Below are positions 1-56,815 of a stretch of 56,815 nt of DNA, one piece after another. Each line of letters opens with the position of its first letter. Within the stretch, counting starts at the first letter, position 1. The stretch comes from Ferrimicrobium acidiphilum DSM 19497 (GTDB lineage: Bacteria; Actinomycetota; Acidimicrobiia; Acidimicrobiales; Acidimicrobiaceae). Location: NCBI RefSeq assembly GCF_000949255.1, contig NZ_JXUW01000019.1, positions 1-56,815 on the forward strand. The letters are read 5' to 3'. A program made the translations under genes and the position numbers. Below the pieces are notes generated by a model. That model was not told the origin of the DNA, made no database searches, and saw only the letters and a list, made by a program, of their open reading frames with translations.

Positions 1-573
1 AAAGTCCAGATGAACTACCACGTACGGGTCCTAGACGGCTACTACTCGGTTCCCTACGATCTGGTTGGACAGACCCTTGATGTACGGGTTACCAGAACCA
101 CAGTGGAGATCTTCTCGGCTGGAGTGCGCATAGCGAGTCACCGACGATGCGAGAGGAAGGGTCAGTACCAGACTTCTTTTGCGCACATGCCCTCGAGTCA
201 CCAGGCCCAGGCATCATGGACCCCGGCAAGGATACTCAAGTGGGCTCGGACGATAGGACCAAGTACCCAGGTGGTCTGTGAGACGATCATGTCTGGACGG
301 CACTACCCAGAACAAGGCTTTAACCAGTGCAGAGGTATCTTCAACTTGGCATCGAAGGTCTATACCCCAGAGCGTGTCGAGGCGGCATGTGAGAGAGCAA
401 TAGCGATCCATAGCCCTCTGTACAAGAGCGTGGTCTCTATCTTGAAAAACGGACTCGATGCCGTCGCACTCGCCCCACCGCCTGGCCCGCCACCTATTGA
501 GCATCAAAACATCAGGGGAACCGAGTACTACAAGGAACTGCTCGCCGGCGGTCAGGAGAACGTGACATGTTGA
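1..573 (+). CDS. istA: IS21 transposase IstA, C-terminal part
   Basis: Partial gene, open from the window edge, giving about the last 190 residues of an IS21-family transposase. It is almost identical to the C-terminal part of the complete 525-residue IstA at 30744-32321. The DDE catalytic core lies upstream, outside the window. What remains is the C-terminal region, including the stretch NYHVRVLDGYYSVPYDLVG. The stop codon overlaps the istB start by 7 bases, the usual translational coupling of istA and istB. Confidence 0.9.
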   Translation, partial: KVQMNYHVRVLDGYYSVPYDLVGQTLDVRVTRTTVEIFSAGVRIASHRRCERKGQYQTSFAHMPSSHQAQASWTPARILKWARTIGPSTQVVCETIMSGRHYPEQGFNQCRGIFNLASKVYTPERVEAACERAIAIHSPLYKSVVSILKNGLDAVALAPPPGPPPIEHQNIRGTEYYKELLAGGQENVTC

Positions 574-1295
574 ACAACCAGACGATTGGGACCCTGACAG
601 ACCTTGGGTTAAAGGGGATGGCAGACGCGTTTCGTGAGCAGCTAGAGAGTGTCCAATACCTCGAGCTCAGCTTTGAGGAACGCTTCGCAATGTTAGTAGA
701 CCGGGAGGCAATGGATCGAGAGGCCAGAAGGCTCGCTACCCGGCTTAGAGCTGCCAAGCTCAGACATCAAGCCAGCATTGAGGACCTCGACTTTCACACC
801 CCGAGGGGACTGGAGCGTTCGATGATCATGGGCTTTAGCTCATCTCACTGGGTAGATGCACACCAGAACATTCTGGTCACCGGTCCAACTGGAATAGGTA
901 AGAGTTACCTTGGGTGTGCGCTGGCCTACGCTGGGATTCGATCTGGCCATAGTGCACTGTACCGGAGGGCACCAGCTCTCTTTGCGGATCTAGCCATCGC
1001 CAGAGGTGATGGAAGGTATCTGAAGGTACTACAGAGCCTTTCACGCGCTGAGATACTAGTCATAGACGATTTCGGACTCACACCACTCACAGGGAGCGAA
1101 CCCTCGGACCTATTGGAAGTGTTAGAGGATCGATCCGAACGCAAGTCGACCATCGTCACCTCACAGCTTCCCGTTGACTCCTGGCACGAGGCACTTGGGG
1201 ATCCGACACTCTCTGATGCAGTCCTAGATCGCCTGCTGTGCAACGCTCACGTTATCCAGATGTTCGGGACCTCCATGAGGACAAAGAAGTCATGA
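567..1295 (+). CDS. istB: IS21 helper ATPase IstB
   Basis: 242-residue AAA+ ATPase that assists IstA in IS21 transposition by forming an ATP-dependent complex on target DNA (established for the family). Walker A reads GPTGIGKS at about residues 111-118, and Walker B is LVIDDFG around residue 168. It has the usual IstB length and is essentially identical to the copy at 30022-30750. It starts inside the istA stop and ends in an ATGA overlap with the third gene of the element, so the three genes read as one operon. Confidence 0.93.
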   Translation: MLNNQTIGTLTDLGLKGMADAFREQLESVQYLELSFEERFAMLVDREAMDREARRLATRLRAAKLRHQASIEDLDFHTPRGLERSMIMGFSSSHWVDAHQNILVTGPTGIGKSYLGCALAYAGIRSGHSALYRRAPALFADLAIARGDGRYLKVLQSLSRAEILVIDDFGLTPLTGSEPSDLLEVLEDRSERKSTIVTSQLPVDSWHEALGDPTLSDAVLDRLLCNAHVIQMFGTSMRTKKS

Positions 1296-1768
1296 GTGTG
1301 AGCCGACAAGAACAAAGTCGAGAGCCATTACGTAACGTTACGAAACCATCGTTGTCAAGGATCTGCGAGGGGCCGGGATGCACCCAGATTCTGGGCCAAC
1401 AACCCAGGGGAAGACCAGCCCGGTACTGCTCGGCCGCTTGTCGTGTAGCCACACATCGACGACGAAGGAGAGGACCGGTCACAGCAGAGGTGCACTTTGG
1501 CTCCGCTAGCACAAGAAATCGAAACGAGGAGCGGTCGTGGATGGTCAAGCTACGTCGCGACAACGACGAACTGATCGTTGTCATCGGTCAGAGAGGTATG
1601 CTGCAAAGTTGTGTATGGACCACTTCAAAAGCGTCTTCGGACCCAGTTTGGGTTCGGTTGCTAACCGGTTGACCAATCGGGTGTGATTCCTACACAAATG
1701 CCACCAACTACCATAGCAGCCGGAGGGACGTTGGGTACAGGTTTGGGTGACTAACTCAACGTTCGTGG

Positions 1769-2176
1769 CTAGGGTTCGACGATGAACTCAGTGCCGATGA
1801 GTTCGCTGATTGTGATGCTCTCCTCACACGAGGGGCAATGCCCACCGATCCCGACTCGTCGCATGAAGGTGTGACACTGCGGGCAGCGTTGTTCTCCAAG
1901 AGAGCGCTCACCACAGGTATCGCACTCATAGACGGTGATCTCCCGACGTGGCTGGGATCTTGGGACCCTGAGCGTCGGGAGAGTACCCGAACTACGACGT
2001 CGTCGATAGGCACTGGCCCGACAGGCATCTGAGCAGTAGGTTCTCCTCCCCGAGGGGCCAAAGCTACTCCCACAGACTGGGCACGCTATCGTAACGCTAT
2101 CGTGACGTAACGGGGATTTGACTCCTGGTGGCTCCACACTCGGGTGACGTTGGTTGATCTTATTGACACTGGACAT
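1769..2176 (-). CDS. Dual zinc-ribbon passenger protein of IS256 element
   Basis: About 135 residues from the ATG at 2176, which the IS21-B homologue supports. Two cysteine modules are visible. The first is CPVCGSSF followed by RRTYCSDACRASAYRRRR. The second is CDTCGERSLGEQRCPQCHTF, with a trailing CPSC. All look like short zinc ribbons, and the Arg-rich stretch suggests nucleic-acid binding. The gene lies wholly inside the IS256 element, about 100 bases downstream of the transposase on the same strand. Homologues lie at 4158-4561 (inside IS21-B) and 28250-28612 (solo). Function is unknown; accessory transposition factor or selfish passenger are both possible. Confidence 0.75.
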   Translation of the reverse strand: MSSVNKINQRHPSVEPPGVKSPLRHDSVTIACPVCGSSFGPSGRRTYCSDACRASAYRRRRSSGTLPTLRVPRSQPRREITVYECDTCGERSLGEQRCPQCHTFMRRVGIGGHCPSCEESITISELIGTEFIVEP

Positions 2177-2278
2177 GGTGATACTCCAATTCTTAGGCAG
2201 TTCTTGCATCGGTGACTGGATCCGAGGGACGGCCCCTCACGGGCCTTCAGCGATAGTTTTGTGCGCTAAGAGTCTGCT

Positions 2279-3496
2279 CTAGGCGGTATCGGCGCGTACG
2301 CCATTAACGAAGGCAACGCCAGAGATGACCTCTGCGATGCGTTCGTGACCGGTGATGCGCCGCCAGGACTTCTCGGCTTCAAGACCCAGCTGGTAGAGCA
2401 TTCCAAGAGCGGATTCGTTGGAGAAGGCACCCTTTACCTTGACGGTTCTATGACGTAGAGTCGCAAAGGTCGACTCTATCGGGTTGGTTGTACGCAGGTG
2501 TACCCAGTGTTCAGCTGGGAAGTCATAGAAGGCCAAGAGCGCGTCGGTGTCCTTGGTCAGGCAGTTGACAGCCTTTGGGTACTTGGCCCCGTACTTGGTC
2601 TCAAACGTTCTGATTGCAGCCTTGGCGTCATCTCTGGTCGGTGACATCCAGATATCACGGATCGACCCCTTGACCTTTGAATGAAGGGATTTGGGTAGAT
2701 AGTTCAAGACATTGCCCGTCTTGTGAAGCCAGCACCGTTGGTGCTTGGTCGTTGGGTAGATCTCGCTCAGTGCTGACCAGAACCCGAGAGCACCATCGCC
2801 TATCGCCAGAGCTGGTTCGTTCATCCCCCGGGACTTGAGATCGACGAGAACCTCGTGCCAAGACTGGGTGGACTCTCTTGTCCCATCCTCCAAGGTGAGG
2901 AGGTGCTTCTTTCCTTGGTCATCGACGCCGATAACGACGAGTACGCAGAGCTTGGGGTTGTCCCCCCGGATCTTCTGATAGATGCCGTCAACATAGATGT
3001 AAGAGAAGGTGAACTTGTTAAGGTCCTGTTTCTTCCACTCGTCAAACTCCGTCCTCCACTTGGCTTTGAGCGATGAGACGACATTGGGGGTTAGTTTCTT
3101 TGCTCCCTCGCCGAGGACAACCTCGAGGACTCGGGCCATATCCCCCTCTGAGATGCCCTTCAGGTAGGCATAGGCGACCCAGGCGTCGATGGACTTGGAT
3201 CTGCGTAGGTAGGGAGGGATGAGTTTTGAGGCGAAGTTGATCGGCTCACCATCGCGTGCGCGGATCCTTGGTACCTCGACTTCGATGTCACCGACAACGG
3301 TCGTGACAGATCGCTCCGGCAGGTAACCATTGCGTACTACGTCCCTACCGGCACTCTTGAGCTCGTTGACCATCTCGGTCACCTCTACCTCAAGAGCGGT
3401 AGCGATGAGATGCCTTGCGTGAACGCGCAACAGCTCGGTAATGGCGTCATGGACTTCATGGGACTGACCCGAGAAGTCAGGGGTTATCATGGTCAT
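2279..3496 (-). CDS. IS256-family (Mutator-like) transposase
   Basis: 405-residue DDE transposase. The start at 3496 is chosen because GAAAGGAAAT lies just upstream; the longer frame to 3565 has no such site. Catalytic candidates are the Asp in YIYVDGIY (about residue 169), the Asp in AIGDGALGFW (about 231) and the Glu in NPIESTFATLRHRT (about 341), the classic MULE/IS256 pattern. Length is typical. No frameshift or stop is seen and both element ends are intact, so the element could be active. Confidence 0.95.
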   Translation of the reverse strand: MTMITPDFSGQSHEVHDAITELLRVHARHLIATALEVEVTEMVNELKSAGRDVVRNGYLPERSVTTVVGDIEVEVPRIRARDGEPINFASKLIPPYLRRSKSIDAWVAYAYLKGISEGDMARVLEVVLGEGAKKLTPNVVSSLKAKWRTEFDEWKKQDLNKFTFSYIYVDGIYQKIRGDNPKLCVLVVIGVDDQGKKHLLTLEDGTRESTQSWHEVLVDLKSRGMNEPALAIGDGALGFWSALSEIYPTTKHQRCWLHKTGNVLNYLPKSLHSKVKGSIRDIWMSPTRDDAKAAIRTFETKYGAKYPKAVNCLTKDTDALLAFYDFPAEHWVHLRTTNPIESTFATLRHRTVKVKGAFSNESALGMLYQLGLEAEKSWRRITGHERIAEVISGVAFVNGVRADTA

Positions 3497-3813
3497 TGGG
3501 ATTTCCTTTCTGATTGTTTTTTTCTTACTGACATTCCAGTAGGAAATCCCACCCAACCAGGTCACTCACCCCAAACTTTTCCCGTCGCGCTCATCAGTAG
3601 CCCAAACACAACTTTTCAGGGTACCTCTCGGTCAGACCAGAGATGGTGCACAGCGTCTCGCTAGCCGGCTCAACGATTTTCTCAACTGAGGATACAACCA
3701 TCCAAAGGGAGTAGAACTCCGACCTTTGGGGTGCACATAAATCAATCGAAAGGAGCCAATTCTCGACCCATCAGATATACACTTCAAGCAGTCCGTCTCG
3801 CGCCCTCTAGGGG

Positions 3814-3861
3814 GTGGCACATTTCAGCGAGAACGGGTGGCACATTTCGCAGGAATACGCA
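3814..3861 (+). repeat. IS21-A right-end transposase-binding repeats (2 copies)
   Basis: Two directly repeated units with the core GGTGGCACATTTC, about 23 bases apart, close the element. The outermost ends in GAATACGCA. The equivalent end of copy 2 (29454-29550) has four units, so unit number differs between otherwise nearly identical copies. Confidence 0.8.
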
Positions 3862-4157
3862 CCTGATGGTTCAGATCATCTCTGCTTGCAATGATCAACC
3901 AGTAGTAGGAGTGGCGAGGAAGTGTTAGCGGACATGCAATAATGCATGGATGCGGCCAAATAATTGCACGGTGACGGACACCAAAACTGCACGCACATCG
4001 CTGCCCTCCAAGGGTGGCTGGTTCAAGGTGAAGTATGCGCACATCGTTGAGGCGCGTTGGCGAGAGCATCGGGTATGCCAATGGCGACTCGAGAATGCAC
4101 CAGAGCACACATCATGTCCAACAATGCACAACTGCCCAAGAATTGGAGTGTCACCCA

Positions 4158-4561
4158 TGTTCAAAGTCAATGAGATCAACCAACTCCACCCGAGTGTGGG
4201 GTCACCAGGAGTCAAATCCCCGTTGCGTCACGATAGCGTCACGATAGAGTGCCCAGTCTGTGGGAATAGCTTCCCCTCGTCGGGGAGGAGAACCTATTGC
4301 TCAGATGCTTGTCGTTCTCTTGGCTATCGCAGACGGCGCAGTGTGGGTAGGGAGAATATCACCGTAGCCAAGTCACGGTCACGTCGGGAGATCACCGTCT
4401 ATGAGTGCGATTCTTGCGGCGAGCGATCCCTGGGAGAACAACGCTGCTCGGAGTGTCACACCTTCATGCGACGAGTCGGAATCGGGGGGCATTGCCCCTC
4501 GTGTGACGAAAGCGTCGCAATTAGCGAACTCGTCGGCACTGAGCTCATCGTCGGGTCCTGA
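4158..4561 (+). CDS. Dual zinc-ribbon passenger protein of IS21-B
   Basis: 134 residues from the ATG at 4158. The frame is open further upstream but reaches the IS end, and the homologue supports this start. It has the same architecture as the IS256 passenger: CPVCGNSF, RRTYCSDACRSLGYRRRR, CDSCGERSLGEQRCSECHTF, then CPSC. DNA similarity to the IS256 passenger extends about 40 bases upstream of the start, so the gene appears to have moved as a block between two unrelated elements. It sits between the IS left end and istA, on the same strand. Confidence 0.72.
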
Positions 4562-4677
4562 GCACTAGGGATTCTCCCCCAGATAACACCAGATACAACT
4601 CGGATTAACAAACAGGCTCCTCACTGGATGAAACTGGAGATTGTCACATTACCAATTTCCAGAAGGAGCCGTTACAC

Positions 4678-6173
4678 ATGAAGGATAGTACCCAAGCCAT
4701 GAACATACTCGAGGCCTATGACCTCTACCAGTCCTACAACCAAGCAGCCAGAGAGTGCCACTGCTCTCCCAATACCGTAAAGGCCCTGGTACAAGCCAGA
4801 AAGGATGGAACACTTGCTGCGAGAGGACGACGACAAAGTACCTCGTCAATCTTTAATGCCGACGAACTTAGCCTCATTACCGAACTCGTGGAGGCCTCCG
4901 AGGGCTTCATCAGAGCCGATGTCATCCATCGAAGACTCCAAGGGATCGGGTACAAGGGATCGGGACGTAGCACCAGGCGAGCGGTGCGCAAGGAGAAGAC
5001 CAAGTACCGCCGGGCTCATGCGCGCGTGTATTGGCCCTGGATACCAGAGCCTGGCAAGTGGGCTCAGTACGACTTCTCGGATGGACCGGTCATCGATGGC
5101 GAGAAGACCACCCTGTTTCACTACTACCTGCCCTACTCCAAGTATCGAATCGTGCTCTACATCCCCGATCAGTCTCTCCCGAACGTCATCGGTGCCCTTC
5201 ACACCTGCTTTGCGATGACCGGAGGGGTCCCTCATTACGTGCTCACCGATAACGCCAAGACAGCCGCTAGCGCTCACATCGCAAACGTTGCGGTCTTAAA
5301 CGCGAAGATGGTCAAGTTCGCCTCCGCCTACGGGTTTGCGTTACAGACCTGCATCCCCTATGATCCCTCTTCAAAGGTGGGGTAGAACGGGCTGTACGTG
5401 TCGCAAAAGAGCACCTGTGCCCAACGGATGCCAACCTGGTAGCCAACTACGCCAGCGTTGGGGAGCTCAAAGACGCAATTAATGCTTTCAACATCGAGAT
5501 CAATGCCAAGGTGCACTCAGGCACAGGTAAGATCCCCTCGCTCGTTCTCCCCCAGGAGCTAACGGCGTTCTCCTCGTTACCCAAGAATCCTTACGTGGCT
5601 GCCTACGGGGTCATGCGCCGTGTAGAGGTCAACATGGGAATCGTTCGCTATCGTCGCTGTGGCTACTCGGTGGACCCTTCACTTCGCGGATCTACTGTCT
5701 ATGTGCGCGAGGACAACGATGAGGTGGTGATCGTCACGGTCACAGGGAGCGGAGTCACCGAGGTCGCTCGTCACAAGAGAGGTGAACCCTATGGATACGT
5801 GATCTCTGACAAGCACAAGGACCCGTCGCACCCAAGTGGTCCGCTCGTTCGACACCCAATCCCAACGAACGAGACCGAAGGCAAGTTCCTTGGTATCACA
5901 ACCGAGGCTGGGACCTGGCTCGAGAGAGCTGCCTCACTCGGGACCAAGAAGATCCCTGACACTATCGGGGTCCTCGTTTTGGCTGAGACCCAGATTGCTA
6001 AGAACGCCATTACGGAGTCCTTAGCCCTTGGTGACTTTGGCTATACGACGATGAACGCACTGCTAGCCAAGACACAACAGGTGACACCGGCACCAGCCGC
6101 TCGTGAGGTTGAGAGCCTGGGTAGCTCAACCTTGCCCTACGCAAAGCTCAAGGCGGTCTCGGCATGCAGATGA
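4678..6173 (+). pseudogene. istA: IS21-B transposase IstA, frameshifted
   Basis: An IS21-type transposase in two frames. The first part (4678-5385) has an N-terminal helix-turn-helix, YDFSDG with the first catalytic Asp, and VLTDNAK with the second. At about 5375-5382 a base is missing in a G-rich run, giving a stop. Restoring one G rejoins the frame to ...GGVERAVRVAKEH and on to 6173. The catalytic Glu lies just past the break, so the truncated product should be inactive. It could be a real mutation or a homopolymer read error; a programmed shift is less likely, as istA is not known to need one. Confidence 0.85.
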
Positions 6174-6943
6174 CCCAAGGAGAGACCAACCCGGTAGCAA
6201 CAGAGATCGCTGAGATGACCAAGCGGCTCCGATTGCCCCACCTGCGTCGTAACTTCCAAGATCTCTGCACAACGGCCAAGGCGCAACGGTGGGATCCAAT
6301 AGAGCTCCTACGAGTTCTCCTTGAAACCGAGATCGACGGGAGAAATGCCTCGACACTACTCGTGAGACGCGCGGTTGCAAACCTGCCTGGCAACAGAACC
6401 CTGGCTGGGTTTGACCATTCGGTCTCATCAGTGCCCACCCATGTCATCAACGCACTTAGCACCTTGGCGTGGATACGGCGAGCAGAGAACCTCGTTGTCT
6501 GTGGTCCGCCAGGGACGGGTAAGAGCTTCCTTGCAGAGGCACTGGCATCAGAGGGGATCGAGGCTGGCATGCGAGTATCGTGGTTTAACTCCGAGACCCT
6601 TGCCCAAACCATCGCAACGGCCAAGGCGACCGATACTCTTGGTTCAACCCTGGCCAAGTTCAGACGTCTCGATCTGGTCGTCATCGACGATCTAGGGATT
6701 CTACCGATTGGTGAGAACGACTCCGAAGCGCTCTATCGCGTCGTCGAGACCTGTTATGAGACCACCTCGTTGATAGTGACCTCTAACTTTGGACTCGCTT
6801 CCTTTGATGAGATCCTCAACCCAAGATCGATTGCTGCAGCGCTTGTCGATCGCCTGGCTCACCATGCCCATCTCATAGAGACGACAGGCGAGTCCATCCG
6901 ACTCTCACAGGCTCTCTCGGGCAAGGGGGTGATGCCCCTCTAA
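6164..6943 (+). CDS. istB: IS21-B helper ATPase IstB
   Basis: 259-residue IstB-type AAA+ ATPase. Walker A is GPPGTGKS near residues 110-117, and Walker B is LVVIDDLG near residue 170. The frame has two possible starts, ATG at 6164 and at 6170; both overlap the istA stop (6171-6173), indicating coupling. Intact in itself, but its IstA partner is broken, so the element would need IstA supplied in trans. Confidence 0.92.
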   Translation: MQMTQGETNPVATEIAEMTKRLRLPHLRRNFQDLCTTAKAQRWDPIELLRVLLETEIDGRNASTLLVRRAVANLPGNRTLAGFDHSVSSVPTHVINALSTLAWIRRAENLVVCGPPGTGKSFLAEALASEGIEAGMRVSWFNSETLAQTIATAKATDTLGSTLAKFRRLDLVVIDDLGILPIGENDSEALYRVVETCYETTSLIVTSNFGLASFDEILNPRSIAAALVDRLAHHAHLIETTGESIRLSQALSGKGVMPL

Positions 6944-7061
6944 TACCAATCCCGAACGAAAGCTAGGTGCTACACGCCCCCTAGATGACGCGCCTTCACC
7001 CGTGCAAAACTAGTGTCCGTCCCCGTGCAACTTAGGTGTCCGTCCCCGTGCAGGTTGAGAT

Positions 7062-7151
7062 GTCCCTTGACAGGAAGTAACGCGGCGTCACTTTTGGATA
7101 TTCGGGCACAATCAAAACACCAGGTGAGGAGACATTGTTATGTTTTGGTCA
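7062..7151 (-). repeat. 60-bp-geometry palindromic repeat, unit a
   Basis: Head complement at 7133-7151 (reads TGACCAAAACATAACAATG on minus) and a near-perfect palindrome at 7077-7091 (one mismatch). The distance from outer head edge to palindrome edge is 60 bases. It shares its middle section with the unit at 42986. Confidence 0.75.
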
Positions 7152-7290
7152 AACTGAGTTCCGTTGCAGATGAAGTTGTCTCTCAAGATCACGGGGGCAA
7201 AGGGCAGTCAACAATGTGACGCCGCGTCACTTTTTGGCGGATTCTGGAAGGCAAAGACCCTGATGGATATGCATCATTATGTTTGGGTCA
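7152..7290 (-). repeat. 60-bp-geometry palindromic repeat, unit b
   Basis: Palindrome GTGACGCCGCGTCAC at 7216-7230, head ending at 7290, distance 60. The middle and the tail are shared with the units at 19370, 22305, 41043 and 52180. It directly abuts unit a in the same orientation. Confidence 0.82.
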
Positions 7291-7411
7291 GCAACGTACC
7301 CGCGCGGATTAAGTTGAGCAGCGGCCCAGTCTCTTACGTCATGTTGGGATATACCTCGATTGATGGAGGCCGCCAAAGTGCCCACAGGGTGATAAGAGTT
7401 GAATCAGCTGG

Positions 7412-8410
7412 TTAGGCAACTGCCGGGTTCAGCACGGCTAGAATCCCATTGTCAGCGTCAAGTTGAACTGTGGCACCGATTGGTAAGGTCGCTTGATCTG
7501 GCCCGTGACCGATAGGTAAGTAGTAACAACACGGAATGTCGAGCGGCACCAGCAGATCGCCAAAGACCTGCTCTAGCTCGAGTGATGAGTCATATTGAGT
7601 CTCAACGCCGACATGGTCGCCAATGACTATTCCGACGCAACCATCGAAACATCCCGCCGCGATCATCTGCGTTAGGTTACCGTCAACCTCCATCACCGCC
7701 TCTGAGACGTCCTCAAAGAAACATATCTTTCCATCGAAATTGACTTGAAGTGACGTGCCAACCAAATTGGCCAATCGCGGGAGGCACCCGCCTGCGAGTA
7801 TCCCCTCTGCGGTTCCATTCACGAGCGTCGTGACCGTACTAACTCCCGGTCGAGGTTCGACCTTAAACGGCTGCGCTTCAAATAATGCGACACGAACACC
7901 GTCAAGTGTGTAGTCCGTGGCATTGCTGAGCTTCGAGATGCCTGGCCCATAGAAAGTGATCCATCCGAGGCGGCTGGTGATCAGCGCGTGCAGCGCGGTA
8001 ATGTCCGAGAATCCAATGAAAGCCTTGGGAGGTCGTTCTGCAAGGGATTCGAATGCAGCCATGTCGAGGGAAGCGACGGTACGTTGGGCGCCGTATCCGC
8101 CTCGCGCGCACCATATGCCATCGATAGTTTCGTCGCTGAGTGCCCAGAGCAGGTCTTCGGCACGCTGATGGTCTTCTCCCGCTAGGTAGCCGCGCACCTC
8201 GTGAACCGCCGACCCAATTAAGACTTCAAGTCCGAAGTGCTCAAGCGTTCGAACACCCTGATCAAACATTGAGCGGTCCAAAACTCCACTTGATGGCGCT
8301 ATTACCGCGACTCTAGATCCGGGACCTAAGCGCTGAGGTCGTCGGTGTCGTTCATGTGCTTGGGTTGGCGTCACGAGGGCCATCTTACCCCATCTTTCGA
8401 TGAGCGTCAT
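7412..8410 (-). CDS. LD-carboxypeptidase / MccF-like S66 peptidase
   Basis: 332 residues, the usual size of peptidase family S66, whose members trim the terminal D-Ala from peptidoglycan tetrapeptides or, in the MccF branch, give immunity to microcin C-like compounds. The nucleophile Ser lies in GFSDITALHAL, the Glu of the triad in CFFEDV, and the His in PIGHGPDQATLPIG. GIWCARGGYGAQR is the conserved early motif. No signal peptide, so probably cytoplasmic (peptide recycling). The start is uncertain: ATG at 8410 or 8383, neither with a strong ribosome site. No obvious partners nearby. Confidence 0.87.
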   Translation of the reverse strand: MTLIERWGKMALVTPTQAHERHRRPQRLGPGSRVAVIAPSSGVLDRSMFDQGVRTLEHFGLEVLIGSAVHEVRGYLAGEDHQRAEDLLWALSDETIDGIWCARGGYGAQRTVASLDMAAFESLAERPPKAFIGFSDITALHALITSRLGWITFYGPGISKLSNATDYTLDGVRVALFEAQPFKVEPRPGVSTVTTLVNGTAEGILAGGCLPRLANLVGTSLQVNFDGKICFFEDVSEAVMEVDGNLTQMIAAGCFDGCVGIVIGDHVGVETQYDSSLELEQVFGDLLVPLDIPCCYYLPIGHGPDQATLPIGATVQLDADNGILAVLNPAVA

Positions 8411-8506
8411 GAATGAAAAGGTTGTAAATCATGTACAAGTTGATAGACATCCACACCACACCACTGCGGTTGCTGATTGGGTTGAGAAAACCAACGAGGA
8501 GTCCAG

Positions 8507-8603
8507 CTTCCGATAGTAGTGAATATCGGAAGTGGATCGAGTGTCTACTTCCGATATTCGTGTCTTTAGCAATCTGTAACCCGTCAAAACAACTTCCGAT
8601 ATT
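8507..8603 (+). promoter_or_regulatory. Repeated ACTTCCGATATT motifs upstream of recombinase
   Basis: Four occurrences of a 9-12-base motif: CTTCCGATA at 8507-8515, its inverted partner TATCGGAAG at 8524-8532, and direct copies ACTTCCGATATT at 8547-8558 and 8592-8603. The last ends 30 bases before the recombinase start. The first two form an inverted pair around an 8-base spacer. Likely protein-binding sites: autoregulator operator, or arm/core sites of the recombinase. Confidence 0.65.
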
Positions 8604-8633
8604 TGTCAGACCCTTGCGTTATCATGGTTCAGT

Positions 8634-9479
8634 ATGAATAAAGAAGAAAAACTCACCGCATACCAGCTCGCTCTTGGCAAGGCCCCACTGTCTGCCAACA
8701 CCAAGCGGGCTTATGCCTCTCGTGTGGCGGCGTTTTTGGAGTGGTTACCCGAAGGTGCAGATCTAGCCTCTGATCGTGATTTTGTGATCCGAGACTACCG
8801 GCAGCATCTCAAGGACGGTCACCGGTCACCTTCGACCGTTAACAGCCACTTAGATGCCGTAGGTCACCTTTGCCTGACTCTCGGCTTCGGCGCACCAAGC
8901 GCACGTCACGAGCACCTGCCTCAAGCATCACCACGAGCACTGGAACCAAAAGAGCAGACTCTGTTCCTCCGCTCCGCAGAGAAGGCCGATTTATCGCGGG
9001 ATCGTGCGATTGGCCTACTCGGTTTCTACTCTGGATTACGGGTGGCCGAACTTGCAGCGCTCAACATTGAGGACGTTGTGCTCAGCGCCCGCAAGGGCAC
9101 AGTCACCGTCTGGCACGGCAAGGGCGACCGGCACCGCGAGTTGCCGCTACACCCCGAGGCTCGGAAGGCAGTCAATGAGTGGCTAGGGGATAGGTGGTTT
9201 AGTGAATCTGATGCTCTGTTTATTAACCGCAGAGGCGGGCGACTCTCAAGTCGTAGCATCTGCGAGATCGTGGTGCAACTCGGCACGTCGGTGGGGCTGG
9301 AGATGAGCACACATACTTTGCGGCACACGTTTGGGACTAACTTGGTGCGGCAAGGTACTGACATCGTGATCGTGGCCGAGATGATGGGCCATAGCCGCCT
9401 GGAGAGCACGCGGCGGTACTCATTGCCGAGCGCCGGTGATCGGGTTAAGGCGATTGCTGGGCTGCCGGTGGAGGGGTGA
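8634..9479 (+). CDS. Tyrosine recombinase (XerC/D-like integrase)
   Basis: 281-residue site-specific recombinase. A SAM-like N-terminal core-binding domain (about residues 1-95) is followed by the catalytic domain. All catalytic residues are visible: R136 in SGLRVAEL, K163 in HGKGDRHRELPL, H227 and R230 in HTLRHTF, H253 in MGHSRLES, and Y262 in RRYSLP. The compact size matches Xer-like or small-element integrases rather than phage integrases with arm-binding domains. Single gene, preceded by a cluster of repeated ACTTCCGATATT motifs that may be its own binding sites. It could belong to an integrative element with the restriction gene downstream. Confidence 0.92.
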   Translation: MNKEEKLTAYQLALGKAPLSANTKRAYASRVAAFLEWLPEGADLASDRDFVIRDYRQHLKDGHRSPSTVNSHLDAVGHLCLTLGFGAPSARHEHLPQASPRALEPKEQTLFLRSAEKADLSRDRAIGLLGFYSGLRVAELAALNIEDVVLSARKGTVTVWHGKGDRHRELPLHPEARKAVNEWLGDRWFSESDALFINRRGGRLSSRSICEIVVQLGTSVGLEMSTHTLRHTFGTNLVRQGTDIVIVAEMMGHSRLESTRRYSLPSAGDRVKAIAGLPVEG

Positions 9480-9508
9480 GCCATCGCCGGACACGATCCG
9501 CAAACCGG

Positions 9509-9649
9509 CTACTTGGTCTGCTTAGGCTTCTGGCCCTTTGTTATCTCGCCGATAAGTCGCTGGTTTACTGGCCTATCCTTAGGAGCTGGATAAACCTTCG
9601 GGACGACCGGCTTAGGTTCAGGGATGTTGTGCGGTGAGGTCTTGGTCAC
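9509..9649 (-). CDS. Small Pro/Lys-rich ORF
   Basis: A 46-codon frame from GTG at 9649 to TAG at 9509. It begins about 10 bases after the stop of the membrane protein gene (9660), on the same strand. The product is rich in Pro and Lys (PEPKPVVPKVYPAPKDRPV) with no hydrophobic segment. The spacing suggests coupling, and the composition looks non-random, but there is no homology I recognise. It may be a real small protein or only an open tail. Confidence 0.35.
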   Translation of the reverse strand: MTKTSPHNIPEPKPVVPKVYPAPKDRPVNQRLIGEITKGQKPKQTK

Positions 9650-9659
9650 GTTTCTAAGG

Positions 9660-10253
9660 CTATACGTGTGAGATTATGATGCCTGCGCCTAGCACAAGAG
9701 CACCCAAACCCAGCAACAAGAGCTGGGTTCGAACAAGCCAACTCCTCCTCTTTCTGATTCCAATGCTTTCATTGCTTTGATAGGCGTTATTTGCTGCTGC
9801 GATTAGGTCAAACAACATCACATTCGTCGCTGACTCGACATATTCGTCGACCAAAGCTGGGGGTTCCACTATCGCTTTGATAGCCTTCTTTGGCCATAGC
9901 GCCCAAACCCCCACCAAAATATCCAGGGACAACACTCCAATCGCGACAATGAAAATAACAACGATGTATTCAGGCCGACCATGGCCGAACGGAAACTGAC
10001 TGCCGGCAAACCCAAGAACCACTCCGTTTGCTGCAAGCACAATGGCGACGATCCGCTGAAGGTCATCGAGTTCCGTTCGTTGAAGGTCAAGCCTGCTCTT
10101 TATCTCGGTGTAGACGCGATCTAAGTGTGCCGAAGGTGGGTATTCTGGGTTATCCTTAATTTCACCATTAACGGACGCTTTTGCCGGTTCTGGTTCCAAA
10201 CTGTTGACTTCCCCCAATATCACTCTCTTTCCACGCCAACGCATCCACGCCAT
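9660..10253 (-). CDS. Multi-TM membrane protein, unknown function
   Basis: 197 residues. A charged N-terminal 60 residues is followed by hydrophobic segments at about 67-85, 94-115 and 175-195, so three or possibly four membrane passes. The first segment follows RTELDDLQRIVAIVLAANG. The topology (helical cytosolic head then a paired TM hairpin) resembles SLATT or Pycsar-type TM effectors, but I see no diagnostic motif and no nucleotide cyclase next door. It lies back-to-back with the restriction-modification gene, as accessory defence genes often do. Function not assigned. Confidence 0.6.
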   Translation of the reverse strand: MAWMRWRGKRVILGEVNSLEPEPAKASVNGEIKDNPEYPPSAHLDRVYTEIKSRLDLQRTELDDLQRIVAIVLAANGVVLGFAGSQFPFGHGRPEYIVVIFIVAIGVLSLDILVGVWALWPKKAIKAIVEPPALVDEYVESATNVMLFDLIAAANNAYQSNESIGIRKRRSWLVRTQLLLLGLGALVLGAGIIISHV

Positions 10254-10314
10254 AGTACAGTTTGACTGGTGTCTGCTTAAGTGGATCTGCAGAAATTCGG
10301 AAACTGCTGACTCG

Positions 10315-10373
10315 GGTGCCCCTGCGCCGTGTTCAAGGCACCATGACCGGACATAATAACGGTGCCCCTGCGC
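10315..10373. promoter_or_regulatory. Direct repeat and putative leaderless promoter before type ISP gene
   Basis: GGTGCCCCTGCGC occurs at 10315-10327 and 10361-10373, 46 bases apart. A -10-like TACAGT at 10390-10395 lies 6 bases before the ATG at 10402, the spacing expected for a leaderless transcript. The repeats could be an operator controlling the restriction gene and/or the divergent membrane gene. Confidence 0.4.
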
Positions 10374-10401
10374 GCGGTGGCCTCTGTACTACAGTAGTTC
10401 C

Positions 10402-13400
10402 ATGAACCTAACGGATCTTCTCGATAAGCTCACCCGGCTGTCTGCAAGCTTTTCCCAACAGGGGACCGCCTTTGAACGAATGATGCGGACCTACCTGCAG
10501 ACCGATCCGCTCTACTCAGACCGCTTCGAGAAGGTCTTTAGTTGGATGGAGTGGCCTGACCGACCAGCCAGGGAACGCGACACCGGAATCGATCTTGTTG
10601 GCATCGAGCGCGATGGCGGTGTGTGTGCAATTCAGTGTAAGTTCATCCCAGCCGGCCAAAGCGTCTCAAAGCCAGCAATCGACAGCTTCCTGTCGGCCTC
10701 ATCGAGAGAGCCCTTTACCTCACGGCTCATCATCGCGACCACCGATCACTGGAACACCAACGCAACCAATACCCTAAAGGACCAGCGCCCCCCGGTCCAG
10801 AGGCTTGGACTCTCTGATCTCCTTGAGTCACCAATCGACTGGTCAAAGTTCGATCCCACGATTCCAGATAGGCTCCTGAAGCTCTCAGTCCGAACCCTGT
10901 TGCCTCATCAACGAGCGGCGATCGATGACGTGAAGCAGGGCTTTCGCGAAGCCGATCGAGGAAAGCTCATCATGGCCTGCGGGACGGGCAAGACCTTCAC
11001 CTCGCTCCGGCTCGCAGAAGAGGTCGTAGGACGTGGCGGCCACGTACTCTTTCTCGTCCCCTCTATCGCTCTTCTCTCCCAAGCGCTCAAAGAGTGGACT
11101 CGTGAGTCCGAGATACCGCTCCAGTGTCTAGCGGTCTGTTCTGACACCGAGGTCACCCGGGACTCAGAGGACAGCCGTACCTTTGATATCGCACTGCCTG
11201 CCACCACCAAGCCAGAACGCTTAGGAGCTCACCTTGAGACCGCGAGGCAAAGAGCTCTCTCCCAAGGCGATCATGAGCCGATGTATGTCACCTTCTCAAC
11301 GTACCAGTCCCTACGGGTGATCGAAGAGGCCCAACGAGATTTCGGTTTCCCGGAGTTTGACCTCATCATCTGTGATGAGGCCCATAGGACCGCGGGTGTC
11401 GCTACCGAGACTCACGACTCTGCCTTTGTGCTCGTTCACGACAATGAGCGCATCAAAGCAACCAAGCGCATCTACATGACCGCGACTCCGAAGGTCTATG
11501 GAGACCGGGCCAAATCCAAGGCCACCGAGGCCGAAGTCATCCTCTACTCGATGGACAACGAGGCCCACTTTGGCAAAGAGTTCCATCGTCTTGGCTTTGG
11601 TGAGGCGGTAAGGAGAGAACTGCTCTCGGATTACCAAGTGGTGATCCTGGCGATCGATGAGGCTTATGCTGCCCAGACCCTGCACTCTGTTCTCACAGAT
11701 TCAGATTCTGAGATCAAACTCGACGACGCGGCAAAACTGCTCGGTTGTTGGATGGGACTCGCCAAGATCAGCGATAGTCAGGAGGAGTTCGCTAATGATC
11801 CAGACCCCATGAAGACCGGAGTCATCTTTGTCAATACCATCAATGGATCTAAGGAGGTTCAAAAGACCTTCACCGACGTCGCCGCCCAAGCTCAGCTTCA
11901 AGGAATCGGGACCAGTCGTAATCTGCCTGGTGTCGAGATCAAACACATCGATGGCACGATGGGGGCACTGGAGCGCAATGGGGATCTCAACTGGCTTAGA
12001 GAATCAACCGAGGAGTGCCGACTCCTCACCAATGCCAAGTGTCTTTCTGAGGGGGTAGACGTACCATCCCTTGATGCCGTCATGTTCTTACAACCCCGCA
12101 AATCTCAAGTCGATGTCGTCCAGGCGGTAGGGCGAGTAATGCGGCGAGCAGAGGGCAAACAGTTTGGCTACGTGATTCTCCCAGTGGTCATTCCCTCTAA
12201 CGTCGATCCTGACGAGGCACTCGATCGGAACAAGTCCTTTGAGGTCGTCTGGCAGATCCTTCAGGCACTAAAGGCCCATGATGAACGCTTCGAGGCAATC
12301 ATCAACACCTTGAATCTTGGTGATCCAGCTCAGCGCAAAATCAACGTGATCGGGGTAGCTGGTGACTCCGAGGAGTCCGATAGCACCCACAAGGAGACGT
12401 TGAACGAAATCAACACCCAGGCAGCTCTCTGGCCAGAACATATCGAGACCGCCATCTTTGCCAAGCTCTCAAAGCGACTTTCCAGTTCTAAGTACTGGCC
12501 CCAGTGGGCCGAGGATGTTGCAGTACTCGCTGGCACCTATGTGACTCGTATCAAAGAGGCGAAGAACCGATCGAGCGTATTTGCCGACAATCTTGCGAGC
12601 CTTGTCGAGACGCTGCGTGAAAACATCAACCCGAGTATCTCAGAAGATGACACGATCGAGATGCTCGCCCAGCACATGGTGACAAAGCCGGTCTTTGACG
12701 CCCTCTTTGGCGACTATGACTTTGCGAGCTCGAACCCAGTATCAAAATCACTCGACGCAGTCGTCGCCTACCTCATCGATGAGGAGAGCACAGAGTCCGA
12801 GGCCAAGGATCTCGAACGCTTTTATGCATCGGTCAGAGAACGTGCAGGAGCTGCGAAGACCAAGGATGCTCGCCAGCAACTTGTGAAGGACCTCTACGAG
12901 AACTTCTTTAACAAGGCTCTAAAGCGCACCACCGATCGCATGGGGATCGCGTATACCCCGATTGAGATCGTTGACTTTATGTTGAAATCTGTCGCCGAGC
13001 TCACCCAAACCTACTTTGGTCTTGAACTCAAAGACTCAGGTGTGCATGTCCTAGATCCCTTCGTTGGAACTGGGAGCTTCATCGTGCGTCTAATCGAGCT
13101 TGGGCTTCTGGGGGAATCCCTGCCTGCCAAGTACGCGAGTGAACTTCACGCCAATGAGATCCTGCTCCTGCCCTACTATATCGCAGCGGTCAACATCGAG
13201 TCCGCCTATCACGCGATGACCCAATCCGATACGTATCGACCCTTCAACGGCATCGTCTTAACCGACACCTTCCAGTTGAGTGAGTCGCATTCCTTCATGG
13301 AGGAGACGGTCTTCAAGGCCAACTCTGAGCGCATCGAGGCCCAACGGCGAGCTCCGATTACCGCGATCATCGGGAATCCTCCGTATTCGGTTGGACAGCG

Positions 13401-15171
13401 TACTGCGAACGATAATGCTAAAAACCTAAAGTACCCAAACCTCGATCTGCGAATTGCCGATACTTACGTCGCTAAATCACGAGCTGTTGCCAACAACAGT
13501 CTGTACGACTCCTACATCCGTGCGCTTCGTTGGGCCTCGGATCGCATAGGGGACTCTGGCATCGTCTGCTTTGTGACCAACGGAGGCTGGCTGCGGGGAG
13601 GATCTGGCCAAGGAGTACGGGCGAGTTTCGAAGACGAGTTCGATGCAGTCTACGTGATGGACTTGAGGGGGAACAGTCGGCGAAGTTATGGCGACAAATC
13701 TATAGCCAGTGAAGGTGGCAACGTCTTCGAAGTCCGCATTCCTGTAACAATGCTCATCCTGATCAAAGGGGGGGTGGACGAACGAGCGCCACGAGGTATC
13801 TTCTACCACGACATTGGTGACTACTTGAGCCGAGAGGCCAAGCTCGGCCAACTTGCCCAATTTAACTCGGTAGCAGGCGTACCATGGACACTGATCGAGC
13901 CCAACGAACAACACGACTGGATCAATCAGCGAGATCAGAGTTGGTATGGGCTCAAGTCCTTGACGACCACGGAGCCCGATGCCGGAATCTTCAACATAGA
14001 TTCAAATGGCTTAAAGACAAATCGAGATCCTTGGGTCTATAACTCCTCACGGGAGGCTCTGCTTGCAACGATGGGTTCAATGATTGAGGTGTTCAACTCA
14101 GAGGTTGAACGCTACAGGCACGAGCATCCCTCTTCGGTCGATGATTTTGTAATCGGCGACGAGACAAAGATCAGTTGGTCTAGGGGTCTCAAGCTTGAGC
14201 TGAAGCGGCGAGCGAATGGATCGGGTGTTGAATGTGATCCATCGCGAGCCAGGTTTGGACTCCATCGCCCATTCTTCAAACAGTGGCTTTACTTCGACAA
14301 AGCAATTAACGAGGATCAAGCTCAAATCAGTATTATTTTCCCAACGGAAGAAGTGAGAAATCGGGCGATATTGGTGAGTGGCAGGGGTGCTGGAAGGTTT
14401 GCGGTCTTAGCGACGGATGTGACACCAAATTTGCATACAATAGACACTACCCACGTCTTTGCTCGCTACCGTTATGAGGTTCTTAATACCAAAGGGGTTC
14501 TCTTTGATGGAGCGGAGTCGGAGATCAGACGAGTCGATAACATCACCGATGGAGCGCTGGCGGAGTTCCAGGGCATCTACGGAGACAACTCGCTCACCAA
14601 GGATGATCTCTTTGCCTACATCTACGGAGTCCTTCACCACCCAGGCTACATAGAACAATACGCTGACAACCTCACCAAGGAGTATCCACGGATACCTTGG
14701 CTGAAGAACTATCGCGAGCTGATCGACATTGGTGAGAAATTACTTGACCTACATATCGGATATGAAACCGTGGAGCCCTATCCAGTGGCGGAGGAGTTCA
14801 CTCTCATGCCTCCAGAAGATGGACGCGAACGCTATCGCGCGACCATAATGGGGCACCCGAACAAGGGGTCCGGAGCACGAGGCAAAGCCGACTGGGATCG
14901 GACACGGATTCAGGTCAATGAGCACCTAACGCTAACGGGGGTACCAGAGCGAGCATCGGAGTGGATACTCGGGCCACGTCCGGCGCTCGAGCTCTTCTTA
15001 CAACGAATAAGGCCATCAGTGGATAAGAAGAGTGGGATCAAGAACGATCCGAACGAGTTCAGCGAGGATCCAATGTACGTTGTGGAGCTGACCAAGCGGG
15101 TGATCAGAGTGTGTGTGGAGACGTTGGATCTTATTGCCGCGATGCCCGATCACGTTCAGTCGAGAGTATGA
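10402..15171 (+). CDS. Single-chain type ISP-like restriction-modification enzyme
   Basis: 1589 residues, the size of LlaGI/LlaBIII type ISP enzymes. Domains in order: Mrr-like nuclease with D64 and Q78-x-K80 (DTGIDLVG ... AIQCKF); superfamily 2 helicase with Walker A MACGTGKT (about 191-198), DEAH box at 325-328 and GRVMRR near 575; a helical coupler; N6-adenine methyltransferase with DPFVGTGSF (from D885) and NPPY (992-995); and a C-terminal target-recognition region (about 1130-1560). Such enzymes methylate one strand of their own sites and translocate to cleave when enzymes converge (family knowledge). No separate specificity or methylase gene is needed, and all motifs look intact. Confidence 0.93.
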   Translation: MNLTDLLDKLTRLSASFSQQGTAFERMMRTYLQTDPLYSDRFEKVFSWMEWPDRPARERDTGIDLVGIERDGGVCAIQCKFIPAGQSVSKPAIDSFLSASSREPFTSRLIIATTDHWNTNATNTLKDQRPPVQRLGLSDLLESPIDWSKFDPTIPDRLLKLSVRTLLPHQRAAIDDVKQGFREADRGKLIMACGTGKTFTSLRLAEEVVGRGGHVLFLVPSIALLSQALKEWTRESEIPLQCLAVCSDTEVTRDSEDSRTFDIALPATTKPERLGAHLETARQRALSQGDHEPMYVTFSTYQSLRVIEEAQRDFGFPEFDLIICDEAHRTAGVATETHDSAFVLVHDNERIKATKRIYMTATPKVYGDRAKSKATEAEVILYSMDNEAHFGKEFHRLGFGEAVRRELLSDYQVVILAIDEAYAAQTLHSVLTDSDSEIKLDDAAKLLGCWMGLAKISDSQEEFANDPDPMKTGVIFVNTINGSKEVQKTFTDVAAQAQLQGIGTSRNLPGVEIKHIDGTMGALERNGDLNWLRESTEECRLLTNAKCLSEGVDVPSLDAVMFLQPRKSQVDVVQAVGRVMRRAEGKQFGYVILPVVIPSNVDPDEALDRNKSFEVVWQILQALKAHDERFEAIINTLNLGDPAQRKINVIGVAGDSEESDSTHKETLNEINTQAALWPEHIETAIFAKLSKRLSSSKYWPQWAEDVAVLAGTYVTRIKEAKNRSSVFADNLASLVETLRENINPSISEDDTIEMLAQHMVTKPVFDALFGDYDFASSNPVSKSLDAVVAYLIDEESTESEAKDLERFYASVRERAGAAKTKDARQQLVKDLYENFFNKALKRTTDRMGIAYTPIEIVDFMLKSVAELTQTYFGLELKDSGVHVLDPFVGTGSFIVRLIELGLLGESLPAKYASELHANEILLLPYYIAAVNIESAYHAMTQSDTYRPFNGIVLTDTFQLSESHSFMEETVFKANSERIEAQRRAPITAIIGNPPYSVGQRTANDNAKNLKYPNLDLRIADTYVAKSRAVANNSLYDSYIRALRWASDRIGDSGIVCFVTNGGWLRGGSGQGVRASFEDEFDAVYVMDLRGNSRRSYGDKSIASEGGNVFEVRIPVTMLILIKGGVDERAPRGIFYHDIGDYLSREAKLGQLAQFNSVAGVPWTLIEPNEQHDWINQRDQSWYGLKSLTTTEPDAGIFNIDSNGLKTNRDPWVYNSSREALLATMGSMIEVFNSEVERYRHEHPSSVDDFVIGDETKISWSRGLKLELKRRANGSGVECDPSRARFGLHRPFFKQWLYFDKAINEDQAQISIIFPTEEVRNRAILVSGRGAGRFAVLATDVTPNLHTIDTTHVFARYRYEVLNTKGVLFDGAESEIRRVDNITDGALAEFQGIYGDNSLTKDDLFAYIYGVLHHPGYIEQYADNLTKEYPRIPWLKNYRELIDIGEKLLDLHIGYETVEPYPVAEEFTLMPPEDGRERYRATIMGHPNKGSGARGKADWDRTRIQVNEHLTLTGVPERASEWILGPRPALELFLQRIRPSVDKKSGIKNDPNEFSEDPMYVVELTKRVIRVCVETLDLIAAMPDHVQSRV

Positions 15172-16045
15172 GTGAAAGGTGCGATAAAACGGTACGCATG
15201 AGGTCGATAGCAAATGCAGCATCCATGTGATCGACTGGAAATTTCCCATCCTCAGGACCCGTCTGGGAAACGTGCCGGCCTGAATGTATGTAGGCTCCTA
15301 CTTTCGCAAGTAACTCATTTACAGCCTTTTTCTTGTGGGTGTCGTGGATACCGTCACAAATCCTCTGAATAGTGCCTGGCAGCGCTTCGCGGGCTCCGTT
15401 CAAGTAGCTAAAGACAGCCGCATCATCACCTACAGCGTAAGCGCGTTCGGCTTTTTGTAAGTGTTCAACGGTCTTGCCCCACTCTTGTGCTAAGGTGCTG
15501 TCGGATCGTGGGAGTGCGATTTCCAAGAATCGGTATTGCTCACTCTTGGTCCGGGATAACACCTTTTCGTACCATTCAGAACGCTCAATGCTGATGGTTA
15601 GCTTTGGGTTATGTAGTTTGAACTCCTTCCATTCTCCTGGTTCTGGATCATCTCCCGTCTGGTAGCCATTTGCACGCTCGTCAATTGGTTTTAGGTAGTA
15701 CCACCCCACGCCTTGAAGTTGAGCATCTATCTGAACAGATGATTCGCTAGATGGCAAACCATCCGTGATGTGCCGAAGTAGTCGCTGAGAGGTAACGATC
15801 TCGAAGGATACGTTTTTGTCGTTTTGATCTACGGTTTCCCTCAGTGGTTTGCTTTCGCCAATTAACTCGTTCCGATATTCCAGTCTTAAGCTGACTTCAA
15901 GGCGAACTTCCTTCACCTCCGGCATGAGAGATACCTCACCATAAAAATTGAGTCGGGGATTCAAGACCCCCGAAGCTCCTAGCTCATTTAGTTCAAGTTT
16001 TGAAGCAGTTCGGTGGAAATCTGAAACGGTGAAAGAACCTCGCAT
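15131..16045 (-). CDS. Unknown protein convergent with restriction enzyme
   Basis: 304 residues. The N-terminal half is beta-rich (MPEVKEVRLEVSLRLEYRNEL). The C-terminal ~110 residues are helical: FSYLNGAREALPGTIQRIC, then AKVGAYIHSGRHVSQ, then VDHMDAAFAIDLMRTVLSHL. The GRH motif plus a following helix resembles a C-terminal domain seen in uncharacterised bacterial proteins, loosely HEPN-like, but the HEPN R-x4-6-H motif is not clear. Its 3' end overlaps the type ISP gene by 41 bases tail to tail. Possibly an independent defence or stress gene; not assigned. Confidence 0.65.
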   Translation of the reverse strand: MRGSFTVSDFHRTASKLELNELGASGVLNPRLNFYGEVSLMPEVKEVRLEVSLRLEYRNELIGESKPLRETVDQNDKNVSFEIVTSQRLLRHITDGLPSSESSVQIDAQLQGVGWYYLKPIDERANGYQTGDDPEPGEWKEFKLHNPKLTISIERSEWYEKVLSRTKSEQYRFLEIALPRSDSTLAQEWGKTVEHLQKAERAYAVGDDAAVFSYLNGAREALPGTIQRICDGIHDTHKKKAVNELLAKVGAYIHSGRHVSQTGPEDGKFPVDHMDAAFAIDLMRTVLSHLSLILSTERDRASRQ

Positions 16046-16333
16046 GGCGCTATTCTAGCCCTCCACTGGGAGGTGAGCCAGGCCGCTCGGCTGCTACTTC
16101 TGCCACATCACAGCACAGCTCAGAACGTTGCGCCGTTGTGTTCTAGCCGTGCCTGGTTTCTTGGCAGATGTAAACTGGGGCTGGATATGAGATACCGCGG
16201 ATGATTAAAGTGATACTGGTGATGCTCGGGGCATCGGTGTTCTTTGTGCTTGGCGTTGCGCGGCTGCTGATAACTGATAGCATCTCGCTACTTGGGGTGC
16301 CTGCCTCTTGCGGTAATCCGTTGGGCTACTTAA

Positions 16334-17965
16334 CCTAGAAGCACCGACCAACTCTGTGAATTGGTCGCCGAAAACTGAAGAAAGTGCCCCCTGAGCTGGT
16401 AGAATAGGTGTATAGAAGCATCCCAAACGACCAACAAAGGAGAACACTTTCTGTGACACGATCTTACCAGAACTCAGAGGCTATCGAGGTCACCTTTGAC
16501 GATGAGAATCTGGTCGCTAATGCTGGACTTCTCTTGGTTTCCACCCTTGCCTCCAAGCTTGGTCTAGATGCTCTCATCTCCGAGCGGGTAGATCTCACCG
16601 GTCGAGTGGGTGGGGCCAATCCAGCTAGTAAGTCATTGACCCTCATTCATGCGATGGTGGCGGGTGCCTCTCATATTGACCACGTGGATCTTTTGCGAGC
16701 CGGGGCATCTTCGAAGGTGCTTCCCTTTCACGTCGCTGCTCCCTCGACCCTTGGTACCTACCTACGTTCCTTTACCTTTGGTCACGTTCGTCAATTAGAT
16801 GAGGTGATTGAGGAAGAGCTCACCCGTGCTTGGGCAATGGGCCTGGCCCCGGGAGACGATCCCCTGGTGATCGACATCGACTCTACTATCTGTGAGGTAT
16901 CTGGTTACGCCAAGCAGGGAGCAGCCTATGGGTATACGAAGAAGCTCGGCTATCACCCACTCTTGGCCGTTCGCTCCGACACCGGTGAGGTACTTCATCA
17001 ACGGATGCGCAAAGGTTCAGCCAATACACAACGGGGAACCAAGCGCTTTGTTCAAGAGCTCATCGCTAGGTGTCGACGCATCGGGTCGACAGGCAAGATC
17101 ACCATCCGCTTTGACTCTGGGTACCAATCAGATGCGACGTTGAAGGAGTTAGAACGTCTCGGCATCTCTTACACCATGGCGGTCCATGCCAACGCCAAAG
17201 GGATAAAGTCGCTGGTAGAGGACATCGACACCGACTCCTGGGTAGCTATTGACTACACCGAGAACGGTGAGGCCCAAGTAGCAGAGACCACCTATAAGGG
17301 GAGACGTCTCATTATCCGTCGTACCCGCCTTATTGGTAACCAGGCCGAGCTCTTTCCTAACTGGAGATACTTCGGATTCGTCACTGACCTGTTAGGTTCA
17401 GCTGTTGAGGTGGATCAGTTCCACCGTAACCGAGCACGGATTGAACTCTCCATCAAAGATCTCAAAGAGGGAGCCGGTATGGAACACGTCCCCTCTGGTA
17501 AGTTTCATGCCAATGGAGCATGGCTAGCCCATGCGGTGATCGCCCATAACCTCACCCGTCAGGTGAGCTACCTTGGTACCATTACCCCGAGGGAGTCCAT
17601 GGTCATAGCCCGTACTTTTCGCAACCACTTCATCTCGCTTGTGGGACGACTCGTCAACCGATCGGGCAAGATTACACTGCGCACTCCGGCTCGTTGGCCA
17701 TGGGCCGGGGCCTTCATGAGAGCACTCTCGACCCTCCGGGCACTCGAACCAGTTCCCATATAGGGAACTACTTCCGACTCGAAAGCGCGGTCGGGAAACA
17801 CTCTCCATGCGCCCCACAAATGAAACACCAAATCAGATCCTTAACCCATCACGTCCCGACTCGGGTCAGAACCGATCCAGAACCACGGGTCAACTCAGCG
17901 GCACAAAATCACAGCCCGAGGGCCACCGACGGACCCCGACACCGGGGTGCGTCGGTGGATCCAGG
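16334..17965 (+). mobile_element. IS1380-family element
   Basis: 1632-bp element starting CCTAGAAGCACCGACC and, read inward from the other end, CCTGGATCCACCGACG, a clear imperfect inverted pair. It is flanked by a perfect 5-bp duplication CTTAA at 16329-16333 and 17966-17970. It holds one transposase gene. Removing it restores an open reading frame, which confirms the boundaries independently. Confidence 0.93.
16453..17763 (+). CDS. IS1380-family transposase
   Basis: 436-residue DDE transposase from GTG at 16453, chosen because AAAGGAGA lies about 10 bases upstream; a GTG at 16408 in the same frame has no such site. Typical IS1380 motifs are IDIDSTICEVSGYAKQGA (first Asp), TIRFDSGYQSD (second Asp) and ARIELSIKDLKEGAG (Glu). 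Full length, no interruption; probably functional. Confidence 0.95.
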   Translation: MTRSYQNSEAIEVTFDDENLVANAGLLLVSTLASKLGLDALISERVDLTGRVGGANPASKSLTLIHAMVAGASHIDHVDLLRAGASSKVLPFHVAAPSTLGTYLRSFTFGHVRQLDEVIEEELTRAWAMGLAPGDDPLVIDIDSTICEVSGYAKQGAAYGYTKKLGYHPLLAVRSDTGEVLHQRMRKGSANTQRGTKRFVQELIARCRRIGSTGKITIRFDSGYQSDATLKELERLGISYTMAVHANAKGIKSLVEDIDTDSWVAIDYTENGEAQVAETTYKGRRLIIRRTRLIGNQAELFPNWRYFGFVTDLLGSAVEVDQFHRNRARIELSIKDLKEGAGMEHVPSGKFHANGAWLAHAVIAHNLTRQVSYLGTITPRESMVIARTFRNHFISLVGRLVNRSGKITLRTPARWPWAGAFMRALSTLRALEPVPI

Positions 17966-18155
17966 CTTAACGGGTGCCGACAATGCCTCGGGGGTGGGTC
18001 TTTCGTTGTGCCGAGGCCCACTGCGGAACGGTGCAATTGAGGGTATCACCCTCATACTCATCGCGGTGCTCTTCTGCATTTTCGCGTTCGTGCTGTTTAT
18101 GAGTTCCGCACTAAAGCGGCGTCCAAGTGCTGACCCTGATGAGTTCTCGTGGTAG

Positions 18156-18869
18156 TTACCGGCGCTTAGCCTCACGAGTTGGTTGTTTGGTTGTGGTAAT
18201 AAAGAAGTCTGTCCTATAGGTCTTGTGCAGCATTACCTCGCCGCCCAGCATGATCGCTAGGGTGTGCTGCTCTGCGCTGACTGTGACGTGGTTGGGGTCT
18301 AACACATCCGCCCCGTCATTGTGGTAGGCGATCTCCATTGCCACTGTGTCATAGTCGGTAAGGTATTCCAGGGTCGTGCCGTGCCGTATGCACCCGTCCA
18401 CAACTAAGCAATCTACCGCCTCGGTTATTGGAATTACCTCCCACCCACCTATCGAGGTGTGCGCTGTAAATGTCGGCGGTAACAACATCCGCTCGACCTC
18501 CGGCGCGGCACCTGGTATGTCTACCTCCAGCACCATTGCCTCGGCAAGTAGGGCAAGTAGAGCAACATCGCTCCACGCTTGGATCACAGCCTCTGGCAAC
18601 CCTAATTTCTTACTTCTAGCTTGCGCTAGCGTATGTAGCATCGCCATGAGCACATCGGGGGTGTCGGGGCGGACTGGTACAAACTCCACGATCCACCGCC
18701 ACAGCGCGAGATCGTCGCGGTGAATCCGCAGTGAACCGTTGGCAGCTATCGGCGCGGCCAAGATGGTGATAAGGCTCCGGATGGCGTCGTCAAGCGAAGT
18801 GATGGCGCGAGCGTAAGGTTCGACCCAGCCGTCGTCCACATCCAACAACTCAAACCGTGCGATCACCAT
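18156..18869 (-). CDS. Unknown 237-residue protein
   Basis: Starts at ATG 18869, right after a strong AGGAGGAG ribosome site, so it is very likely a real gene. The protein is acidic, mostly helical in the first 120 residues and beta-rich later (TLEYLTDYDTVAMEIAY, HTLAIMLGGEVMLH). No signal peptide or TM segment and no motif I recognise. It ends one base after the stop of the split two-TM gene on the other strand, with the convergent layout leaving no room for a terminator. Confidence 0.7.
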   Translation of the reverse strand: MVIARFELLDVDDGWVEPYARAITSLDDAIRSLITILAAPIAANGSLRIHRDDLALWRWIVEFVPVRPDTPDVLMAMLHTLAQARSKKLGLPEAVIQAWSDVALLALLAEAMVLEVDIPGAAPEVERMLLPPTFTAHTSIGGWEVIPITEAVDCLVVDGCIRHGTTLEYLTDYDTVAMEIAYHNDGADVLDPNHVTVSAEQHTLAIMLGGEVMLHKTYRTDFFITTTKQPTREAKRR

Positions 18870-19259
18870 TCGCTCCTCCTACTGACTATCTATCTGTTTC
18901 GTGGCTGTCCGTCTAGTTCTTTGATGCGCTCGGCCCGGTATCTCGACCAATACCTACCACCCTTGCCAGAATGCCAGAGACTTCGGATGGGGATATCAAG
19001 GCCGGGAACGTCGTCAATGGGTTAGGGTCAAAACTTAGAGGTCAACGCCTCGGTGATTGTGCTACATTGCCCCCTCCAAGAGAGAAACGCCATCAGTGCA
19101 CACAACGGCTCGGTCACAAGAGTCTCCCATATTGTCCAGTTGGACTAAGCGCCGCGCTGGGTTCTGGGAATAATCTGGTTGAGTACGCCCATTTCAAAAA
19201 AGGTTTGCAGCGCTGGAGATAGGAGTCAGCCGACTTCCCTGTTTTCCGTCGGGTACTGG

Positions 19260-19356
19260 ATGATTTCGAGCGGTGGGAAAAGTGGCGCCGCGTCACTTTT
19301 ACGCAGCGGGAGGCAAATAAACTCCCAGATAGTGCTCCATCATTGTGTTCTGGTCA
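19260..19356 (-). repeat. 60-bp-geometry palindromic repeat, unit c
   Basis: Palindrome variant GTGGCGCCGCGTCAC at 19282-19296 with the head ending at 19356 (distance 60). The middle section is similar to the unit at 50288. Confidence 0.72.
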
Positions 19357-19369
19357 ATAGGAGCTAGCC

Positions 19370-19484
19370 GCCTATCTCAAGATCACTGGGGCAAAGGGCA
19401 GTCAACAATGTGACGCCGCGTCACTTTTTGGCGGATTCTGGAAGGCAAAGACCCTGGTAGATATGCATCATTATGTTTGGGTCA
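19370..19484 (-). repeat. 60-bp-geometry palindromic repeat, unit d
   Basis: Palindrome GTGACGCCGCGTCAC at 19410-19424, head ending at 19484, distance 60. Same subfamily as units b, e, f and i. Tandem with unit c in the same orientation, as units a and b are. Confidence 0.82.
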
Positions 19485-20034
19485 TTGCAGCACCCTTACC
19501 ATCGCTGGAAGGTCGAGTTGTGAGCCTTCATCAAGACGGGTGCTGCAACTGGGATCTAATCCATTAGCAAGATCCTCATCCAACAACATTTTGTGATACG
19601 GCCGCGGCCGCGGCCGCGGTCCGTCATTTCGACAGTTCTGATGGCGTGTACATCTTAGAACGGTGTTTCTGGAACAGATAGGAGGCTGAAGGCTCAGTCT
19701 TCTAGTGACAATCTCTCCAACCCAAGCACTCCAAAATCCGCATTCCATCCCCGAAGCATTGTGACCCCAGCACGTCCTCGAGTCGTACGGCTTCTTGGTA
19801 TCATCCAAGTACCAGTCTGAGTCGTCACGACCGAGCTCGCTCGGCTTGACGCACTTGTGCAACTCTATCCTCCTCTGGAGTCTGTTAGCACAGCTCCAAC
19901 GTCCACTGACGTCGCGGTAGAGCCAACCAATCACGTAGGCACTCGCGGCCGTTACCCGTCGCACTTTCTTAGTCCCAATCTGGCTGGGTATTACAAGAGG
20001 TATCGGATGTTGTTCGAGTGAAGGAGTGGCTGGT

Positions 20035-21408
20035 ATGGCAGATATCGAAGGCATAATGAGAGATCTCGATTGGCAACTGGAGTGGCTGGAGGCCACAGGG
20101 CCGTCAAACTTCAAAGACAGTGCTGCCAAGCTCGGCGTCGAGGTCAGATCTACCGATGTGCCTGCAGCGCTCGTAGCCCACTTTGTTCACCTCCTAGAAC
20201 AGGGCCGAGACGAAGCCTTTGCCCATGTGTTCGAGGAGTTCCTCGACGGCCTCGAGGTAGGGACTCGCCCCTCCGTTCTCACCAAGCCAATCCTCAAGCA
20301 CCTCCATGAGTGTCTGGAAAGAGATGAGGTCGATTCACCTGAACCGGTTACCAAGCTTGGCGATCCACCATCTGGAAGTCCGTCCTTGTTTGATGAACCT
20401 CCAGAGCCCCCTGTCTCTCGGATTGTGGATCGGACTCAGAGCCGCAAGCTTTTTAGTGGCAAGGAGCTAGTACGGGTTATCGCAACAGCGACGACCTATC
20501 AGAACGAGACCGCGCGGAACCAGTACGACAAGATCGCGACTGACCTCGGTAAGATCGGTCCCTACCGAGACTTTGGGTTCGCTCCCGATGTACTTAGCGC
20601 ATTGGATAAGCTCGCCGAAGATCTCCCGAACTTCTCGGCAGTAATTGAACATATCGCAGATGCGATCAACCTGGCGATCACCTCCCAACGTCCCTTGGTT
20701 CTTGATCCGATCCTTATTGTGAGTGAGCCTGGTATTGGCAAGTCCTACTTTGTGAATCGACTCCATGAGGTGCTCGGTGTCCCCTCGGCACGGCTCTCCT
20801 TTGACAACCTTCAGTTAGGTGGCTCTCTCGCTGGAGCCGAACCAATCTGGTCAACCTCACAACCTGGGATCGTCTTTACTACCATGGCCGCGAGTCACCA
20901 CTTGAGCCCGATCATCTCTTTGGATGAGATCGACAAGGCCTCGATGCATCATGCCTACGGAGACCCTCTCTCTCCGTTACACACGCTGTTAGAGCCAGAG
21001 TCGGCCAGGTACTTCACCGATGGTTGCTTTCCGCTCCCAATAGATGTGAGCCACATCATCTGGATCGCTACCGCAAATCGGCGCGATCGCCTCGATCCAC
21101 CACTAGCGAGTCGCTTTCTCAGCTTCAAACTTTCACGCCCTACTCCAAGCCAACGTCGTGTCATTACTAGCTCAGTTGTGGCCGCTCTCCTTCGTGACTA
21201 TGACGGGATGGCCTTTACCGATGAGGTGATCGACCGTATAGGTGAGTTCTCACCGAGACGACAGCGACAACTACTTACCTCTGCCTTGGCAAGGGCACGT
21301 AGATGTGGAGAGTCCCGAGTTAGCCTCGGCCTACTCACGGAGGTCATTAACAGAACGGATCTAGACCAACGACCGGGAAAGACCCTGGGCTTTGGAGTGA
21401 AGGACTGA
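20035..21408 (+). CDS. Lon-like AAA+ ATPase without protease domain
   Basis: 457 residues from ATG 20035, which AAGGAG precedes and the N-terminal homologues at 22021 support. The N-terminal ~110 residues form a separate domain (LDWQLEWLEATGPSNF...). The AAA+ core follows: Walker A VSEPGIGKS near 230-239, Walker B ISLDEIDK near 294-301, then ATANRRDRLDPPLASR (sensor 1 and arginine finger). The core is closest to the Lon ATPase domain, yet no Ser-Lys protease domain follows. Such stand-alone ATPases usually act with a partner gene; here the next gene is cut short (21448-21720). Function unassigned; a remodelling or defence-type ATPase is an inference. Confidence 0.8.
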   Translation: MADIEGIMRDLDWQLEWLEATGPSNFKDSAAKLGVEVRSTDVPAALVAHFVHLLEQGRDEAFAHVFEEFLDGLEVGTRPSVLTKPILKHLHECLERDEVDSPEPVTKLGDPPSGSPSLFDEPPEPPVSRIVDRTQSRKLFSGKELVRVIATATTYQNETARNQYDKIATDLGKIGPYRDFGFAPDVLSALDKLAEDLPNFSAVIEHIADAINLAITSQRPLVLDPILIVSEPGIGKSYFVNRLHEVLGVPSARLSFDNLQLGGSLAGAEPIWSTSQPGIVFTTMAASHHLSPIISLDEIDKASMHHAYGDPLSPLHTLLEPESARYFTDGCFPLPIDVSHIIWIATANRRDRLDPPLASRFLSFKLSRPTPSQRRVITSSVVAALLRDYDGMAFTDEVIDRIGEFSPRRQRQLLTSALARARRCGESRVSLGLLTEVINRTDLDQRPGKTLGFGVKD

Positions 21409-21447
21409 TCTGCTAGCCACCCTCCCGTACTCACCAGGGGCCGTCCA

Positions 21448-21720
21448 ATGTCTCTTATTGAGAGCGTTCTCGAAACCTATCGGCAGACGCGATGCTGGAG
21501 TGGGGATCACGGAGGTCTGCGTGACCTTGGCCAGAGGTCAGGTCTTCGCACCTATGATCCATCGTTTCAACGGTTCACCAGAGTATATGAGCAGTTCAGA
21601 ACGGTGTTTGTGGAACAGATAGACGTCAACCATAGTTATAGATGCACGGCGACTTCCTGGGGAAAGGAATCACTTGGGGAATGCCTGTACGTGTCAACCG
21701 GGCGCCGAATTTGGAGATAA
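21448..21720 (+). pseudogene. Truncated partner gene after AAA+ ATPase
   Basis: ATG at 21448, 37 bases after the ATPase stop, same strand. The first ~57 residues (MSLIESVLETYRQTRCWSGD ... RVYEQFRTVFVEQ) look like a genuine helical N-terminus, then the sequence becomes unlike coding DNA. A fragment of the same sequence (AGAACGGTGTTT) recurs at 19657. I read this as the remains of the ATPase's operon partner; its family cannot be told. Confidence 0.45.
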
Positions 21721-22020
21721 ACGGGAGAGCGCCCCACAACTTTCGATGGCCGGCCCTCCCGTCCGCTGCGTTGCATCAGGGCAAAAGGCGAGCATTCGCA
21801 GGCTCATCCGTCGTCATCTCATTTCTTTGAAACGACCGTTCCCAAAGATGTAACGCCGCTTACTAACTAGAGACAAGGCTGGCCCAAGAAACTGGCTCAG
21901 TGTATCGAGTCGAGGTAGACGTCATGCTCGGGGTCTCTCGGGTTATGCGAATTTTTCTGAGCTCCCCATCTCCTGGGAAATACATAAGGGTAGAAGGTTC
22001 ACTGCGAGCAAAGGAGAGAC
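21721..22020. other. Intergenic, no gene seen
   Basis: About 300 bases without a supported gene or RNA. AAAGGAGAGAC at its end is the ribosome site for the fragment gene at 22021. Confidence 0.5.
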
Positions 22021-22288
22021 ATGGCAAACATCGAATCAATACTGGCAAAGCTCGATTGGCGGCTTGAGTGGCTCAATGCACTCAGCCCATCTGACTTCTC
22101 CCGTGCGGGGATGGCTATTGGAATGTATCCAGGCATGGCGGGATGCCGCCAGCGAGGTCTATCGGATCTTGGTCGACCATCTCAGGGACGGCCATCCCGA
22201 GGAGTTCGTCGAGGGGCTAAAGGAGTTCATGTCAACTATGCAGATCGCGGATTCAAACCATGTCGTTGACCTGATCCTCGCTCTCTAG
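22021..22288 (+). pseudogene. Solo N-terminal domain copy of the AAA+ ATPase, frameshifted
   Basis: Starts ATGGCAAACATCGAATC after a good ribosome site. MANIESILAKLDWRLEWLNA matches the start of the ATPase at 20035 (MADIEGIMRDLDWQLEWLEA). The frame breaks near 22135; reading on in the other frame gives YRILVDHLRDGHPEEFVEGL, equivalent to the HLLEQGRDEAFAHVFEEFL stretch. No AAA core follows, and a palindromic repeat unit begins just after it. A similar relic lies at 54422-54720. Confidence 0.65.
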
Positions 22289-22304
22289 AACAAGGCGAGT
22301 TACG

Positions 22305-22430
22305 CTGCAGATGGAGTTGTCTCTCAAGATCACGGGGGCAAAGGGCAGTCAACAATGTGACGCCGCGTCACTTTTGGCGGATTCTGGAAGGTAAAGGCCC
22401 TGGTAGATATGCATCATTATGTTTGGGTCA
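22305..22430 (-). repeat. 60-bp-geometry palindromic repeat, unit e
   Basis: Palindrome GTGACGCCGCGTCAC at 22357-22371; head ends at 22430 (distance 59). Middle and tail as in units b and d. Confidence 0.82.
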
Positions 22431-22664
22431 TACCTCCCCATGAGCCACGATAGGAACGGTACGCTTCAGAAACCTGGGACCAGAAACGCCATATTAGGGA
22501 CTAGGTTCGTGTGAAGTCGGCCTTTGAACTTGGTCAAGTCCAGTAACGCTCCAATTCAGCAAGCGGGTTTCCGCGTCGGCAACGCATTACCTGATGGACC
22601 GTGGTAATGTAGAAGACGTGTTGGGTTTCACTGCTGGGTCTCCGAAAAGGCGTCTAACGGTCGT

Positions 22665-23486
22665 ATGAGCAACACCGGTTCTGTTCTGCCCGAGTATACC
22701 AAACCTCCTGTGGTTGAGGTTGTGTTTGCGGTTGTCGTTGGGCCGTCGGCACTCTCGGTGGTAGACCTGGCAAAATTTGGCATAGAGTATCTCGACGATG
22801 ACTTTCCTATACACACAGAGCATCCCCCTGTATCGGTGATAGGGTCTTCTAACCCGGTGGGGTCCATCGCTCCAGCGCTTTCTCTTCTGGCCGGAACACC
22901 CCCAGTGCGTTTGTGGTTTCAATCCGAGGACAAGGCACGACTGGTTCAGCTCCAGCGCGACTGGCTCGCCTGCAATTGGCAGGGATCACCAACCAATGTG
23001 TCATACCCACATTACTCAGCCAACGAGGAGTTCTTCTTCAAGACTTGGGATTCTTATTCGCAGTTCGTCCAAAGTACAGCGGACACGTCGTTGGCAGTGA
23101 CCATGTGTGAGCTGACTTACATCAACCACATCGTCCCGGAGGATCTCAAGACGAAAGGTGGTGAACTCAGTAGGGTGATCCGATTGGCGGGCAAAACGAC
23201 TGAATTCTTGCCGGACCCAGAAGACGGACAATTGGCATTTCGATACCGTATAAGTCTCGAGGGCCAAGACATAGGATGGCTACGGGTCCAGGCTACACAG
23301 GGATTTCGGTTAGACGATCGCTCTCCGATAATTCAGCTGCAGTTGGTGGCCCAAGGCGCACCGCTTGGTTCAGGACGTGACGGTATGCTTAGGTTTTTCC
23401 GATTGGCGCACGAATGGATTGTTAACGGGTTCGCAGCCGTCACGACAGAAACGGCTCAGGACTTGCTATGGGAAAGGAAACGGTGA
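22665..23486 (+). CDS. TIGR04255-family protein (cassette 1, gene 1)
   Basis: 273 residues. The opening PEYTKPPVVEVVFAVVVGP, then LVQLQRDWLACNW, and the later QLQLVAQG match the pattern of the sporadically distributed TIGR04255 family of unknown function. ATG at 22665 is used. The next gene starts 19 bases before this stop, so the two are co-translated. A second TIGR04255 member lies at 34653-35438, also as first gene of a trio. Members are often found in variable islands; a defence or toxin-antitoxin role is inference only. Confidence 0.75.
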   Translation: MSNTGSVLPEYTKPPVVEVVFAVVVGPSALSVVDLAKFGIEYLDDDFPIHTEHPPVSVIGSSNPVGSIAPALSLLAGTPPVRLWFQSEDKARLVQLQRDWLACNWQGSPTNVSYPHYSANEEFFFKTWDSYSQFVQSTADTSLAVTMCELTYINHIVPEDLKTKGGELSRVIRLAGKTTEFLPDPEDGQLAFRYRISLEGQDIGWLRVQATQGFRLDDRSPIIQLQLVAQGAPLGSGRDGMLRFFRLAHEWIVNGFAAVTTETAQDLLWERKR

Positions 23487-23977
23487 CTCCAATGCCCTAT
23501 CGAGGAGGGACACTGACAGACGACAGGATTCAGCCTGCACAATACCGAACGTTTCCCTCGACTTATGAGATCTACTTGTCGGATGCAGGATCGGTACACG
23601 ATCAGAGCATGCAACAAGCTTGTTGGTGGAGTGTATCGGTGTCCGATCGTTTGAACGAATTGGAACGTTTGGCCCCAGGGTGGGACGGTTGCAATGCCAT
23701 TCCTCCTGACCGCAACTACCTTTCAAGGGCACGGGATTTTCTATCATCGGACCTGATTTCAGGCATTGCACCTGGGCCAGACCTTGTTCCCACCTACGAT
23801 GGAGGTCTGTTGATCGAGTGGCACACCGAAGTCATCGATCTCATAATCGAACTAGGACCCGCGGGAAACACTTTCTATGTCCGCGATAGCGAAACGAACA
23901 CCGAAGTCGAAGCTGCTCTTGGCGATTCCATGGAACAGCTTGCTTCAGCCTTCATGAAACTAGGGCTCGGGAAATAA
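23468..23977 (+). CDS. Unknown protein with GWDG motif (cassette 1, gene 2)
   Basis: 169 residues starting inside the TIGR04255 gene. The centre reads RLNELERLAPGWDGCNAIPP, a motif (L-x4-GWDG-x-x-A-x-P) I know from small uncharacterised genes in islands. The C-terminal part alternates strands (GGLLIEWHTEVIDLIIELGP) and ends in a helix. No catalytic residues can be pointed to. The tight overlap with the TIGR04255 gene and 6-base gap to the next gene suggest one functional unit. Confidence 0.68.
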   Translation: MGKETVTPMPYRGGTLTDDRIQPAQYRTFPSTYEIYLSDAGSVHDQSMQQACWWSVSVSDRLNELERLAPGWDGCNAIPPDRNYLSRARDFLSSDLISGIAPGPDLVPTYDGGLLIEWHTEVIDLIIELGPAGNTFYVRDSETNTEVEAALGDSMEQLASAFMKLGLGK

Positions 23978-23983
23978 CTTTCA

Positions 23984-24409
23984 GTGGCATGCGGAGCCGA
24001 ATTCGGTAGTGTTGCGGCAAATGACCGAGCGCTGCGGCGCGTTCCGCCTCTGCTCGTGGTCTCAGATCCCAAGGTTCCCGGTGGTCGACGCGCTTCGGCG
24101 GCGGCATTCACCGATGACAGCGATGGTTCGCCGATGTCGGCCTATCTTCAATCAGTTGTAGATTGCATCGGCTTGACAAAGGAACATGTGGTTCACGAGA
24201 AGGAACCCGGTTGGGCAGTCGCAGCCATTCCAGTAGAGACTCTGATTGCTGAGGAGCAGAACATTGAACGCGATCCGATCACGGCACCTCCAGAGCCGCA
24301 TCCGTGTGATCCAGCTCACGCATTAGTTCGCGGCAACAAGAACCCAAAGGGGCGTCGTGACCGAATCGCACAAGTGTCTCCCTTGGTTCACATAGTCACG
24401 AAACGCTAG
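23984..24409 (+). CDS. Unknown protein (cassette 1, gene 3)
   Basis: About 141 residues from GTG at 23984. The pattern LRRVPP ... RRASAAAFTDDSDGSPMSAY ... GWAVAAIPVE ... DPAHALVRG is a conserved small-protein family I have seen as the last member of island operons (R-x-S-x-AF and P-x-HA-x-V motifs). Function unknown. It completes a three-gene cassette with 22665 and 23468. Its 3' end overlaps a frame on the other strand at 24323. Confidence 0.6.
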   Translation: MACGAEFGSVAANDRALRRVPPLLVVSDPKVPGGRRASAAAFTDDSDGSPMSAYLQSVVDCIGLTKEHVVHEKEPGWAVAAIPVETLIAEEQNIERDPITAPPEPHPCDPAHALVRGNKNPKGRRDRIAQVSPLVHIVTKR

Positions 24410-24646
24410 GAAGCCTGGGCCACGATCAGTGCCTCTATATTCCCAGACACTTCCAATGAGACCCAAGCTTGGCTTACTGCCTAGATCGTTAACAACTCGG
24501 GCTGCTGCTTCGTGAGAGCGAGATTGGAGCGAGCTCCTCCACTCTTGACGACCTGCTAGCAGCGCGAAGCCACCGCCAACCATAGATCCAATGAACGCAC
24601 TTCCAGCAGCAATAGCCGTCTGCTCTACAACGCCCTTATTATCCAA
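24323..24646 (-). CDS. Small membrane-anchored ORF, possibly truncated
   Basis: 107 codons. The N-terminus has one hydrophobic segment (AIAAGSAFIGSMVGGGFALL) followed by a basic helix (GRQEWRSSLQSRSHEAAARV), typical of a single-TM accessory protein. The last 29 codons overlap cassette 1 gene 3 on the other strand, so the tail may be displaced by the junction. No homology recognised. Confidence 0.4.
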   Translation of the reverse strand: MDNKGVVEQTAIAAGSAFIGSMVGGGFALLAGRQEWRSSLQSRSHEAAARVVNDLGSKPSLGLIGSVWEYRGTDRGPGFLAFRDYVNQGRHLCDSVTTPLWVLVAAN

Positions 24647-24649
24647 ATG

Positions 24650-25080
24650 TTACCGGCCGGATTGGGGGTCGCGATCATCCAAACCCACGAACGATGCGCG
24701 GTCGACCGGTTGCTCCAAATGCTCGATCGGCTCGTATCCGCAGTTAAGGCATCGGCTCGAAATTACTGCCCGATGGACTGGAAGCGCAAGCATTCTTGCA
24801 GGAGTGGAGATCACCTCAGCACTATGCCTCAACGCTCAGCTTGGATCGCGGAATTAGGCACGTTGTGCTGTGCACTGCGTTCTTTGGGGAAGCCCATGCG
24901 GAGAATCCGCGTCATGTGACAAGAGACAGCCAATCCTCACAGTTGAAATATCCGCCGTCCATAGAAGCCGATCGCGTTGCGAATCCTTCCATATCAACGA
25001 AGGCGCGTTGTCAATCTACAGCTCTATAATTGCAAAGAACGCACCACGTAAGGTTGCACAGCACTGGAGAGTGATACGTT
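24650..25080. other. Intergenic, no supported gene
   Basis: About 430 bases in which only short open frames occur. One minus frame has CLNCGYEPIEHLEQP, which might be a relic of a zinc-binding protein, but nothing supports it further. No RNA gene or repeat noticed. Confidence 0.4.
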
Positions 25081-25656
25081 GTGAGCTGGAGTGACTGGGC
25101 AAGCTTTGTAATGGCGGCTGCCACTATGGTATTAGCTATTTTTACCTGGATATCTGCTTCGGCCTCCCGGAAAGCTGCAGATGCCGCCACGAAGGAGGCG
25201 TCTGCTACTAGCGACCTCGCTCAACAAGCTCGCGAAGATAGGGAACTAGTTTGGGGGGCTATCTTGAATATTCAAGTTACATGTGTTGGTAATTCTGGTA
25301 AGGGTTGGGCTGAACTCGTAATTACCAATTACGGGAATGGGCCAGCGCTCGAGTGTACGCTTTGGGGATACTTTAGCGATCAGGGTCTCTGGGGAACCAA
25401 GAAGAACCTTGTTATCGCGGCGCGCGATAACAGCAGCCAAAAACTTGAACTAGATAGATCAAAAGAGAGTGACGACGAGTTTCCTGATGAGGTTTTCACG
25501 TTCCATGAAAGGAAGGATATAGACAGAGTTGGCAACATTTTTATTGCCACGTACAAGGATGCGCTTGGGAATTATTACCGTGTTGCACAAGGAGAGTTAC
25601 CTGAAAAAGCGTCCACCAAAGATCGCCCCAGTCGTGGCTGGACAGACTATGTCTAA
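25081..25656 (+). CDS. Single-TM anchored unknown protein
   Basis: 191 residues from GTG at 25081. One N-terminal TM helix (WASFVMAAATMVLAIFTWIS) is followed by an Ala-rich coiled segment (ASRKAADAATKEASATSDLA) and a beta-rich globular domain (WAELVITNYGNGPALECTLW). This layout is common among small actinobacterial proteins whose immunoglobulin-like domain sits near the membrane. No partner is obvious. Nothing suggests a specific function. Confidence 0.6.
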   Translation: MSWSDWASFVMAAATMVLAIFTWISASASRKAADAATKEASATSDLAQQAREDRELVWGAILNIQVTCVGNSGKGWAELVITNYGNGPALECTLWGYFSDQGLWGTKKNLVIAARDNSSQKLELDRSKESDDEFPDEVFTFHERKDIDRVGNIFIATYKDALGNYYRVAQGELPEKASTKDRPSRGWTDYV

Positions 25657-25793
25657 TCGGCAACTCCAAAGGCCTCTTCCAGCATCACACCTATTCGTTA
25701 CCAGCAACCGATTCCACACGGAGTTCAAGGCCGTTAGCACTCACTGCCGACCCTTAGGCAAGTCCAGAATCTCTGGCTCCATACACTGATCAC

Positions 25794-26594
25794 ATGGCAA
25801 CCCTGGAACCCGACAACAGCACAACCTTCCTCGCCATCGGCGATGTCCATGGTCACTGGGACTGTGTGATTGAGGCGATAGCTCTCGCTGAAGCGATCCT
25901 TGGGAAGCTACCTGACCTTGTCCTCCAAGTGGGAGACGCTGAGCCACACCGAAACGAGGAGGATCTAGCTGGGTGTCATACTCCGAAGAAGTACCGTTCA
26001 CTTGGAGACTTCTCTGCTCTTGGTCAAGGAGATATCCGCTCACCTGTGTACTTCATCGGTGGGAATCATGAACCCTATGTAGCTCTCGATGCATTACCTG
26101 GACCCTTTCCTACTCCTTGGGGAGATGACCTATCGGTGTATTATCTCGGGAGAGCTGGAGCGACAATACTCGAGAACAGACTAAAGGTTGCCTGGCTTTC
26201 TGGGATATCGTCCCCTAATGCTGATCCAGGTCTGCGATCCGAGTCGATACGGGCTCGAACCTACTTCTCGCGTGAGGAGGTAGTCACCATACTCCAAGAG
26301 GCGTCTCGTCTTGGCGAGATTGATGTCCTCTTAACCCATGACTGGCCAAGTGATCTGCGTGTTGGCCGCGGTAACGATTCAACCAGAGATCTCATCGAGG
26401 CCATTAGGCCGACGCTACACCTTTGTGGTCACATGCACGCTGGGTTTGAAGGAACAATCGGCACTACCATCGTCAATGCTTTGAATGCGGTACCACCAGC
26501 GACAAAGAAGCAGGGTCGTGATCGGTTTGGATGGTGGAGGCTCTATGAGCGAGATGAGTTAGGTGAGATTCGGTGTCTAGATGTGGGGAGATAA
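25794..26594 (+). CDS. Calcineurin-like metallophosphoesterase
   Basis: 266 residues. The full set of metal-binding motifs is present: GDVHG (about 17-21), LQVGDAE, GGNHEP, LLTHDWPSD and CGHMH. The layout, with THDWPS and GHMH, is like the lariat-debranching (Dbr1)-type and related single-domain phosphoesterases, but substrate cannot be told. No signal peptide; cytoplasmic. It lies about 90 bases before the Fic gene on the same strand, so the two may be co-transcribed. Confidence 0.88.
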   Translation: MATLEPDNSTTFLAIGDVHGHWDCVIEAIALAEAILGKLPDLVLQVGDAEPHRNEEDLAGCHTPKKYRSLGDFSALGQGDIRSPVYFIGGNHEPYVALDALPGPFPTPWGDDLSVYYLGRAGATILENRLKVAWLSGISSPNADPGLRSESIRARTYFSREEVVTILQEASRLGEIDVLLTHDWPSDLRVGRGNDSTRDLIEAIRPTLHLCGHMHAGFEGTIGTTIVNALNAVPPATKKQGRDRFGWWRLYERDELGEIRCLDVGR

Positions 26595-26684
26595 CGGTGT
26601 TGTTTCTCTCGGTGGCACAAAGATAGGATCTATCTACGCAACCGTCGACATTTAGCCGAATTGGTCGGGTCTTGGAGGGTTCGG

Positions 26685-27437
26685 ATGGAAGCAGTACTTG
26701 AGCGCGTGATCGCCAAGCACAGGCAATTGCTCAGTTTGCCTCCGCTGTCTGTAGGGAGTCCACAGGGCCTTCGCAATGACTTTATGGTCCGCTATGTATA
26801 TGAGACCACGGCTCTAGAGGGCAACTCTCATACTTTGGAGGAGACCAGGACGATCGTCCAAGATCGCATGACCGTCGGCGGTAAACTCCTTAGAGAACAC
26901 TTTGAAGTAGTCAACATCCACCATGCCCTCTTCTGGCTAGAGGACTTCATCGCCTCTGGCAAACCCATCAGTGAAGAGGTGATCCTTGAGTTGCACGCAA
27001 TTGTAATGGATCGAATTCGTGGCCATGACGCAGGGGCTTATCGACGACAGCCGATTCGTATTTCGGGATCCCCTCATATCCCGCCTCACTGGATGACGGT
27101 GCCAACTGCGATGGGAGGGTTGATTGAGCGCCTAGATCGAGGGCCAGGGAACGAGGATCCAATCACGTTCGCAGCCCGCGCTCACATCGAGTTCTCCCGG
27201 ATCCACCCATTTACAGGCGGTAACGGGACAATGGCTCGGCTATTGGTCAACCTGGTGCTTATGCGTTTCGGATATCTACCAGCTATGTACCGCGTTTCGG
27301 AGCGTAACGAGTACATCAGCGCTCTCGGGCGAGCCTACACAGACGGCGACGATACTGAGTTCATAACCGTTACCGCAAAGGCGGTGGAGGTCATGATCGA
27401 TCAACGCTTGGAGTTAGCATTTAGATCTAGAAGTTGA
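26685..27437 (+). CDS. Fic-family protein with altered active-site motif
   Basis: 250 residues from ATG 26685, 5 bases after GGAGGG; a TTG at 26661 also opens the frame. Fic proteins usually transfer AMP from ATP to target hydroxyls. The N-terminal TTALEGNSHT (about residues 40-49) matches the S/T-x3-E-G/N inhibitory helix. The core motif is HPFTGGNGTMAR (H174-R185) where the consensus is HPFxDGNGRxxR. The Mg-coordinating Asp is Gly178 and the phosphate-binding Arg is Thr182. It may be catalytically changed or dead. It converges with an AbiEi-like gene, overlapping 37 bases. Confidence 0.85.
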   Translation: MEAVLERVIAKHRQLLSLPPLSVGSPQGLRNDFMVRYVYETTALEGNSHTLEETRTIVQDRMTVGGKLLREHFEVVNIHHALFWLEDFIASGKPISEEVILELHAIVMDRIRGHDAGAYRRQPIRISGSPHIPPHWMTVPTAMGGLIERLDRGPGNEDPITFAARAHIEFSRIHPFTGGNGTMARLLVNLVLMRFGYLPAMYRVSERNEYISALGRAYTDGDDTEFITVTAKAVEVMIDQRLELAFRSRS

Positions 27438-27865
27438 CCATTGCGTTCGTATTTGACGACCCCCTTGCCAATACGAATCTTGCGGCGCAACCTCGAGCTG
27501 CCTATCTCATAACAGATCCAGGCTGGTACTTGGGTGGTTCTGCGTTCGTTATAGGCACGCACTGCGCTGTTTGCCCGTGGTTCTACGCCAAGCTTTCGGA
27601 GCAACTCGGGTACCCAGACTTCTGGCACTTCGACTGGGCCGGTGATTTCGTTCCCGGTGATAGAGCTGATTCGGCGCTTTGAACGGACATAGATCCCATA
27701 GCCAACCCTCACGAGTTGGCCATCGGCAATCATCGCACGAATAGCATTGTCTACACCTGAGCGTGACTTGCCACAAGCCGAGAACTCAGAGCGCAAGAAC
27801 GCCGACTCAGACTCGTGCTCGACAAGGTAGCTTTCAATTTGGCTACGGATCGTTGGACCAGACAC
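27401..27865 (-). CDS. Orphan AbiEi/DUF6088-type antitoxin
   Basis: 154 residues with the DUF6088/AbiEi layout: an N-terminal winged-helix part with FSACGKSRSGVDNAIRAM and LVRVGYGIYV, then a conserved C-terminal part with SAVRAYNERRTTQVPAW. It is a clear paralogue of the AbiEi at 48822 but no AbiEii nucleotidyltransferase follows it. It is convergent with the Fic gene. Possibly a solitary regulator or immunity gene left after loss of its toxin. Family-level knowledge: AbiEi neutralises AbiEii and represses the operon. Confidence 0.78.
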   Translation of the reverse strand: MSGPTIRSQIESYLVEHESESAFLRSEFSACGKSRSGVDNAIRAMIADGQLVRVGYGIYVRSKRRISSITGNEITGPVEVPEVWVPELLRKLGVEPRANSAVRAYNERRTTQVPAWICYEIGSSRLRRKIRIGKGVVKYERNGQLLDLNANSKR

Positions 27866-27968
27866 ATTTTGAGCTTATACCAGCCCACCAGATCCTCTTC
27901 GGATCTTGTTGTGATGGTTGGCACAAAGTGGGTTAGATACTTCTTCCATCTTTCGTTGCTTATGGGTT

Positions 27969-28253
27969 CTAGCAATCGGACAACAGAGCCAACCTGGCGA
28001 CACCTTGGAAGTTCATCGGCTCGCCTAGGCCGACCGTCAGATCGACCTTGAATACCTGCCTCTGTTCATTTCCCTTGCTCATCATCGGTGGCCAGTACAG
28101 GCGTTCAGTAGCTTTAGTAGGATCATGGTATGGGAGAAAAGAGAACTGGAAGTGACGGAAGCCGTCAGTGTATTTGCTGGAAGGGGCTGTTATAGATCCT
28201 AGTAGCTGTCTATTCAACTGGGGTAGCAATAAGTTAAAGTAACCTCGATTCAC
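27969..28253 (-). CDS. Small unknown ORF coupled to zinc-ribbon gene
   Basis: 94 codons from GTG at 28253, overlapping the zinc-ribbon stop in a GTGA arrangement. The sequence (KYTDGFRHFQFSFLPYHDPT, ERLYWPPMMSKGNEQRQVFK) has plausible protein-like composition but no motif I recognise. It may be a genuine second gene of a two-gene unit or the truncated tail of something larger. Confidence 0.4.
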   Translation of the reverse strand: MNRGYFNLLLPQLNRQLLGSITAPSSKYTDGFRHFQFSFLPYHDPTKATERLYWPPMMSKGNEQRQVFKVDLTVGLGEPMNFQGVARLALLSDC

Positions 28254-28612
28254 TTTCTCGCTTGTGTCACCTCCTCTTCAAGTAGATCGATGACGGCGAT
28301 TGGTTCCTCACACGAGGGGCAGTACCCTCCTATTCCCACACGGGTCATGAAGGTGTGGCACTCCGAGCAGCGTTGTTCTCCAAGGGATCGTTCACCGCAG
28401 GAATTGCACACATAGACGGTGAACTCTCGACGTGAGCGTGACTTGGGGACTGTAGCTGGTGGGATACCTCCCATGTCGCGACGTCGTCGATAGGCAAGAG
28501 CCCGACAAGCATCCGAGCAATAGGTTCTTCTCCCTGATAGGCCGAAGCTATCCCCACAGACGGGGCACGTTATCGTGACGCTATCGTGACACAACGAGGA
28601 TCCATCGGTCAT
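28250..28612 (-). CDS. Dual zinc-ribbon protein, solo copy
   Basis: 120 residues. CPVCGDSF, RRTYCSDACRALAYRRRR, CNSCGERSLGEQRCSECHTF and CPSC place it with the passengers of IS256 and IS21-B. No transposase is adjacent and no inverted ends were found, so it may be left from a decayed element or be a stand-alone gene. Its C-terminus (VIDLLEEEVTQARK) differs from the other two. It is followed by an overlapping 94-codon frame. Confidence 0.68.
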   Translation of the reverse strand: MTDGSSLCHDSVTITCPVCGDSFGLSGRRTYCSDACRALAYRRRRDMGGIPPATVPKSRSRREFTVYVCNSCGERSLGEQRCSECHTFMTRVGIGGYCPSCEEPIAVIDLLEEEVTQARK

Positions 28613-28728
28613 GGGGCACTCGTCAGGTTCGAATCAGGCTGTGTAGTGGTGGACTTTGATGCTGGCGTATCCGGGTTTGTCGGAACAAGTGACGTAGAGG
28701 CGACTGGCTCCCAGTTCCGGGTGTTACC

Positions 28729-29280
28729 TAAAGTGTAATGCCTCCTACCAGGAAAAATAAGGACGACAAAACCTAAGCATCCGACGATGCGAGCTGGTCT
28801 TTGCGTTGTGAGATGCTCTGGCCTAGGCAACCCTCTCGGTTACGGTGACCTCAAACCCGAGAGCTTCAATCCGCTTGCTCAGTCGCTTTACCTGAACAGT
28901 TGGATCGTTGTGGCTCTCGAAGTAATTGGCACCTGTTTCTTCAGATGTACAAAGGATAGCACAAGCATTACATGCATCTGTGGTGTGCGCTAGCTCATCA
29001 GGACTAAAGTGTAATGCCTCCTACCAGGGGAAATTAGGACGACAAAACCCAAGCATCAGACGATGCGAGAGTGGTCTAGGTGTTGTGAGCCCTTAGGGCT
29101 ATGCGACCCTTTCGGTTACGGTGACCTCGAATCCGAGAGCCTCGATCCGCTTGCTCAGCCGCTTTACCTGAGCTTCTGGATCGTTGTGGGTCTCGAAGTA
29201 ATTGGCACCTGAATCTACAACTGTACAAAGGATAGCACAAGCATTACATACATGCGAGGTGTGCGCTAGATCATCTGGAC
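28729..29280 (-). repeat. 276-bp tandem duplication
   Basis: Two direct copies, 28729-29004 and 29005-29280, each starting TAAAGTGTAATGCCTCCTACC. They are clearly similar but have diverged at many sites. Each encodes, on the minus strand, the same 60-residue C-terminal stretch ending RIEALGFEVTVTERVA. Only the second copy has an ATG. Confidence 0.85.
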
Positions 29281-29290
29281 TTTGATCCAT
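29099..29290 (-). CDS. 63-residue ORF of the tandem duplication, probable fragment
   Basis: Begins with ATG at 29290, overlapping the end of the IS3-type fragment, and ends RLSKRIEALGFEVTVTERVA. The tail pattern (paired basic helix then G-F-E-V-T-V) resembles the C-termini of some transposases, but I cannot name the family. HVCNACAILC gives three cysteines. The duplicate at 28729-29004 encodes a diverged version without a start codon. Confidence 0.4.
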   Translation of the reverse strand: MDQSPDDLAHTSHVCNACAILCTVVDSGANYFETHNDPEAQVKRLSKRIEALGFEVTVTERVA

Positions 29291-29453
29291 CGCTTGGGAT
29301 TCTTGGCCTTGGCCTCCTCATAGACCCTGACTCGATTGGCGAGGATCGCAACATCTTCGCCGTTGTGCTTCTGGTTCGGGGTCACAAAGTTCAGCCCGGA
29401 GTGATGGTGCTCCTCGTTGTAGAACTGGACGAATCCCGCGATCCAGACCCTTG
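29266..29453 (-). pseudogene. IS3-type transposase (OrfB) C-terminal fragment
   Basis: About 60 residues, including VQFYNEEHHHSGLNFVTP, the segment near the catalytic Glu of IS3-family integrases, to the stop at 29266. The 5' part is missing: IS21-A copy 2 begins at 29454, and the sequence beyond its other end (32492 on) does not continue the gene, so deletion or rearrangement accompanied the insertion. Reading through the IS21 end adds an artificial N-terminus of repeated residues. Confidence 0.75.
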
Positions 29454-29671
29454 TGCGTATTCCTGCGAAGTGTGCCACCTGTTCTCGCTGAAATGTGCCA
29501 CCTGTTCTCGCTGAAATGTGCCACCTGTTCTCGCTGAAATGTGCCACCCCCTAGAGGGTGCGAGACGGACTGTTTGAAGTGTATATCTGATGGGTCGAGA
29601 ATTGGCTCCTTTCGATTGATTTTTGTGCACCCTGAAGATCGGAGTTCTACTCCTCTTGGATGGTTGTATCC

Positions 29672-30025
29672 TCAGTTGAGAAAATCGTTGAGCCGACTAG
29701 CGAGACGCTGTGCACCATCTCTGGTCTGACCGATGACAACGATCAGTTCGTCGTTGTCGCGACGTAGCTTGACCATCCACGACCGGTCCTCTCTTCGATT
29801 TCTTGTACTAGCGGAACCGAAGTGCACCTCTACTATGACCGGTCCTCTCTTTCGTCGTCGATGAGCAGCTACACGACAAGCGGCCGAGCAGTACCGTGCC
29901 GGTCTTCCTCTGGGTTGTTCGTCCAGTATCTGATCGCATCCCGGCCCCTCACAAATCTTTGACAACGATGGTTTCGTAACGTTACGTAATGGCTCCTGGG
30001 TTTGTTCTGGGCGGCTCACACTCAT
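29672..30025 (-). CDS. IS21-A third gene: small Cys/Arg-rich accessory protein
   Basis: 117 residues, intact. ICEGPGCDQILDEQPRGRPA then RYCSAACRVAAHRRRKRG gives four Cys that could bind one zinc, followed by an Arg-rich patch. The C-terminal half (MVKLRRDNDELIVVIGQ, RLASRLNDFL) is a strand-helix segment. The start overlaps the istB stop (ATGA). The core resembles the first module of the dual zinc-ribbon passengers in IS256 and IS21-B. Not part of the textbook IS21 gene set; likely DNA-binding, role unknown. Confidence 0.78.
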   Translation of the reverse strand: MSVSRPEQTQEPLRNVTKPSLSKICEGPGCDQILDEQPRGRPARYCSAACRVAAHRRRKRGPVIVEVHFGSASTRNRREDRSWMVKLRRDNDELIVVIGQTRDGAQRLASRLNDFLN

Positions 30026-30750
30026 GACTTCTTTGTCCTCATGGAGGTCCCGTTCATCTGGATAATGTGAGCGTTACACAGGAGGCGATCGAGAACAGCA
30101 TCAGAGAGTGTCGGATCCCCAAGTGCCTCGTGCCATGAGTCAACGGGAAGTTGTGAGGTGACGATGGTCGACTTGCGCTCAGATCGATCCTCTAACACCT
30201 CGAGTAGATCCGACGGTTCGCTCCCCGTAAGTGGGGTGAGTCCGAAATCGTCTATGACTAGTATCTCAGCGCGTGAAAGGCTCTGTAGTACCTTCAGATA
30301 CCTTCCATCACCTCTGGCGATGGCTAGATCCGCAAAGAGAGCTGGTGCCCTCCGGTACAGTGCACTATGGCCAGATCGAATCCCAGCGTAGGCAAGTGCA
30401 CACCCAAGGTAACTCTTACCTATTCCAGTTGGACCGGTGACCAGAATGTTCTGGTGTGCATCTACCCAGTGAGATGAGCTAAAGCCCATGATCATCGAAC
30501 GCTCCAGTCCCCTCGGGGTGTGAAAGTCAAGATCCTCAATGCTGGCTTGATGTCTGAGCTTGGCAGCTCTAAGCCGGGTAGCGAGCCTTCTGGCCTCTCG
30601 ATCCATTGCCTCCCGGTCTACTAACATTGCGAAGCGTTCCTCAAAGCTGAGCTCGAGGTATTGGACACTCTCTAGCTGCTCTCGAAACGCGTCTGCCATC
30701 CCCTTTAACCCAAGGTCTGTCAGGGTTGTCATCGTCTGGTTGTTCAACAT
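30022..30750 (-). CDS. istB: IS21 helper ATPase IstB
   Basis: 242 residues, differing from copy 1 at only a few positions. Walker A GPTGIGKS and Walker B LVIDDFG intact. Overlaps istA by 7 bases at its start and the accessory gene at its stop, so the three genes form one translational chain. Confidence 0.93.
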   Translation of the reverse strand: MLNNQTMTTLTDLGLKGMADAFREQLESVQYLELSFEERFAMLVDREAMDREARRLATRLRAAKLRHQASIEDLDFHTPRGLERSMIMGFSSSHWVDAHQNILVTGPTGIGKSYLGCALAYAGIRSGHSALYRRAPALFADLAIARGDGRYLKVLQSLSRAEILVIDDFGLTPLTGSEPSDLLEVLEDRSERKSTIVTSQLPVDSWHEALGDPTLSDAVLDRLLCNAHIIQMNGTSMRTKKS

Positions 30751-32321
30751 GTCACGCTCTCCTGACCCCCGGCAAGCAGTGCCTTGTAGTACTCGGTCCC
30801 TCTGATGTTTGGATGCTCAATGGGTGGCGGTCCAGCCGGTGGCGTGAGTGCGACGGCATCGAGTCCGTTCTTCAAGATAGAGACCACGCTCTTGTACAGG
30901 GGGCTATGGATCGCTATTGCTCTTTCACATGCCGCCTCGACTCGCTCAGGGGTATAGACCTTCGATGCCAGGTTGAAGATGCCTCTGCACTGGTTAAAGC
31001 CTTGTTCTGGGTAGTGCCTCCCGGACATGATCGTCTCACAGACCACCTGGGTACTTGGCCCTATCGTCCGAGCCCAGGCGAGGATCCTTGCCGGGGTCCA
31101 TGATGCCTGGGCCTGGTGACTCGAGGGCATGTGCGCAAAAGAAGTCTGGTACTGACCCTTCCTCTCGCATCGTCGGTGACTCGCTATGCGCACTCCAGCC
31201 GAGAAGATCTCCACTGTGGTTCTGGTAACCCGTACATCAAGGGTCTGTCCAACCAGATCGTAGGGAACCGAGTAGTAGCCGTCTAGGACCCGTACGTGGT
31301 AGTTCATCTGGACTTTGAACCTTTTCCACTCCGCATATTCGTACGCCATGGCCGGCAGAGGATGCATCGCCGGCCTATCCACAGCTTCGAACACGCTCTT
31401 TCTGGTCCCCTCCCGCCTTTGGAACCCTTGAGCGTTCAGATCCACTAAGAGATCGGCGATTGCCTGGTTGAGTTCATACAGGGAGAAGAATCTGACGTTG
31501 CGAAGCCTGGCGAGAATCTGGCGTTCAACGATCAGGACTCCTCCTTCAACGGCGGCCTTATCTCGAGGCTTTCGGGGTCTAGCTGGCAGAATCGTCACCT
31601 CATAGTGCCTGGCCCACTCCAGGTAGCTCTCGTTGAACACCGGGTCGTACTTGGACGGCTTGATGACCACCGCTTTGGGGTTGTCTGGAACGACACACAT
31701 GGGAACCGCTCCCATGTGCTCGAATGCTGCTGTTCCTCCAGCGGTCCATGACTCGGCCTTCTGGTTGGCAAACGCTTTGGCAAAGATATAGGAGCTCGCT
31801 CCCATCACCGAGACGAAGAGCTGAGCTGCGAAGTTTACCTCACCAGTGTGGTCGTCCCAGATCGGGACCGTATCACCGGCAAAGTCACAGAAGAGCTTCT
31901 CTCCGCCGCGATGCTCAAAGTGCATGACCACTTCATTGATCTTCTTCCATTCTCGGTAGCGAGCACAGAACCGTGAATAGCTGAGCCCATTTGGATTGCG
32001 CTCCTTGTACTCAAACCAGAGAAGCTGAAGGGTCAGGTGATTATGAGCCTGTATCTCGGTGGCCACCTCCTGCCAGTTGGGAATCACGGGCGTACTCTTT
32101 GTTGTCTCAACCGCGGCGAACAACAACTGCTCCAGGGCTTGTACGTCCATGCCCGCTGGAAGTGGCCAGCCAATCTCGTGCTCTGCTGCCTTCTCAAGAT
32201 ATCTCGTCACTGTCGTCCTAGACATCCCCGTCTCCCGGCTGATTACCCTGGCACTCTTGCCCTGCGCACTGAGGCGCAGTACCTCTTCGATCTTTCTCAT
32301 TGGTATCCTCCTATTGGGCAT
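30744..32321 (-). CDS. istA: IS21 transposase IstA, complete
   Basis: 525 residues from ATG 32321, 6 bases after AAAGGA; an upstream GTG frame to 32426 runs into the terminal repeats. The N-terminal helix-turn-helix (VLRLSAQGKSARVISRETGM) binds the ends. The DDE core has FCDFAGDTVPIWD (first Asp), CVVPDNPKAVV (second Asp) and AAVEGGVLIVERQILARLRN (Glu). The long C-terminal part matches the fragment at 1-573. Intact and probably functional. Confidence 0.95.
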   Translation of the reverse strand: MPNRRIPMRKIEEVLRLSAQGKSARVISRETGMSRTTVTRYLEKAAEHEIGWPLPAGMDVQALEQLLFAAVETTKSTPVIPNWQEVATEIQAHNHLTLQLLWFEYKERNPNGLSYSRFCARYREWKKINEVVMHFEHRGGEKLFCDFAGDTVPIWDDHTGEVNFAAQLFVSVMGASSYIFAKAFANQKAESWTAGGTAAFEHMGAVPMCVVPDNPKAVVIKPSKYDPVFNESYLEWARHYEVTILPARPRKPRDKAAVEGGVLIVERQILARLRNVRFFSLYELNQAIADLLVDLNAQGFQRREGTRKSVFEAVDRPAMHPLPAMAYEYAEWKRFKVQMNYHVRVLDGYYSVPYDLVGQTLDVRVTRTTVEIFSAGVRIASHRRCERKGQYQTSFAHMPSSHQAQASWTPARILAWARTIGPSTQVVCETIMSGRHYPEQGFNQCRGIFNLASKVYTPERVEAACERAIAIHSPLYKSVVSILKNGLDAVALTPPAGPPPIEHPNIRGTEYYKALLAGGQESVTC

Positions 32322-32491
32322 GTGGCATCCTTTCTGTGGTTGGTTTTGAGTCACCACATAAGGATGCCACAGCCTCTTTGCATCCATTGTTCCTGAGTCC
32401 TTCTCGCACCCTCTAGGGGGTGGCACATTTCAGCGAGAACGGGTGGCACATTTCAGCGAGAACGGGTGGCACATTTCAGCGAGAATACACA

Positions 32492-32934
32492 ATCAGGCAT
32501 TGGTCAGTATCTCCAGTCGCGCTACCGTTACCGGTTACCCGCGACACTAGAGATCAAGTCAACAGCGGCTCCGGAGCACTAACACAAATAGAGCAGATGC
32601 CTGTGAACAGGTTGTTACGCTATGGCTTTGGTCAGAAAGCCAGCGCGGCATCAACTGTCCTCCTTACGACCGTCGTACTCGACCTCTAGGGCCAGCATGG
32701 AGGGGCCGTGCAAATGGAAGCCTCTAGCAGTAAGCCGCTCAAATATTTGTACTTCATAACCGTCAACCCCGGGGGTTGTTCAAGCGACTGTGAAACGCCG
32801 CGTCGTGTCCGAGCGCTTATTGGCAGCTAAACGCCTGGGTGGTGAACCGTGGTATATATTGGTCTTCGTTATTGATATTTTGCCAGGGTTGACGCTTACT
32901 AGTGGACTCGAGTCCCGCCCTTCAGGATCATTGT
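32492..32934. other. Intergenic, no gene seen
   Basis: About 440 bases between the IS21 end and cassette 2. No supported gene. A degenerate half-match to the palindromic repeat (AACGCCGCGTC) occurs near 32794 but lacks the head at the fixed distance. Confidence 0.45.
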
Positions 32935-33849
32935 TCAGTCTGGACTGACGTTGGGCAGCGGAAGGTGGGTAAGCCGTCTGTACTCGACCGCCGAGTAGTT
33001 CTCATCAAGCACCTTGAAATCCAACGCCTGTAGCGTGATTCCAGTCGCGGCGGCCTGTTGTCGACATCTATCCCACCATCGGCTCCACCATTCCATCTGG
33101 GCTCCGTCCAGAGGTGCGGTCGAAACGACAACGATTTGCACGTTAGACGGGCTGAGCCGACTGTCCATCAGCACTCCGATCTCGGGAACCATCTCATCCA
33201 TGCGGTTAAACTCCACTCGGTCGACCCGCTTCAACTCACGCAGGGCTTGGGTCAATGGATCCTGGATGGTGGTTATGAACGATCCCGCGAAAGCCGGTCG
33301 TCCGCTGAGGAGCGCAAGGCGATCGCCCACGCGCTGGCGCAGTTCTTCGCTCTCGAACCCATCAACCCTCGCTTGACGTACTAGCCATCCCTTCTCCACA
33401 GGGAACGAGATGCGGAAGTCAGCGACGTAGAAGCCAGGCGTGACCGCCGGGACGTGCAGCCAAGAGCGACGGAACCGTCCCTCGCGTAGTAGCTTCTTCT
33501 CGCCCGAGTTGAGCGGTTCATCCATGTTGTAGACGGGTATGACTTGCGCCCAGGGCCATCCAGGAGGAGTGGCGTCCTCCTCGACGAGATCACACGTTTG
33601 AGTCGTGATCATTCCGTAGGGCGGCGTGAGTCCCTCGGGGAAGTGGATGACTTCGGGCATAACTGGATCACCGGACGCGATTAGCTCCTTAGCAAATCGC
33701 ACGCTCTGCTCCCATACAGGTGCTCTGGGATCCGCCAGGTATGCCATCGGTGGGTCTGCCACGAGATCACCCTGCCTGAATCGTCGGAGTGCAGAAAGGA
33801 TTCCATCTGGCCAGTCGTTAGCCGATTCAGGTACTCCTGCTCCAATCAC
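32935..33849 (-). CDS. Unknown protein with TTQTCDLV motif (cassette 2, gene 3)
   Basis: 304 residues from GTG 33849, 6 bases after AGGGGAG. The motif YGMITTQTCDLVEE stands out; T-Q-x-CD-x-V signatures occur in a family of uncharacterised proteins found in operons with small regulators. The centre is beta-rich (FYVADFRISFPVEKGWLV) and the C-terminal part helical. No signal peptide or TM. It lies 15 bases after the HTH gene and completes a trio with 33865 and 34653. Confidence 0.65.
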   Translation of the reverse strand: MIGAGVPESANDWPDGILSALRRFRQGDLVADPPMAYLADPRAPVWEQSVRFAKELIASGDPVMPEVIHFPEGLTPPYGMITTQTCDLVEEDATPPGWPWAQVIPVYNMDEPLNSGEKKLLREGRFRRSWLHVPAVTPGFYVADFRISFPVEKGWLVRQARVDGFESEELRQRVGDRLALLSGRPAFAGSFITTIQDPLTQALRELKRVDRVEFNRMDEMVPEIGVLMDSRLSPSNVQIVVVSTAPLDGAQMEWWSRWWDRCRQQAAATGITLQALDFKVLDENYSAVEYRRLTHLPLPNVSPD

Positions 33850-33864
33850 GGTACTCCCCTTTGG

Positions 33865-34653
33865 TTAAGACCGGCTCCGCACACGCCGCACAGGACTAGA
33901 AAAGACGTCCGGACTATGAGCAACAACCCGCTGTCCCTCTTCCTCGAAGTCGAGGGCATGAAGAAGGGCGACTGTGGGCTCTTCGAACAGGATCGTGTTC
34001 GCCTCTGCGACCACGGACCGTAGTCCTGCGTCGTCCGCCAGACGTTCACGTCGGCTGATGCCGCCTGGTCCAGTGTCGGCCAACCAGAGCCGCACGCGCT
34101 CCGTGCCCATCGCGCGGTCCAATGACCCCAGGAGTGCATGAAGATCGAAGAGTCGGCGCACGGTCGCCGGGTACGGGTCCATGCCCTCTCGCCAATTTTT
34201 AACGGACCTGGAGGAGTAGCCAGCTAGCGCCGCTACTTGATCCTGGCCGATGGCCAGCCAGTCCTGGATGTCGGAAACAGCTGCAAGCGCTGCCTCCGCG
34301 GGCGACGACATGACTGGTTCGATCGGAGTCGGCGTCCACGGTCGCATATCACCGATGACATCGGGAAGTTCCGACCGCACCAGAACCCAATTGCCTTCGG
34401 AAACGTCGTCAGTGGTTTGGCTGAACGGATGAGAGATAGCGGCGAGCCGCTCGGCGAGTAAGTTTTGGGTTGTAACGGCTGTGGCTGTGATGAGGGCACC
34501 GAAAATACCCCAGTCTACAGAGCGTTTCGGTAGCCGTTCAAGGCCAACACTCTCAACGGTCTCTCGAGATTTGGCAGTGCACAAAGGGGTGAAGTCGAAC
34601 AATCTCGAGAAAGCCTCGTCCTCTTCGGGGTGAGCAAGAGTGGTCTGGAGCAT
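33865..34653 (-). CDS. HTH protein, MbcA/Xre-antitoxin-like (cassette 2, gene 2)
   Basis: 262 residues starting at ATG 34653 (TGATG overlap with the gene before). The stretch LAIGQDQVAALAGYSSRSVK then NWREGMDPYPATVRRLFDLH is a helix-turn-helix followed by a helical segment as in Xre/MbcA (DUF2384-type) antitoxins. The N-terminal 120 residues are unrecognised. It may repress the operon and/or neutralise one of its partners. The antitoxin reading is inference from the HTH arrangement only. Confidence 0.62.
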   Translation of the reverse strand: MLQTTLAHPEEDEAFSRLFDFTPLCTAKSRETVESVGLERLPKRSVDWGIFGALITATAVTTQNLLAERLAAISHPFSQTTDDVSEGNWVLVRSELPDVIGDMRPWTPTPIEPVMSSPAEAALAAVSDIQDWLAIGQDQVAALAGYSSRSVKNWREGMDPYPATVRRLFDLHALLGSLDRAMGTERVRLWLADTGPGGISRRERLADDAGLRSVVAEANTILFEEPTVALLHALDFEEEGQRVVAHSPDVFSSPVRRVRSRS

Positions 34654-35438
34654 CAAGCATCGCCTCGCAGGTATCCGAATAGCTTTTCCGTAACGGATGC
34701 TTGGAAAACCGCCAGCGCTAGCGTGTGGAGGCGCTCGGTACAGTTACGGATACTATCTGAAGAGAATGCTCTACCACCAGACCGCGAGCAGTCGTGATCG
34801 AGAACGTAGTGCCACACGGAATCGTCAGGGGAGCCTTCTGGAACACAACCATGACGCAGGAGCACTTCCATATCGTCGCCACCGTCAAGCTGGAGCACCT
34901 GCTGGCATGCCTTGATCGCCGGTGCGAAGGCGCTGTGAAGGGCGGGACCCAGCAGACGATCGTCGATCCAGCCTTCCCAGCCCTCGGGAGAATGGATAAC
35001 CGGATCCTTGACGCGATCGATGAACCGCAACCCAACGCGCTGTTCGAGGCTCGGATCGAAAGCAGACACCACCAGCAGAACGAGTTCATTGAGGCGGGTG
35101 GAAAAATCTGCCCAGTCGGTGTACGCGCGGGTCTCCAGCGCGAAGAACTCCGGCATGAGCACCACCGTCCATGCCCCATCCGTGGAGCGGAAGTTCCACC
35201 CATGCTGCTGTTCAGACGCAGTAGACATGCCCGATGTACCGCCTAAGATGTTGAGGGCGATCCCGGCGGCCTGGTCGAGAACCGGGTACTTGCCCCCCAA
35301 TCTTTCTTGGACCTCAAGTGCTCGCCTAGTGTCGGTAACTGCGAGGTTCCGCTCGTACCGGATCTGACACACGACTAACTCCAGCGGAGAGCGCTCAAGT
35401 TTTTCCATCGATGGCTCTGGCAGTTGCAGCCCAGGCAT
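34653..35438 (-). CDS. TIGR04255-family protein (cassette 2, gene 1)
   Basis: 261 residues from ATG 35438, after GAGGTG. LERSPLELVVCQIRYERN at the start and LEQRVGLRFIDRVKDP in the middle are the TIGR04255 signature. It is only distantly similar to the member at 22665 and its partners are different, so TIGR04255 proteins appear to be combined with different cargo. It lies 236 bases downstream of the UvrD-like gene on the same strand, so it may be cargo of the recombinase block. Confidence 0.75.
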   Translation of the reverse strand: MPGLQLPEPSMEKLERSPLELVVCQIRYERNLAVTDTRRALEVQERLGGKYPVLDQAAGIALNILGGTSGMSTASEQQHGWNFRSTDGAWTVVLMPEFFALETRAYTDWADFSTRLNELVLLVVSAFDPSLEQRVGLRFIDRVKDPVIHSPEGWEGWIDDRLLGPALHSAFAPAIKACQQVLQLDGGDDMEVLLRHGCVPEGSPDDSVWHYVLDHDCSRSGGRAFSSDSIRNCTERLHTLALAVFQASVTEKLFGYLRGDA

Positions 35439-35674
35439 CCAGCAACACCTCGTTTCTGTTCATGCTGGCCCGGCTTGGACATTCGTCCCAGCGTAAGCAC
35501 AGTTGCGGGCAAGTTGCAGTATAGTCCCTCCACTCCGGAGGTGAACCCAGGTGCTGAGAGTAGAGCGAGACTCCCAATGCGTAAAACCTCTACGGCTGTT
35601 GCGGTATCTCTTAGCAGCCATGCAGTACTGTATGCGGAGAGCTCCATTCAGCCTTCATTTCGTCGCCGGATTAA

Positions 35675-37741
35675 CTACGTAAAATCCTGGTACTGCCATC
35701 CCTCCAAAGGAACTTCATGGAACCTGGGCAAGCCACTCAAACACAACATCGCGTAGGCTCTGCGCGCCCGAGTCTCAGCAACATACGACTGCGAACCTGC
35801 CGCGACATCGCCATTGGAAGAAGCGGCACAGCGATCGACATGTTCCGGGCGAGGGATGCGCTCCCCATGGTAAGCAATCACAACATCCACAGAATCACCT
35901 TTCGAACTCTCTGGCGTTTTAATCTGAACTACCGAAGTAGACAGCTCAAGCTCCTTGGGCTGCCAGTTCTCCCGCCTATCGCGAATGAACGCAGCTACCT
36001 TGCCAGACAATACTTCCGCCCCCCATGTTCTTAATAGATCGAGGATCCATAAGTCACGTGTACTTCCCCGGCTCGTAGCTTTGCCCGACAAGAGTAGGAC
36101 GCCTTGCAAGTCCGCTACACTATCTATTACAGGAGTCCGACTGTCGGTATTACTAAACTGCTGTACCAAATACCTCGAACCTTCAAGGTACTCCCGACCG
36201 CACGCCGTCAGCTTTGGATATCTTGCAATGTCCTGAATGACCTTCACTAGTCGCGAACTCACCTCACGTCGCGATTGCGTTACGCCTAGAGTTCCTAGAT
36301 TGTACATCAACACTTTGAAGCAAAACCTAACCTCCCGTTCCGATATCTTATCCATACCAGCAACCCATCTGATTTTTTGCTTCGTCAATAACGCCCTTAG
36401 CTGTGCCACAGGTTCTCCCCCAAACTCAAACCAGCTTTCTACCGCCATTACAGTCTCACTCTCATATGGATTTTCCTGAGGCTTGACATGTATTGCATCT
36501 ATCCCCCGAAGTTGAAGTCCCTTTTCCACTTCCCTAGCTATGCGATTGGTCGGCACCAAGACTGTCACACTTACATCAGTAGGGGCCCTCTCAATTCCTC
36601 CAGCTGTGTTCCCACGTTCTACGCGCTCCCAAAAGCGCACAAACTCGACTGGAAGACGACCCACAATCGAAACATTATAACTCGCTCGCTTGCAGTACAT
36701 TAAGGCGCACAGTAAAGCATCCATCAACTGTTGTTCACAAAGCCACACCGTTACCAATGGTTCTGGCCCACTCGGACAATCCTTAGGAGTACGTGCAGGC
36801 AACGACCCCATCCCTGAAGCTTGCTGCAATGAATTCGCACCAGTTACCAACTCAGGAGTGGAACGCAAATTCAACGTAAGTGCCCGCTCCTCAAAAACAA
36901 CCCCTGACCTCCGAAAGAAGGCTGCTGGGTTACCAACGGCTCCACGAAACGTCATCACCGCCTGACCAGGATCTCCCAGCCCCACCAAGCGGGGGCCTTG
37001 GGGCAGACGGCTAAGAGCGATGAGTGGAGAAAGGTCGCGTTCTGAACAGTCTTGGAATTCGTCAACTATTATGAGGTCGAAACATCGACACAGCAACTCC
37101 GCCACCCGAGTAGCTTGACCCACCACTAACCGACTCCATACAGCAGGAAGAATGATATGGTCGGCCAACGCCTTCGCTTCCATAGCATTGATATAAGGCG
37201 TCATGAACTCCTGATAAATGCGTGATAACGCCTGCGATCTAGCCAAGAGGTCTAGAATATGGATCAACCTATGCTGAGCTTGTTCGTCGCTCCAAAGACC
37301 TGCTTCTCCACCCCTTCTAATCATCTCCTCCCCGCCGACAGCGACCAGCAGAGAATATTGCTCCGTGGGGCCCGCCAATCTATATTTATTAAAATCAGGA
37401 ACGAGTTCTCGTATTCCTCCAAAGAGCATGCTATCGAATGTCTGCACCCTCAAGCTGTTCCCTAAAAACGCACTAGGCGTAACCATCTTGAGCTTAAGGT
37501 CATGGCGCTGAGACAGTGCCGACACTATCTCCTTGAGCCCATTTCGGGAGAAACTGAGGGCTAATACACGTGTAGCGGCTTGACTTTCACCACAAATAAG
37601 GCTAGCTACAGTCGACGTTTTCCCTGTTCCAGCCTTCGCTGTTGCAATGAGCGTCCGTGCCGTAGAGGCGACCCTAATGACCGTAGATTGCTCATTCGTT
37701 AAGGTAATCCCATGACTTTGTCCACAACTATTGCCATGCAT
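35675..37741 (-). CDS. UvrD/Rep-like superfamily 1 helicase
   Basis: 688 residues. Motif Q/I: LTNEQSTVI then ATAKAGTGKTST (Walker A, about 33-44). Motif II: LIIVDEFQDCSERD. Motif III: GLGDPGQAVMTFRGA. Motif IV: LTLNLRSTPEL. Motif V: KTPESSKGDSVDVVIAYHG. Motif VI: YVAETRARRAYAML. All SF1A motifs are visible, so ATP-driven DNA unwinding is likely. The central 2B region is divergent. It starts 2 bases after the 212-aa gene's stop. A UvrD-like helicase as last gene of a recombinase operon suggests it acts in excision, replication or repair of the mobile intermediate. Confidence 0.85.
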   Translation of the reverse strand: MHGNSCGQSHGITLTNEQSTVIRVASTARTLIATAKAGTGKTSTVASLICGESQAATRVLALSFSRNGLKEIVSALSQRHDLKLKMVTPSAFLGNSLRVQTFDSMLFGGIRELVPDFNKYRLAGPTEQYSLLVAVGGEEMIRRGGEAGLWSDEQAQHRLIHILDLLARSQALSRIYQEFMTPYINAMEAKALADHIILPAVWSRLVVGQATRVAELLCRCFDLIIVDEFQDCSERDLSPLIALSRLPQGPRLVGLGDPGQAVMTFRGAVGNPAAFFRRSGVVFEERALTLNLRSTPELVTGANSLQQASGMGSLPARTPKDCPSGPEPLVTVWLCEQQLMDALLCALMYCKRASYNVSIVGRLPVEFVRFWERVERGNTAGGIERAPTDVSVTVLVPTNRIAREVEKGLQLRGIDAIHVKPQENPYESETVMAVESWFEFGGEPVAQLRALLTKQKIRWVAGMDKISEREVRFCFKVLMYNLGTLGVTQSRREVSSRLVKVIQDIARYPKLTACGREYLEGSRYLVQQFSNTDSRTPVIDSVADLQGVLLLSGKATSRGSTRDLWILDLLRTWGAEVLSGKVAAFIRDRRENWQPKELELSTSVVQIKTPESSKGDSVDVVIAYHGERIPRPEHVDRCAASSNGDVAAGSQSYVAETRARRAYAMLCLSGLPRFHEVPLEGWQYQDFT

Positions 37742-37743
37742 GA

Positions 37744-38382
37744 TTAATCTAGCTCCTCCAACTGCATCTGAACTTTTCGGACAGCCTCCATCACTTCCAA
37801 GGCCGCACCGTTGAGCCGTTGTCGTGTCTCAGTGCTCAGCCATCGGAGAGATTCACTGGGATCGGAGAACTGATCATGAAGCGCATTACAGTACAAGCGT
37901 TCATCGAACCCGTGTGCTGCTGCGTAGTGCTCCTTGGCGAGCATCCGCAGGCTTGTAATTCCACAGTTAACGAGTAGTTCCCAGTCAGTATCAGAATCAC
38001 CATCCGTCAATATTTTGACCACATTCGGTCGCATCGTTCGGAGAATATTTCGAATAGCTTGCGGACTGTTGGGGCGCCTCCGGCGCTCCAACCATTGGCG
38101 AAGCACCGCCACATCGTTGGGATCGACAGGTAGGGGACTTTTGAATCCATTGACAACCAGCTGGTCATCGTGCAGAGTGGCACCAACTAATTGAGAAGGT
38201 CGAAGAAAGTATTTGGTAAGCATCAGTAGCAACCCACGATTGCCACTCTCCGAGGCGGCCCTCCAGACCGCGGCCTCGACCACTGGTGGAATAAAGGCTA
38301 ATCGTTGCCGACGTACTTTATCCGAACCAGAGGCTCCTCGCCTGCCTACCCTAGCGTTGGCATCCGACCTGCCTTCACCCAT
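37744..38382 (-). CDS. Unknown protein of recombinase operon (212 aa)
   Basis: 212 residues from ATG 38382, overlapping the previous stop by 8 bases. A basic N-terminus (RVGRRGASGSDKVRRQRLAF) is followed by helices. LMLTKYFLRPSQLVGATLHD resembles the region around the first catalytic Arg of tyrosine recombinases and precedes short strands (DDQLVVNGFKSPLPV), but no His-x-x-Arg or Tyr motif is evident. It could be a catalytically dead recombinase-like subunit. This is a structural guess. Confidence 0.6.
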   Translation of the reverse strand: MGEGRSDANARVGRRGASGSDKVRRQRLAFIPPVVEAAVWRAASESGNRGLLLMLTKYFLRPSQLVGATLHDDQLVVNGFKSPLPVDPNDVAVLRQWLERRRRPNSPQAIRNILRTMRPNVVKILTDGDSDTDWELLVNCGITSLRMLAKEHYAAAHGFDERLYCNALHDQFSDPSESLRWLSTETRQRLNGAALEVMEAVRKVQMQLEELD

Positions 38383-40018
38383 GATGCCCCCAACTACCGA
38401 GATACCTAGCGGCTTCTGCAACATTAGGCCGAAGGTAATTGAGTCGCATCTCGCCTCTGCTATGCCCCAGGATCGCCGTTATCGGGGCAAAGTCGTCCGG
38501 CGTGAGAGCGTCAGCCAAAAGCTTCGCCATCATCGGGCGAGTAAATCGAATGTCTTGATGCGGAATACGTTGGTCCGTCATCAATTGGTATCGACTGCAC
38601 ATTCGTTCAATCGCGGACGCAAAATCGCGTCGCGAGGCGTCTGAAGGCTCTTCAGGCGCATCGATTGGCAGCCAGTCGAGGTTGATCCCAAAGCCCTCAA
38701 GGAACGCTTCGGCGATAAAAAGCACGGCGCTACCCGTCTTGTTAGCCTTCCACGGAACATGGATAAGCCAACCCTCTCTCGTGACAACAACATACGATCG
38801 TCGGAGACCGAGAACGACGGAGGCCCGAGCGCACGATAAAATCTGAAGGATTATCAGTTTTCCGTAGGCTTCACCGGCGAGGAGCTTGGGCGCAAGAGCG
38901 AGAATGGAGACGGCCGTCAGCTGGTCAGGTGCTAAGTCATCCCGTGGCGCCTGCCAGAACGACTGAATCCTATGTCCCTGCAAACCGCACGGGAAAGCAA
39001 GAACGGAGGCGCCAAATCGCTGCGCTTGTTCAAGATACGTCACGAAGGGCTGAAATCCCTCCATGACTCTTTTCATCGCCCTTTCCCGAGCGGTATCCGT
39101 ATCGCACCCCTGGAGACGGAACATCTTTTCCAAGGTTGCTGCATCCTGTGCGAGCGCCTCGTCATAGCGAAACGCCACCTCGGAATCCACCACGAGCCGA
39201 CGCACATGTTCTAACCCTGGGGAAATCACCGGCGTGGCATCCAATCCAGCTACCCGCGAGAGGCGCTCGCAGTGCCTACCCACCCGAACAAGACGCTCCC
39301 AGGACGCCAAGCGACGAGGCCCCAGATAAGCCAGCATCGCAGCAGCCGCAGGAGAGCTGGTGCAAAGCCATCGCAGAGGTGCCAACGCTGCATCGCTAGT
39401 CTTCCTCCCCAATAGCCCCTCACACAGCCCCGCAAAGGTCGAAGGTATCAACCCTGAACGGACAACCAGCCAACCGTACTCCACACCTCCATAACCTCGT
39501 CGTATGCGGCTAGCAACCTCCCTGGCCGTAATTTGCTCGCCGTTCATTTCGAGACGCGGTTCCGGCCCAAGGATTTTCAGGAGCTGCAGCATCGAAGACG
39601 GCGGCGAGCCTGAGTAAAGCAGCTCCAATACCCCCAGTGCCTCGGGAAAATCTGTAAGCCGTGGAATGATTCGAAATAGCTGCCGCAACACTCGCTCTAA
39701 ATTCGGTACCTCGTTGGGGAACTGCTGCCCTAAAGCGGCCAGGCTCCGTTGGAAGGCTGTCGTCCGCGTGAAGTCGTCGAGGATGCGCGGCAGCCCAATG
39801 CCATCCACGCCTTCAAGCGCAAGCAGAGCGCTGACTCGAACCTCCAGCGAGCGGCGTGTACGGAACTCCCGATCCCACTCGCTCGGCGACGCCTCCTCAA
39901 GATGGCGCAGCCCATTCACCAACTCCTCCTCTCCAATCTTCAGGGTGGCCGCGATTTCTGTACGCAGGCGGGCGAGGCTAGTCTCGCTTACTGCTACGGG
40001 CCTAGAGTCGCCATGCAT
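38375..40018 (-). CDS. Large tyrosine-recombinase-like protein
   Basis: 547 residues from ATG 40018 (sharing one base with the previous stop). The first ~370 residues are helical and unrecognised. The C-terminal ~170 look like a tyrosine recombinase catalytic domain: SCARASVVLGLRRSYV (first Arg), VPWKANKTGS (Lys), RIPHQDIRFTRP (His and second Arg, with spacing H-x3-R rather than H-x2-R), AILGHSRGEMRLNYLRP (His and Tyr). Active, if correct, in site-specific integration or excision. Much longer than usual integrases. Family assignment should be tested. Confidence 0.65.
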   Translation of the reverse strand: MHGDSRPVAVSETSLARLRTEIAATLKIGEEELVNGLRHLEEASPSEWDREFRTRRSLEVRVSALLALEGVDGIGLPRILDDFTRTTAFQRSLAALGQQFPNEVPNLERVLRQLFRIIPRLTDFPEALGVLELLYSGSPPSSMLQLLKILGPEPRLEMNGEQITAREVASRIRRGYGGVEYGWLVVRSGLIPSTFAGLCEGLLGRKTSDAALAPLRWLCTSSPAAAAMLAYLGPRRLASWERLVRVGRHCERLSRVAGLDATPVISPGLEHVRRLVVDSEVAFRYDEALAQDAATLEKMFRLQGCDTDTARERAMKRVMEGFQPFVTYLEQAQRFGASVLAFPCGLQGHRIQSFWQAPRDDLAPDQLTAVSILALAPKLLAGEAYGKLIILQILSCARASVVLGLRRSYVVVTREGWLIHVPWKANKTGSAVLFIAEAFLEGFGINLDWLPIDAPEEPSDASRRDFASAIERMCSRYQLMTDQRIPHQDIRFTRPMMAKLLADALTPDDFAPITAILGHSRGEMRLNYLRPNVAEAARYLGSWGHHG

Positions 40019-40467
40019 CAGATGGCCCTCCGCTGGCCTCTCGGCAAGACCTCTAATTCCCAAATGCCCCCGAAATCTGGACTGTATCGACGATAGACGT
40101 CGACTGGCGTCGAACTCGAACCCTTCGCTGCCGGATCAAGAGCGCCTGGCAGAAGTTTACGTATGCTGCCACGTAGCCACACTTCGCGATGGCCGCGGAA
40201 CTCCTTAATCGTGATAAGGGGTCCCGCAGTGATATCGGTGCTCAAAATCAAGCCGCACCAAGTGCTCCGCACTGAAAGTTGGTCAGCAAAAGAGGGAAGC
40301 AGCGTTTTGAGTGACAGCCTCCGATTCCGAGTGATGCGTCGCTCCCACGGACCATCCAGAGCAAACTCTCCCCTTCGCACTCGCTGCGCTCTACTAGGAG
40401 CCTTTGGCACCTGTTCCCAGAGGCAATCCATCTCTTCGTAGAGCTGTTGTTGAGGGTCAGCATCCAT
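40018..40467 (-). CDS. Unknown protein of recombinase operon (149 aa)
   Basis: 149 residues, acidic helical start (QQQLYEEMDCLWEQVPKAPS) then a mixed region with ADQLSVRSTWCGLILSTDI. Overlaps the excisionase gene by 11 bases and the recombinase gene by 3, so it belongs to the operon. No known motif. Confidence 0.6.
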   Translation of the reverse strand: MDADPQQQLYEEMDCLWEQVPKAPSRAQRVRRGEFALDGPWERRITRNRRLSLKTLLPSFADQLSVRSTWCGLILSTDITAGPLITIKEFRGHREVWLRGSIRKLLPGALDPAAKGSSSTPVDVYRRYSPDFGGIWELEVLPRGQRRAI

Positions 40468-40699
40468 ATTTCTTATCCCAACCTATGATCGTCACGGAAG
40501 TCAACCACTCAGAAATATCGCGCCGACTGAACCGAATGAAGTGCCCGACTTTTATGAAGGGTAACCGCCGCTCGGCGACAAGACGCCGCACATGGCGCTC
40601 ACTCGTTCCCAGAATTTTTGCGAGCTCCACGACCGTCAATAGCGGGTCGAGGGCATCTGCACCACTCGTGGGCTGATCGCCCAATATTCTGCGGGTCAT
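40457..40699 (-). CDS. Excisionase-like HTH protein
   Basis: 80 residues from ATG 40699, preceded by AAAAGGAG at good spacing (the frame is open to 40822 without a ribosome site). LLTVVELAKILGTSERHVRR then LVAERRLPFIKVGHFIRF is a textbook MerR-like/excisionase (HTH_17) winged helix. Such proteins bend att-site DNA to direct excision or act as activators. First gene of the minus-strand operon, 210 bases downstream of the 12-bp repeat array, which could be its binding site. Confidence 0.82.
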   Translation of the reverse strand: MTRRILGDQPTSGADALDPLLTVVELAKILGTSERHVRRLVAERRLPFIKVGHFIRFSRRDISEWLTSVTIIGWDKKYGC

Positions 40700-40908
40700 C
40701 GAACTCCTTTTCGCCAGTTGCTTCCGTAGCAATTCCTTTTCTCCAAAGCTATCACAAGGAGCAGTAATTAAGTGCGAATAATCCCACCCTAAGTGACATT
40801 CGAGAAATAAAAACCCTCCCACCAGGGACTTTCTAGAAGAATTGCCAACGGATCAACGCGAAATGAAGCATTTCCCGACACTATAAAGACTCGCAAATGT
40901 CATCTGGC

Positions 40909-41037
40909 CGTACGCATCGACGTACGCATCGACGTACGCATCGACGTACGCATCGACGTACGCATCGACGTACGCATCGACGTACGCATCGACGTACGCA
41001 TCGACGTACGCATCGACGTACGCATCGACGTACGCAT
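40909..41037. repeat. Iteron-like array: ten 12-bp tandem repeats
   Basis: Ten perfect copies of CGTACGCATCGA (40909-41028) and a partial eleventh (CGTACGCAT). Each contains the palindrome CGTACG. The array lies upstream of the excisionase-recombinase-helicase operon and abuts palindromic repeat unit f. Twelve bases per unit give one helical turn plus, placing sites on nearly the same face, as in iterons. A minus-strand frame through it gives repeated YVDA but lacks coding support. Confidence 0.9.
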
Positions 41038-41042
41038 ACGAT

Positions 41043-41185
41043 TGAACCAAACATAATGATGTATATCTAACAGGGTATTTGCCTTCCAGAATCCGCCAAA
41101 ATGTGACGCGGCGTCACATCATTGACTGTCTATTGCCCTCTCGATCTTGAGAGACAAATTCCTATTCGGCGTAACTCACCGTGAT
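41043..41185 (+). repeat. 60-bp-geometry palindromic repeat, unit f
   Basis: Head starts at 41043 (TGAACCAAACATAATGATG); perfect palindrome GTGACGCGGCGTCAC at 41103-41117, distance 60. Same middle and tail as units b, d, e and i. Confidence 0.82.
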
Positions 41186-41540
41186 CTAGTGGTTCTTTTG
41201 ACATTCATGTGGATCAGGTCGCCCTTTCATAGGGCGACTTCACGTCAATAGTCCTACAGACTTAGCAACACCAGGGCGAGGGGAACTTGCGCAGAGTGGA
41301 TCCGCAGGAGCGAACAATGATGGAACGGACTCATTCACCCAGTCCTTCCGGGCTTGCAACGTGGTGGCCCAGACGGGTGACCGCGAACTGGTGTCAAGTG
41401 GCACCCGGGGATCAACTTGGGTGGGGGAGCACGTATTTCAACAGTGTCGGGGGTCCAATTGGCCGATTGGTTTGAGTCAATAACTTACTTGTCGGATTGG
41501 CTCCACCTAGCCGACCCGCGGGATCCGTCCGGTCAGCGAT
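41186..41540. other. Intergenic with a perfect hairpin
   Basis: No gene seen. A perfect 8-bp stem with 5-base loop (GTCGCCCT ... AGGGCGAC) lies at 41218-41238. It lacks a following T-run, so it is not a convincing terminator. Confidence 0.5.
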
Positions 41541-41837
41541 GACTGGAGTTCCTCACCAAATGGGTATCCCCTCGACCCTGACAACACCTCGCATGCTTTC
41601 CAAGCATTCGTCGCACGAGCAGTACTTGGCCGCCGCCATGTCCATGAATTTCGTCATGCCGCAGCCTCCCTGATGTTGCCGGCTGAAACTCCGCTACCCG
41701 AAGTATCCCGCGTACTTGGCCATAGCTGAACCCGAATCACCGACGAGGTCTAGGCGCACCTTGGATACGAGGCTTTGTGGGGTGCTGTTGATCGGCTGGC
41801 TGGCGTGCTGGATCCGAGTCTGGGGTCAAAATCGTAG
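41541..41837 (+). pseudogene. Decayed tyrosine integrase, C-terminal remnant
   Basis: A single frame gives NGYPLDPDNTSHAFQAF, then VHEFRHAAASLML (the H-x-x-R-H box), VSRVLGHS, a TGA, TRITDEV, a TAG at the place of the catalytic Tyr, then AHLGYEALWGAVDRLAGV. This is unmistakably the end of a phage-type integrase with two stop codons. It marks an old integration site next to the iteron array. Confidence 0.82.
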
Positions 41838-42221
41838 CGAAACCGGGAAGGCTAGCTGGCTTCACGCTACTCACCTTGGTTAATCGTTGCCAATCGGCGG
41901 GCTCTAAAAGATTGTAGGATATCGCAAACAATCGGCGGGTGCTTGGTCGCAGTCACTGATGCCGCTCGATGCTCGGTCTGCTGGTTCCTAGTTGATGTTG
42001 ACCCCTCGATTGTCACTGAATTTCTATATCTCTGGTGGCGAATCACCACGAGTCAAGTCGGTTGCCAAATAGACAAGCTTTAGACCGATCGGGTGGTGTG
42101 GGAAAGCAGCCCTGGTAATGATGCTCTAAGAAGTTGGGAACTTTCGCCAGTGTGCAGGCAGGCGAGAGCGTTTGAGACCATCTAGCTTTGTCGTCGATCG
42201 ACTAGTTAAGAGGGTATGAGG
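41838..42221. other. Intergenic, no gene seen
   Basis: About 380 bases with only short unsupported frames. No repeat or RNA noticed. Confidence 0.45.
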
Positions 42222-42965
42222 CTACTCCGGCGAAACGGTGGAGGTGTTTATCGGGCTTGGTTCAGGCGTGGCTACCCATATTGGAGCACCCAGAATGACT
42301 AGATCGTACGGCTCGATGTCTTTGGCCACACAGAATCTCTGCATGAGCACATCCAATCGCCTCTGCTCAAAGCCTTTGAAGCGTTGGCCAAGCAAGCTGA
42401 CCGCCGTATCAGCTCGGGTGTCCGGCGAATGTCCTAGATCGCGATCGAGCTCATAGTGATCTATCTGTGGGTCTGCCAACTCTCGAGTTCTTTCCAAGAT
42501 GCCGTAAAGTCCGTCAACGTCGCTAGGGATTTCAGCCGAGCCGTCACTTACGGGTCTTCTACCGCGGTAGTTGGATGCAGAGCCAAAAAGTGCCACGAGC
42601 ACCTTGCCAACATCGGGAACATTTACATCAGCCTTCATGACTGCAATCTCAACATTGCTTGTAGTTTGCCAGCCCATGTGGACCGTCAAGAACCCCATCG
42701 TTAGGTCAACCTGAGCCCGAATATATGAAGACTCATACTCCGAGATCGTGCCGGTCAAGTCCCGAACTGCCTCGGTAGCCTCTCGGCATAGCGCGAACTC
42801 ATTGTCTCGATCAGGCGAATCTCTTTGGAAGCCAAGCATGCCGTGCAGTAATGAGATTGTCCGGAGTCTCCAGGCAAGACGATAGGTTTGATCCTGCTGG
42901 ACAATCTGCCGTACAAGCCGACTGGAAATGTAACGAAAGTCGACCGGCCACCTATCTACCCCCAT
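42222..42965 (-). CDS. SAVMC3_10/DUF7019-like protein
   Basis: About 247 residues from ATG 42965; an earlier start would run through the repeat unit upstream. The motif VALFGSASNYRG and the start FRYISSRLVRQIVQQ resemble the SAVMC3_10 (DUF7019) family of actinobacterial proteins of unknown function. The C-terminal IDHYELDRDLGHSPD and YDLVILGAPIWVATPEP are also in keeping. Recognition is moderate. The head of repeat unit g ends about 20 bases upstream of the start, so the repeat may supply promoter sequence. Confidence 0.55.
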   Translation of the reverse strand: MGVDRWPVDFRYISSRLVRQIVQQDQTYRLAWRLRTISLLHGMLGFQRDSPDRDNEFALCREATEAVRDLTGTISEYESSYIRAQVDLTMGFLTVHMGWQTTSNVEIAVMKADVNVPDVGKVLVALFGSASNYRGRRPVSDGSAEIPSDVDGLYGILERTRELADPQIDHYELDRDLGHSPDTRADTAVSLLGQRFKGFEQRRLDVLMQRFCVAKDIEPYDLVILGAPIWVATPEPSPINTSTVSPE

Positions 42966-42985
42966 AGTCGACAGGATAGCACCGA

Positions 42986-43060
42986 TGACCAAAACATAAC
43001 AATGTCTCCTCACCTGGTGTTTTGAGTGTACTCGAATGTCCAAAAGTGAGACAGGTTGAG
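42986..43060 (+). repeat. 60-bp-geometry palindromic repeat, unit g (half site)
   Basis: Head TGACCAAAACATAACAATG at 42986-43004. Exactly 60 bases on (43046) stands GTGAG, the start of the palindrome, whose other half is lost. The middle section matches unit a. Confidence 0.7.
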
Positions 43061-43246
43061 CGAGCCGTCGAGTTTGGGAAACCATCGCAACGATGGTTTG
43101 CTGAGCTAGAAAGGCAGTTCAATGGGGACATTATGAAAGGGACAGTCTGCGGGTCAAAGGCGAAGGTTGCCCTCTCTTGTCATGTTGCATAACAGCGAAC
43201 CTACGATGACTCTGGTGACTGGCATTCTATAAGCAACGTCGAATAG

Positions 43247-44470
43247 TTAGGTTTTTGACCCCATGCCATCGAACAATACCCTCCGAAAGAGGACGGCACC
43301 AACGACAGCAGCTCCTGCGCACACCGGTGCCACCAAGAGCCCCGGCCCAACACCGACGCTCGTTACCAATAGGCCTACTACCGCTTCTGCAAGACCAACT
43401 CCTAGTGGCCAGGCAGCGCCGACGAGGGCGAAGGCTTCGGTAGCTCTTTCCGCTGGCGCCAGCTTTGAGACACATGCCAAAATGACCGCTACGATAGGGG
43501 CAAGACCAAGGCCAGCGATAACGCACAAGATCGCCGTCAACGCGAAGCCCCCACGGAGGACGACCAACATCACGAGACCGGCCGCGAACACACTGCTTGA
43601 GGCGACTAGCTCCACCTTGACATTACCTCTCAACCGAAGGCCACTATATAGCAGCCCTCCAAAAAGACTCCCTGCTGCAATCGCTGACAGCAGCACACCA
43701 GCCCGTGAAGCGCCGCCAATGCCGACTGCGTAAGCCGGCAGCGCAACAGTGAGTGCACCCTCTGCCCCACCTAACACACCGGCAAGGACAACCAGAACCC
43801 AGATGCCACGAGCGAGCCGATGCTCTGGTGGATGGTGCCGCCAAGTGAAGGATCTGCCGTTTCGACAAGAGCCCGCAGTGAGCGCGAACCCCGTAGAACC
43901 CGCACAGCCCAAGGCGGCCAAAACGATGACTGCGATCGAAGGACCGGCCACGACCGCAACTAGTCCAACCAAGCCGGGGGCAGCCGTCATAGAAAGCTCA
44001 TACAAAAAGGCGTCAACGACGAGCGCCGAACGTGCCATCTCCTTTCGTGTAGTCGTCCAAAACGACCTAATGGCGGGGGTGAAGGCGGGCAAGGTCAGAC
44101 CACATAACCCTGCCATTACGATGAGGCTAACGCTCTGGTCCGGTTCATGGCTTAGCAGCGCAAGTCCGAGCATCGCGACGGTATTAGCTGCGGCGGTGAG
44201 GCCCATGACGCGTCGGACACCGAATGCATCCATGAAGCGACCATGTTCACGTCGGGTAACCGCAGTGCTCAGTGCAAAGGCTGCCACCGCCAGGCCAGCA
44301 GGACCAAACGTACCAGTCGCGTGCCTTACGAGAAGAACGATTGCTAGGCCGATACCGCCTTCGCGTAGCCTCCCAATCAATCCCTCGGCTACAACCCAGC
44401 GGACCGTCGATGACCGGAGCAGGGTCGCGAAGTCCCTAAGTGGTCTTGTGCTCTCCGGTTCTGACGCCAT
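43247..44470 (-). CDS. Major facilitator superfamily transporter
   Basis: 407 residues with about 12 hydrophobic segments, for example GLIGRLREGGIGLAIVLLV, VVDAFLYELSMTAAPGLVGL and VILAALGCAGSTGFALTAG, and a polar central loop (FTWRHHPPEHRLARG). The loop RREHGRFMDAFGVRRVMGLT matches the MFS motif A region between TM2 and TM3. Probably a drug or small-molecule exporter of the inner membrane; substrate unknown. Single gene, about 90 bases downstream of a Phd-type antitoxin gene on the same strand. Confidence 0.88.
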   Translation of the reverse strand: MASEPESTRPLRDFATLLRSSTVRWVVAEGLIGRLREGGIGLAIVLLVRHATGTFGPAGLAVAAFALSTAVTRREHGRFMDAFGVRRVMGLTAAANTVAMLGLALLSHEPDQSVSLIVMAGLCGLTLPAFTPAIRSFWTTTRKEMARSALVVDAFLYELSMTAAPGLVGLVAVVAGPSIAVIVLAALGCAGSTGFALTAGSCRNGRSFTWRHHPPEHRLARGIWVLVVLAGVLGGAEGALTVALPAYAVGIGGASRAGVLLSAIAAGSLFGGLLYSGLRLRGNVKVELVASSSVFAAGLVMLVVLRGGFALTAILCVIAGLGLAPIVAVILACVSKLAPAERATEAFALVGAAWPLGVGLAEAVVGLLVTSVGVGPGLLVAPVCAGAAVVGAVLFRRVLFDGMGSKT

Positions 44471-44562
44471 TATCTATCGCCTATCCACTGCGAGGCTATT
44501 CCTGTCCCTCAGGACCTAGCAGTCGCGCATGTTCGGGCTGCCCTGCCGAGCAACTGCCGAGT

Positions 44563-44877
44563 TCAACAGGTTCCCCGATTATTTGATCGAGGATCCGTTG
44601 GGTGACCAGGAGTAGTCCAGGCTGCAATATCATGGCGATGACCCAACTCCTCCAGAGTCTCGGTTGTGGGGATGGGCAGCGAATGCACTTGGGTATGTTC
44701 GATGTCTTGTACCTCCACCTCCTGCAGTCGCTGCGCATCAGCGACCGAAACCAAGACGGCCATCGGTCGACCGTGGCGTGTCAGCGTGACATGGTCGCCG
44801 CTGTAGGCGACAAGATTGACCAACTCGGCCAACTGGCCGCGGGCTTCGGTGACCGGTATGGTTCTCTCTGAGTTCAT
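44563..44877 (-). CDS. Phd/YefM-type antitoxin, no toxin adjacent
   Basis: 104 residues. TIPVTEARGQLAELVNLVAY then VTLTRHGRPMAVLVSVADAQ is the Phd/YefM fold: a DNA-binding N-terminal domain that usually neutralises RelE or Doc toxins through the C-terminal tail. The next gene on this strand is an MFS transporter, and no RelE, Doc or PIN toxin follows or precedes. It could be an orphan, or act on a distant toxin. The Fic protein at 26685 is of another class and is not its expected partner. Confidence 0.85.
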   Translation of the reverse strand: MNSERTIPVTEARGQLAELVNLVAYSGDHVTLTRHGRPMAVLVSVADAQRLQEVEVQDIEHTQVHSLPIPTTETLEELGHRHDIAAWTTPGHPTDPRSNNRGTC

Positions 44878-45085
44878 GTTCGTATTGTACTTTCTGTACG
44901 TTCTGAACGCAAACTAGGGGCCGACGAGCTGGGAATCCATGGGCATGCCAGCTATAGTCGCCGACGGCTCATACGAAAGGCAAGACTACGTCGGGCAGGT
45001 CCTCTACGAGGTCGCTCTCAGGCACAATCGAGACAGTCAAAGGGATGACCCACACGAGCTGATCAAGAAGATCTATAGCCAGTCG

Positions 45086-45757
45086 CTACTCCGTGGATTC
45101 GACCAACTTCACCCTAAGAAAGGGTATGAGAACATGCACGAGCGGGCCAATGGCGATTGCATACGCGAGCGTACCAAAGCCAACCTGTCCGCCCAACAAC
45201 CATCCTGCTAGGAGCACCGTTGCCTCGATCGATGTGCGCACCACTCGGATGCTGTGACCACGAGCCGAAATACCGAGCATAAGCCCGTCTCTCGGGCCTG
45301 GGCCTAGCATGCCACCGATGTAGAGCCCGGTCGCGATCCCATTCAAAGCTACACCAAGGAACATAACGATCCATCGGTCATTGCCGTGAACATGTGGTGC
45401 AAGCCAAAGCACCAAGTCCATTGTTGACCCGATCAGAGCAACGTTTGCAAGGGTACCGACTCCAGGTCGTTGACGAAGTGGAATCCAGAGTACGAGTACC
45501 CCCACCCCCACGAGAATCGCCCAAGTGCCAATTGGAATACCAGTATGTCTTGCGAGACCTTGATTGAGGACATCCCATGGATCGAGCCCCAGCCTCGCTA
45601 TTACCAGCATCGAATCACTTACTCCGTAAAGAAAGAGTCCAGCTAACAGTTGCGTGACTCTTCTGACTCGACGGTCATGCGGTAGGGGCGCGACAACTCT
45701 TGAGGGCAGCCGCCTCAACCATGTGAACTGGTGAAATTCGGGATCTTCGGTAGGCAC
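45086..45757 (-). CDS. yczE: YczE/YitT-like integral membrane protein
   Basis: About 220-230 residues. The start is uncertain: GTG 45757 or GTG 45787; the latter overlaps the divergent gene. Five or so TM segments and the conserved LFLYGVSDSMLVIARLGLDP, WDVLNQGLARHTGIPIGTWA and GPGPRDGLMLG blocks identify the YczE family. In Bacillus and actinobacteria it lies next to a MocR-type regulator, as here. Its physiological role is not well known. Confidence 0.85.
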   Translation of the reverse strand: MPTEDPEFHQFTWLRRLPSRVVAPLPHDRRVRRVTQLLAGLFLYGVSDSMLVIARLGLDPWDVLNQGLARHTGIPIGTWAILVGVGVLVLWIPLRQRPGVGTLANVALIGSTMDLVLWLAPHVHGNDRWIVMFLGVALNGIATGLYIGGMLGPGPRDGLMLGISARGHSIRVVRTSIEATVLLAGWLLGGQVGFGTLAYAIAIGPLVHVLIPFLRVKLVESTE

Positions 45758-45771
45758 ATGAATTAATTTAG

Positions 45772-47259
45772 ATGATGGTGGAGGCACAATCAGGATCCGC
45801 TTATGGGAATGTGGTATCTAAACCACGGTCGTTACGTAGCCATCAGCTCGCGCAACTCCTCGGCGACTGGCCATCGGTGAGTCGTAAGGGTCCACTTTAC
45901 GCCCGTCTTGGATTGGGTATTCGTTCGCTGATCCTTGACGCCCGAATCCCTTATGGTGTCCGACTGCCCGGTGAACGCTCGCTTGCGGCTGAGCTACATG
46001 TGAGTCGGCGAACCGTCTCCTCTGCTTATGCAATGCTAAGAGAGGAGGGAGTCCTGGTGAGTCGGCATGGAGGAGGTAGCTGGACTCAGTTGCCTCAGGG
46101 GCGAAGTCGACAGGGCGCCGCCTGGGGTCCAGCGGTCTGGCAAGGATCGGGTTGGCTCGATCTCGCCGTCGCAGCCATAGCTGGGGACCCGAGGATCGCG
46201 ATGGCGCTCGTAAAGGTGCATGAAGCGCTACCCCACTATCTCACCCATCACGGATACACTCCCCACGGGCTACTGGCGTTGCGTGAAGCAGTTGCCGAGC
46301 ACTACACCAGTCGTGGCTTGACGACATCCGTAGAGCAGATCGCGATTACAAGTGGCGCTCAACAGGCGATATCGCTCGTAGTGGAAGCACTCAGCGACCC
46401 ACTCGACCCAGTTGCGATCGAAACACCTACCTATCCAGGAGCACTGGATGTCCTTCGACGACACCGATCACGAGTGATCGATGTTGGGTTGGATGACGAT
46501 TCGGCATCACTTCGCATCGCCATGCGCCAAGTCCTACCACGGCTCGTGTATCTGATAGCTGACTATCACAACCCAACCGGAAGACTGCTCGGTGCAACCC
46601 AACGTGAAGAACTCGTACGGACTGCGGCGGACTGCGGTTCACAGTTGTTGGTCGATGAAAGCTTTGCCGAGCTGGGGTTCGACGACTCTCCTGTCGTTGC
46701 CCCGTTGGCAAGCTTTGGCGGTGAAGGGCGCGTCATCTCAGTGGGCTCGATGAGTAAGTCTTATTGGGCCGGCCTCCGCGTAGGGTGGGTGCGGGCGGAT
46801 CGTACTGTGATTTCGCATCTGGTTGAAGCCAGGGCTACATTCGACATGGCAAGCCCGGTAGTTGATCAACTTCTCGCAGCTGAGCTCATCCGTGGAGGGA
46901 GTGATTTACTCGATTCCCGGCGACAGATGCTTCGTATTCAGCGCGATGCCTTGGTGGAGGCTATCCATTCACACCTCCCTAACTGGCAATTCGAGGTGCC
47001 ATGCGGCGGTATCTCGCTATGGGTCAACCTGGGAGAACCCATCAGTACTCTGCTTACGGCTAGGGCTGAAAGTTACCAGATTCGCCTGGCTTCCGGCCCT
47101 CGTTTTGGACTTTCAGGAACACTGGAGAACTTTCTTCGTATTCCCTTCACGCTCGCGCCCCACGATATCGTCGCGGCGATCGAGCGCCTGAGCGCGGTCG
47201 TGACCGATGTGAATCGTGGCTGGAGTATAACCGCACCGGTTGGTGACACTCTAGTGTAA
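45772..47259 (+). CDS. MocR-type GntR regulator with aminotransferase domain
   Basis: Up to 495 residues. The N-terminal winged helix of the GntR family (RLPGERSLAAELHVSRRTVS, about residues 63-85) is fused to a fold-type I aminotransferase domain with DYHNPTGR, LLVDESFAEL and VGSMSKSYWAGLRVGW, where the Lys should hold pyridoxal phosphate. Start: ATG 45772 or, better separated from the divergent gene, GTG 45811. It is divergent from YczE, the known YczR-YczE arrangement in which the regulator controls the membrane protein. A terminator-like hairpin follows at 47292. Confidence 0.9.
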   Translation: MMVEAQSGSAYGNVVSKPRSLRSHQLAQLLGDWPSVSRKGPLYARLGLGIRSLILDARIPYGVRLPGERSLAAELHVSRRTVSSAYAMLREEGVLVSRHGGGSWTQLPQGRSRQGAAWGPAVWQGSGWLDLAVAAIAGDPRIAMALVKVHEALPHYLTHHGYTPHGLLALREAVAEHYTSRGLTTSVEQIAITSGAQQAISLVVEALSDPLDPVAIETPTYPGALDVLRRHRSRVIDVGLDDDSASLRIAMRQVLPRLVYLIADYHNPTGRLLGATQREELVRTAADCGSQLLVDESFAELGFDDSPVVAPLASFGGEGRVISVGSMSKSYWAGLRVGWVRADRTVISHLVEARATFDMASPVVDQLLAAELIRGGSDLLDSRRQMLRIQRDALVEAIHSHLPNWQFEVPCGGISLWVNLGEPISTLLTARAESYQIRLASGPRFGLSGTLENFLRIPFTLAPHDIVAAIERLSAVVTDVNRGWSITAPVGDTLV

Positions 47260-47291
47260 GTGCGCGACGACTTGGCCAGCTCAATTGCGTG

Positions 47292-47346
47292 AACAAGCCT
47301 ACTGGAGTTCGTCTCCATTGATGGGCTTGTTTGTTTACGACGAACC
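47292..47346 (+). terminator. Rho-independent terminator after MocR gene
   Basis: AACAAGCC at 47292-47299 pairs with GGCTTGTT at 47334-47341, with an inner GGAG/CTCC pair, followed by TGTTTAC. It lies 33 bases after the MocR stop. Confidence 0.6.
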
Positions 47347-47480
47347 ACTCGAATCGCTGTTGCAGGGGCCGTCCAGAGCCGCGAGACGGTTGCGATAGAG
47401 CGCTGCGCACGTGAGCAACCATCCGCTGAGGGTTACCGATCATGTGATCAGCGTTGAGGTTGACTAATTAACCTAATGAC

Positions 47481-48059
47481 ATGAGAATCTTCGTGGCAGG
47501 CGCAAGTGGGGTCATTGGGCGACGCCTCGTTCCCCTACTCGTCGCAAATCGCCATGATGTTGCAGCGATGACCCGCACTCCGAGTAGGGTCGAAGAGTTA
47601 CAAATCATGGGAGCCACGCCGGTTCTCTGCGATGTCTTTGACCACGACGAATTGGTTAATGTCGTAACAGGGTATAAGCCAGATATCGTCATCCATCAAC
47701 TAACCGACTTGCCCAACGATCACACACTTATCCGTGAACATTCCTCCTCCAATAATCGGATACGACGAGAAGGGACAACGAATCTCGTCAATGCGGCCCA
47801 GGCCTGTGGTGCCAAAGTCATAGCCCAAAGTATCGCTTGGATACTTCCAGGGGACGGTGGTGCTGCAGTGGAGTTCCTCGAGCACACCGTCCTTGCCGCT
47901 GGTGGAGTCGTTCTTCGATACGGTCAGTTCTACGGGCCTGAGACCTACTTCGAATCAGAGCCACCACCTCGGCCCAGGGTGCACGTCAACGATGCAGCTA
48001 GCAAAACTTTAGATTCCCTCTATGCCCCAAGCGGAGTGCTAAACATCGTCGAGGCCTAG
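47481..48059 (+). CDS. NAD(P)-binding epimerase/dehydratase-like protein, short form
   Basis: 192 residues. The nucleotide-binding motif GASGVIGRRL (GxxGxxG) is at residues 7-16, followed by ATPVLCDVFDHDEL and IVIHQLTDLPND. There is no clear YxxxK; QSIAWILPGDGG and RYGQFYGPETYF follow the extended SDR pattern. Full-length relatives have 280-320 residues, so the substrate-binding C-terminal part is short or missing, though the end (HVNDAASKTLDSLYAPSGVL) looks natural. Substrate unknown. Confidence 0.82.
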   Translation: MRIFVAGASGVIGRRLVPLLVANRHDVAAMTRTPSRVEELQIMGATPVLCDVFDHDELVNVVTGYKPDIVIHQLTDLPNDHTLIREHSSSNNRIRREGTTNLVNAAQACGAKVIAQSIAWILPGDGGAAVEFLEHTVLAAGGVVLRYGQFYGPETYFESEPPPRPRVHVNDAASKTLDSLYAPSGVLNIVEA

Positions 48060-48241
48060 AAAACCGGGCCCAAGGAAAGCACGCTCCAGGACCAAAGTTA
48101 CTCCTGGCGAAACGAGAAGCTGGTAGTCATGGCCTCACTTCACAAGGCAAGTGTGCCCTCTGTGTTGCGTAAAGAAGGTAACAGCGCCGGTACCAGCTCG
48201 TGGTCGTCAGGGATTGTGGGGCTGGGAGTGGGAAGAGAACA

Positions 48242-48532
48242 ATGAGTAAGGTTTGGATCGTAATAGGCTCGGTGCCTTGGGAATCCCAGGATCCGATCGC
48301 AGCATTTAGCACCGAGAAGGACGCTCGGGCGTTTTGTGCGAAGCTTGAGGCGCGACGTAAACGCTATGAGGACGCACAAGTGCGGTTCTACACCAAGCTA
48401 GATCTATTAAAGGAGACAATGAGCATGGAAGAGGCTTGGTCTCGGGCAGGGAAAGAACCACAGTGCCCCAAGGACGATTGGCCGGAGTACTACGTCGAAG
48501 GAGTAGCATTCCACGCTAAGGCAGCGTCATGA
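48242..48532 (+). CDS. Unknown small protein before WhiB-like gene
   Basis: 96 residues from ATG 48242 after GGGAAGAGAA. KVWIVIGSVPWESQDPIAAF then DWPEYYVEGVAF are phage-like small-protein patterns. Its stop overlaps the WhiB start (ATGA). Mostly helical and charged; function unknown. Confidence 0.65.
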   Translation: MSKVWIVIGSVPWESQDPIAAFSTEKDARAFCAKLEARRKRYEDAQVRFYTKLDLLKETMSMEEAWSRAGKEPQCPKDDWPEYYVEGVAFHAKAAS

Positions 48533-48768
48533 CCGACGCCTGGCGAAAGCAAGCGACCTGTGTGGGGCTGCCTACCGAGTGGTGGTTTGAGTCCGAGCGC
48601 ACTTGGCGCACGACGCTTGCAAAACAGCTTTTTACCGACTGTGTGCGCAAAGAGCCATGCCTCGCCGAGGCTCTCGCCAATCCCACAGCACAGGGGGTCT
48701 GGGGCGGTCATTGTTTTCCTAGTGCTCGACAGCGACTCTTGAAGATACGGCGTGTGGAGGCAGGTTGA
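48529..48768 (+). CDS. WhiB-like protein lacking one cluster cysteine
   Basis: 79 residues. WRKQATCVGLPTEWWFESE, AKQLFTDCVRKEPCLAEAL and GVWGG match the WhiB family of Fe-S cluster transcription factors, which hold a 4Fe-4S cluster with four Cys. Here C11, C38 and C44 are present, but the first Cys of the usual C-x2-C-x5-C is Phe35. The GVWGG turn is intact. Translationally coupled to the gene before it. It may bind an altered cluster or be redox-insensitive; small WhiB-like proteins also occur in actinophages and plasmids. Confidence 0.85.
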   Translation: MTDAWRKQATCVGLPTEWWFESERTWRTTLAKQLFTDCVRKEPCLAEALANPTAQGVWGGHCFPSARQRLLKIRRVEAG

Positions 48769-48809
48769 TGGCGCTTACTGCGCACATGTGCCCGCTTGGC
48801 CCACTTGTA

Positions 48810-48815
48810 TATAAT
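48810..48815 (+). promoter_or_regulatory. -10 box of leaderless AbiE promoter
   Basis: TATAAT six bases before the ATG at 48822. This spacing puts the transcription start at or next to the start codon, as in leaderless actinobacterial mRNAs. No convincing -35 box. Confidence 0.55.
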
Positions 48816-48821
48816 AGAGGT

Positions 48822-49253
48822 ATGTACACCTCCAAGATCAGACCCGCGATTGAGAAGTACCTAGAGGACCGTCCGAACGAGGCTGCCTTCTTGCGCTCCG
48901 AATTTAACGGATTAGGCAAGACCCGCTCTGGGGTGGATAAAGCACTGCGGGCTATGGTCAAAGATGGGAAGCTTGTACGAGTGGGTTATGGGGCTTACGT
49001 AAAGGCTGAAACCATCATCAGCCCCATCAGCAAGGCGTCAGCGATAGTGCCAGTCGTTCTAACTGAAACATGGGGTGCTCAGCTCTTGCGCAAACTAGGC
49101 ATAGATCCGCAGCCAGATAGCGCTCTACGAGCATATAACGAGGGTAGGAGCACGCAGGTACCGGCATGGTTCGCCTTCGATGTCGGAAACTCTCGCATTA
49201 GGCGACAGATCGGGTTCGGAAAGGGGCGGCTGGTCTATGAGAGGTCTAAGTGA
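48822..49253 (+). CDS. abiEi: AbiEi/DUF6088-type antitoxin
   Basis: 143 residues. FLRSEFNGLGKTRSGVDKAL and LVRVGYGAYV form the DNA-binding part, and SALRAYNEGRSTQVPAW the conserved C-terminal part. In type IV toxin-antitoxin systems AbiEi opposes AbiEii and represses the operon. It overlaps the toxin gene by 17 bases. Paralogue of the orphan at 27401. A start at 48768 is possible but the -10 box at 48810 supports 48822. Confidence 0.87.
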   Translation: MYTSKIRPAIEKYLEDRPNEAAFLRSEFNGLGKTRSGVDKALRAMVKDGKLVRVGYGAYVKAETIISPISKASAIVPVVLTETWGAQLLRKLGIDPQPDSALRAYNEGRSTQVPAWFAFDVGNSRIRRQIGFGKGRLVYERSK

Positions 49254-50208
49254 CGTAGAGCATACCACAATCAGTGCCATCGATCGCGAGCATCTTGTCC
49301 CCATTTCTCCAGCAATGCTCGAGAAGGACATTCTTGTCCGAGAAGCGATCTTGGCCATTAGGGACGCTGGACAAGACGAAGGTTGCCAGTTGGTGTTTTG
49401 TGGTGGCACTTCGCTCAGCCAAGCTCACCAGCTCATCGAGCGTATGTCCGAGGACGCAGACTTGCGCATAGTCGTCCCGGATGGCTTGAGCCGGGGACAA
49501 ACTCGCAAGTTGCTTTCGACCGTCAAGACCGAAATCGTAGCCCTCCTGGGGGATGCCGGGTTCCCGTTGGTAAGCGAGATGCGAGGCCGCAACAACAACT
49601 CGTACATGATGGGCGAGTTCGCCTACCAAAGTCGATTCCCCAGACAGGATGCTGCAATGCGTGAACATCTCAAACTCGAGATGACCGCGTTTGCTCCAAT
49701 TACTCCGGTATCACAATTGCCCTTGGCCACCATCGTAGACAGGGTGACAGGTACCGTGTCGGACGCAGATACCATTCCAACCATCTCTGTCATGGACACT
49801 CTGGCCGACAAGGTGGTCGGTTATCTACGCCGCACCTCTCAGGAACGTGCCGGACTAACTCGTGGGGATTACGATGATCGCCAGGTGCGCCACCTGTACG
49901 ACACCCACTGCGTGCTCGAGCGACTGTCGAACTCGTCAGACTTTGACGCGCTCCAGTTCGCAGACCGGATTAGCGACCTAGTTTCCCAGACCGTTGCTCG
50001 CGATGTCGAAACCTATGGGCACCAGCACGAGGTCTTTGCTGGTGATCCTTACGCAGTACTCCGCGACGAGCTTGGCCGCGTTCGTGATGATGATACGCGA
50101 ACTCGGTACGAGCAGTTCTGTCAGACCATGATATGGGGCGAGACGCCGAGCTTCGATGATGTCACTGGGACCTTTATCAACTTGGCCCGCGGCGCACTGG
50201 GTGGGTAA
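49237..50208 (+). CDS. abiEii: AbiEii nucleotidyltransferase toxin
   Basis: 323 residues from ATG 49237. LEKDILVREAILAI then LVFCGGTSLSQAHQLIERMS and DADLRIVV give the GG-T-S ... D-x-D nucleotidyltransferase signature of AbiEii/AbiGii toxins. The C-terminal part carries DTLADKVVGYLRRTSQERAG, with the conserved KxxxY-like block. Such toxins block phage growth or cell growth by transferring nucleotides to tRNA or other targets (family knowledge). With AbiEi it forms a complete abortive-infection pair. Confidence 0.9.
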   Translation: MRGLSDVEHTTISAIDREHLVPISPAMLEKDILVREAILAIRDAGQDEGCQLVFCGGTSLSQAHQLIERMSEDADLRIVVPDGLSRGQTRKLLSTVKTEIVALLGDAGFPLVSEMRGRNNNSYMMGEFAYQSRFPRQDAAMREHLKLEMTAFAPITPVSQLPLATIVDRVTGTVSDADTIPTISVMDTLADKVVGYLRRTSQERAGLTRGDYDDRQVRHLYDTHCVLERLSNSSDFDALQFADRISDLVSQTVARDVETYGHQHEVFAGDPYAVLRDELGRVRDDDTRTRYEQFCQTMIWGETPSFDDVTGTFINLARGALGG

Positions 50209-50287
50209 GGTGATGACGACAACTTAGGACTTGGAGCATTCGCGCCAACCAGGAGACATCCGTAAAGGCAACGTCGAGCGCGGTGAC

Positions 50288-50370
50288 TGACCAAAACATA
50301 ACGATGGACTATGAGCTGGGGGGTTTATTTGTCTTCCGCTATGCAAAAGTGACGCGGCGTCACTTTTGGA
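50288..50370 (+). repeat. 60-bp-geometry palindromic repeat, unit h
   Basis: Head TGACCAAAACATAACGATG from 50288; perfect palindrome at 50349-50363, distance 61. Middle similar to unit c. Confidence 0.8.
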
Positions 50371-50542
50371 GCCGCTCCAAACCATCTGGTACCAGATGGT
50401 GAGTTGGCAAATCGGCTGGCTCTAAGAGTCCCTACAGCCGACACCATGGCGTCGCGCCCACGACACGGCACGTTGTGCACGACCTGTGCCACTCTTAGCG
50501 GGCAACATCCCGACATAGTAGGATCCACGGTCGGTAGCGTTT

Positions 50543-50896
50543 TTGATGGTGGGCGGCTTACCACCCAGTTCCAGGTTGCACGGAACAATGTGCTCGGCAA
50601 CCATAGCCATTACGGCGCTGCCGGTGGGGACCGACCCAGTTGCTCCCGCCCTTCGCTCAGACGCCGCCCGTGCCAAAGACGCCACCAAACTAGGAGCAAA
50701 TGGCGAGGTCCTCCATAGCTTTGCTACCCTGCTTGCCCACCTTGGAACCCTTACCAGAAACACGGTTGAATTTAGCCAAGGCATCCAGATAGAACAGCTC
50801 TCGGTGCCAACTCCACTGCAGCGTCGAGTCTTTGAACTCATTGGATCACCGATTCCAATCACCATTGGAGGCAAGTCGACAGAACAAAAGCACTGA
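50543..50896 (+). pseudogene. Transposase C-terminal remnant (IS1634-like)
   Basis: The last ~60 codons give FATLLAHLGTLTRNTVEFSQ and QLSVPTPLQRRVFELIGSPI, a pattern (L-x-TLTRNT ... PTPLQ-x-R-x-F-x-LIG) I know from C-termini of IS1634-like transposases. Upstream codons do not look like transposase. Considered a relic; the family assignment is tentative. Confidence 0.42.
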
Positions 50897-51144
50897 CCCA
50901 CGATAAAGTACCTGGTAGGAGGTACTATCGGTCGGCAGGTTAGGCTTAAGCTCGGTTTAGGTAGCTAGTCCATCAGGACATGGTCGTAAACATTCCGGAC
51001 TCAAAGCCAGCGCGGCGCTCAGTTTTGGCCTCCATCAAGCCCGAGACAACCTGGTCAAGCCGACCTGCGCCATTGGGGTTACTCGGCACTCTGTATCTTG
51101 GTGGGCCATTGCGAAAGCGAGCCAGTATGCGGCAGGTGGTTGGA

Positions 51145-51993
51145 CTACGTCCGCAGCGGACGAAGAGTACTGGTTGCGGTTACGATACCAGTGGCGTCCC
51201 TCACCTGCGCCGAGACACCGGTCTCCTCAGGTCCGCTCATCATTGCCGTTAGGCGCTGCTCACCTACCGCAGGTGCGACAAGGCGGTAGGCGAACTCTTG
51301 ACCCACCAGCGGCAAGCCTGAGCGGCGAATCAGCTCGCTCATCATCAGGGCTTGCAACGGCCCATGCACGACTAGTCCAGAGTAACCCTCCTGTTGCGTG
51401 GTATAAACAGAGTCATAGTGGATGCGGTGTGCGTTGTACGTCAATGCTGAAAACCGAAATAGCATTACCGAGTTGACGTCGAGAGTGAGGCTGTTGTCGG
51501 GTGGCGGGGTCTCGTTGGTGTTGGACATAATTGGTAGCCTCGATCCAGGCGCCCGGTAGACGATATCTCGCTCGTCAACGATCGCTAATCGTCCGTTCTG
51601 CTCGATGTCACTGCGAACGGTTACGAAGGTCAGCGGACCGGACTTACCCTCCTTTTCGACGGTGCGGATGACCCGTGTAGTACGTGTTGCTGGTTCGCCA
51701 AAACGTAGAAGAATGTGCATGTACACACGTCCACCGGCGAACATGCGTAGGCGACCGGGACCGGGGGGTGCCGGTATGCCGTGTCTCGGGTGCCCGTCCG
51801 GGCCCAAGTCGCTCTGTCGCGGGTGCTCAAGCAGGTAGACCCAGTGCCACAGGGCGGGTAGCTCGTCGCTGACGGAGGGCGCGTCGATGTCCAGCACGCC
51901 TGCCAGCCCCTCGGCTGGCCCAAGAGTAATTAACTCAGTGCGGGTGCTGGTCTCGGGTTCATTCGCCAGAATGTTTGTCGTGTTCGATGTCAT
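51145..51993 (-). CDS. FAS1-like dehydratase / MaoC-type hydratase (mesaconyl-C4-CoA hydratase-like)
   Basis: 282 residues from ATG 51993, 8 bases after AAAGGGA; the frame is open to 52191 but enters repeat unit i. The N-terminal half has LWHWVYLLEHPRQSDLGPDG and GRLRMFAGGRVYM. The C-terminal hotdog domain has ALTYNAHRIHYDSVYTTQQE and GLVVHGPLQALMM, with the His and Asp expected of hydratases acting on CoA or ACP thioesters. Similar proteins act on mesaconyl-C4-CoA or 3-hydroxyacyl-thioesters. It stands alone among mobile DNA, so it may be an orphan left from a metabolic operon. Confidence 0.8.
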   Translation of the reverse strand: MTSNTTNILANEPETSTRTELITLGPAEGLAGVLDIDAPSVSDELPALWHWVYLLEHPRQSDLGPDGHPRHGIPAPPGPGRLRMFAGGRVYMHILLRFGEPATRTTRVIRTVEKEGKSGPLTFVTVRSDIEQNGRLAIVDERDIVYRAPGSRLPIMSNTNETPPPDNSLTLDVNSVMLFRFSALTYNAHRIHYDSVYTTQQEGYSGLVVHGPLQALMMSELIRRSGLPLVGQEFAYRLVAPAVGEQRLTAMMSGPEETGVSAQVRDATGIVTATSTLRPLRT

Positions 51994-52179
51994 GACTGAT
52001 CCCTTTCTTGGTACTGTTGATTGCCCTTGGAGAGAATTCGGCGCGGATAGCATCATTGTGCTGGCCGAACCCCGGTATTGCGTCCATCGCGGCGTCGCGG
52101 CCCGATACGGTGACTGGAGGAAGCAGAGAGCGTATCGGCCCGACGGGGGAGTCGACATTACGCCACCGGTTGCGTGTCT

Positions 52180-52315
52180 TGACCCAAACATAATGATGCA
52201 TATCTACCAGGGTCTTTACCTTCCAGAATCCGTCAAAAAGTGACGCGGCGTCACATTGTTGACTGTCATTTGCCTCCGTGATCTTGAGAGACAACTTCAT
52301 CTGCGGTGTAACTCC
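52180..52315 (+). repeat. 60-bp-geometry palindromic repeat, unit i
   Basis: Head TGACCCAAACATAATGATG from 52180; perfect palindrome at 52240-52254, distance 60. Same subfamily as b, d, e and f. Confidence 0.83.
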
Positions 52316-52383
52316 CTTGCCCAACTTTCGAAACTCATCCGCATTCTCCCTGGTAGAGGGGTTGGGGTTAGAGCAGTAGGACA

Positions 52384-54258
52384 CTACAAACGCGTGGCAA
52401 TTGTCTTTGTGCGCTTCAGGGGGTCCCTGACCCCAAGAAGAGAATAGATCTTGCGCTGTGTTGGCTCTGGGACAGAGGAGACCCGTATGTGATTGACGAT
52501 CCCCTCGTCACTAGTCAACACCATGGTGGTCCTAGCGTGGGTAGAGACCTGTTCTTTAATCGTCGACCAACTCCTGGTGTCATCGTTAGATCGCAAGGTG
52601 AGCTCAATAGCGCTGAGGAGATGATAGCCAAGTACCGAGATGAACAGGTGAGCAGCGGTTCTCGTTGCTAGCTGGTGATAGACGGGACGAAGGCCAAGAT
52701 CGTTCTTTAGGGACCGAAAGGTATTCTCGACTCTGGTTAAGGTCATATAGAGACTCCAGATCTCGCCCTCTGTGAGTTCGTTGTGATTCGTCTCTATCAC
52801 GTAGGCACCACGTAGGTAGTCTTTACCCGTCTTGGTCGGCTTTTCAGTAATGGTGAGATCTATGACCCGGTCTACTCGACTCCGCTTTATGACCTTGCCA
52901 TGATCCTCGTGGTAGCTGAGCGAAAAGTCGTAGTTACCGGCAACACTTGGGTACTTAGCCTTGATGCGTCCGATCCTCTCTGAGACGAGTTGGGTCTTTT
53001 ACCACCGCACCCCTTGGCGATAGAGCGGCTTCAATCGTTCGATGTCAGCTAGAAACCTGGTGCTAGCTTGACTGGCGATCCCCGTTTCTTTATTCTTTCT
53101 CCCTACAGATGAGCACAGAACCACACTGGTTTGGCCCTCTTGGAGCTTCTTTAGTCCAACAGCTGAACCGTTGGCATCGGTGACCTCTACGAATCCCTCT
53201 AGAGAGCGGAAGTGTTCTTTGTAGAGACTCGCCTTATTGGCTCGTTCGATAACGACGTAGTTGAGCTCTTTCTCGATACAGAGTGAAACGTTGTCAGCAG
53301 TTGCGATACCGCGGTCCATGATGATGGTAGGGGTAACCCCAGCAAAGAGCGTCTCTCCTCTCAACTCCTCGAGGTGGGCCAAAACATCAGCTAAAGTCCT
53401 TGGTTCTGAGACACTACCCTCATAGATCTCGGAGTAGATGGGCAATCCTCTTGCATCAACCACGAGGGCAAGTGAGACAAGCGCACAGTCGTAGCGCTTC
53501 TCCTTGGAGTGGCCATACTTAGCAAGGGTATTGGCCTTGGCATTGCCCTCGAAGTAGGTATTGGTCAGGTCAAAGAGGAAGAGGGTCTCATCAGTTGGAA
53601 ACAGAGTGGACGAGGAGCGAAAGAGCGCTCTCTCGATCTCGTCCTTTACCCCATAGAGTGCGTCAGCGACCTCATACACCTGGTCTTTGGTAAACTTTGC
53701 GATCTCAATACCAGCCAGCTCGACAAGTGAGGAGTTATCCCGGATCCACCTGTAGGTAGCAAGGTCAGAGCCTGGATGGATGAGACGAGCAAGGATGACG
53801 GCCTTAGCGATAGGGAGTGCCTTTACAGGTAGCCCTGCATTCGCCAGGATCTCTTCGCACCCGAGGAGATCATAGAACCTCTCTCCAATGAGCTCTGGAC
53901 CAAGGCTCCGTACCTTTGTGGTTGTGGCGGTATTGAGATCAACACGTTCAAAGTCCGCCTCATTGTCTCGTCTGCTATCACTTGTAGTGATCTCACTCTT
54001 CACACTGAGCTTGGTCATCACCATGTCGGCATAGTGAGCGATCTTTGGATCCTCGTCAAAGATCGACTCCACTCCAGATAGGCGGTCACTAATCACCCGA
54101 GCTAGAGCTGGCCAGAGAGGCTTCTCGAGATCTAGATCAGTGAGGGTCAAAATGATCCTCTGTCTTGGACCATTCTCAGTTCTATACGACTCGACGAGTT
54201 GATACTTGGTATATGTTGCACCGGTCTTGGCCTTGGTATCAACTGAGCGGATATACAT
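52384..54258 (-). pseudogene. IS1634-family transposase with in-frame stop
   Basis: A transposase of about 624 codons read in one frame. The N-terminal part (54258 to 52999, 419 residues) has MYIRSVDTKAKTGATYTKYQ, TLFLFDLTNTYFEGNA (first Asp region) and IIMDRGIATADN (second Asp). A TAA at 52999-53001 interrupts it, then the same frame continues with KTQLVSERIGRIKAKYP and RVENTFRSLKNDLGLRP (catalytic Glu) to 52384. One nonsense change is the only defect. Truncation removes the catalytic Glu. Element ends were not identified. Confidence 0.87.
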
Positions 54259-54421
54259 AGAATCGATGCTACCAGCGAGTAGGAGGGAATGCTGTCATAA
54301 AATGCAAGTATATTAATAATTAGGACACTACATTCATCCCCAAACATACCCCACCTGGTATATAACCTGCCATAATACAAATCCCACCTGTGGATAACCC
54401 ATCGAAATCGGGCAAAAAGAT

Positions 54422-54720
54422 CTAGCTAGACGCTAATTCGGGAAGATTCTCCGAAAGTTGGGCTTGGCCTACGTCTTGGTCTAGAGATGCGAGGATCAGA
54501 TCAACGACACGGTTTGAGTTCCCGATCGGCATAGTCGAAATGAACTGCGGCAGCAGCTCGGCGAACTCGTCGGTCTGGCCGTCCCTGAGATGGTCTACCA
54601 AGATCCGATATATCTCACTCCCGTTCTCGATCCCTGGATACATTCCAATAACCATCTCCGCACGGGAAAGTCAGATGAGCTGAGTGCATGGACCACTCAA
54701 GCCACCAATCGAGCTTAATA
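54422..54720 (-). pseudogene. Solo N-terminal domain relic of AAA+ ATPase
   Basis: The minus strand reads KLDWWLEWSMHSAHLTF, then after a frame change YRILVDHLRDGQTDEFAELL and NSNRVVDLILASLD. This matches the relic at 22021-22288 closely at the DNA level and more distantly the first 110 residues of the ATPase at 20035. No start codon is kept and no AAA core is present. Confidence 0.6.
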
Positions 54721-54896
54721 GCGACATTCTTTGGTCCTCAATGGTTCTGCACCAAACTCTTGACGCGCTCTCGGCTGCAAGCCAGGGTGGTGACTACTCC
54801 TGACAGCCTCCGTCACCAGCATTACGTCTTTCGACGGTATCTGCAACGTCATAGGAATTCTTGAGAATACCGAACGACTTGACTTTCGACGTTGGT

Positions 54897-55050
54897 TGAC
54901 CAAAACATCACAACGGCCTGATACCTAGGTGTATCCGTGCCAGTTGTCGTACGAAAGCGACGTGGCATCACCTTTTTGTCGGCACCTGAGTGTCATGGGA
55001 CGTCCAATGGAAGTGTTCAGCCTGGTTTGTTTCACGGATTTGCCAGCCAC
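54897..55050 (+). repeat. 60-bp-geometry palindromic repeat, unit j
   Basis: Head TGACCAAAACATCACAACG from 54897; degenerate palindrome GCGACGTGGCATCAC at 54957-54971, distance 60. The tail of about 80 bases is shared with unit k. Confidence 0.72.
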
Positions 55051-55322
55051 CCCGTCTAAAGACCCACTGAAGCGCATAAAGCCGATTGTTGCCCGTTCGT
55101 AATGTCCCATATTTGGACCCCAATCTACTTACCCGGGAGCATGGGGGTGAGCTGCGAAAGTTGGGCTGAGGCGTCCCATCCCAGCAGGGATCTTGTTCTG
55201 CGTACTCGGCAACGACTCCCCGGGCGCTGACAAAAACTCACATAAACCCCAGCTCAACACGCGCATACGAGGTGACGGCTATCCCTGTGCTCTTCCAGCT
55301 CAACACGCAAACATCGAGTCTG

Positions 55323-55480
55323 TGGCCAAAACATAACAATGGCCCGTTACCTGGGTATTTCTGTGCCTATTGTCGTGCGCAAGTGACGCGGCGTCACCTT
55401 TTTGTCGGCGCCTGAGTGCCATAGGACGTCCAATGGAAGTGCTCAGCCTGGTTTGCTTCAGGGATTTGCCAGCCGCCCTG
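55323..55480 (+). repeat. 60-bp-geometry palindromic repeat, unit k
   Basis: Head TGGCCAAAACATAACAATG from 55323; perfect palindrome at 55383-55397, distance 60. Tail like unit j, in direct orientation 426 bases further on. Confidence 0.82.
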
Positions 55481-55899
55481 CATGAAGAGACTTCTAGTCG
55501 AGCGAATACAATAGAGATACCGTCAGGTGCGTCAAGAAAGTTTTGACCAAACGGTATACCCCTCTTTGACCAGGGACCTCTCCTACACACGTTGTCAAGA
55601 ATCACCTGCGGTGCTCGCACGCTTGGGACCTAACAGGCGAGCGGCCTGCATTGTTAGCCAACCCTCATCACCCTGGCAGTCACTTGGGCGGGGGTGATGG
55701 GGTTGATGCAAAGGCCGTCGTACTAGAGATACCTGTGAGTATCTGGCTGCGATTCGTCTAGGAGCGTGAGTCCGAATCATTCCCAAAATCCAGGGCTGAG
55801 GTCCTAAAATCTCCCAAAATCGGGGGTTGTAGTCTCGGGTTCTTGGTTTCGGTCCCGAATTGGGGTCAATGATCCCAAGTCGGACCTATTCGCTGTGTT
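55481..55899. other. Intergenic, no gene seen
   Basis: About 420 bases before the transposase stop. A short repeated CCCAAAATC motif occurs at about 55783 and 55814. This may include the right end of the IS1182 element, but no inverted partner is in the window. Confidence 0.4.
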
Positions 55900-56815
55900 C
55901 TAGGCCATCACCAACCCTGCATTCACTCTTGCATTGGAGAGTTTTCGTAAGTTATGACAGATTGAGTGCAGCGTCCATTCGGTTTGTGCTCCTTGTAGTC
56001 CTCGAAGGCGTAGGTATCCTGCTTTTTGTCTGACTTTCATCTGTCCAAAAGCGGGTTCGACGATAGCTTTGCGTCTGGCATAGTCAATGCGTCCAGGCTT
56101 GGTTCGAAGAGAGCGAGCCATGCGTTCTCTTGGCGTTGCGTTCTTTGGGATCCGCCCGCGTGGGGACTCACTGACTCGTTCGTTGTGCTTTATGCGTCCG
56201 GTTGCGACGAGAGCGTTGATGTCGAACTTGGTGATGTGGCCAAGGTTGGCCTCCGAGCAGTAGCCAGCATCAGCTAGGTAGACCCGTGGCGAACGTTTGA
56301 TCTTTGCTGCTTTGAGGCTTGTCGTAGTCGCCTCGATCATGGGGATGAGTTCGTTGACGTCTCCGGCGGCTTGGGTTACCTTGGTTGCAACGATTACCTG
56401 AGAGCCTTCATCCACCACTGCCTGGGCGTTGTAGGCGAAGTGGAATCCCTCGTTGGTCTTCATCATCCGAGAATCGGGATCAGTGAAGCTGCGTTGGGCT
56501 TTGGGGTTTGGTCGAATTGGGGTTTGTGTAGCATCAGCATCGGTGCTGGTCGGGGCCGGGGCAACGGTCTCGGTGGAGCCGGCACCCTTTGCATCATCAA
56601 CAACGGTACCCTCGGTCTTGGCATCGGTGCTGGTCGGGGCCTGGGTGTTGGCCTTGACATCAGTGCTGGCCTTGACCTCTGCCTTCTTGCTGGTTGTGGT
56701 GTTGGCCTTGGCACGCTTATCAGCTTTGGCCTCGGCCTTAGCACGGGCCTCAGCTTCGATGGCCTCCTTGGCTTGACGCATCTTGGCTATACGGGTCTCA
56801 CGACGACGAAGCTCC
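55900..56815 (-). CDS. IS1182-type transposase, partial, with low-complexity linker
   Basis: C-terminal ~305 residues; the 5' part lies beyond the window. Conserved blocks FTDPDSRMMKTNEGFHFAYN, AQAVVDEGSQVIVA, VYLADAGYCSEANL (Asp) and YARRKAIVEPAFGQMKVRQK (Glu) identify the IS1182 branch. Before FTDPDSR lies a long Ala/Lys/Thr-rich stretch with two APTSTDA units, in place of the short basic linker usual here. It seems intact where visible. Confidence 0.88.
   Translation of the reverse strand, partial: ELRRRETRIAKMRQAKEAIEAEARAKAEAKADKRAKANTTTSKKAEVKASTDVKANTQAPTSTDAKTEGTVVDDAKGAGSTETVAPAPTSTDADATQTPIRPNPKAQRSFTDPDSRMMKTNEGFHFAYNAQAVVDEGSQVIVATKVTQAAGDVNELIPMIEATTTSLKAAKIKRSPRVYLADAGYCSEANLGHITKFDINALVATGRIKHNERVSESPRGRIPKNATPRERMARSLRTKPGRIDYARRKAIVEPAFGQMKVRQKAGYLRLRGLQGAQTEWTLHSICHNLRKLSNARVNAGLVMA

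Follow-up and report, generated by a model that had tools for sequence, protein, structure and literature searches.

Two groups of mobile elements in which several recombinase genes form one operon near an island end come closest to the locus analysed here. According to the text available from PMC9345347, the core of SE consists of IntA, the dead tyrosine recombinase (YR) Tfp, IntB with its very long N-terminus, and Srap; copy-out was proposed for these elements, with no empty site. The available text of PMC5385486 describes GInt islands, found in many diverse bacterial groups with variable cargo, which encode GinA, GinB, GinC and GinD, GinC being without part of the active site. Operons that join active and dead recombinases are therefore already known. 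A further multi-gene recombinase core, that of the gamma-Mobile-Trio (GmtY, GmtX, GmtZ), reportedly carries defence cargo. The mobile elements of Acidimicrobiales-type actinobacteria appear to have been little studied.

We analysed a 56,815-nucleotide stretch of Ferrimicrobium acidiphilum DSM 19497 (contig NZ_JXUW01000019.1), called the window below. On its minus strand, genes for an HTH protein, U149, REC, U212 and a UvrD-like helicase follow one another; by their ORF coordinates, neighbouring genes overlap or, in one case, lie 2 bp apart (Table 1). Both the coordinates and the junctions confirm this part of the original prediction. The HTH gene is preceded by a ribosome-site-like AAAGGAG and overlaps U149 by 11 bp; the U149 stop and the REC start share a 1-bp overlap (TGATG), REC and U212 overlap by 8 bp, and U212 is separated from uvrD by 2 bp. 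Co-translation of the operon is part of the tentative explanation that we favour. The layout goes beyond chance, as other genera have kept the order of the genes and also the protein sequences, REC with 31-40% identity.

Table 1. Features of the operon and its upstream region in the window.
Feature	Position	Strand	Size or basis
Gene 1, HTH_17 / excisionase-type DNA-binding protein (P0005)	40457..40699	-	80 aa
Gene 2, U149, small protein (P0004)	40018..40467	-	149 aa
Gene 3, REC, long tyrosine recombinase (YR) (P0001)	38375..40018	-	547 aa
Gene 4, U212, predicted degenerate YR-fold protein (P0002)	37744..38382	-	212 aa
Gene 5, SF1 UvrD-like helicase (P0003)	35675..37741	-	688 aa
12-bp tandem array, 5' of gene 1	40909..41037	.	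Tandem Repeats Finder
Phage-type integrase 3' end remnant, stops inside	~41567..41819	+	DNA identity

REC is without a Pfam match, and no family in Pfam, NCBIfam, PHROG or PADLOC covers REC, U149 or U212. Neither REC nor any of five relatives matched an NCBIfam model at E values up to 1. The layout had been said to correspond to no named element, and REC indeed matches no named recombinase family in NCBIfam; the gamma-Mobile-Trio, which had been offered as a loose analogy, is fair as such, but REC and its relatives do not match the GmtY model (NF040693). The AF2 model of REC (pLDDT 77.6, pTM 0.44) nevertheless bore out the expected recombinase fold in both structure comparisons. Foldseek placed the Tn1549 integrase first (E 6.1e-5), and the VIA alignment with XerH (Z 14.0, 268 residues aligned, span 218-547) took in the core-binding and catalytic domains, with an rmsd of 8.9 and a pTM of only 0.44. 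In the model the YR fold extends over residues ~222-547. An extra N-terminal region had been recognised correctly, but not its length of 370 residues: since the YR part begins at ~222 and not at ~370, the unexplained region comprises ~220 residues.

Among eight sequences compared, R398, K427, R494, H519 and Y528 of REC were invariant and position 491 was R, K or Y. In terms of the R, K, H, R, H, Y named earlier, the conserved catalytic set is R398-K427-[R/K/Y]491-R494-H519-Y528; H487, although it resembles the usual histidine, was rejected as the catalytic His because this position varies among relatives. REC combines the catalytic fold with the R-K-(H/K/Y/R)xxR-H-Y residues of a tyrosine recombinase, and alignment and model together identify it as a YR with the full R-K-x-R-H-Y set. 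In the REC gene of genome G008, a single in-frame TGA lies 3' of the catalytic Tyr codon.

U212 had been listed as an unknown protein. It does lack a family, its one Pfam match (E 0.16) being under the cut-off, but a predicted degenerate recombinase fold had been overlooked. A five-sequence AF2 model gave middling scores (best pLDDT 75, pTM 0.65; the five models span 75 to 42). When this model was compared by VIA with 221 chains pre-ranked by Foldseek, XerA (Z 11.6) and Tn1549 Int (Z 11.2) were matched with an rmsd of 3.1-3.2 over 152 aligned residues, in a range (Z < ~13) that by the tool's own warning may mislead on helical folds. All 50 of the 50 matches listed were tyrosine recombinases, YR-fold phage regulators or DNA topoisomerases. 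Foldseek by itself was weak (best E 0.32, prob 0.96, XerA). The first catalytic Arg varies (R/S/T/R in four sequences), and in the same comparison the C-terminal part, the expected place of the nucleophile, lacked a conserved Tyr. The predicted model therefore has the catalytic-domain fold, but the catalytic Arg and Tyr are not conserved, and U212 is predicted to be a YR fold without an active site. Since the phage regulators YopR, MrpR and SroF were among its structural matches, REC and U212 might instead be DNA-binding regulators of the island, comparable to the YR-fold repressors of SPbeta-type phages. We consider this highly improbable, as the catalytic residues of REC are kept even in far relatives and the helicase would have no obvious role in a repressor circuit.

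An excisionase-like HTH protein had been proposed as the first gene product, in agreement with its matches to Pfam HTH_17 (E 4e-14) and to the NCBIfam 'excise' domain TIGR01764 (E 1.6e-13, passing the cut-off); its PADLOC match to mad1 (E 1.2e-8) reflects a general HTH, the NCBIfam MAD1 model being under the cut-off. HTH_17 ORFs also stand 5' of U149 in genomes G127, G006 and G008. U149 had no match in Pfam, NCBIfam, PHROG or PADLOC, and its homologues (28-51% identity, alignment A5) lie immediately 5' of REC in G127, G033, G008, G006 and G693. The assignment of the fifth gene to the UvrD-like SF1 helicases was upheld by a match to PF00580 (UvrD-helicase, E 8.7e-12) and by motifs I (AKAGTGKT), II (DEFQD) and VI (VAETRA). 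The helicase also matched many GajB (Gabija) models of PADLOC, and the window contains restriction-like genes (10402-15171, below family cut-offs), a Fic-like gene (26661-27437) and two TIGR04255 genes. These would suit a passenger of the island, for defence or another cargo function, that acts on invading DNA through a recombinase-type nuclease and a helicase. However, the GajB matches amount to generic UvrD similarity, and apart from these and the general HTH match the operon hit no PADLOC model of an anti-phage component, with REC, U212 and U149 giving none at all; the full recombinase active site and the excisionase-type HTH point to recombination, making a defence role very unlikely.

The complete order HTH-U149-REC-U212-UvrD was found in the window and in G008, and partial, decayed or far-diverged sets were found in eight further genomes of the same taxonomic order. 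G127 retains HTH-U149-REC-U212 up to a contig end inside U212, G033 has U149-REC-U212 with the contig ending in an intron inside U212, and G006 has HTH-U149-REC. The copies in G061 (contig end inside U212) and G693 are broken; in the latter, ~400 bp from U212 to the contig end gave no UvrD match. G020 harbors a decayed copy 106 bp from a tRNA-Arg gene, where an integrase was looked for and not found. Contig ends at U212 in G127, G061 and G033 may hide assembly problems. A far-diverged set in G724 consists, in the same order, of a YR C-terminus (recognised by eye), a small ORF, REC, a U212-like gene and a UvrD helicase gene. Its REC was detected with E 2.4e-10 (per genome) and matched that of G008 reciprocally (E 1.9e-6), while sequence homology is weak for its U212 (hhalign E 0.0053) and U149 (E 0.094). 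G436 has REC with U212-like and U149-like genes assigned by size and position; no helicase model matched its fifth gene, and the 18 kb read contained no tRNA and no integrase. Only in the window and in G008 did the sequence read extend well beyond uvrD, where a check for variable genes had been suggested. These results show that the five genes occur together elsewhere, as a full set in G008 and as partial sets in more genomes. With a recombinase fold also found in REC, neither of the two outcomes set against the original prediction (no such fold; the five genes together in no other genome) was obtained. A plasmid, phage or viral origin was rejected, as plasmid, phage and viral collections yielded no relative of REC, UvrD or the G724 REC, nor plasmid collections one of the G724 helicase. 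As judged from the sequences seen so far, the module appears to be known from one order of actinobacteria (Acidimicrobiales-type).

An integrase or its remains adjoin five of the seven sets with readable flanks, and in three an intact ordinary integrase stands at a tRNA gene: tRNA-Lys in G008, ~30 bp from uvrD, tRNA-Glu in G127 and tRNA-Pro in G693. An integrase end lies in G724 and an integrase remnant in the window. Since these three intact integrases are 27-33% identical, the module accompanies islands rather than one particular integrase. In a congener, G003, an integrase of the same type stands at tRNA-Lys and the module is absent there. G008 has a second tRNA-Lys 3' end on another contig; no second copy of tRNA-Glu in G127 or tRNA-Pro in G693 with the same flank was found, all matches being of the paralogue type. 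Rfam detected no tRNA pieces in window positions 32500-44500, and neither in the window nor in G008 did a search around the module yield convincing flanking repeats; a self-contained transposon with flanking repeats was rejected on this ground. The setting, in which three loci have an integrase at a tRNA gene, thus supports the idea of a mobile system, whereas no convincing flanking repeats pointed to mobility of the module itself. These data also bear on whether REC, U212, the HTH protein and U149 form a heteromeric machine for plain cut-out and paste-in recombination, the helicase merely aiding the host in completing or regulating the reaction. As far as the available accounts go, SE elements require an operon of several YRs, one of them dead, together with small helpers to recombine attL x attR, and GInt recombination likewise depends on such an operon; the 'excise' match of the HTH protein and the two domains of the REC model fit. 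We nevertheless regard such a machine as quite unlikely: each of the three islands for which long flanks were available already has an ordinary integrase, and neither module ends nor an empty site were found.

In the logic of the operon, SE and GInt are nearest: according to their available descriptions, a single operon at the end of the island encodes active as well as dead YRs, and the core has no helicase. Like SE as described in the available text, the locus has a translationally coupled operon near one island end, an active recombinase whose N-terminal part is very long, a dead recombinase-fold partner and a small helper protein. It differs in having one active YR where the SE operon has two, and in its dead partner: Tfp is large (the authors filtered sequences <550 aa as truncated) and second in order, whereas here the partner has 212 aa, follows the active REC and is itself followed by the UvrD helicase. 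The word helicase is absent from the available text of PMC9345347, whose authors detected SE only in Gammaproteobacteria. By gene layout, HTH-U149-REC-U212-UvrD matches neither the set and order intA-tfp-intB-srap with its large Tfp nor ginABC plus ginD with imperfect flanking repeats of 10-17 nt. The likeness to GInt is a multi-recombinase operon at one island end with one partner deficient in its active site (PMC5385486, available text); GInt operons have three recombinases and the small GinD, and the word helicase is absent from that text too, whereas the present operon has one active and one dead YR and no clear flanking repeats. No description of the operon was found in literature on YR plus UvrD operons or accessory dead recombinases with a helicase. 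We take it for a so far undescribed form of multi-recombinase mobile element, set apart from SE and GInt by their descriptions.

Our preferred, though tentative, explanation is that the operon is a DNA-processing module near the integrase end of Acidimicrobiales-type islands, with a copy-out mechanism. The ordinary integrase would join the island to the tRNA gene, and the operon would have a second, separate job. U212, as a dead partner, and the HTH protein might place REC on a site in the element, where REC would make a covalent Tyr528-linked nick or a one-strand exchange between the element ends. From the nick the helicase could unwind the DNA, so that one strand would be displaced and copied into a circle. 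The outcome would be strand-biased movement by copy-out, as has been suggested for SE, and the element would bring along its own helicase. We infer helicase-assisted copy-out as the working mode. A helicase of the element's own suggests that strand displacement belongs to the reaction, so that the copy-out route can be put to a direct test; if this is correct, the operon would also be the first system of its kind open to study in actinobacteria of the Acidimicrobiales type. It is more doubtful that a YR with its own SF1 helicase and a dead YR partner, performing one-strand copy-out from tRNA-borne islands, defines a distinct class of mobile elements.

An element-borne helicase suits strand displacement equally in a mobilisation module, in which REC would be a YR-type relaxase nicking oriT, the HTH protein and U149 accessory oriT binders, and UvrD the unwinding enzyme; a conjugative element could then transfer the integrase-inserted islands, in the manner of SGI1 with its MpsA/MpsB. 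In the available text of PMC6414798, SGI1 likewise has its own integrase and, apart from it, a YR-like protein accompanied by a small helper, and MobK, TcpM and MpsA are YR-like relaxases in that of PMC8152469; all share with REC a YR-fold protein in an island with its own integrase. However, the three described YR-type relaxases are, according to these sources, without a core-binding domain, and the REC model, which covers both XerH domains (218-547), appears to have one. We hold mobilisation to be unlikely.

The region 5' of the operon contains three further features. Perfect 12-bp repeats ~210 bp before the first start had been reported, and Tandem Repeats Finder gave 10.8 copies of a 12-bp unit, 100% identical, 209 bp 5' of the HTH start. 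Their reading as an iteron-like part of the system fell away: a two-unit array pattern had no match elsewhere in the genome, and the six other module loci scanned contained no comparable array. Iterons, in the sense of a replication or binding array that defines the system, were rejected because the array is unique to the window locus. Beyond the array, the old integrase remnant is real, with internal stops and 80-83% DNA identity to the integrase-gene ends of contigs C10, C12 and C46; it is 73% identical in DNA to a stretch of C27, and over 70 aa its protein is 36% identical to the integrase that adjoins the G693 module at tRNA-Pro. Between array and remnant lies a repeat, RepA (window 41042-41190), with eight strong copies in the genome. 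In G033 a RepA copy (72% over 103 bp), oriented as in the window, stands 5' of U149. As an attachment site of the module RepA was rejected, its copies being at unrelated places, and we regard it as an independent mobile repeat, despite its coincidence with the operon in G033. The copies have one common sharp end; inward of it, the C20 copy shares 0.35 kb, and the C41 copy shares with the window copy at 22430 a stretch of 1.6 kb that runs into an AAA (Lon-like) gene.

The five genes predicted originally to follow one another on the minus strand do so, neighboring genes overlapping by 1-11 bases or being spaced by 2 bases. Confident Pfam families were assigned to the first and the last gene only. 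The window is one entire contig (C19), and its 12-bp tandem array has no second copy anywhere in the 3.09-Mb genome.

Positions of the operon genes, repeats and associated features (window coordinates unless a contig is named)
Feature	Position	Strand	Remark
HTH gene	40457-40699	minus	gene call; Pfam HTH_17, confident
U149 gene (149-aa protein)	40018-40467	minus	gene call; no confident Pfam family
REC gene (547-aa recombinase)	38375-40018	minus	gene call; no confident Pfam family
U212 gene (212-aa protein)	37744-38382	minus	gene call; no confident Pfam family
UvrD gene	35675-37741	minus	gene call; Pfam UvrD-helicase, confident
12-bp tandem array	40909-41037		10.8 perfect units
Integrase remnant	~41567-41819		same sequence as integrase-gene ends in contigs C10, C12, C46
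~140-bp repeat	41042-41190(+), 22284-22430(-), 19375-19484(-), 7145-7290(-), 52180-52318(+)
~140-bp repeat, partial copies	50288-50366, 19279-19356, 7074-7151
~140-bp repeat, other contigs	C20, C41
tRNA-Lys gene	L107 (G003:C32) 17341-17428		partial 3'-end copies at 9470, 5222, 3652, 2351

A recombinase fold had been proposed for the 547-aa protein, and structure prediction bears this out. The AF2 model of REC (pLDDT 77.6, pTM 0.44) retrieved tyrosine recombinases (YRs) in all of the best 30 Foldseek rows, starting at E 6.1e-5, and a second look with VIA aligned residues 218-547 with XerH (Z 14.0, rmsd 8.9); the REC sequence profile matched nothing significantly in the PDB, the best hit being a XerC-like protein (E 0.13). 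R398, K427, R494, H519 and Y528 are identical wherever covered, over a total of eight sequences; at position 491, usually His, the seven sequences read out have R, K or Y. The main rival reading, that REC acts as a relaxase comparable to the YR-like MpsA, TcpM and MobK as described in PMC6414798 and PMC8152469, seems rather unlikely; an apparent core-binding domain of REC argues against it, though the model is weak in that part. Models of U212 ranged from a best pLDDT of 75 down to 42. Foldseek matches were weak, with XerA first, and VIA gave Z 11.6 to XerA and 11.2 to the Tn1549 integrase, values that the tool calls doubtful for helical folds. In the sequence comparison of U212, neither the catalytic Arg nor a Tyr at the C-terminal end is conserved. 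Motifs I, II and VI of UvrD are present in the window and in two other genomes, G008 and G724; the search pattern for motif III matched none of the three, though GDPGQ/GDTDQ is visible.

Counting the window's own genome throughout, we found REC relatives in 7 of 197 related genomes at E 0.01 (the weakest being G045, E 0.007), in 6 genomes out of 397 from the order, in 4 of 203 from another sample of the order, which overlaps the first and was searched with a wider profile, and in 2 of 297 relatives of G724. Two phylum samples yielded 1/396 and 2/386, the second match of the latter, G436, still belonging to the same order. A narrow pattern scan of an 84,980-genome collection returned, out of 123 candidate stretches, five loci, which were again G033, G127, G006, G693 and G008. 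There was no match to REC in viral contigs, nor to the queries tried in plasmids and phages. Leaving out the weak match in G045, intact, partial, decayed or distant sets occur in ten genomes (G000, the window's own, G008, G127, G033, G006, G693, G061, G020, G724 and G436), all draft assemblies, of which G436 has the fewest contigs (7).

A search for the five genes together in other genomes had been proposed originally, and G008 carries the complete set, its REC having one in-frame TGA just past the catalytic Tyr. In G127, HTH, U149 and REC are followed by the first part of U212 at the contig end, and HTH-U149-REC run up to the end of a 3,144-base contig in G006 (C250), a genome of the window's genus. 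G033 has two HTH-like ORFs with weak matches (E 0.02), then U149, REC and the beginning of a U212 homologue, inside which a group II intron starts (L021:4380-4575). G693 retains U149 and a complete U212, and its REC is interrupted by a stop and a frame break; no match to UvrD lies in the ~400 bp between U212 and the contig end. In G061 an IS21-type pair, recognized by eye, adjoins the last part of REC and the contig ends within U212, and G020 has decayed pieces. The most distant sets have small genes assigned from size and position. In G724 a recombinase-gene end (by eye) is followed by a U149-like ORF, then by REC (E 2.4e-10 per genome), a U212-like ORF and finally a UvrD helicase (Pfam E 1.6e-17); hhalign gave E 0.0053 for its U212-like and 0.094 for its U149-like protein. 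G436 has a U149-like ORF, REC (E 2.9e-10 per genome), a U212-like ORF and, in the helicase position, a 556-aa gene (L127:5768-7438(-)) with no Pfam helicase family and no match to our UvrD profile. Because this gene matches no helicase model, the fifth gene of the module may be exchangeable or extremely diverged.

An integrase, an integrase end or a remnant accompanies five of the seven sets with readable flanks; G033, G006 and G061 lie on contigs of less than 5 kb, whose flanks are uninformative, and are outside this count. Pfam integrases stand beside a tRNA gene and the module in G008 (383 aa, ~30 bp from uvrD, tRNA-Lys), G127 (423 aa, tRNA-Glu) and G693 (391 aa, tRNA-Pro), an integrase end lies upstream of the module in G724, and the window has the remnant. 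Two sets speak against this association: in G020 a tRNA-Arg is 106 bp away and no integrase was found, and G436 shows neither an integrase nor a tRNA gene in the 18 kb read. As the integrases of G008, G127 and G693 are only 27-33% alike, the module would, judging from this divergence, travel with islands of different specificity. In the congeneric G003, the integrase at tRNA-Lys shares 77% identity with that of G008, and four partial 3' ends of tRNA-Lys follow one another, which looks like several islands stacked at a single tRNA gene; the module is absent there. Consequently, tRNA-Lys is an island hotspot at which the module is optional. In G033, the 3' half of a tRNA gene, seen by eye only and not called by ARAGORN or Rfam, lies ~0.2 kb before the HTH-like ORFs.

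Since the islands already have an ordinary integrase, the module's second complete recombinase, dead partner and helicase should serve a role other than that integrase's. SE elements, as described in PMC9345347 and PMC10214605, pair a dead recombinase-fold protein with active recombinases, of which one has a very long N-terminus, and they produce a circular copy of a single strand with no empty site left behind. Our analysis tentatively favors, as the likeliest reading, that the module is a variant of the SE scheme with its own helicase. Simple heteromeric excision and integration by the module is unlikely, a defense or cargo role is improbable, and a regulatory role highly improbable. The module lacks the gene sets of SE and GInt elements, a distinction drawn on gene content. 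Judged by the family model, it is not a gamma-Mobile-Trio either, the element that the original prediction had named as a loose analogy. No published description of this operon layout turned up in the open-license papers searched. We file the module among multi-recombinase mobile elements, as a new variant; the boldest reading would make it a new class of copy-out recombinase elements equipped with a helicase.

The dispersed ~140-bp repeat has one sharp end, contains the palindrome GTGACGCGGCGTCAC and resembles the terminus of an unnamed mobile element. On the inner side of the copy at 22430, the sequence shared with C41 extends for 1.6 kb, into a Lon-like AAA gene, and that shared with C20 for 0.35 kb. 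A copy in G033 (L021:1852-1970(-), 72% over 103 bp) sits immediately upstream of U149, in the orientation that the window copy has relative to the operon. A second repeat of ~141 bp (41191-41334) recurs at about 20 further places in the genome, mostly with 72-77% identity, and is probably an insertion-sequence end. Inverted copies with IS21-type genes (by eye), 94.6% identical, at 1-1592 and 29725-31316 flank the left half of the contig, and this half could have undergone inversion. Around the operon, defense-like genes encode a 1589-aa restriction-helicase/methylase-like protein (10402-15171) and a Fic-like one (26661-27437), each scoring below the family cut-offs, as well as two TIGR04255 proteins (22665-23486 and 34653-35438).
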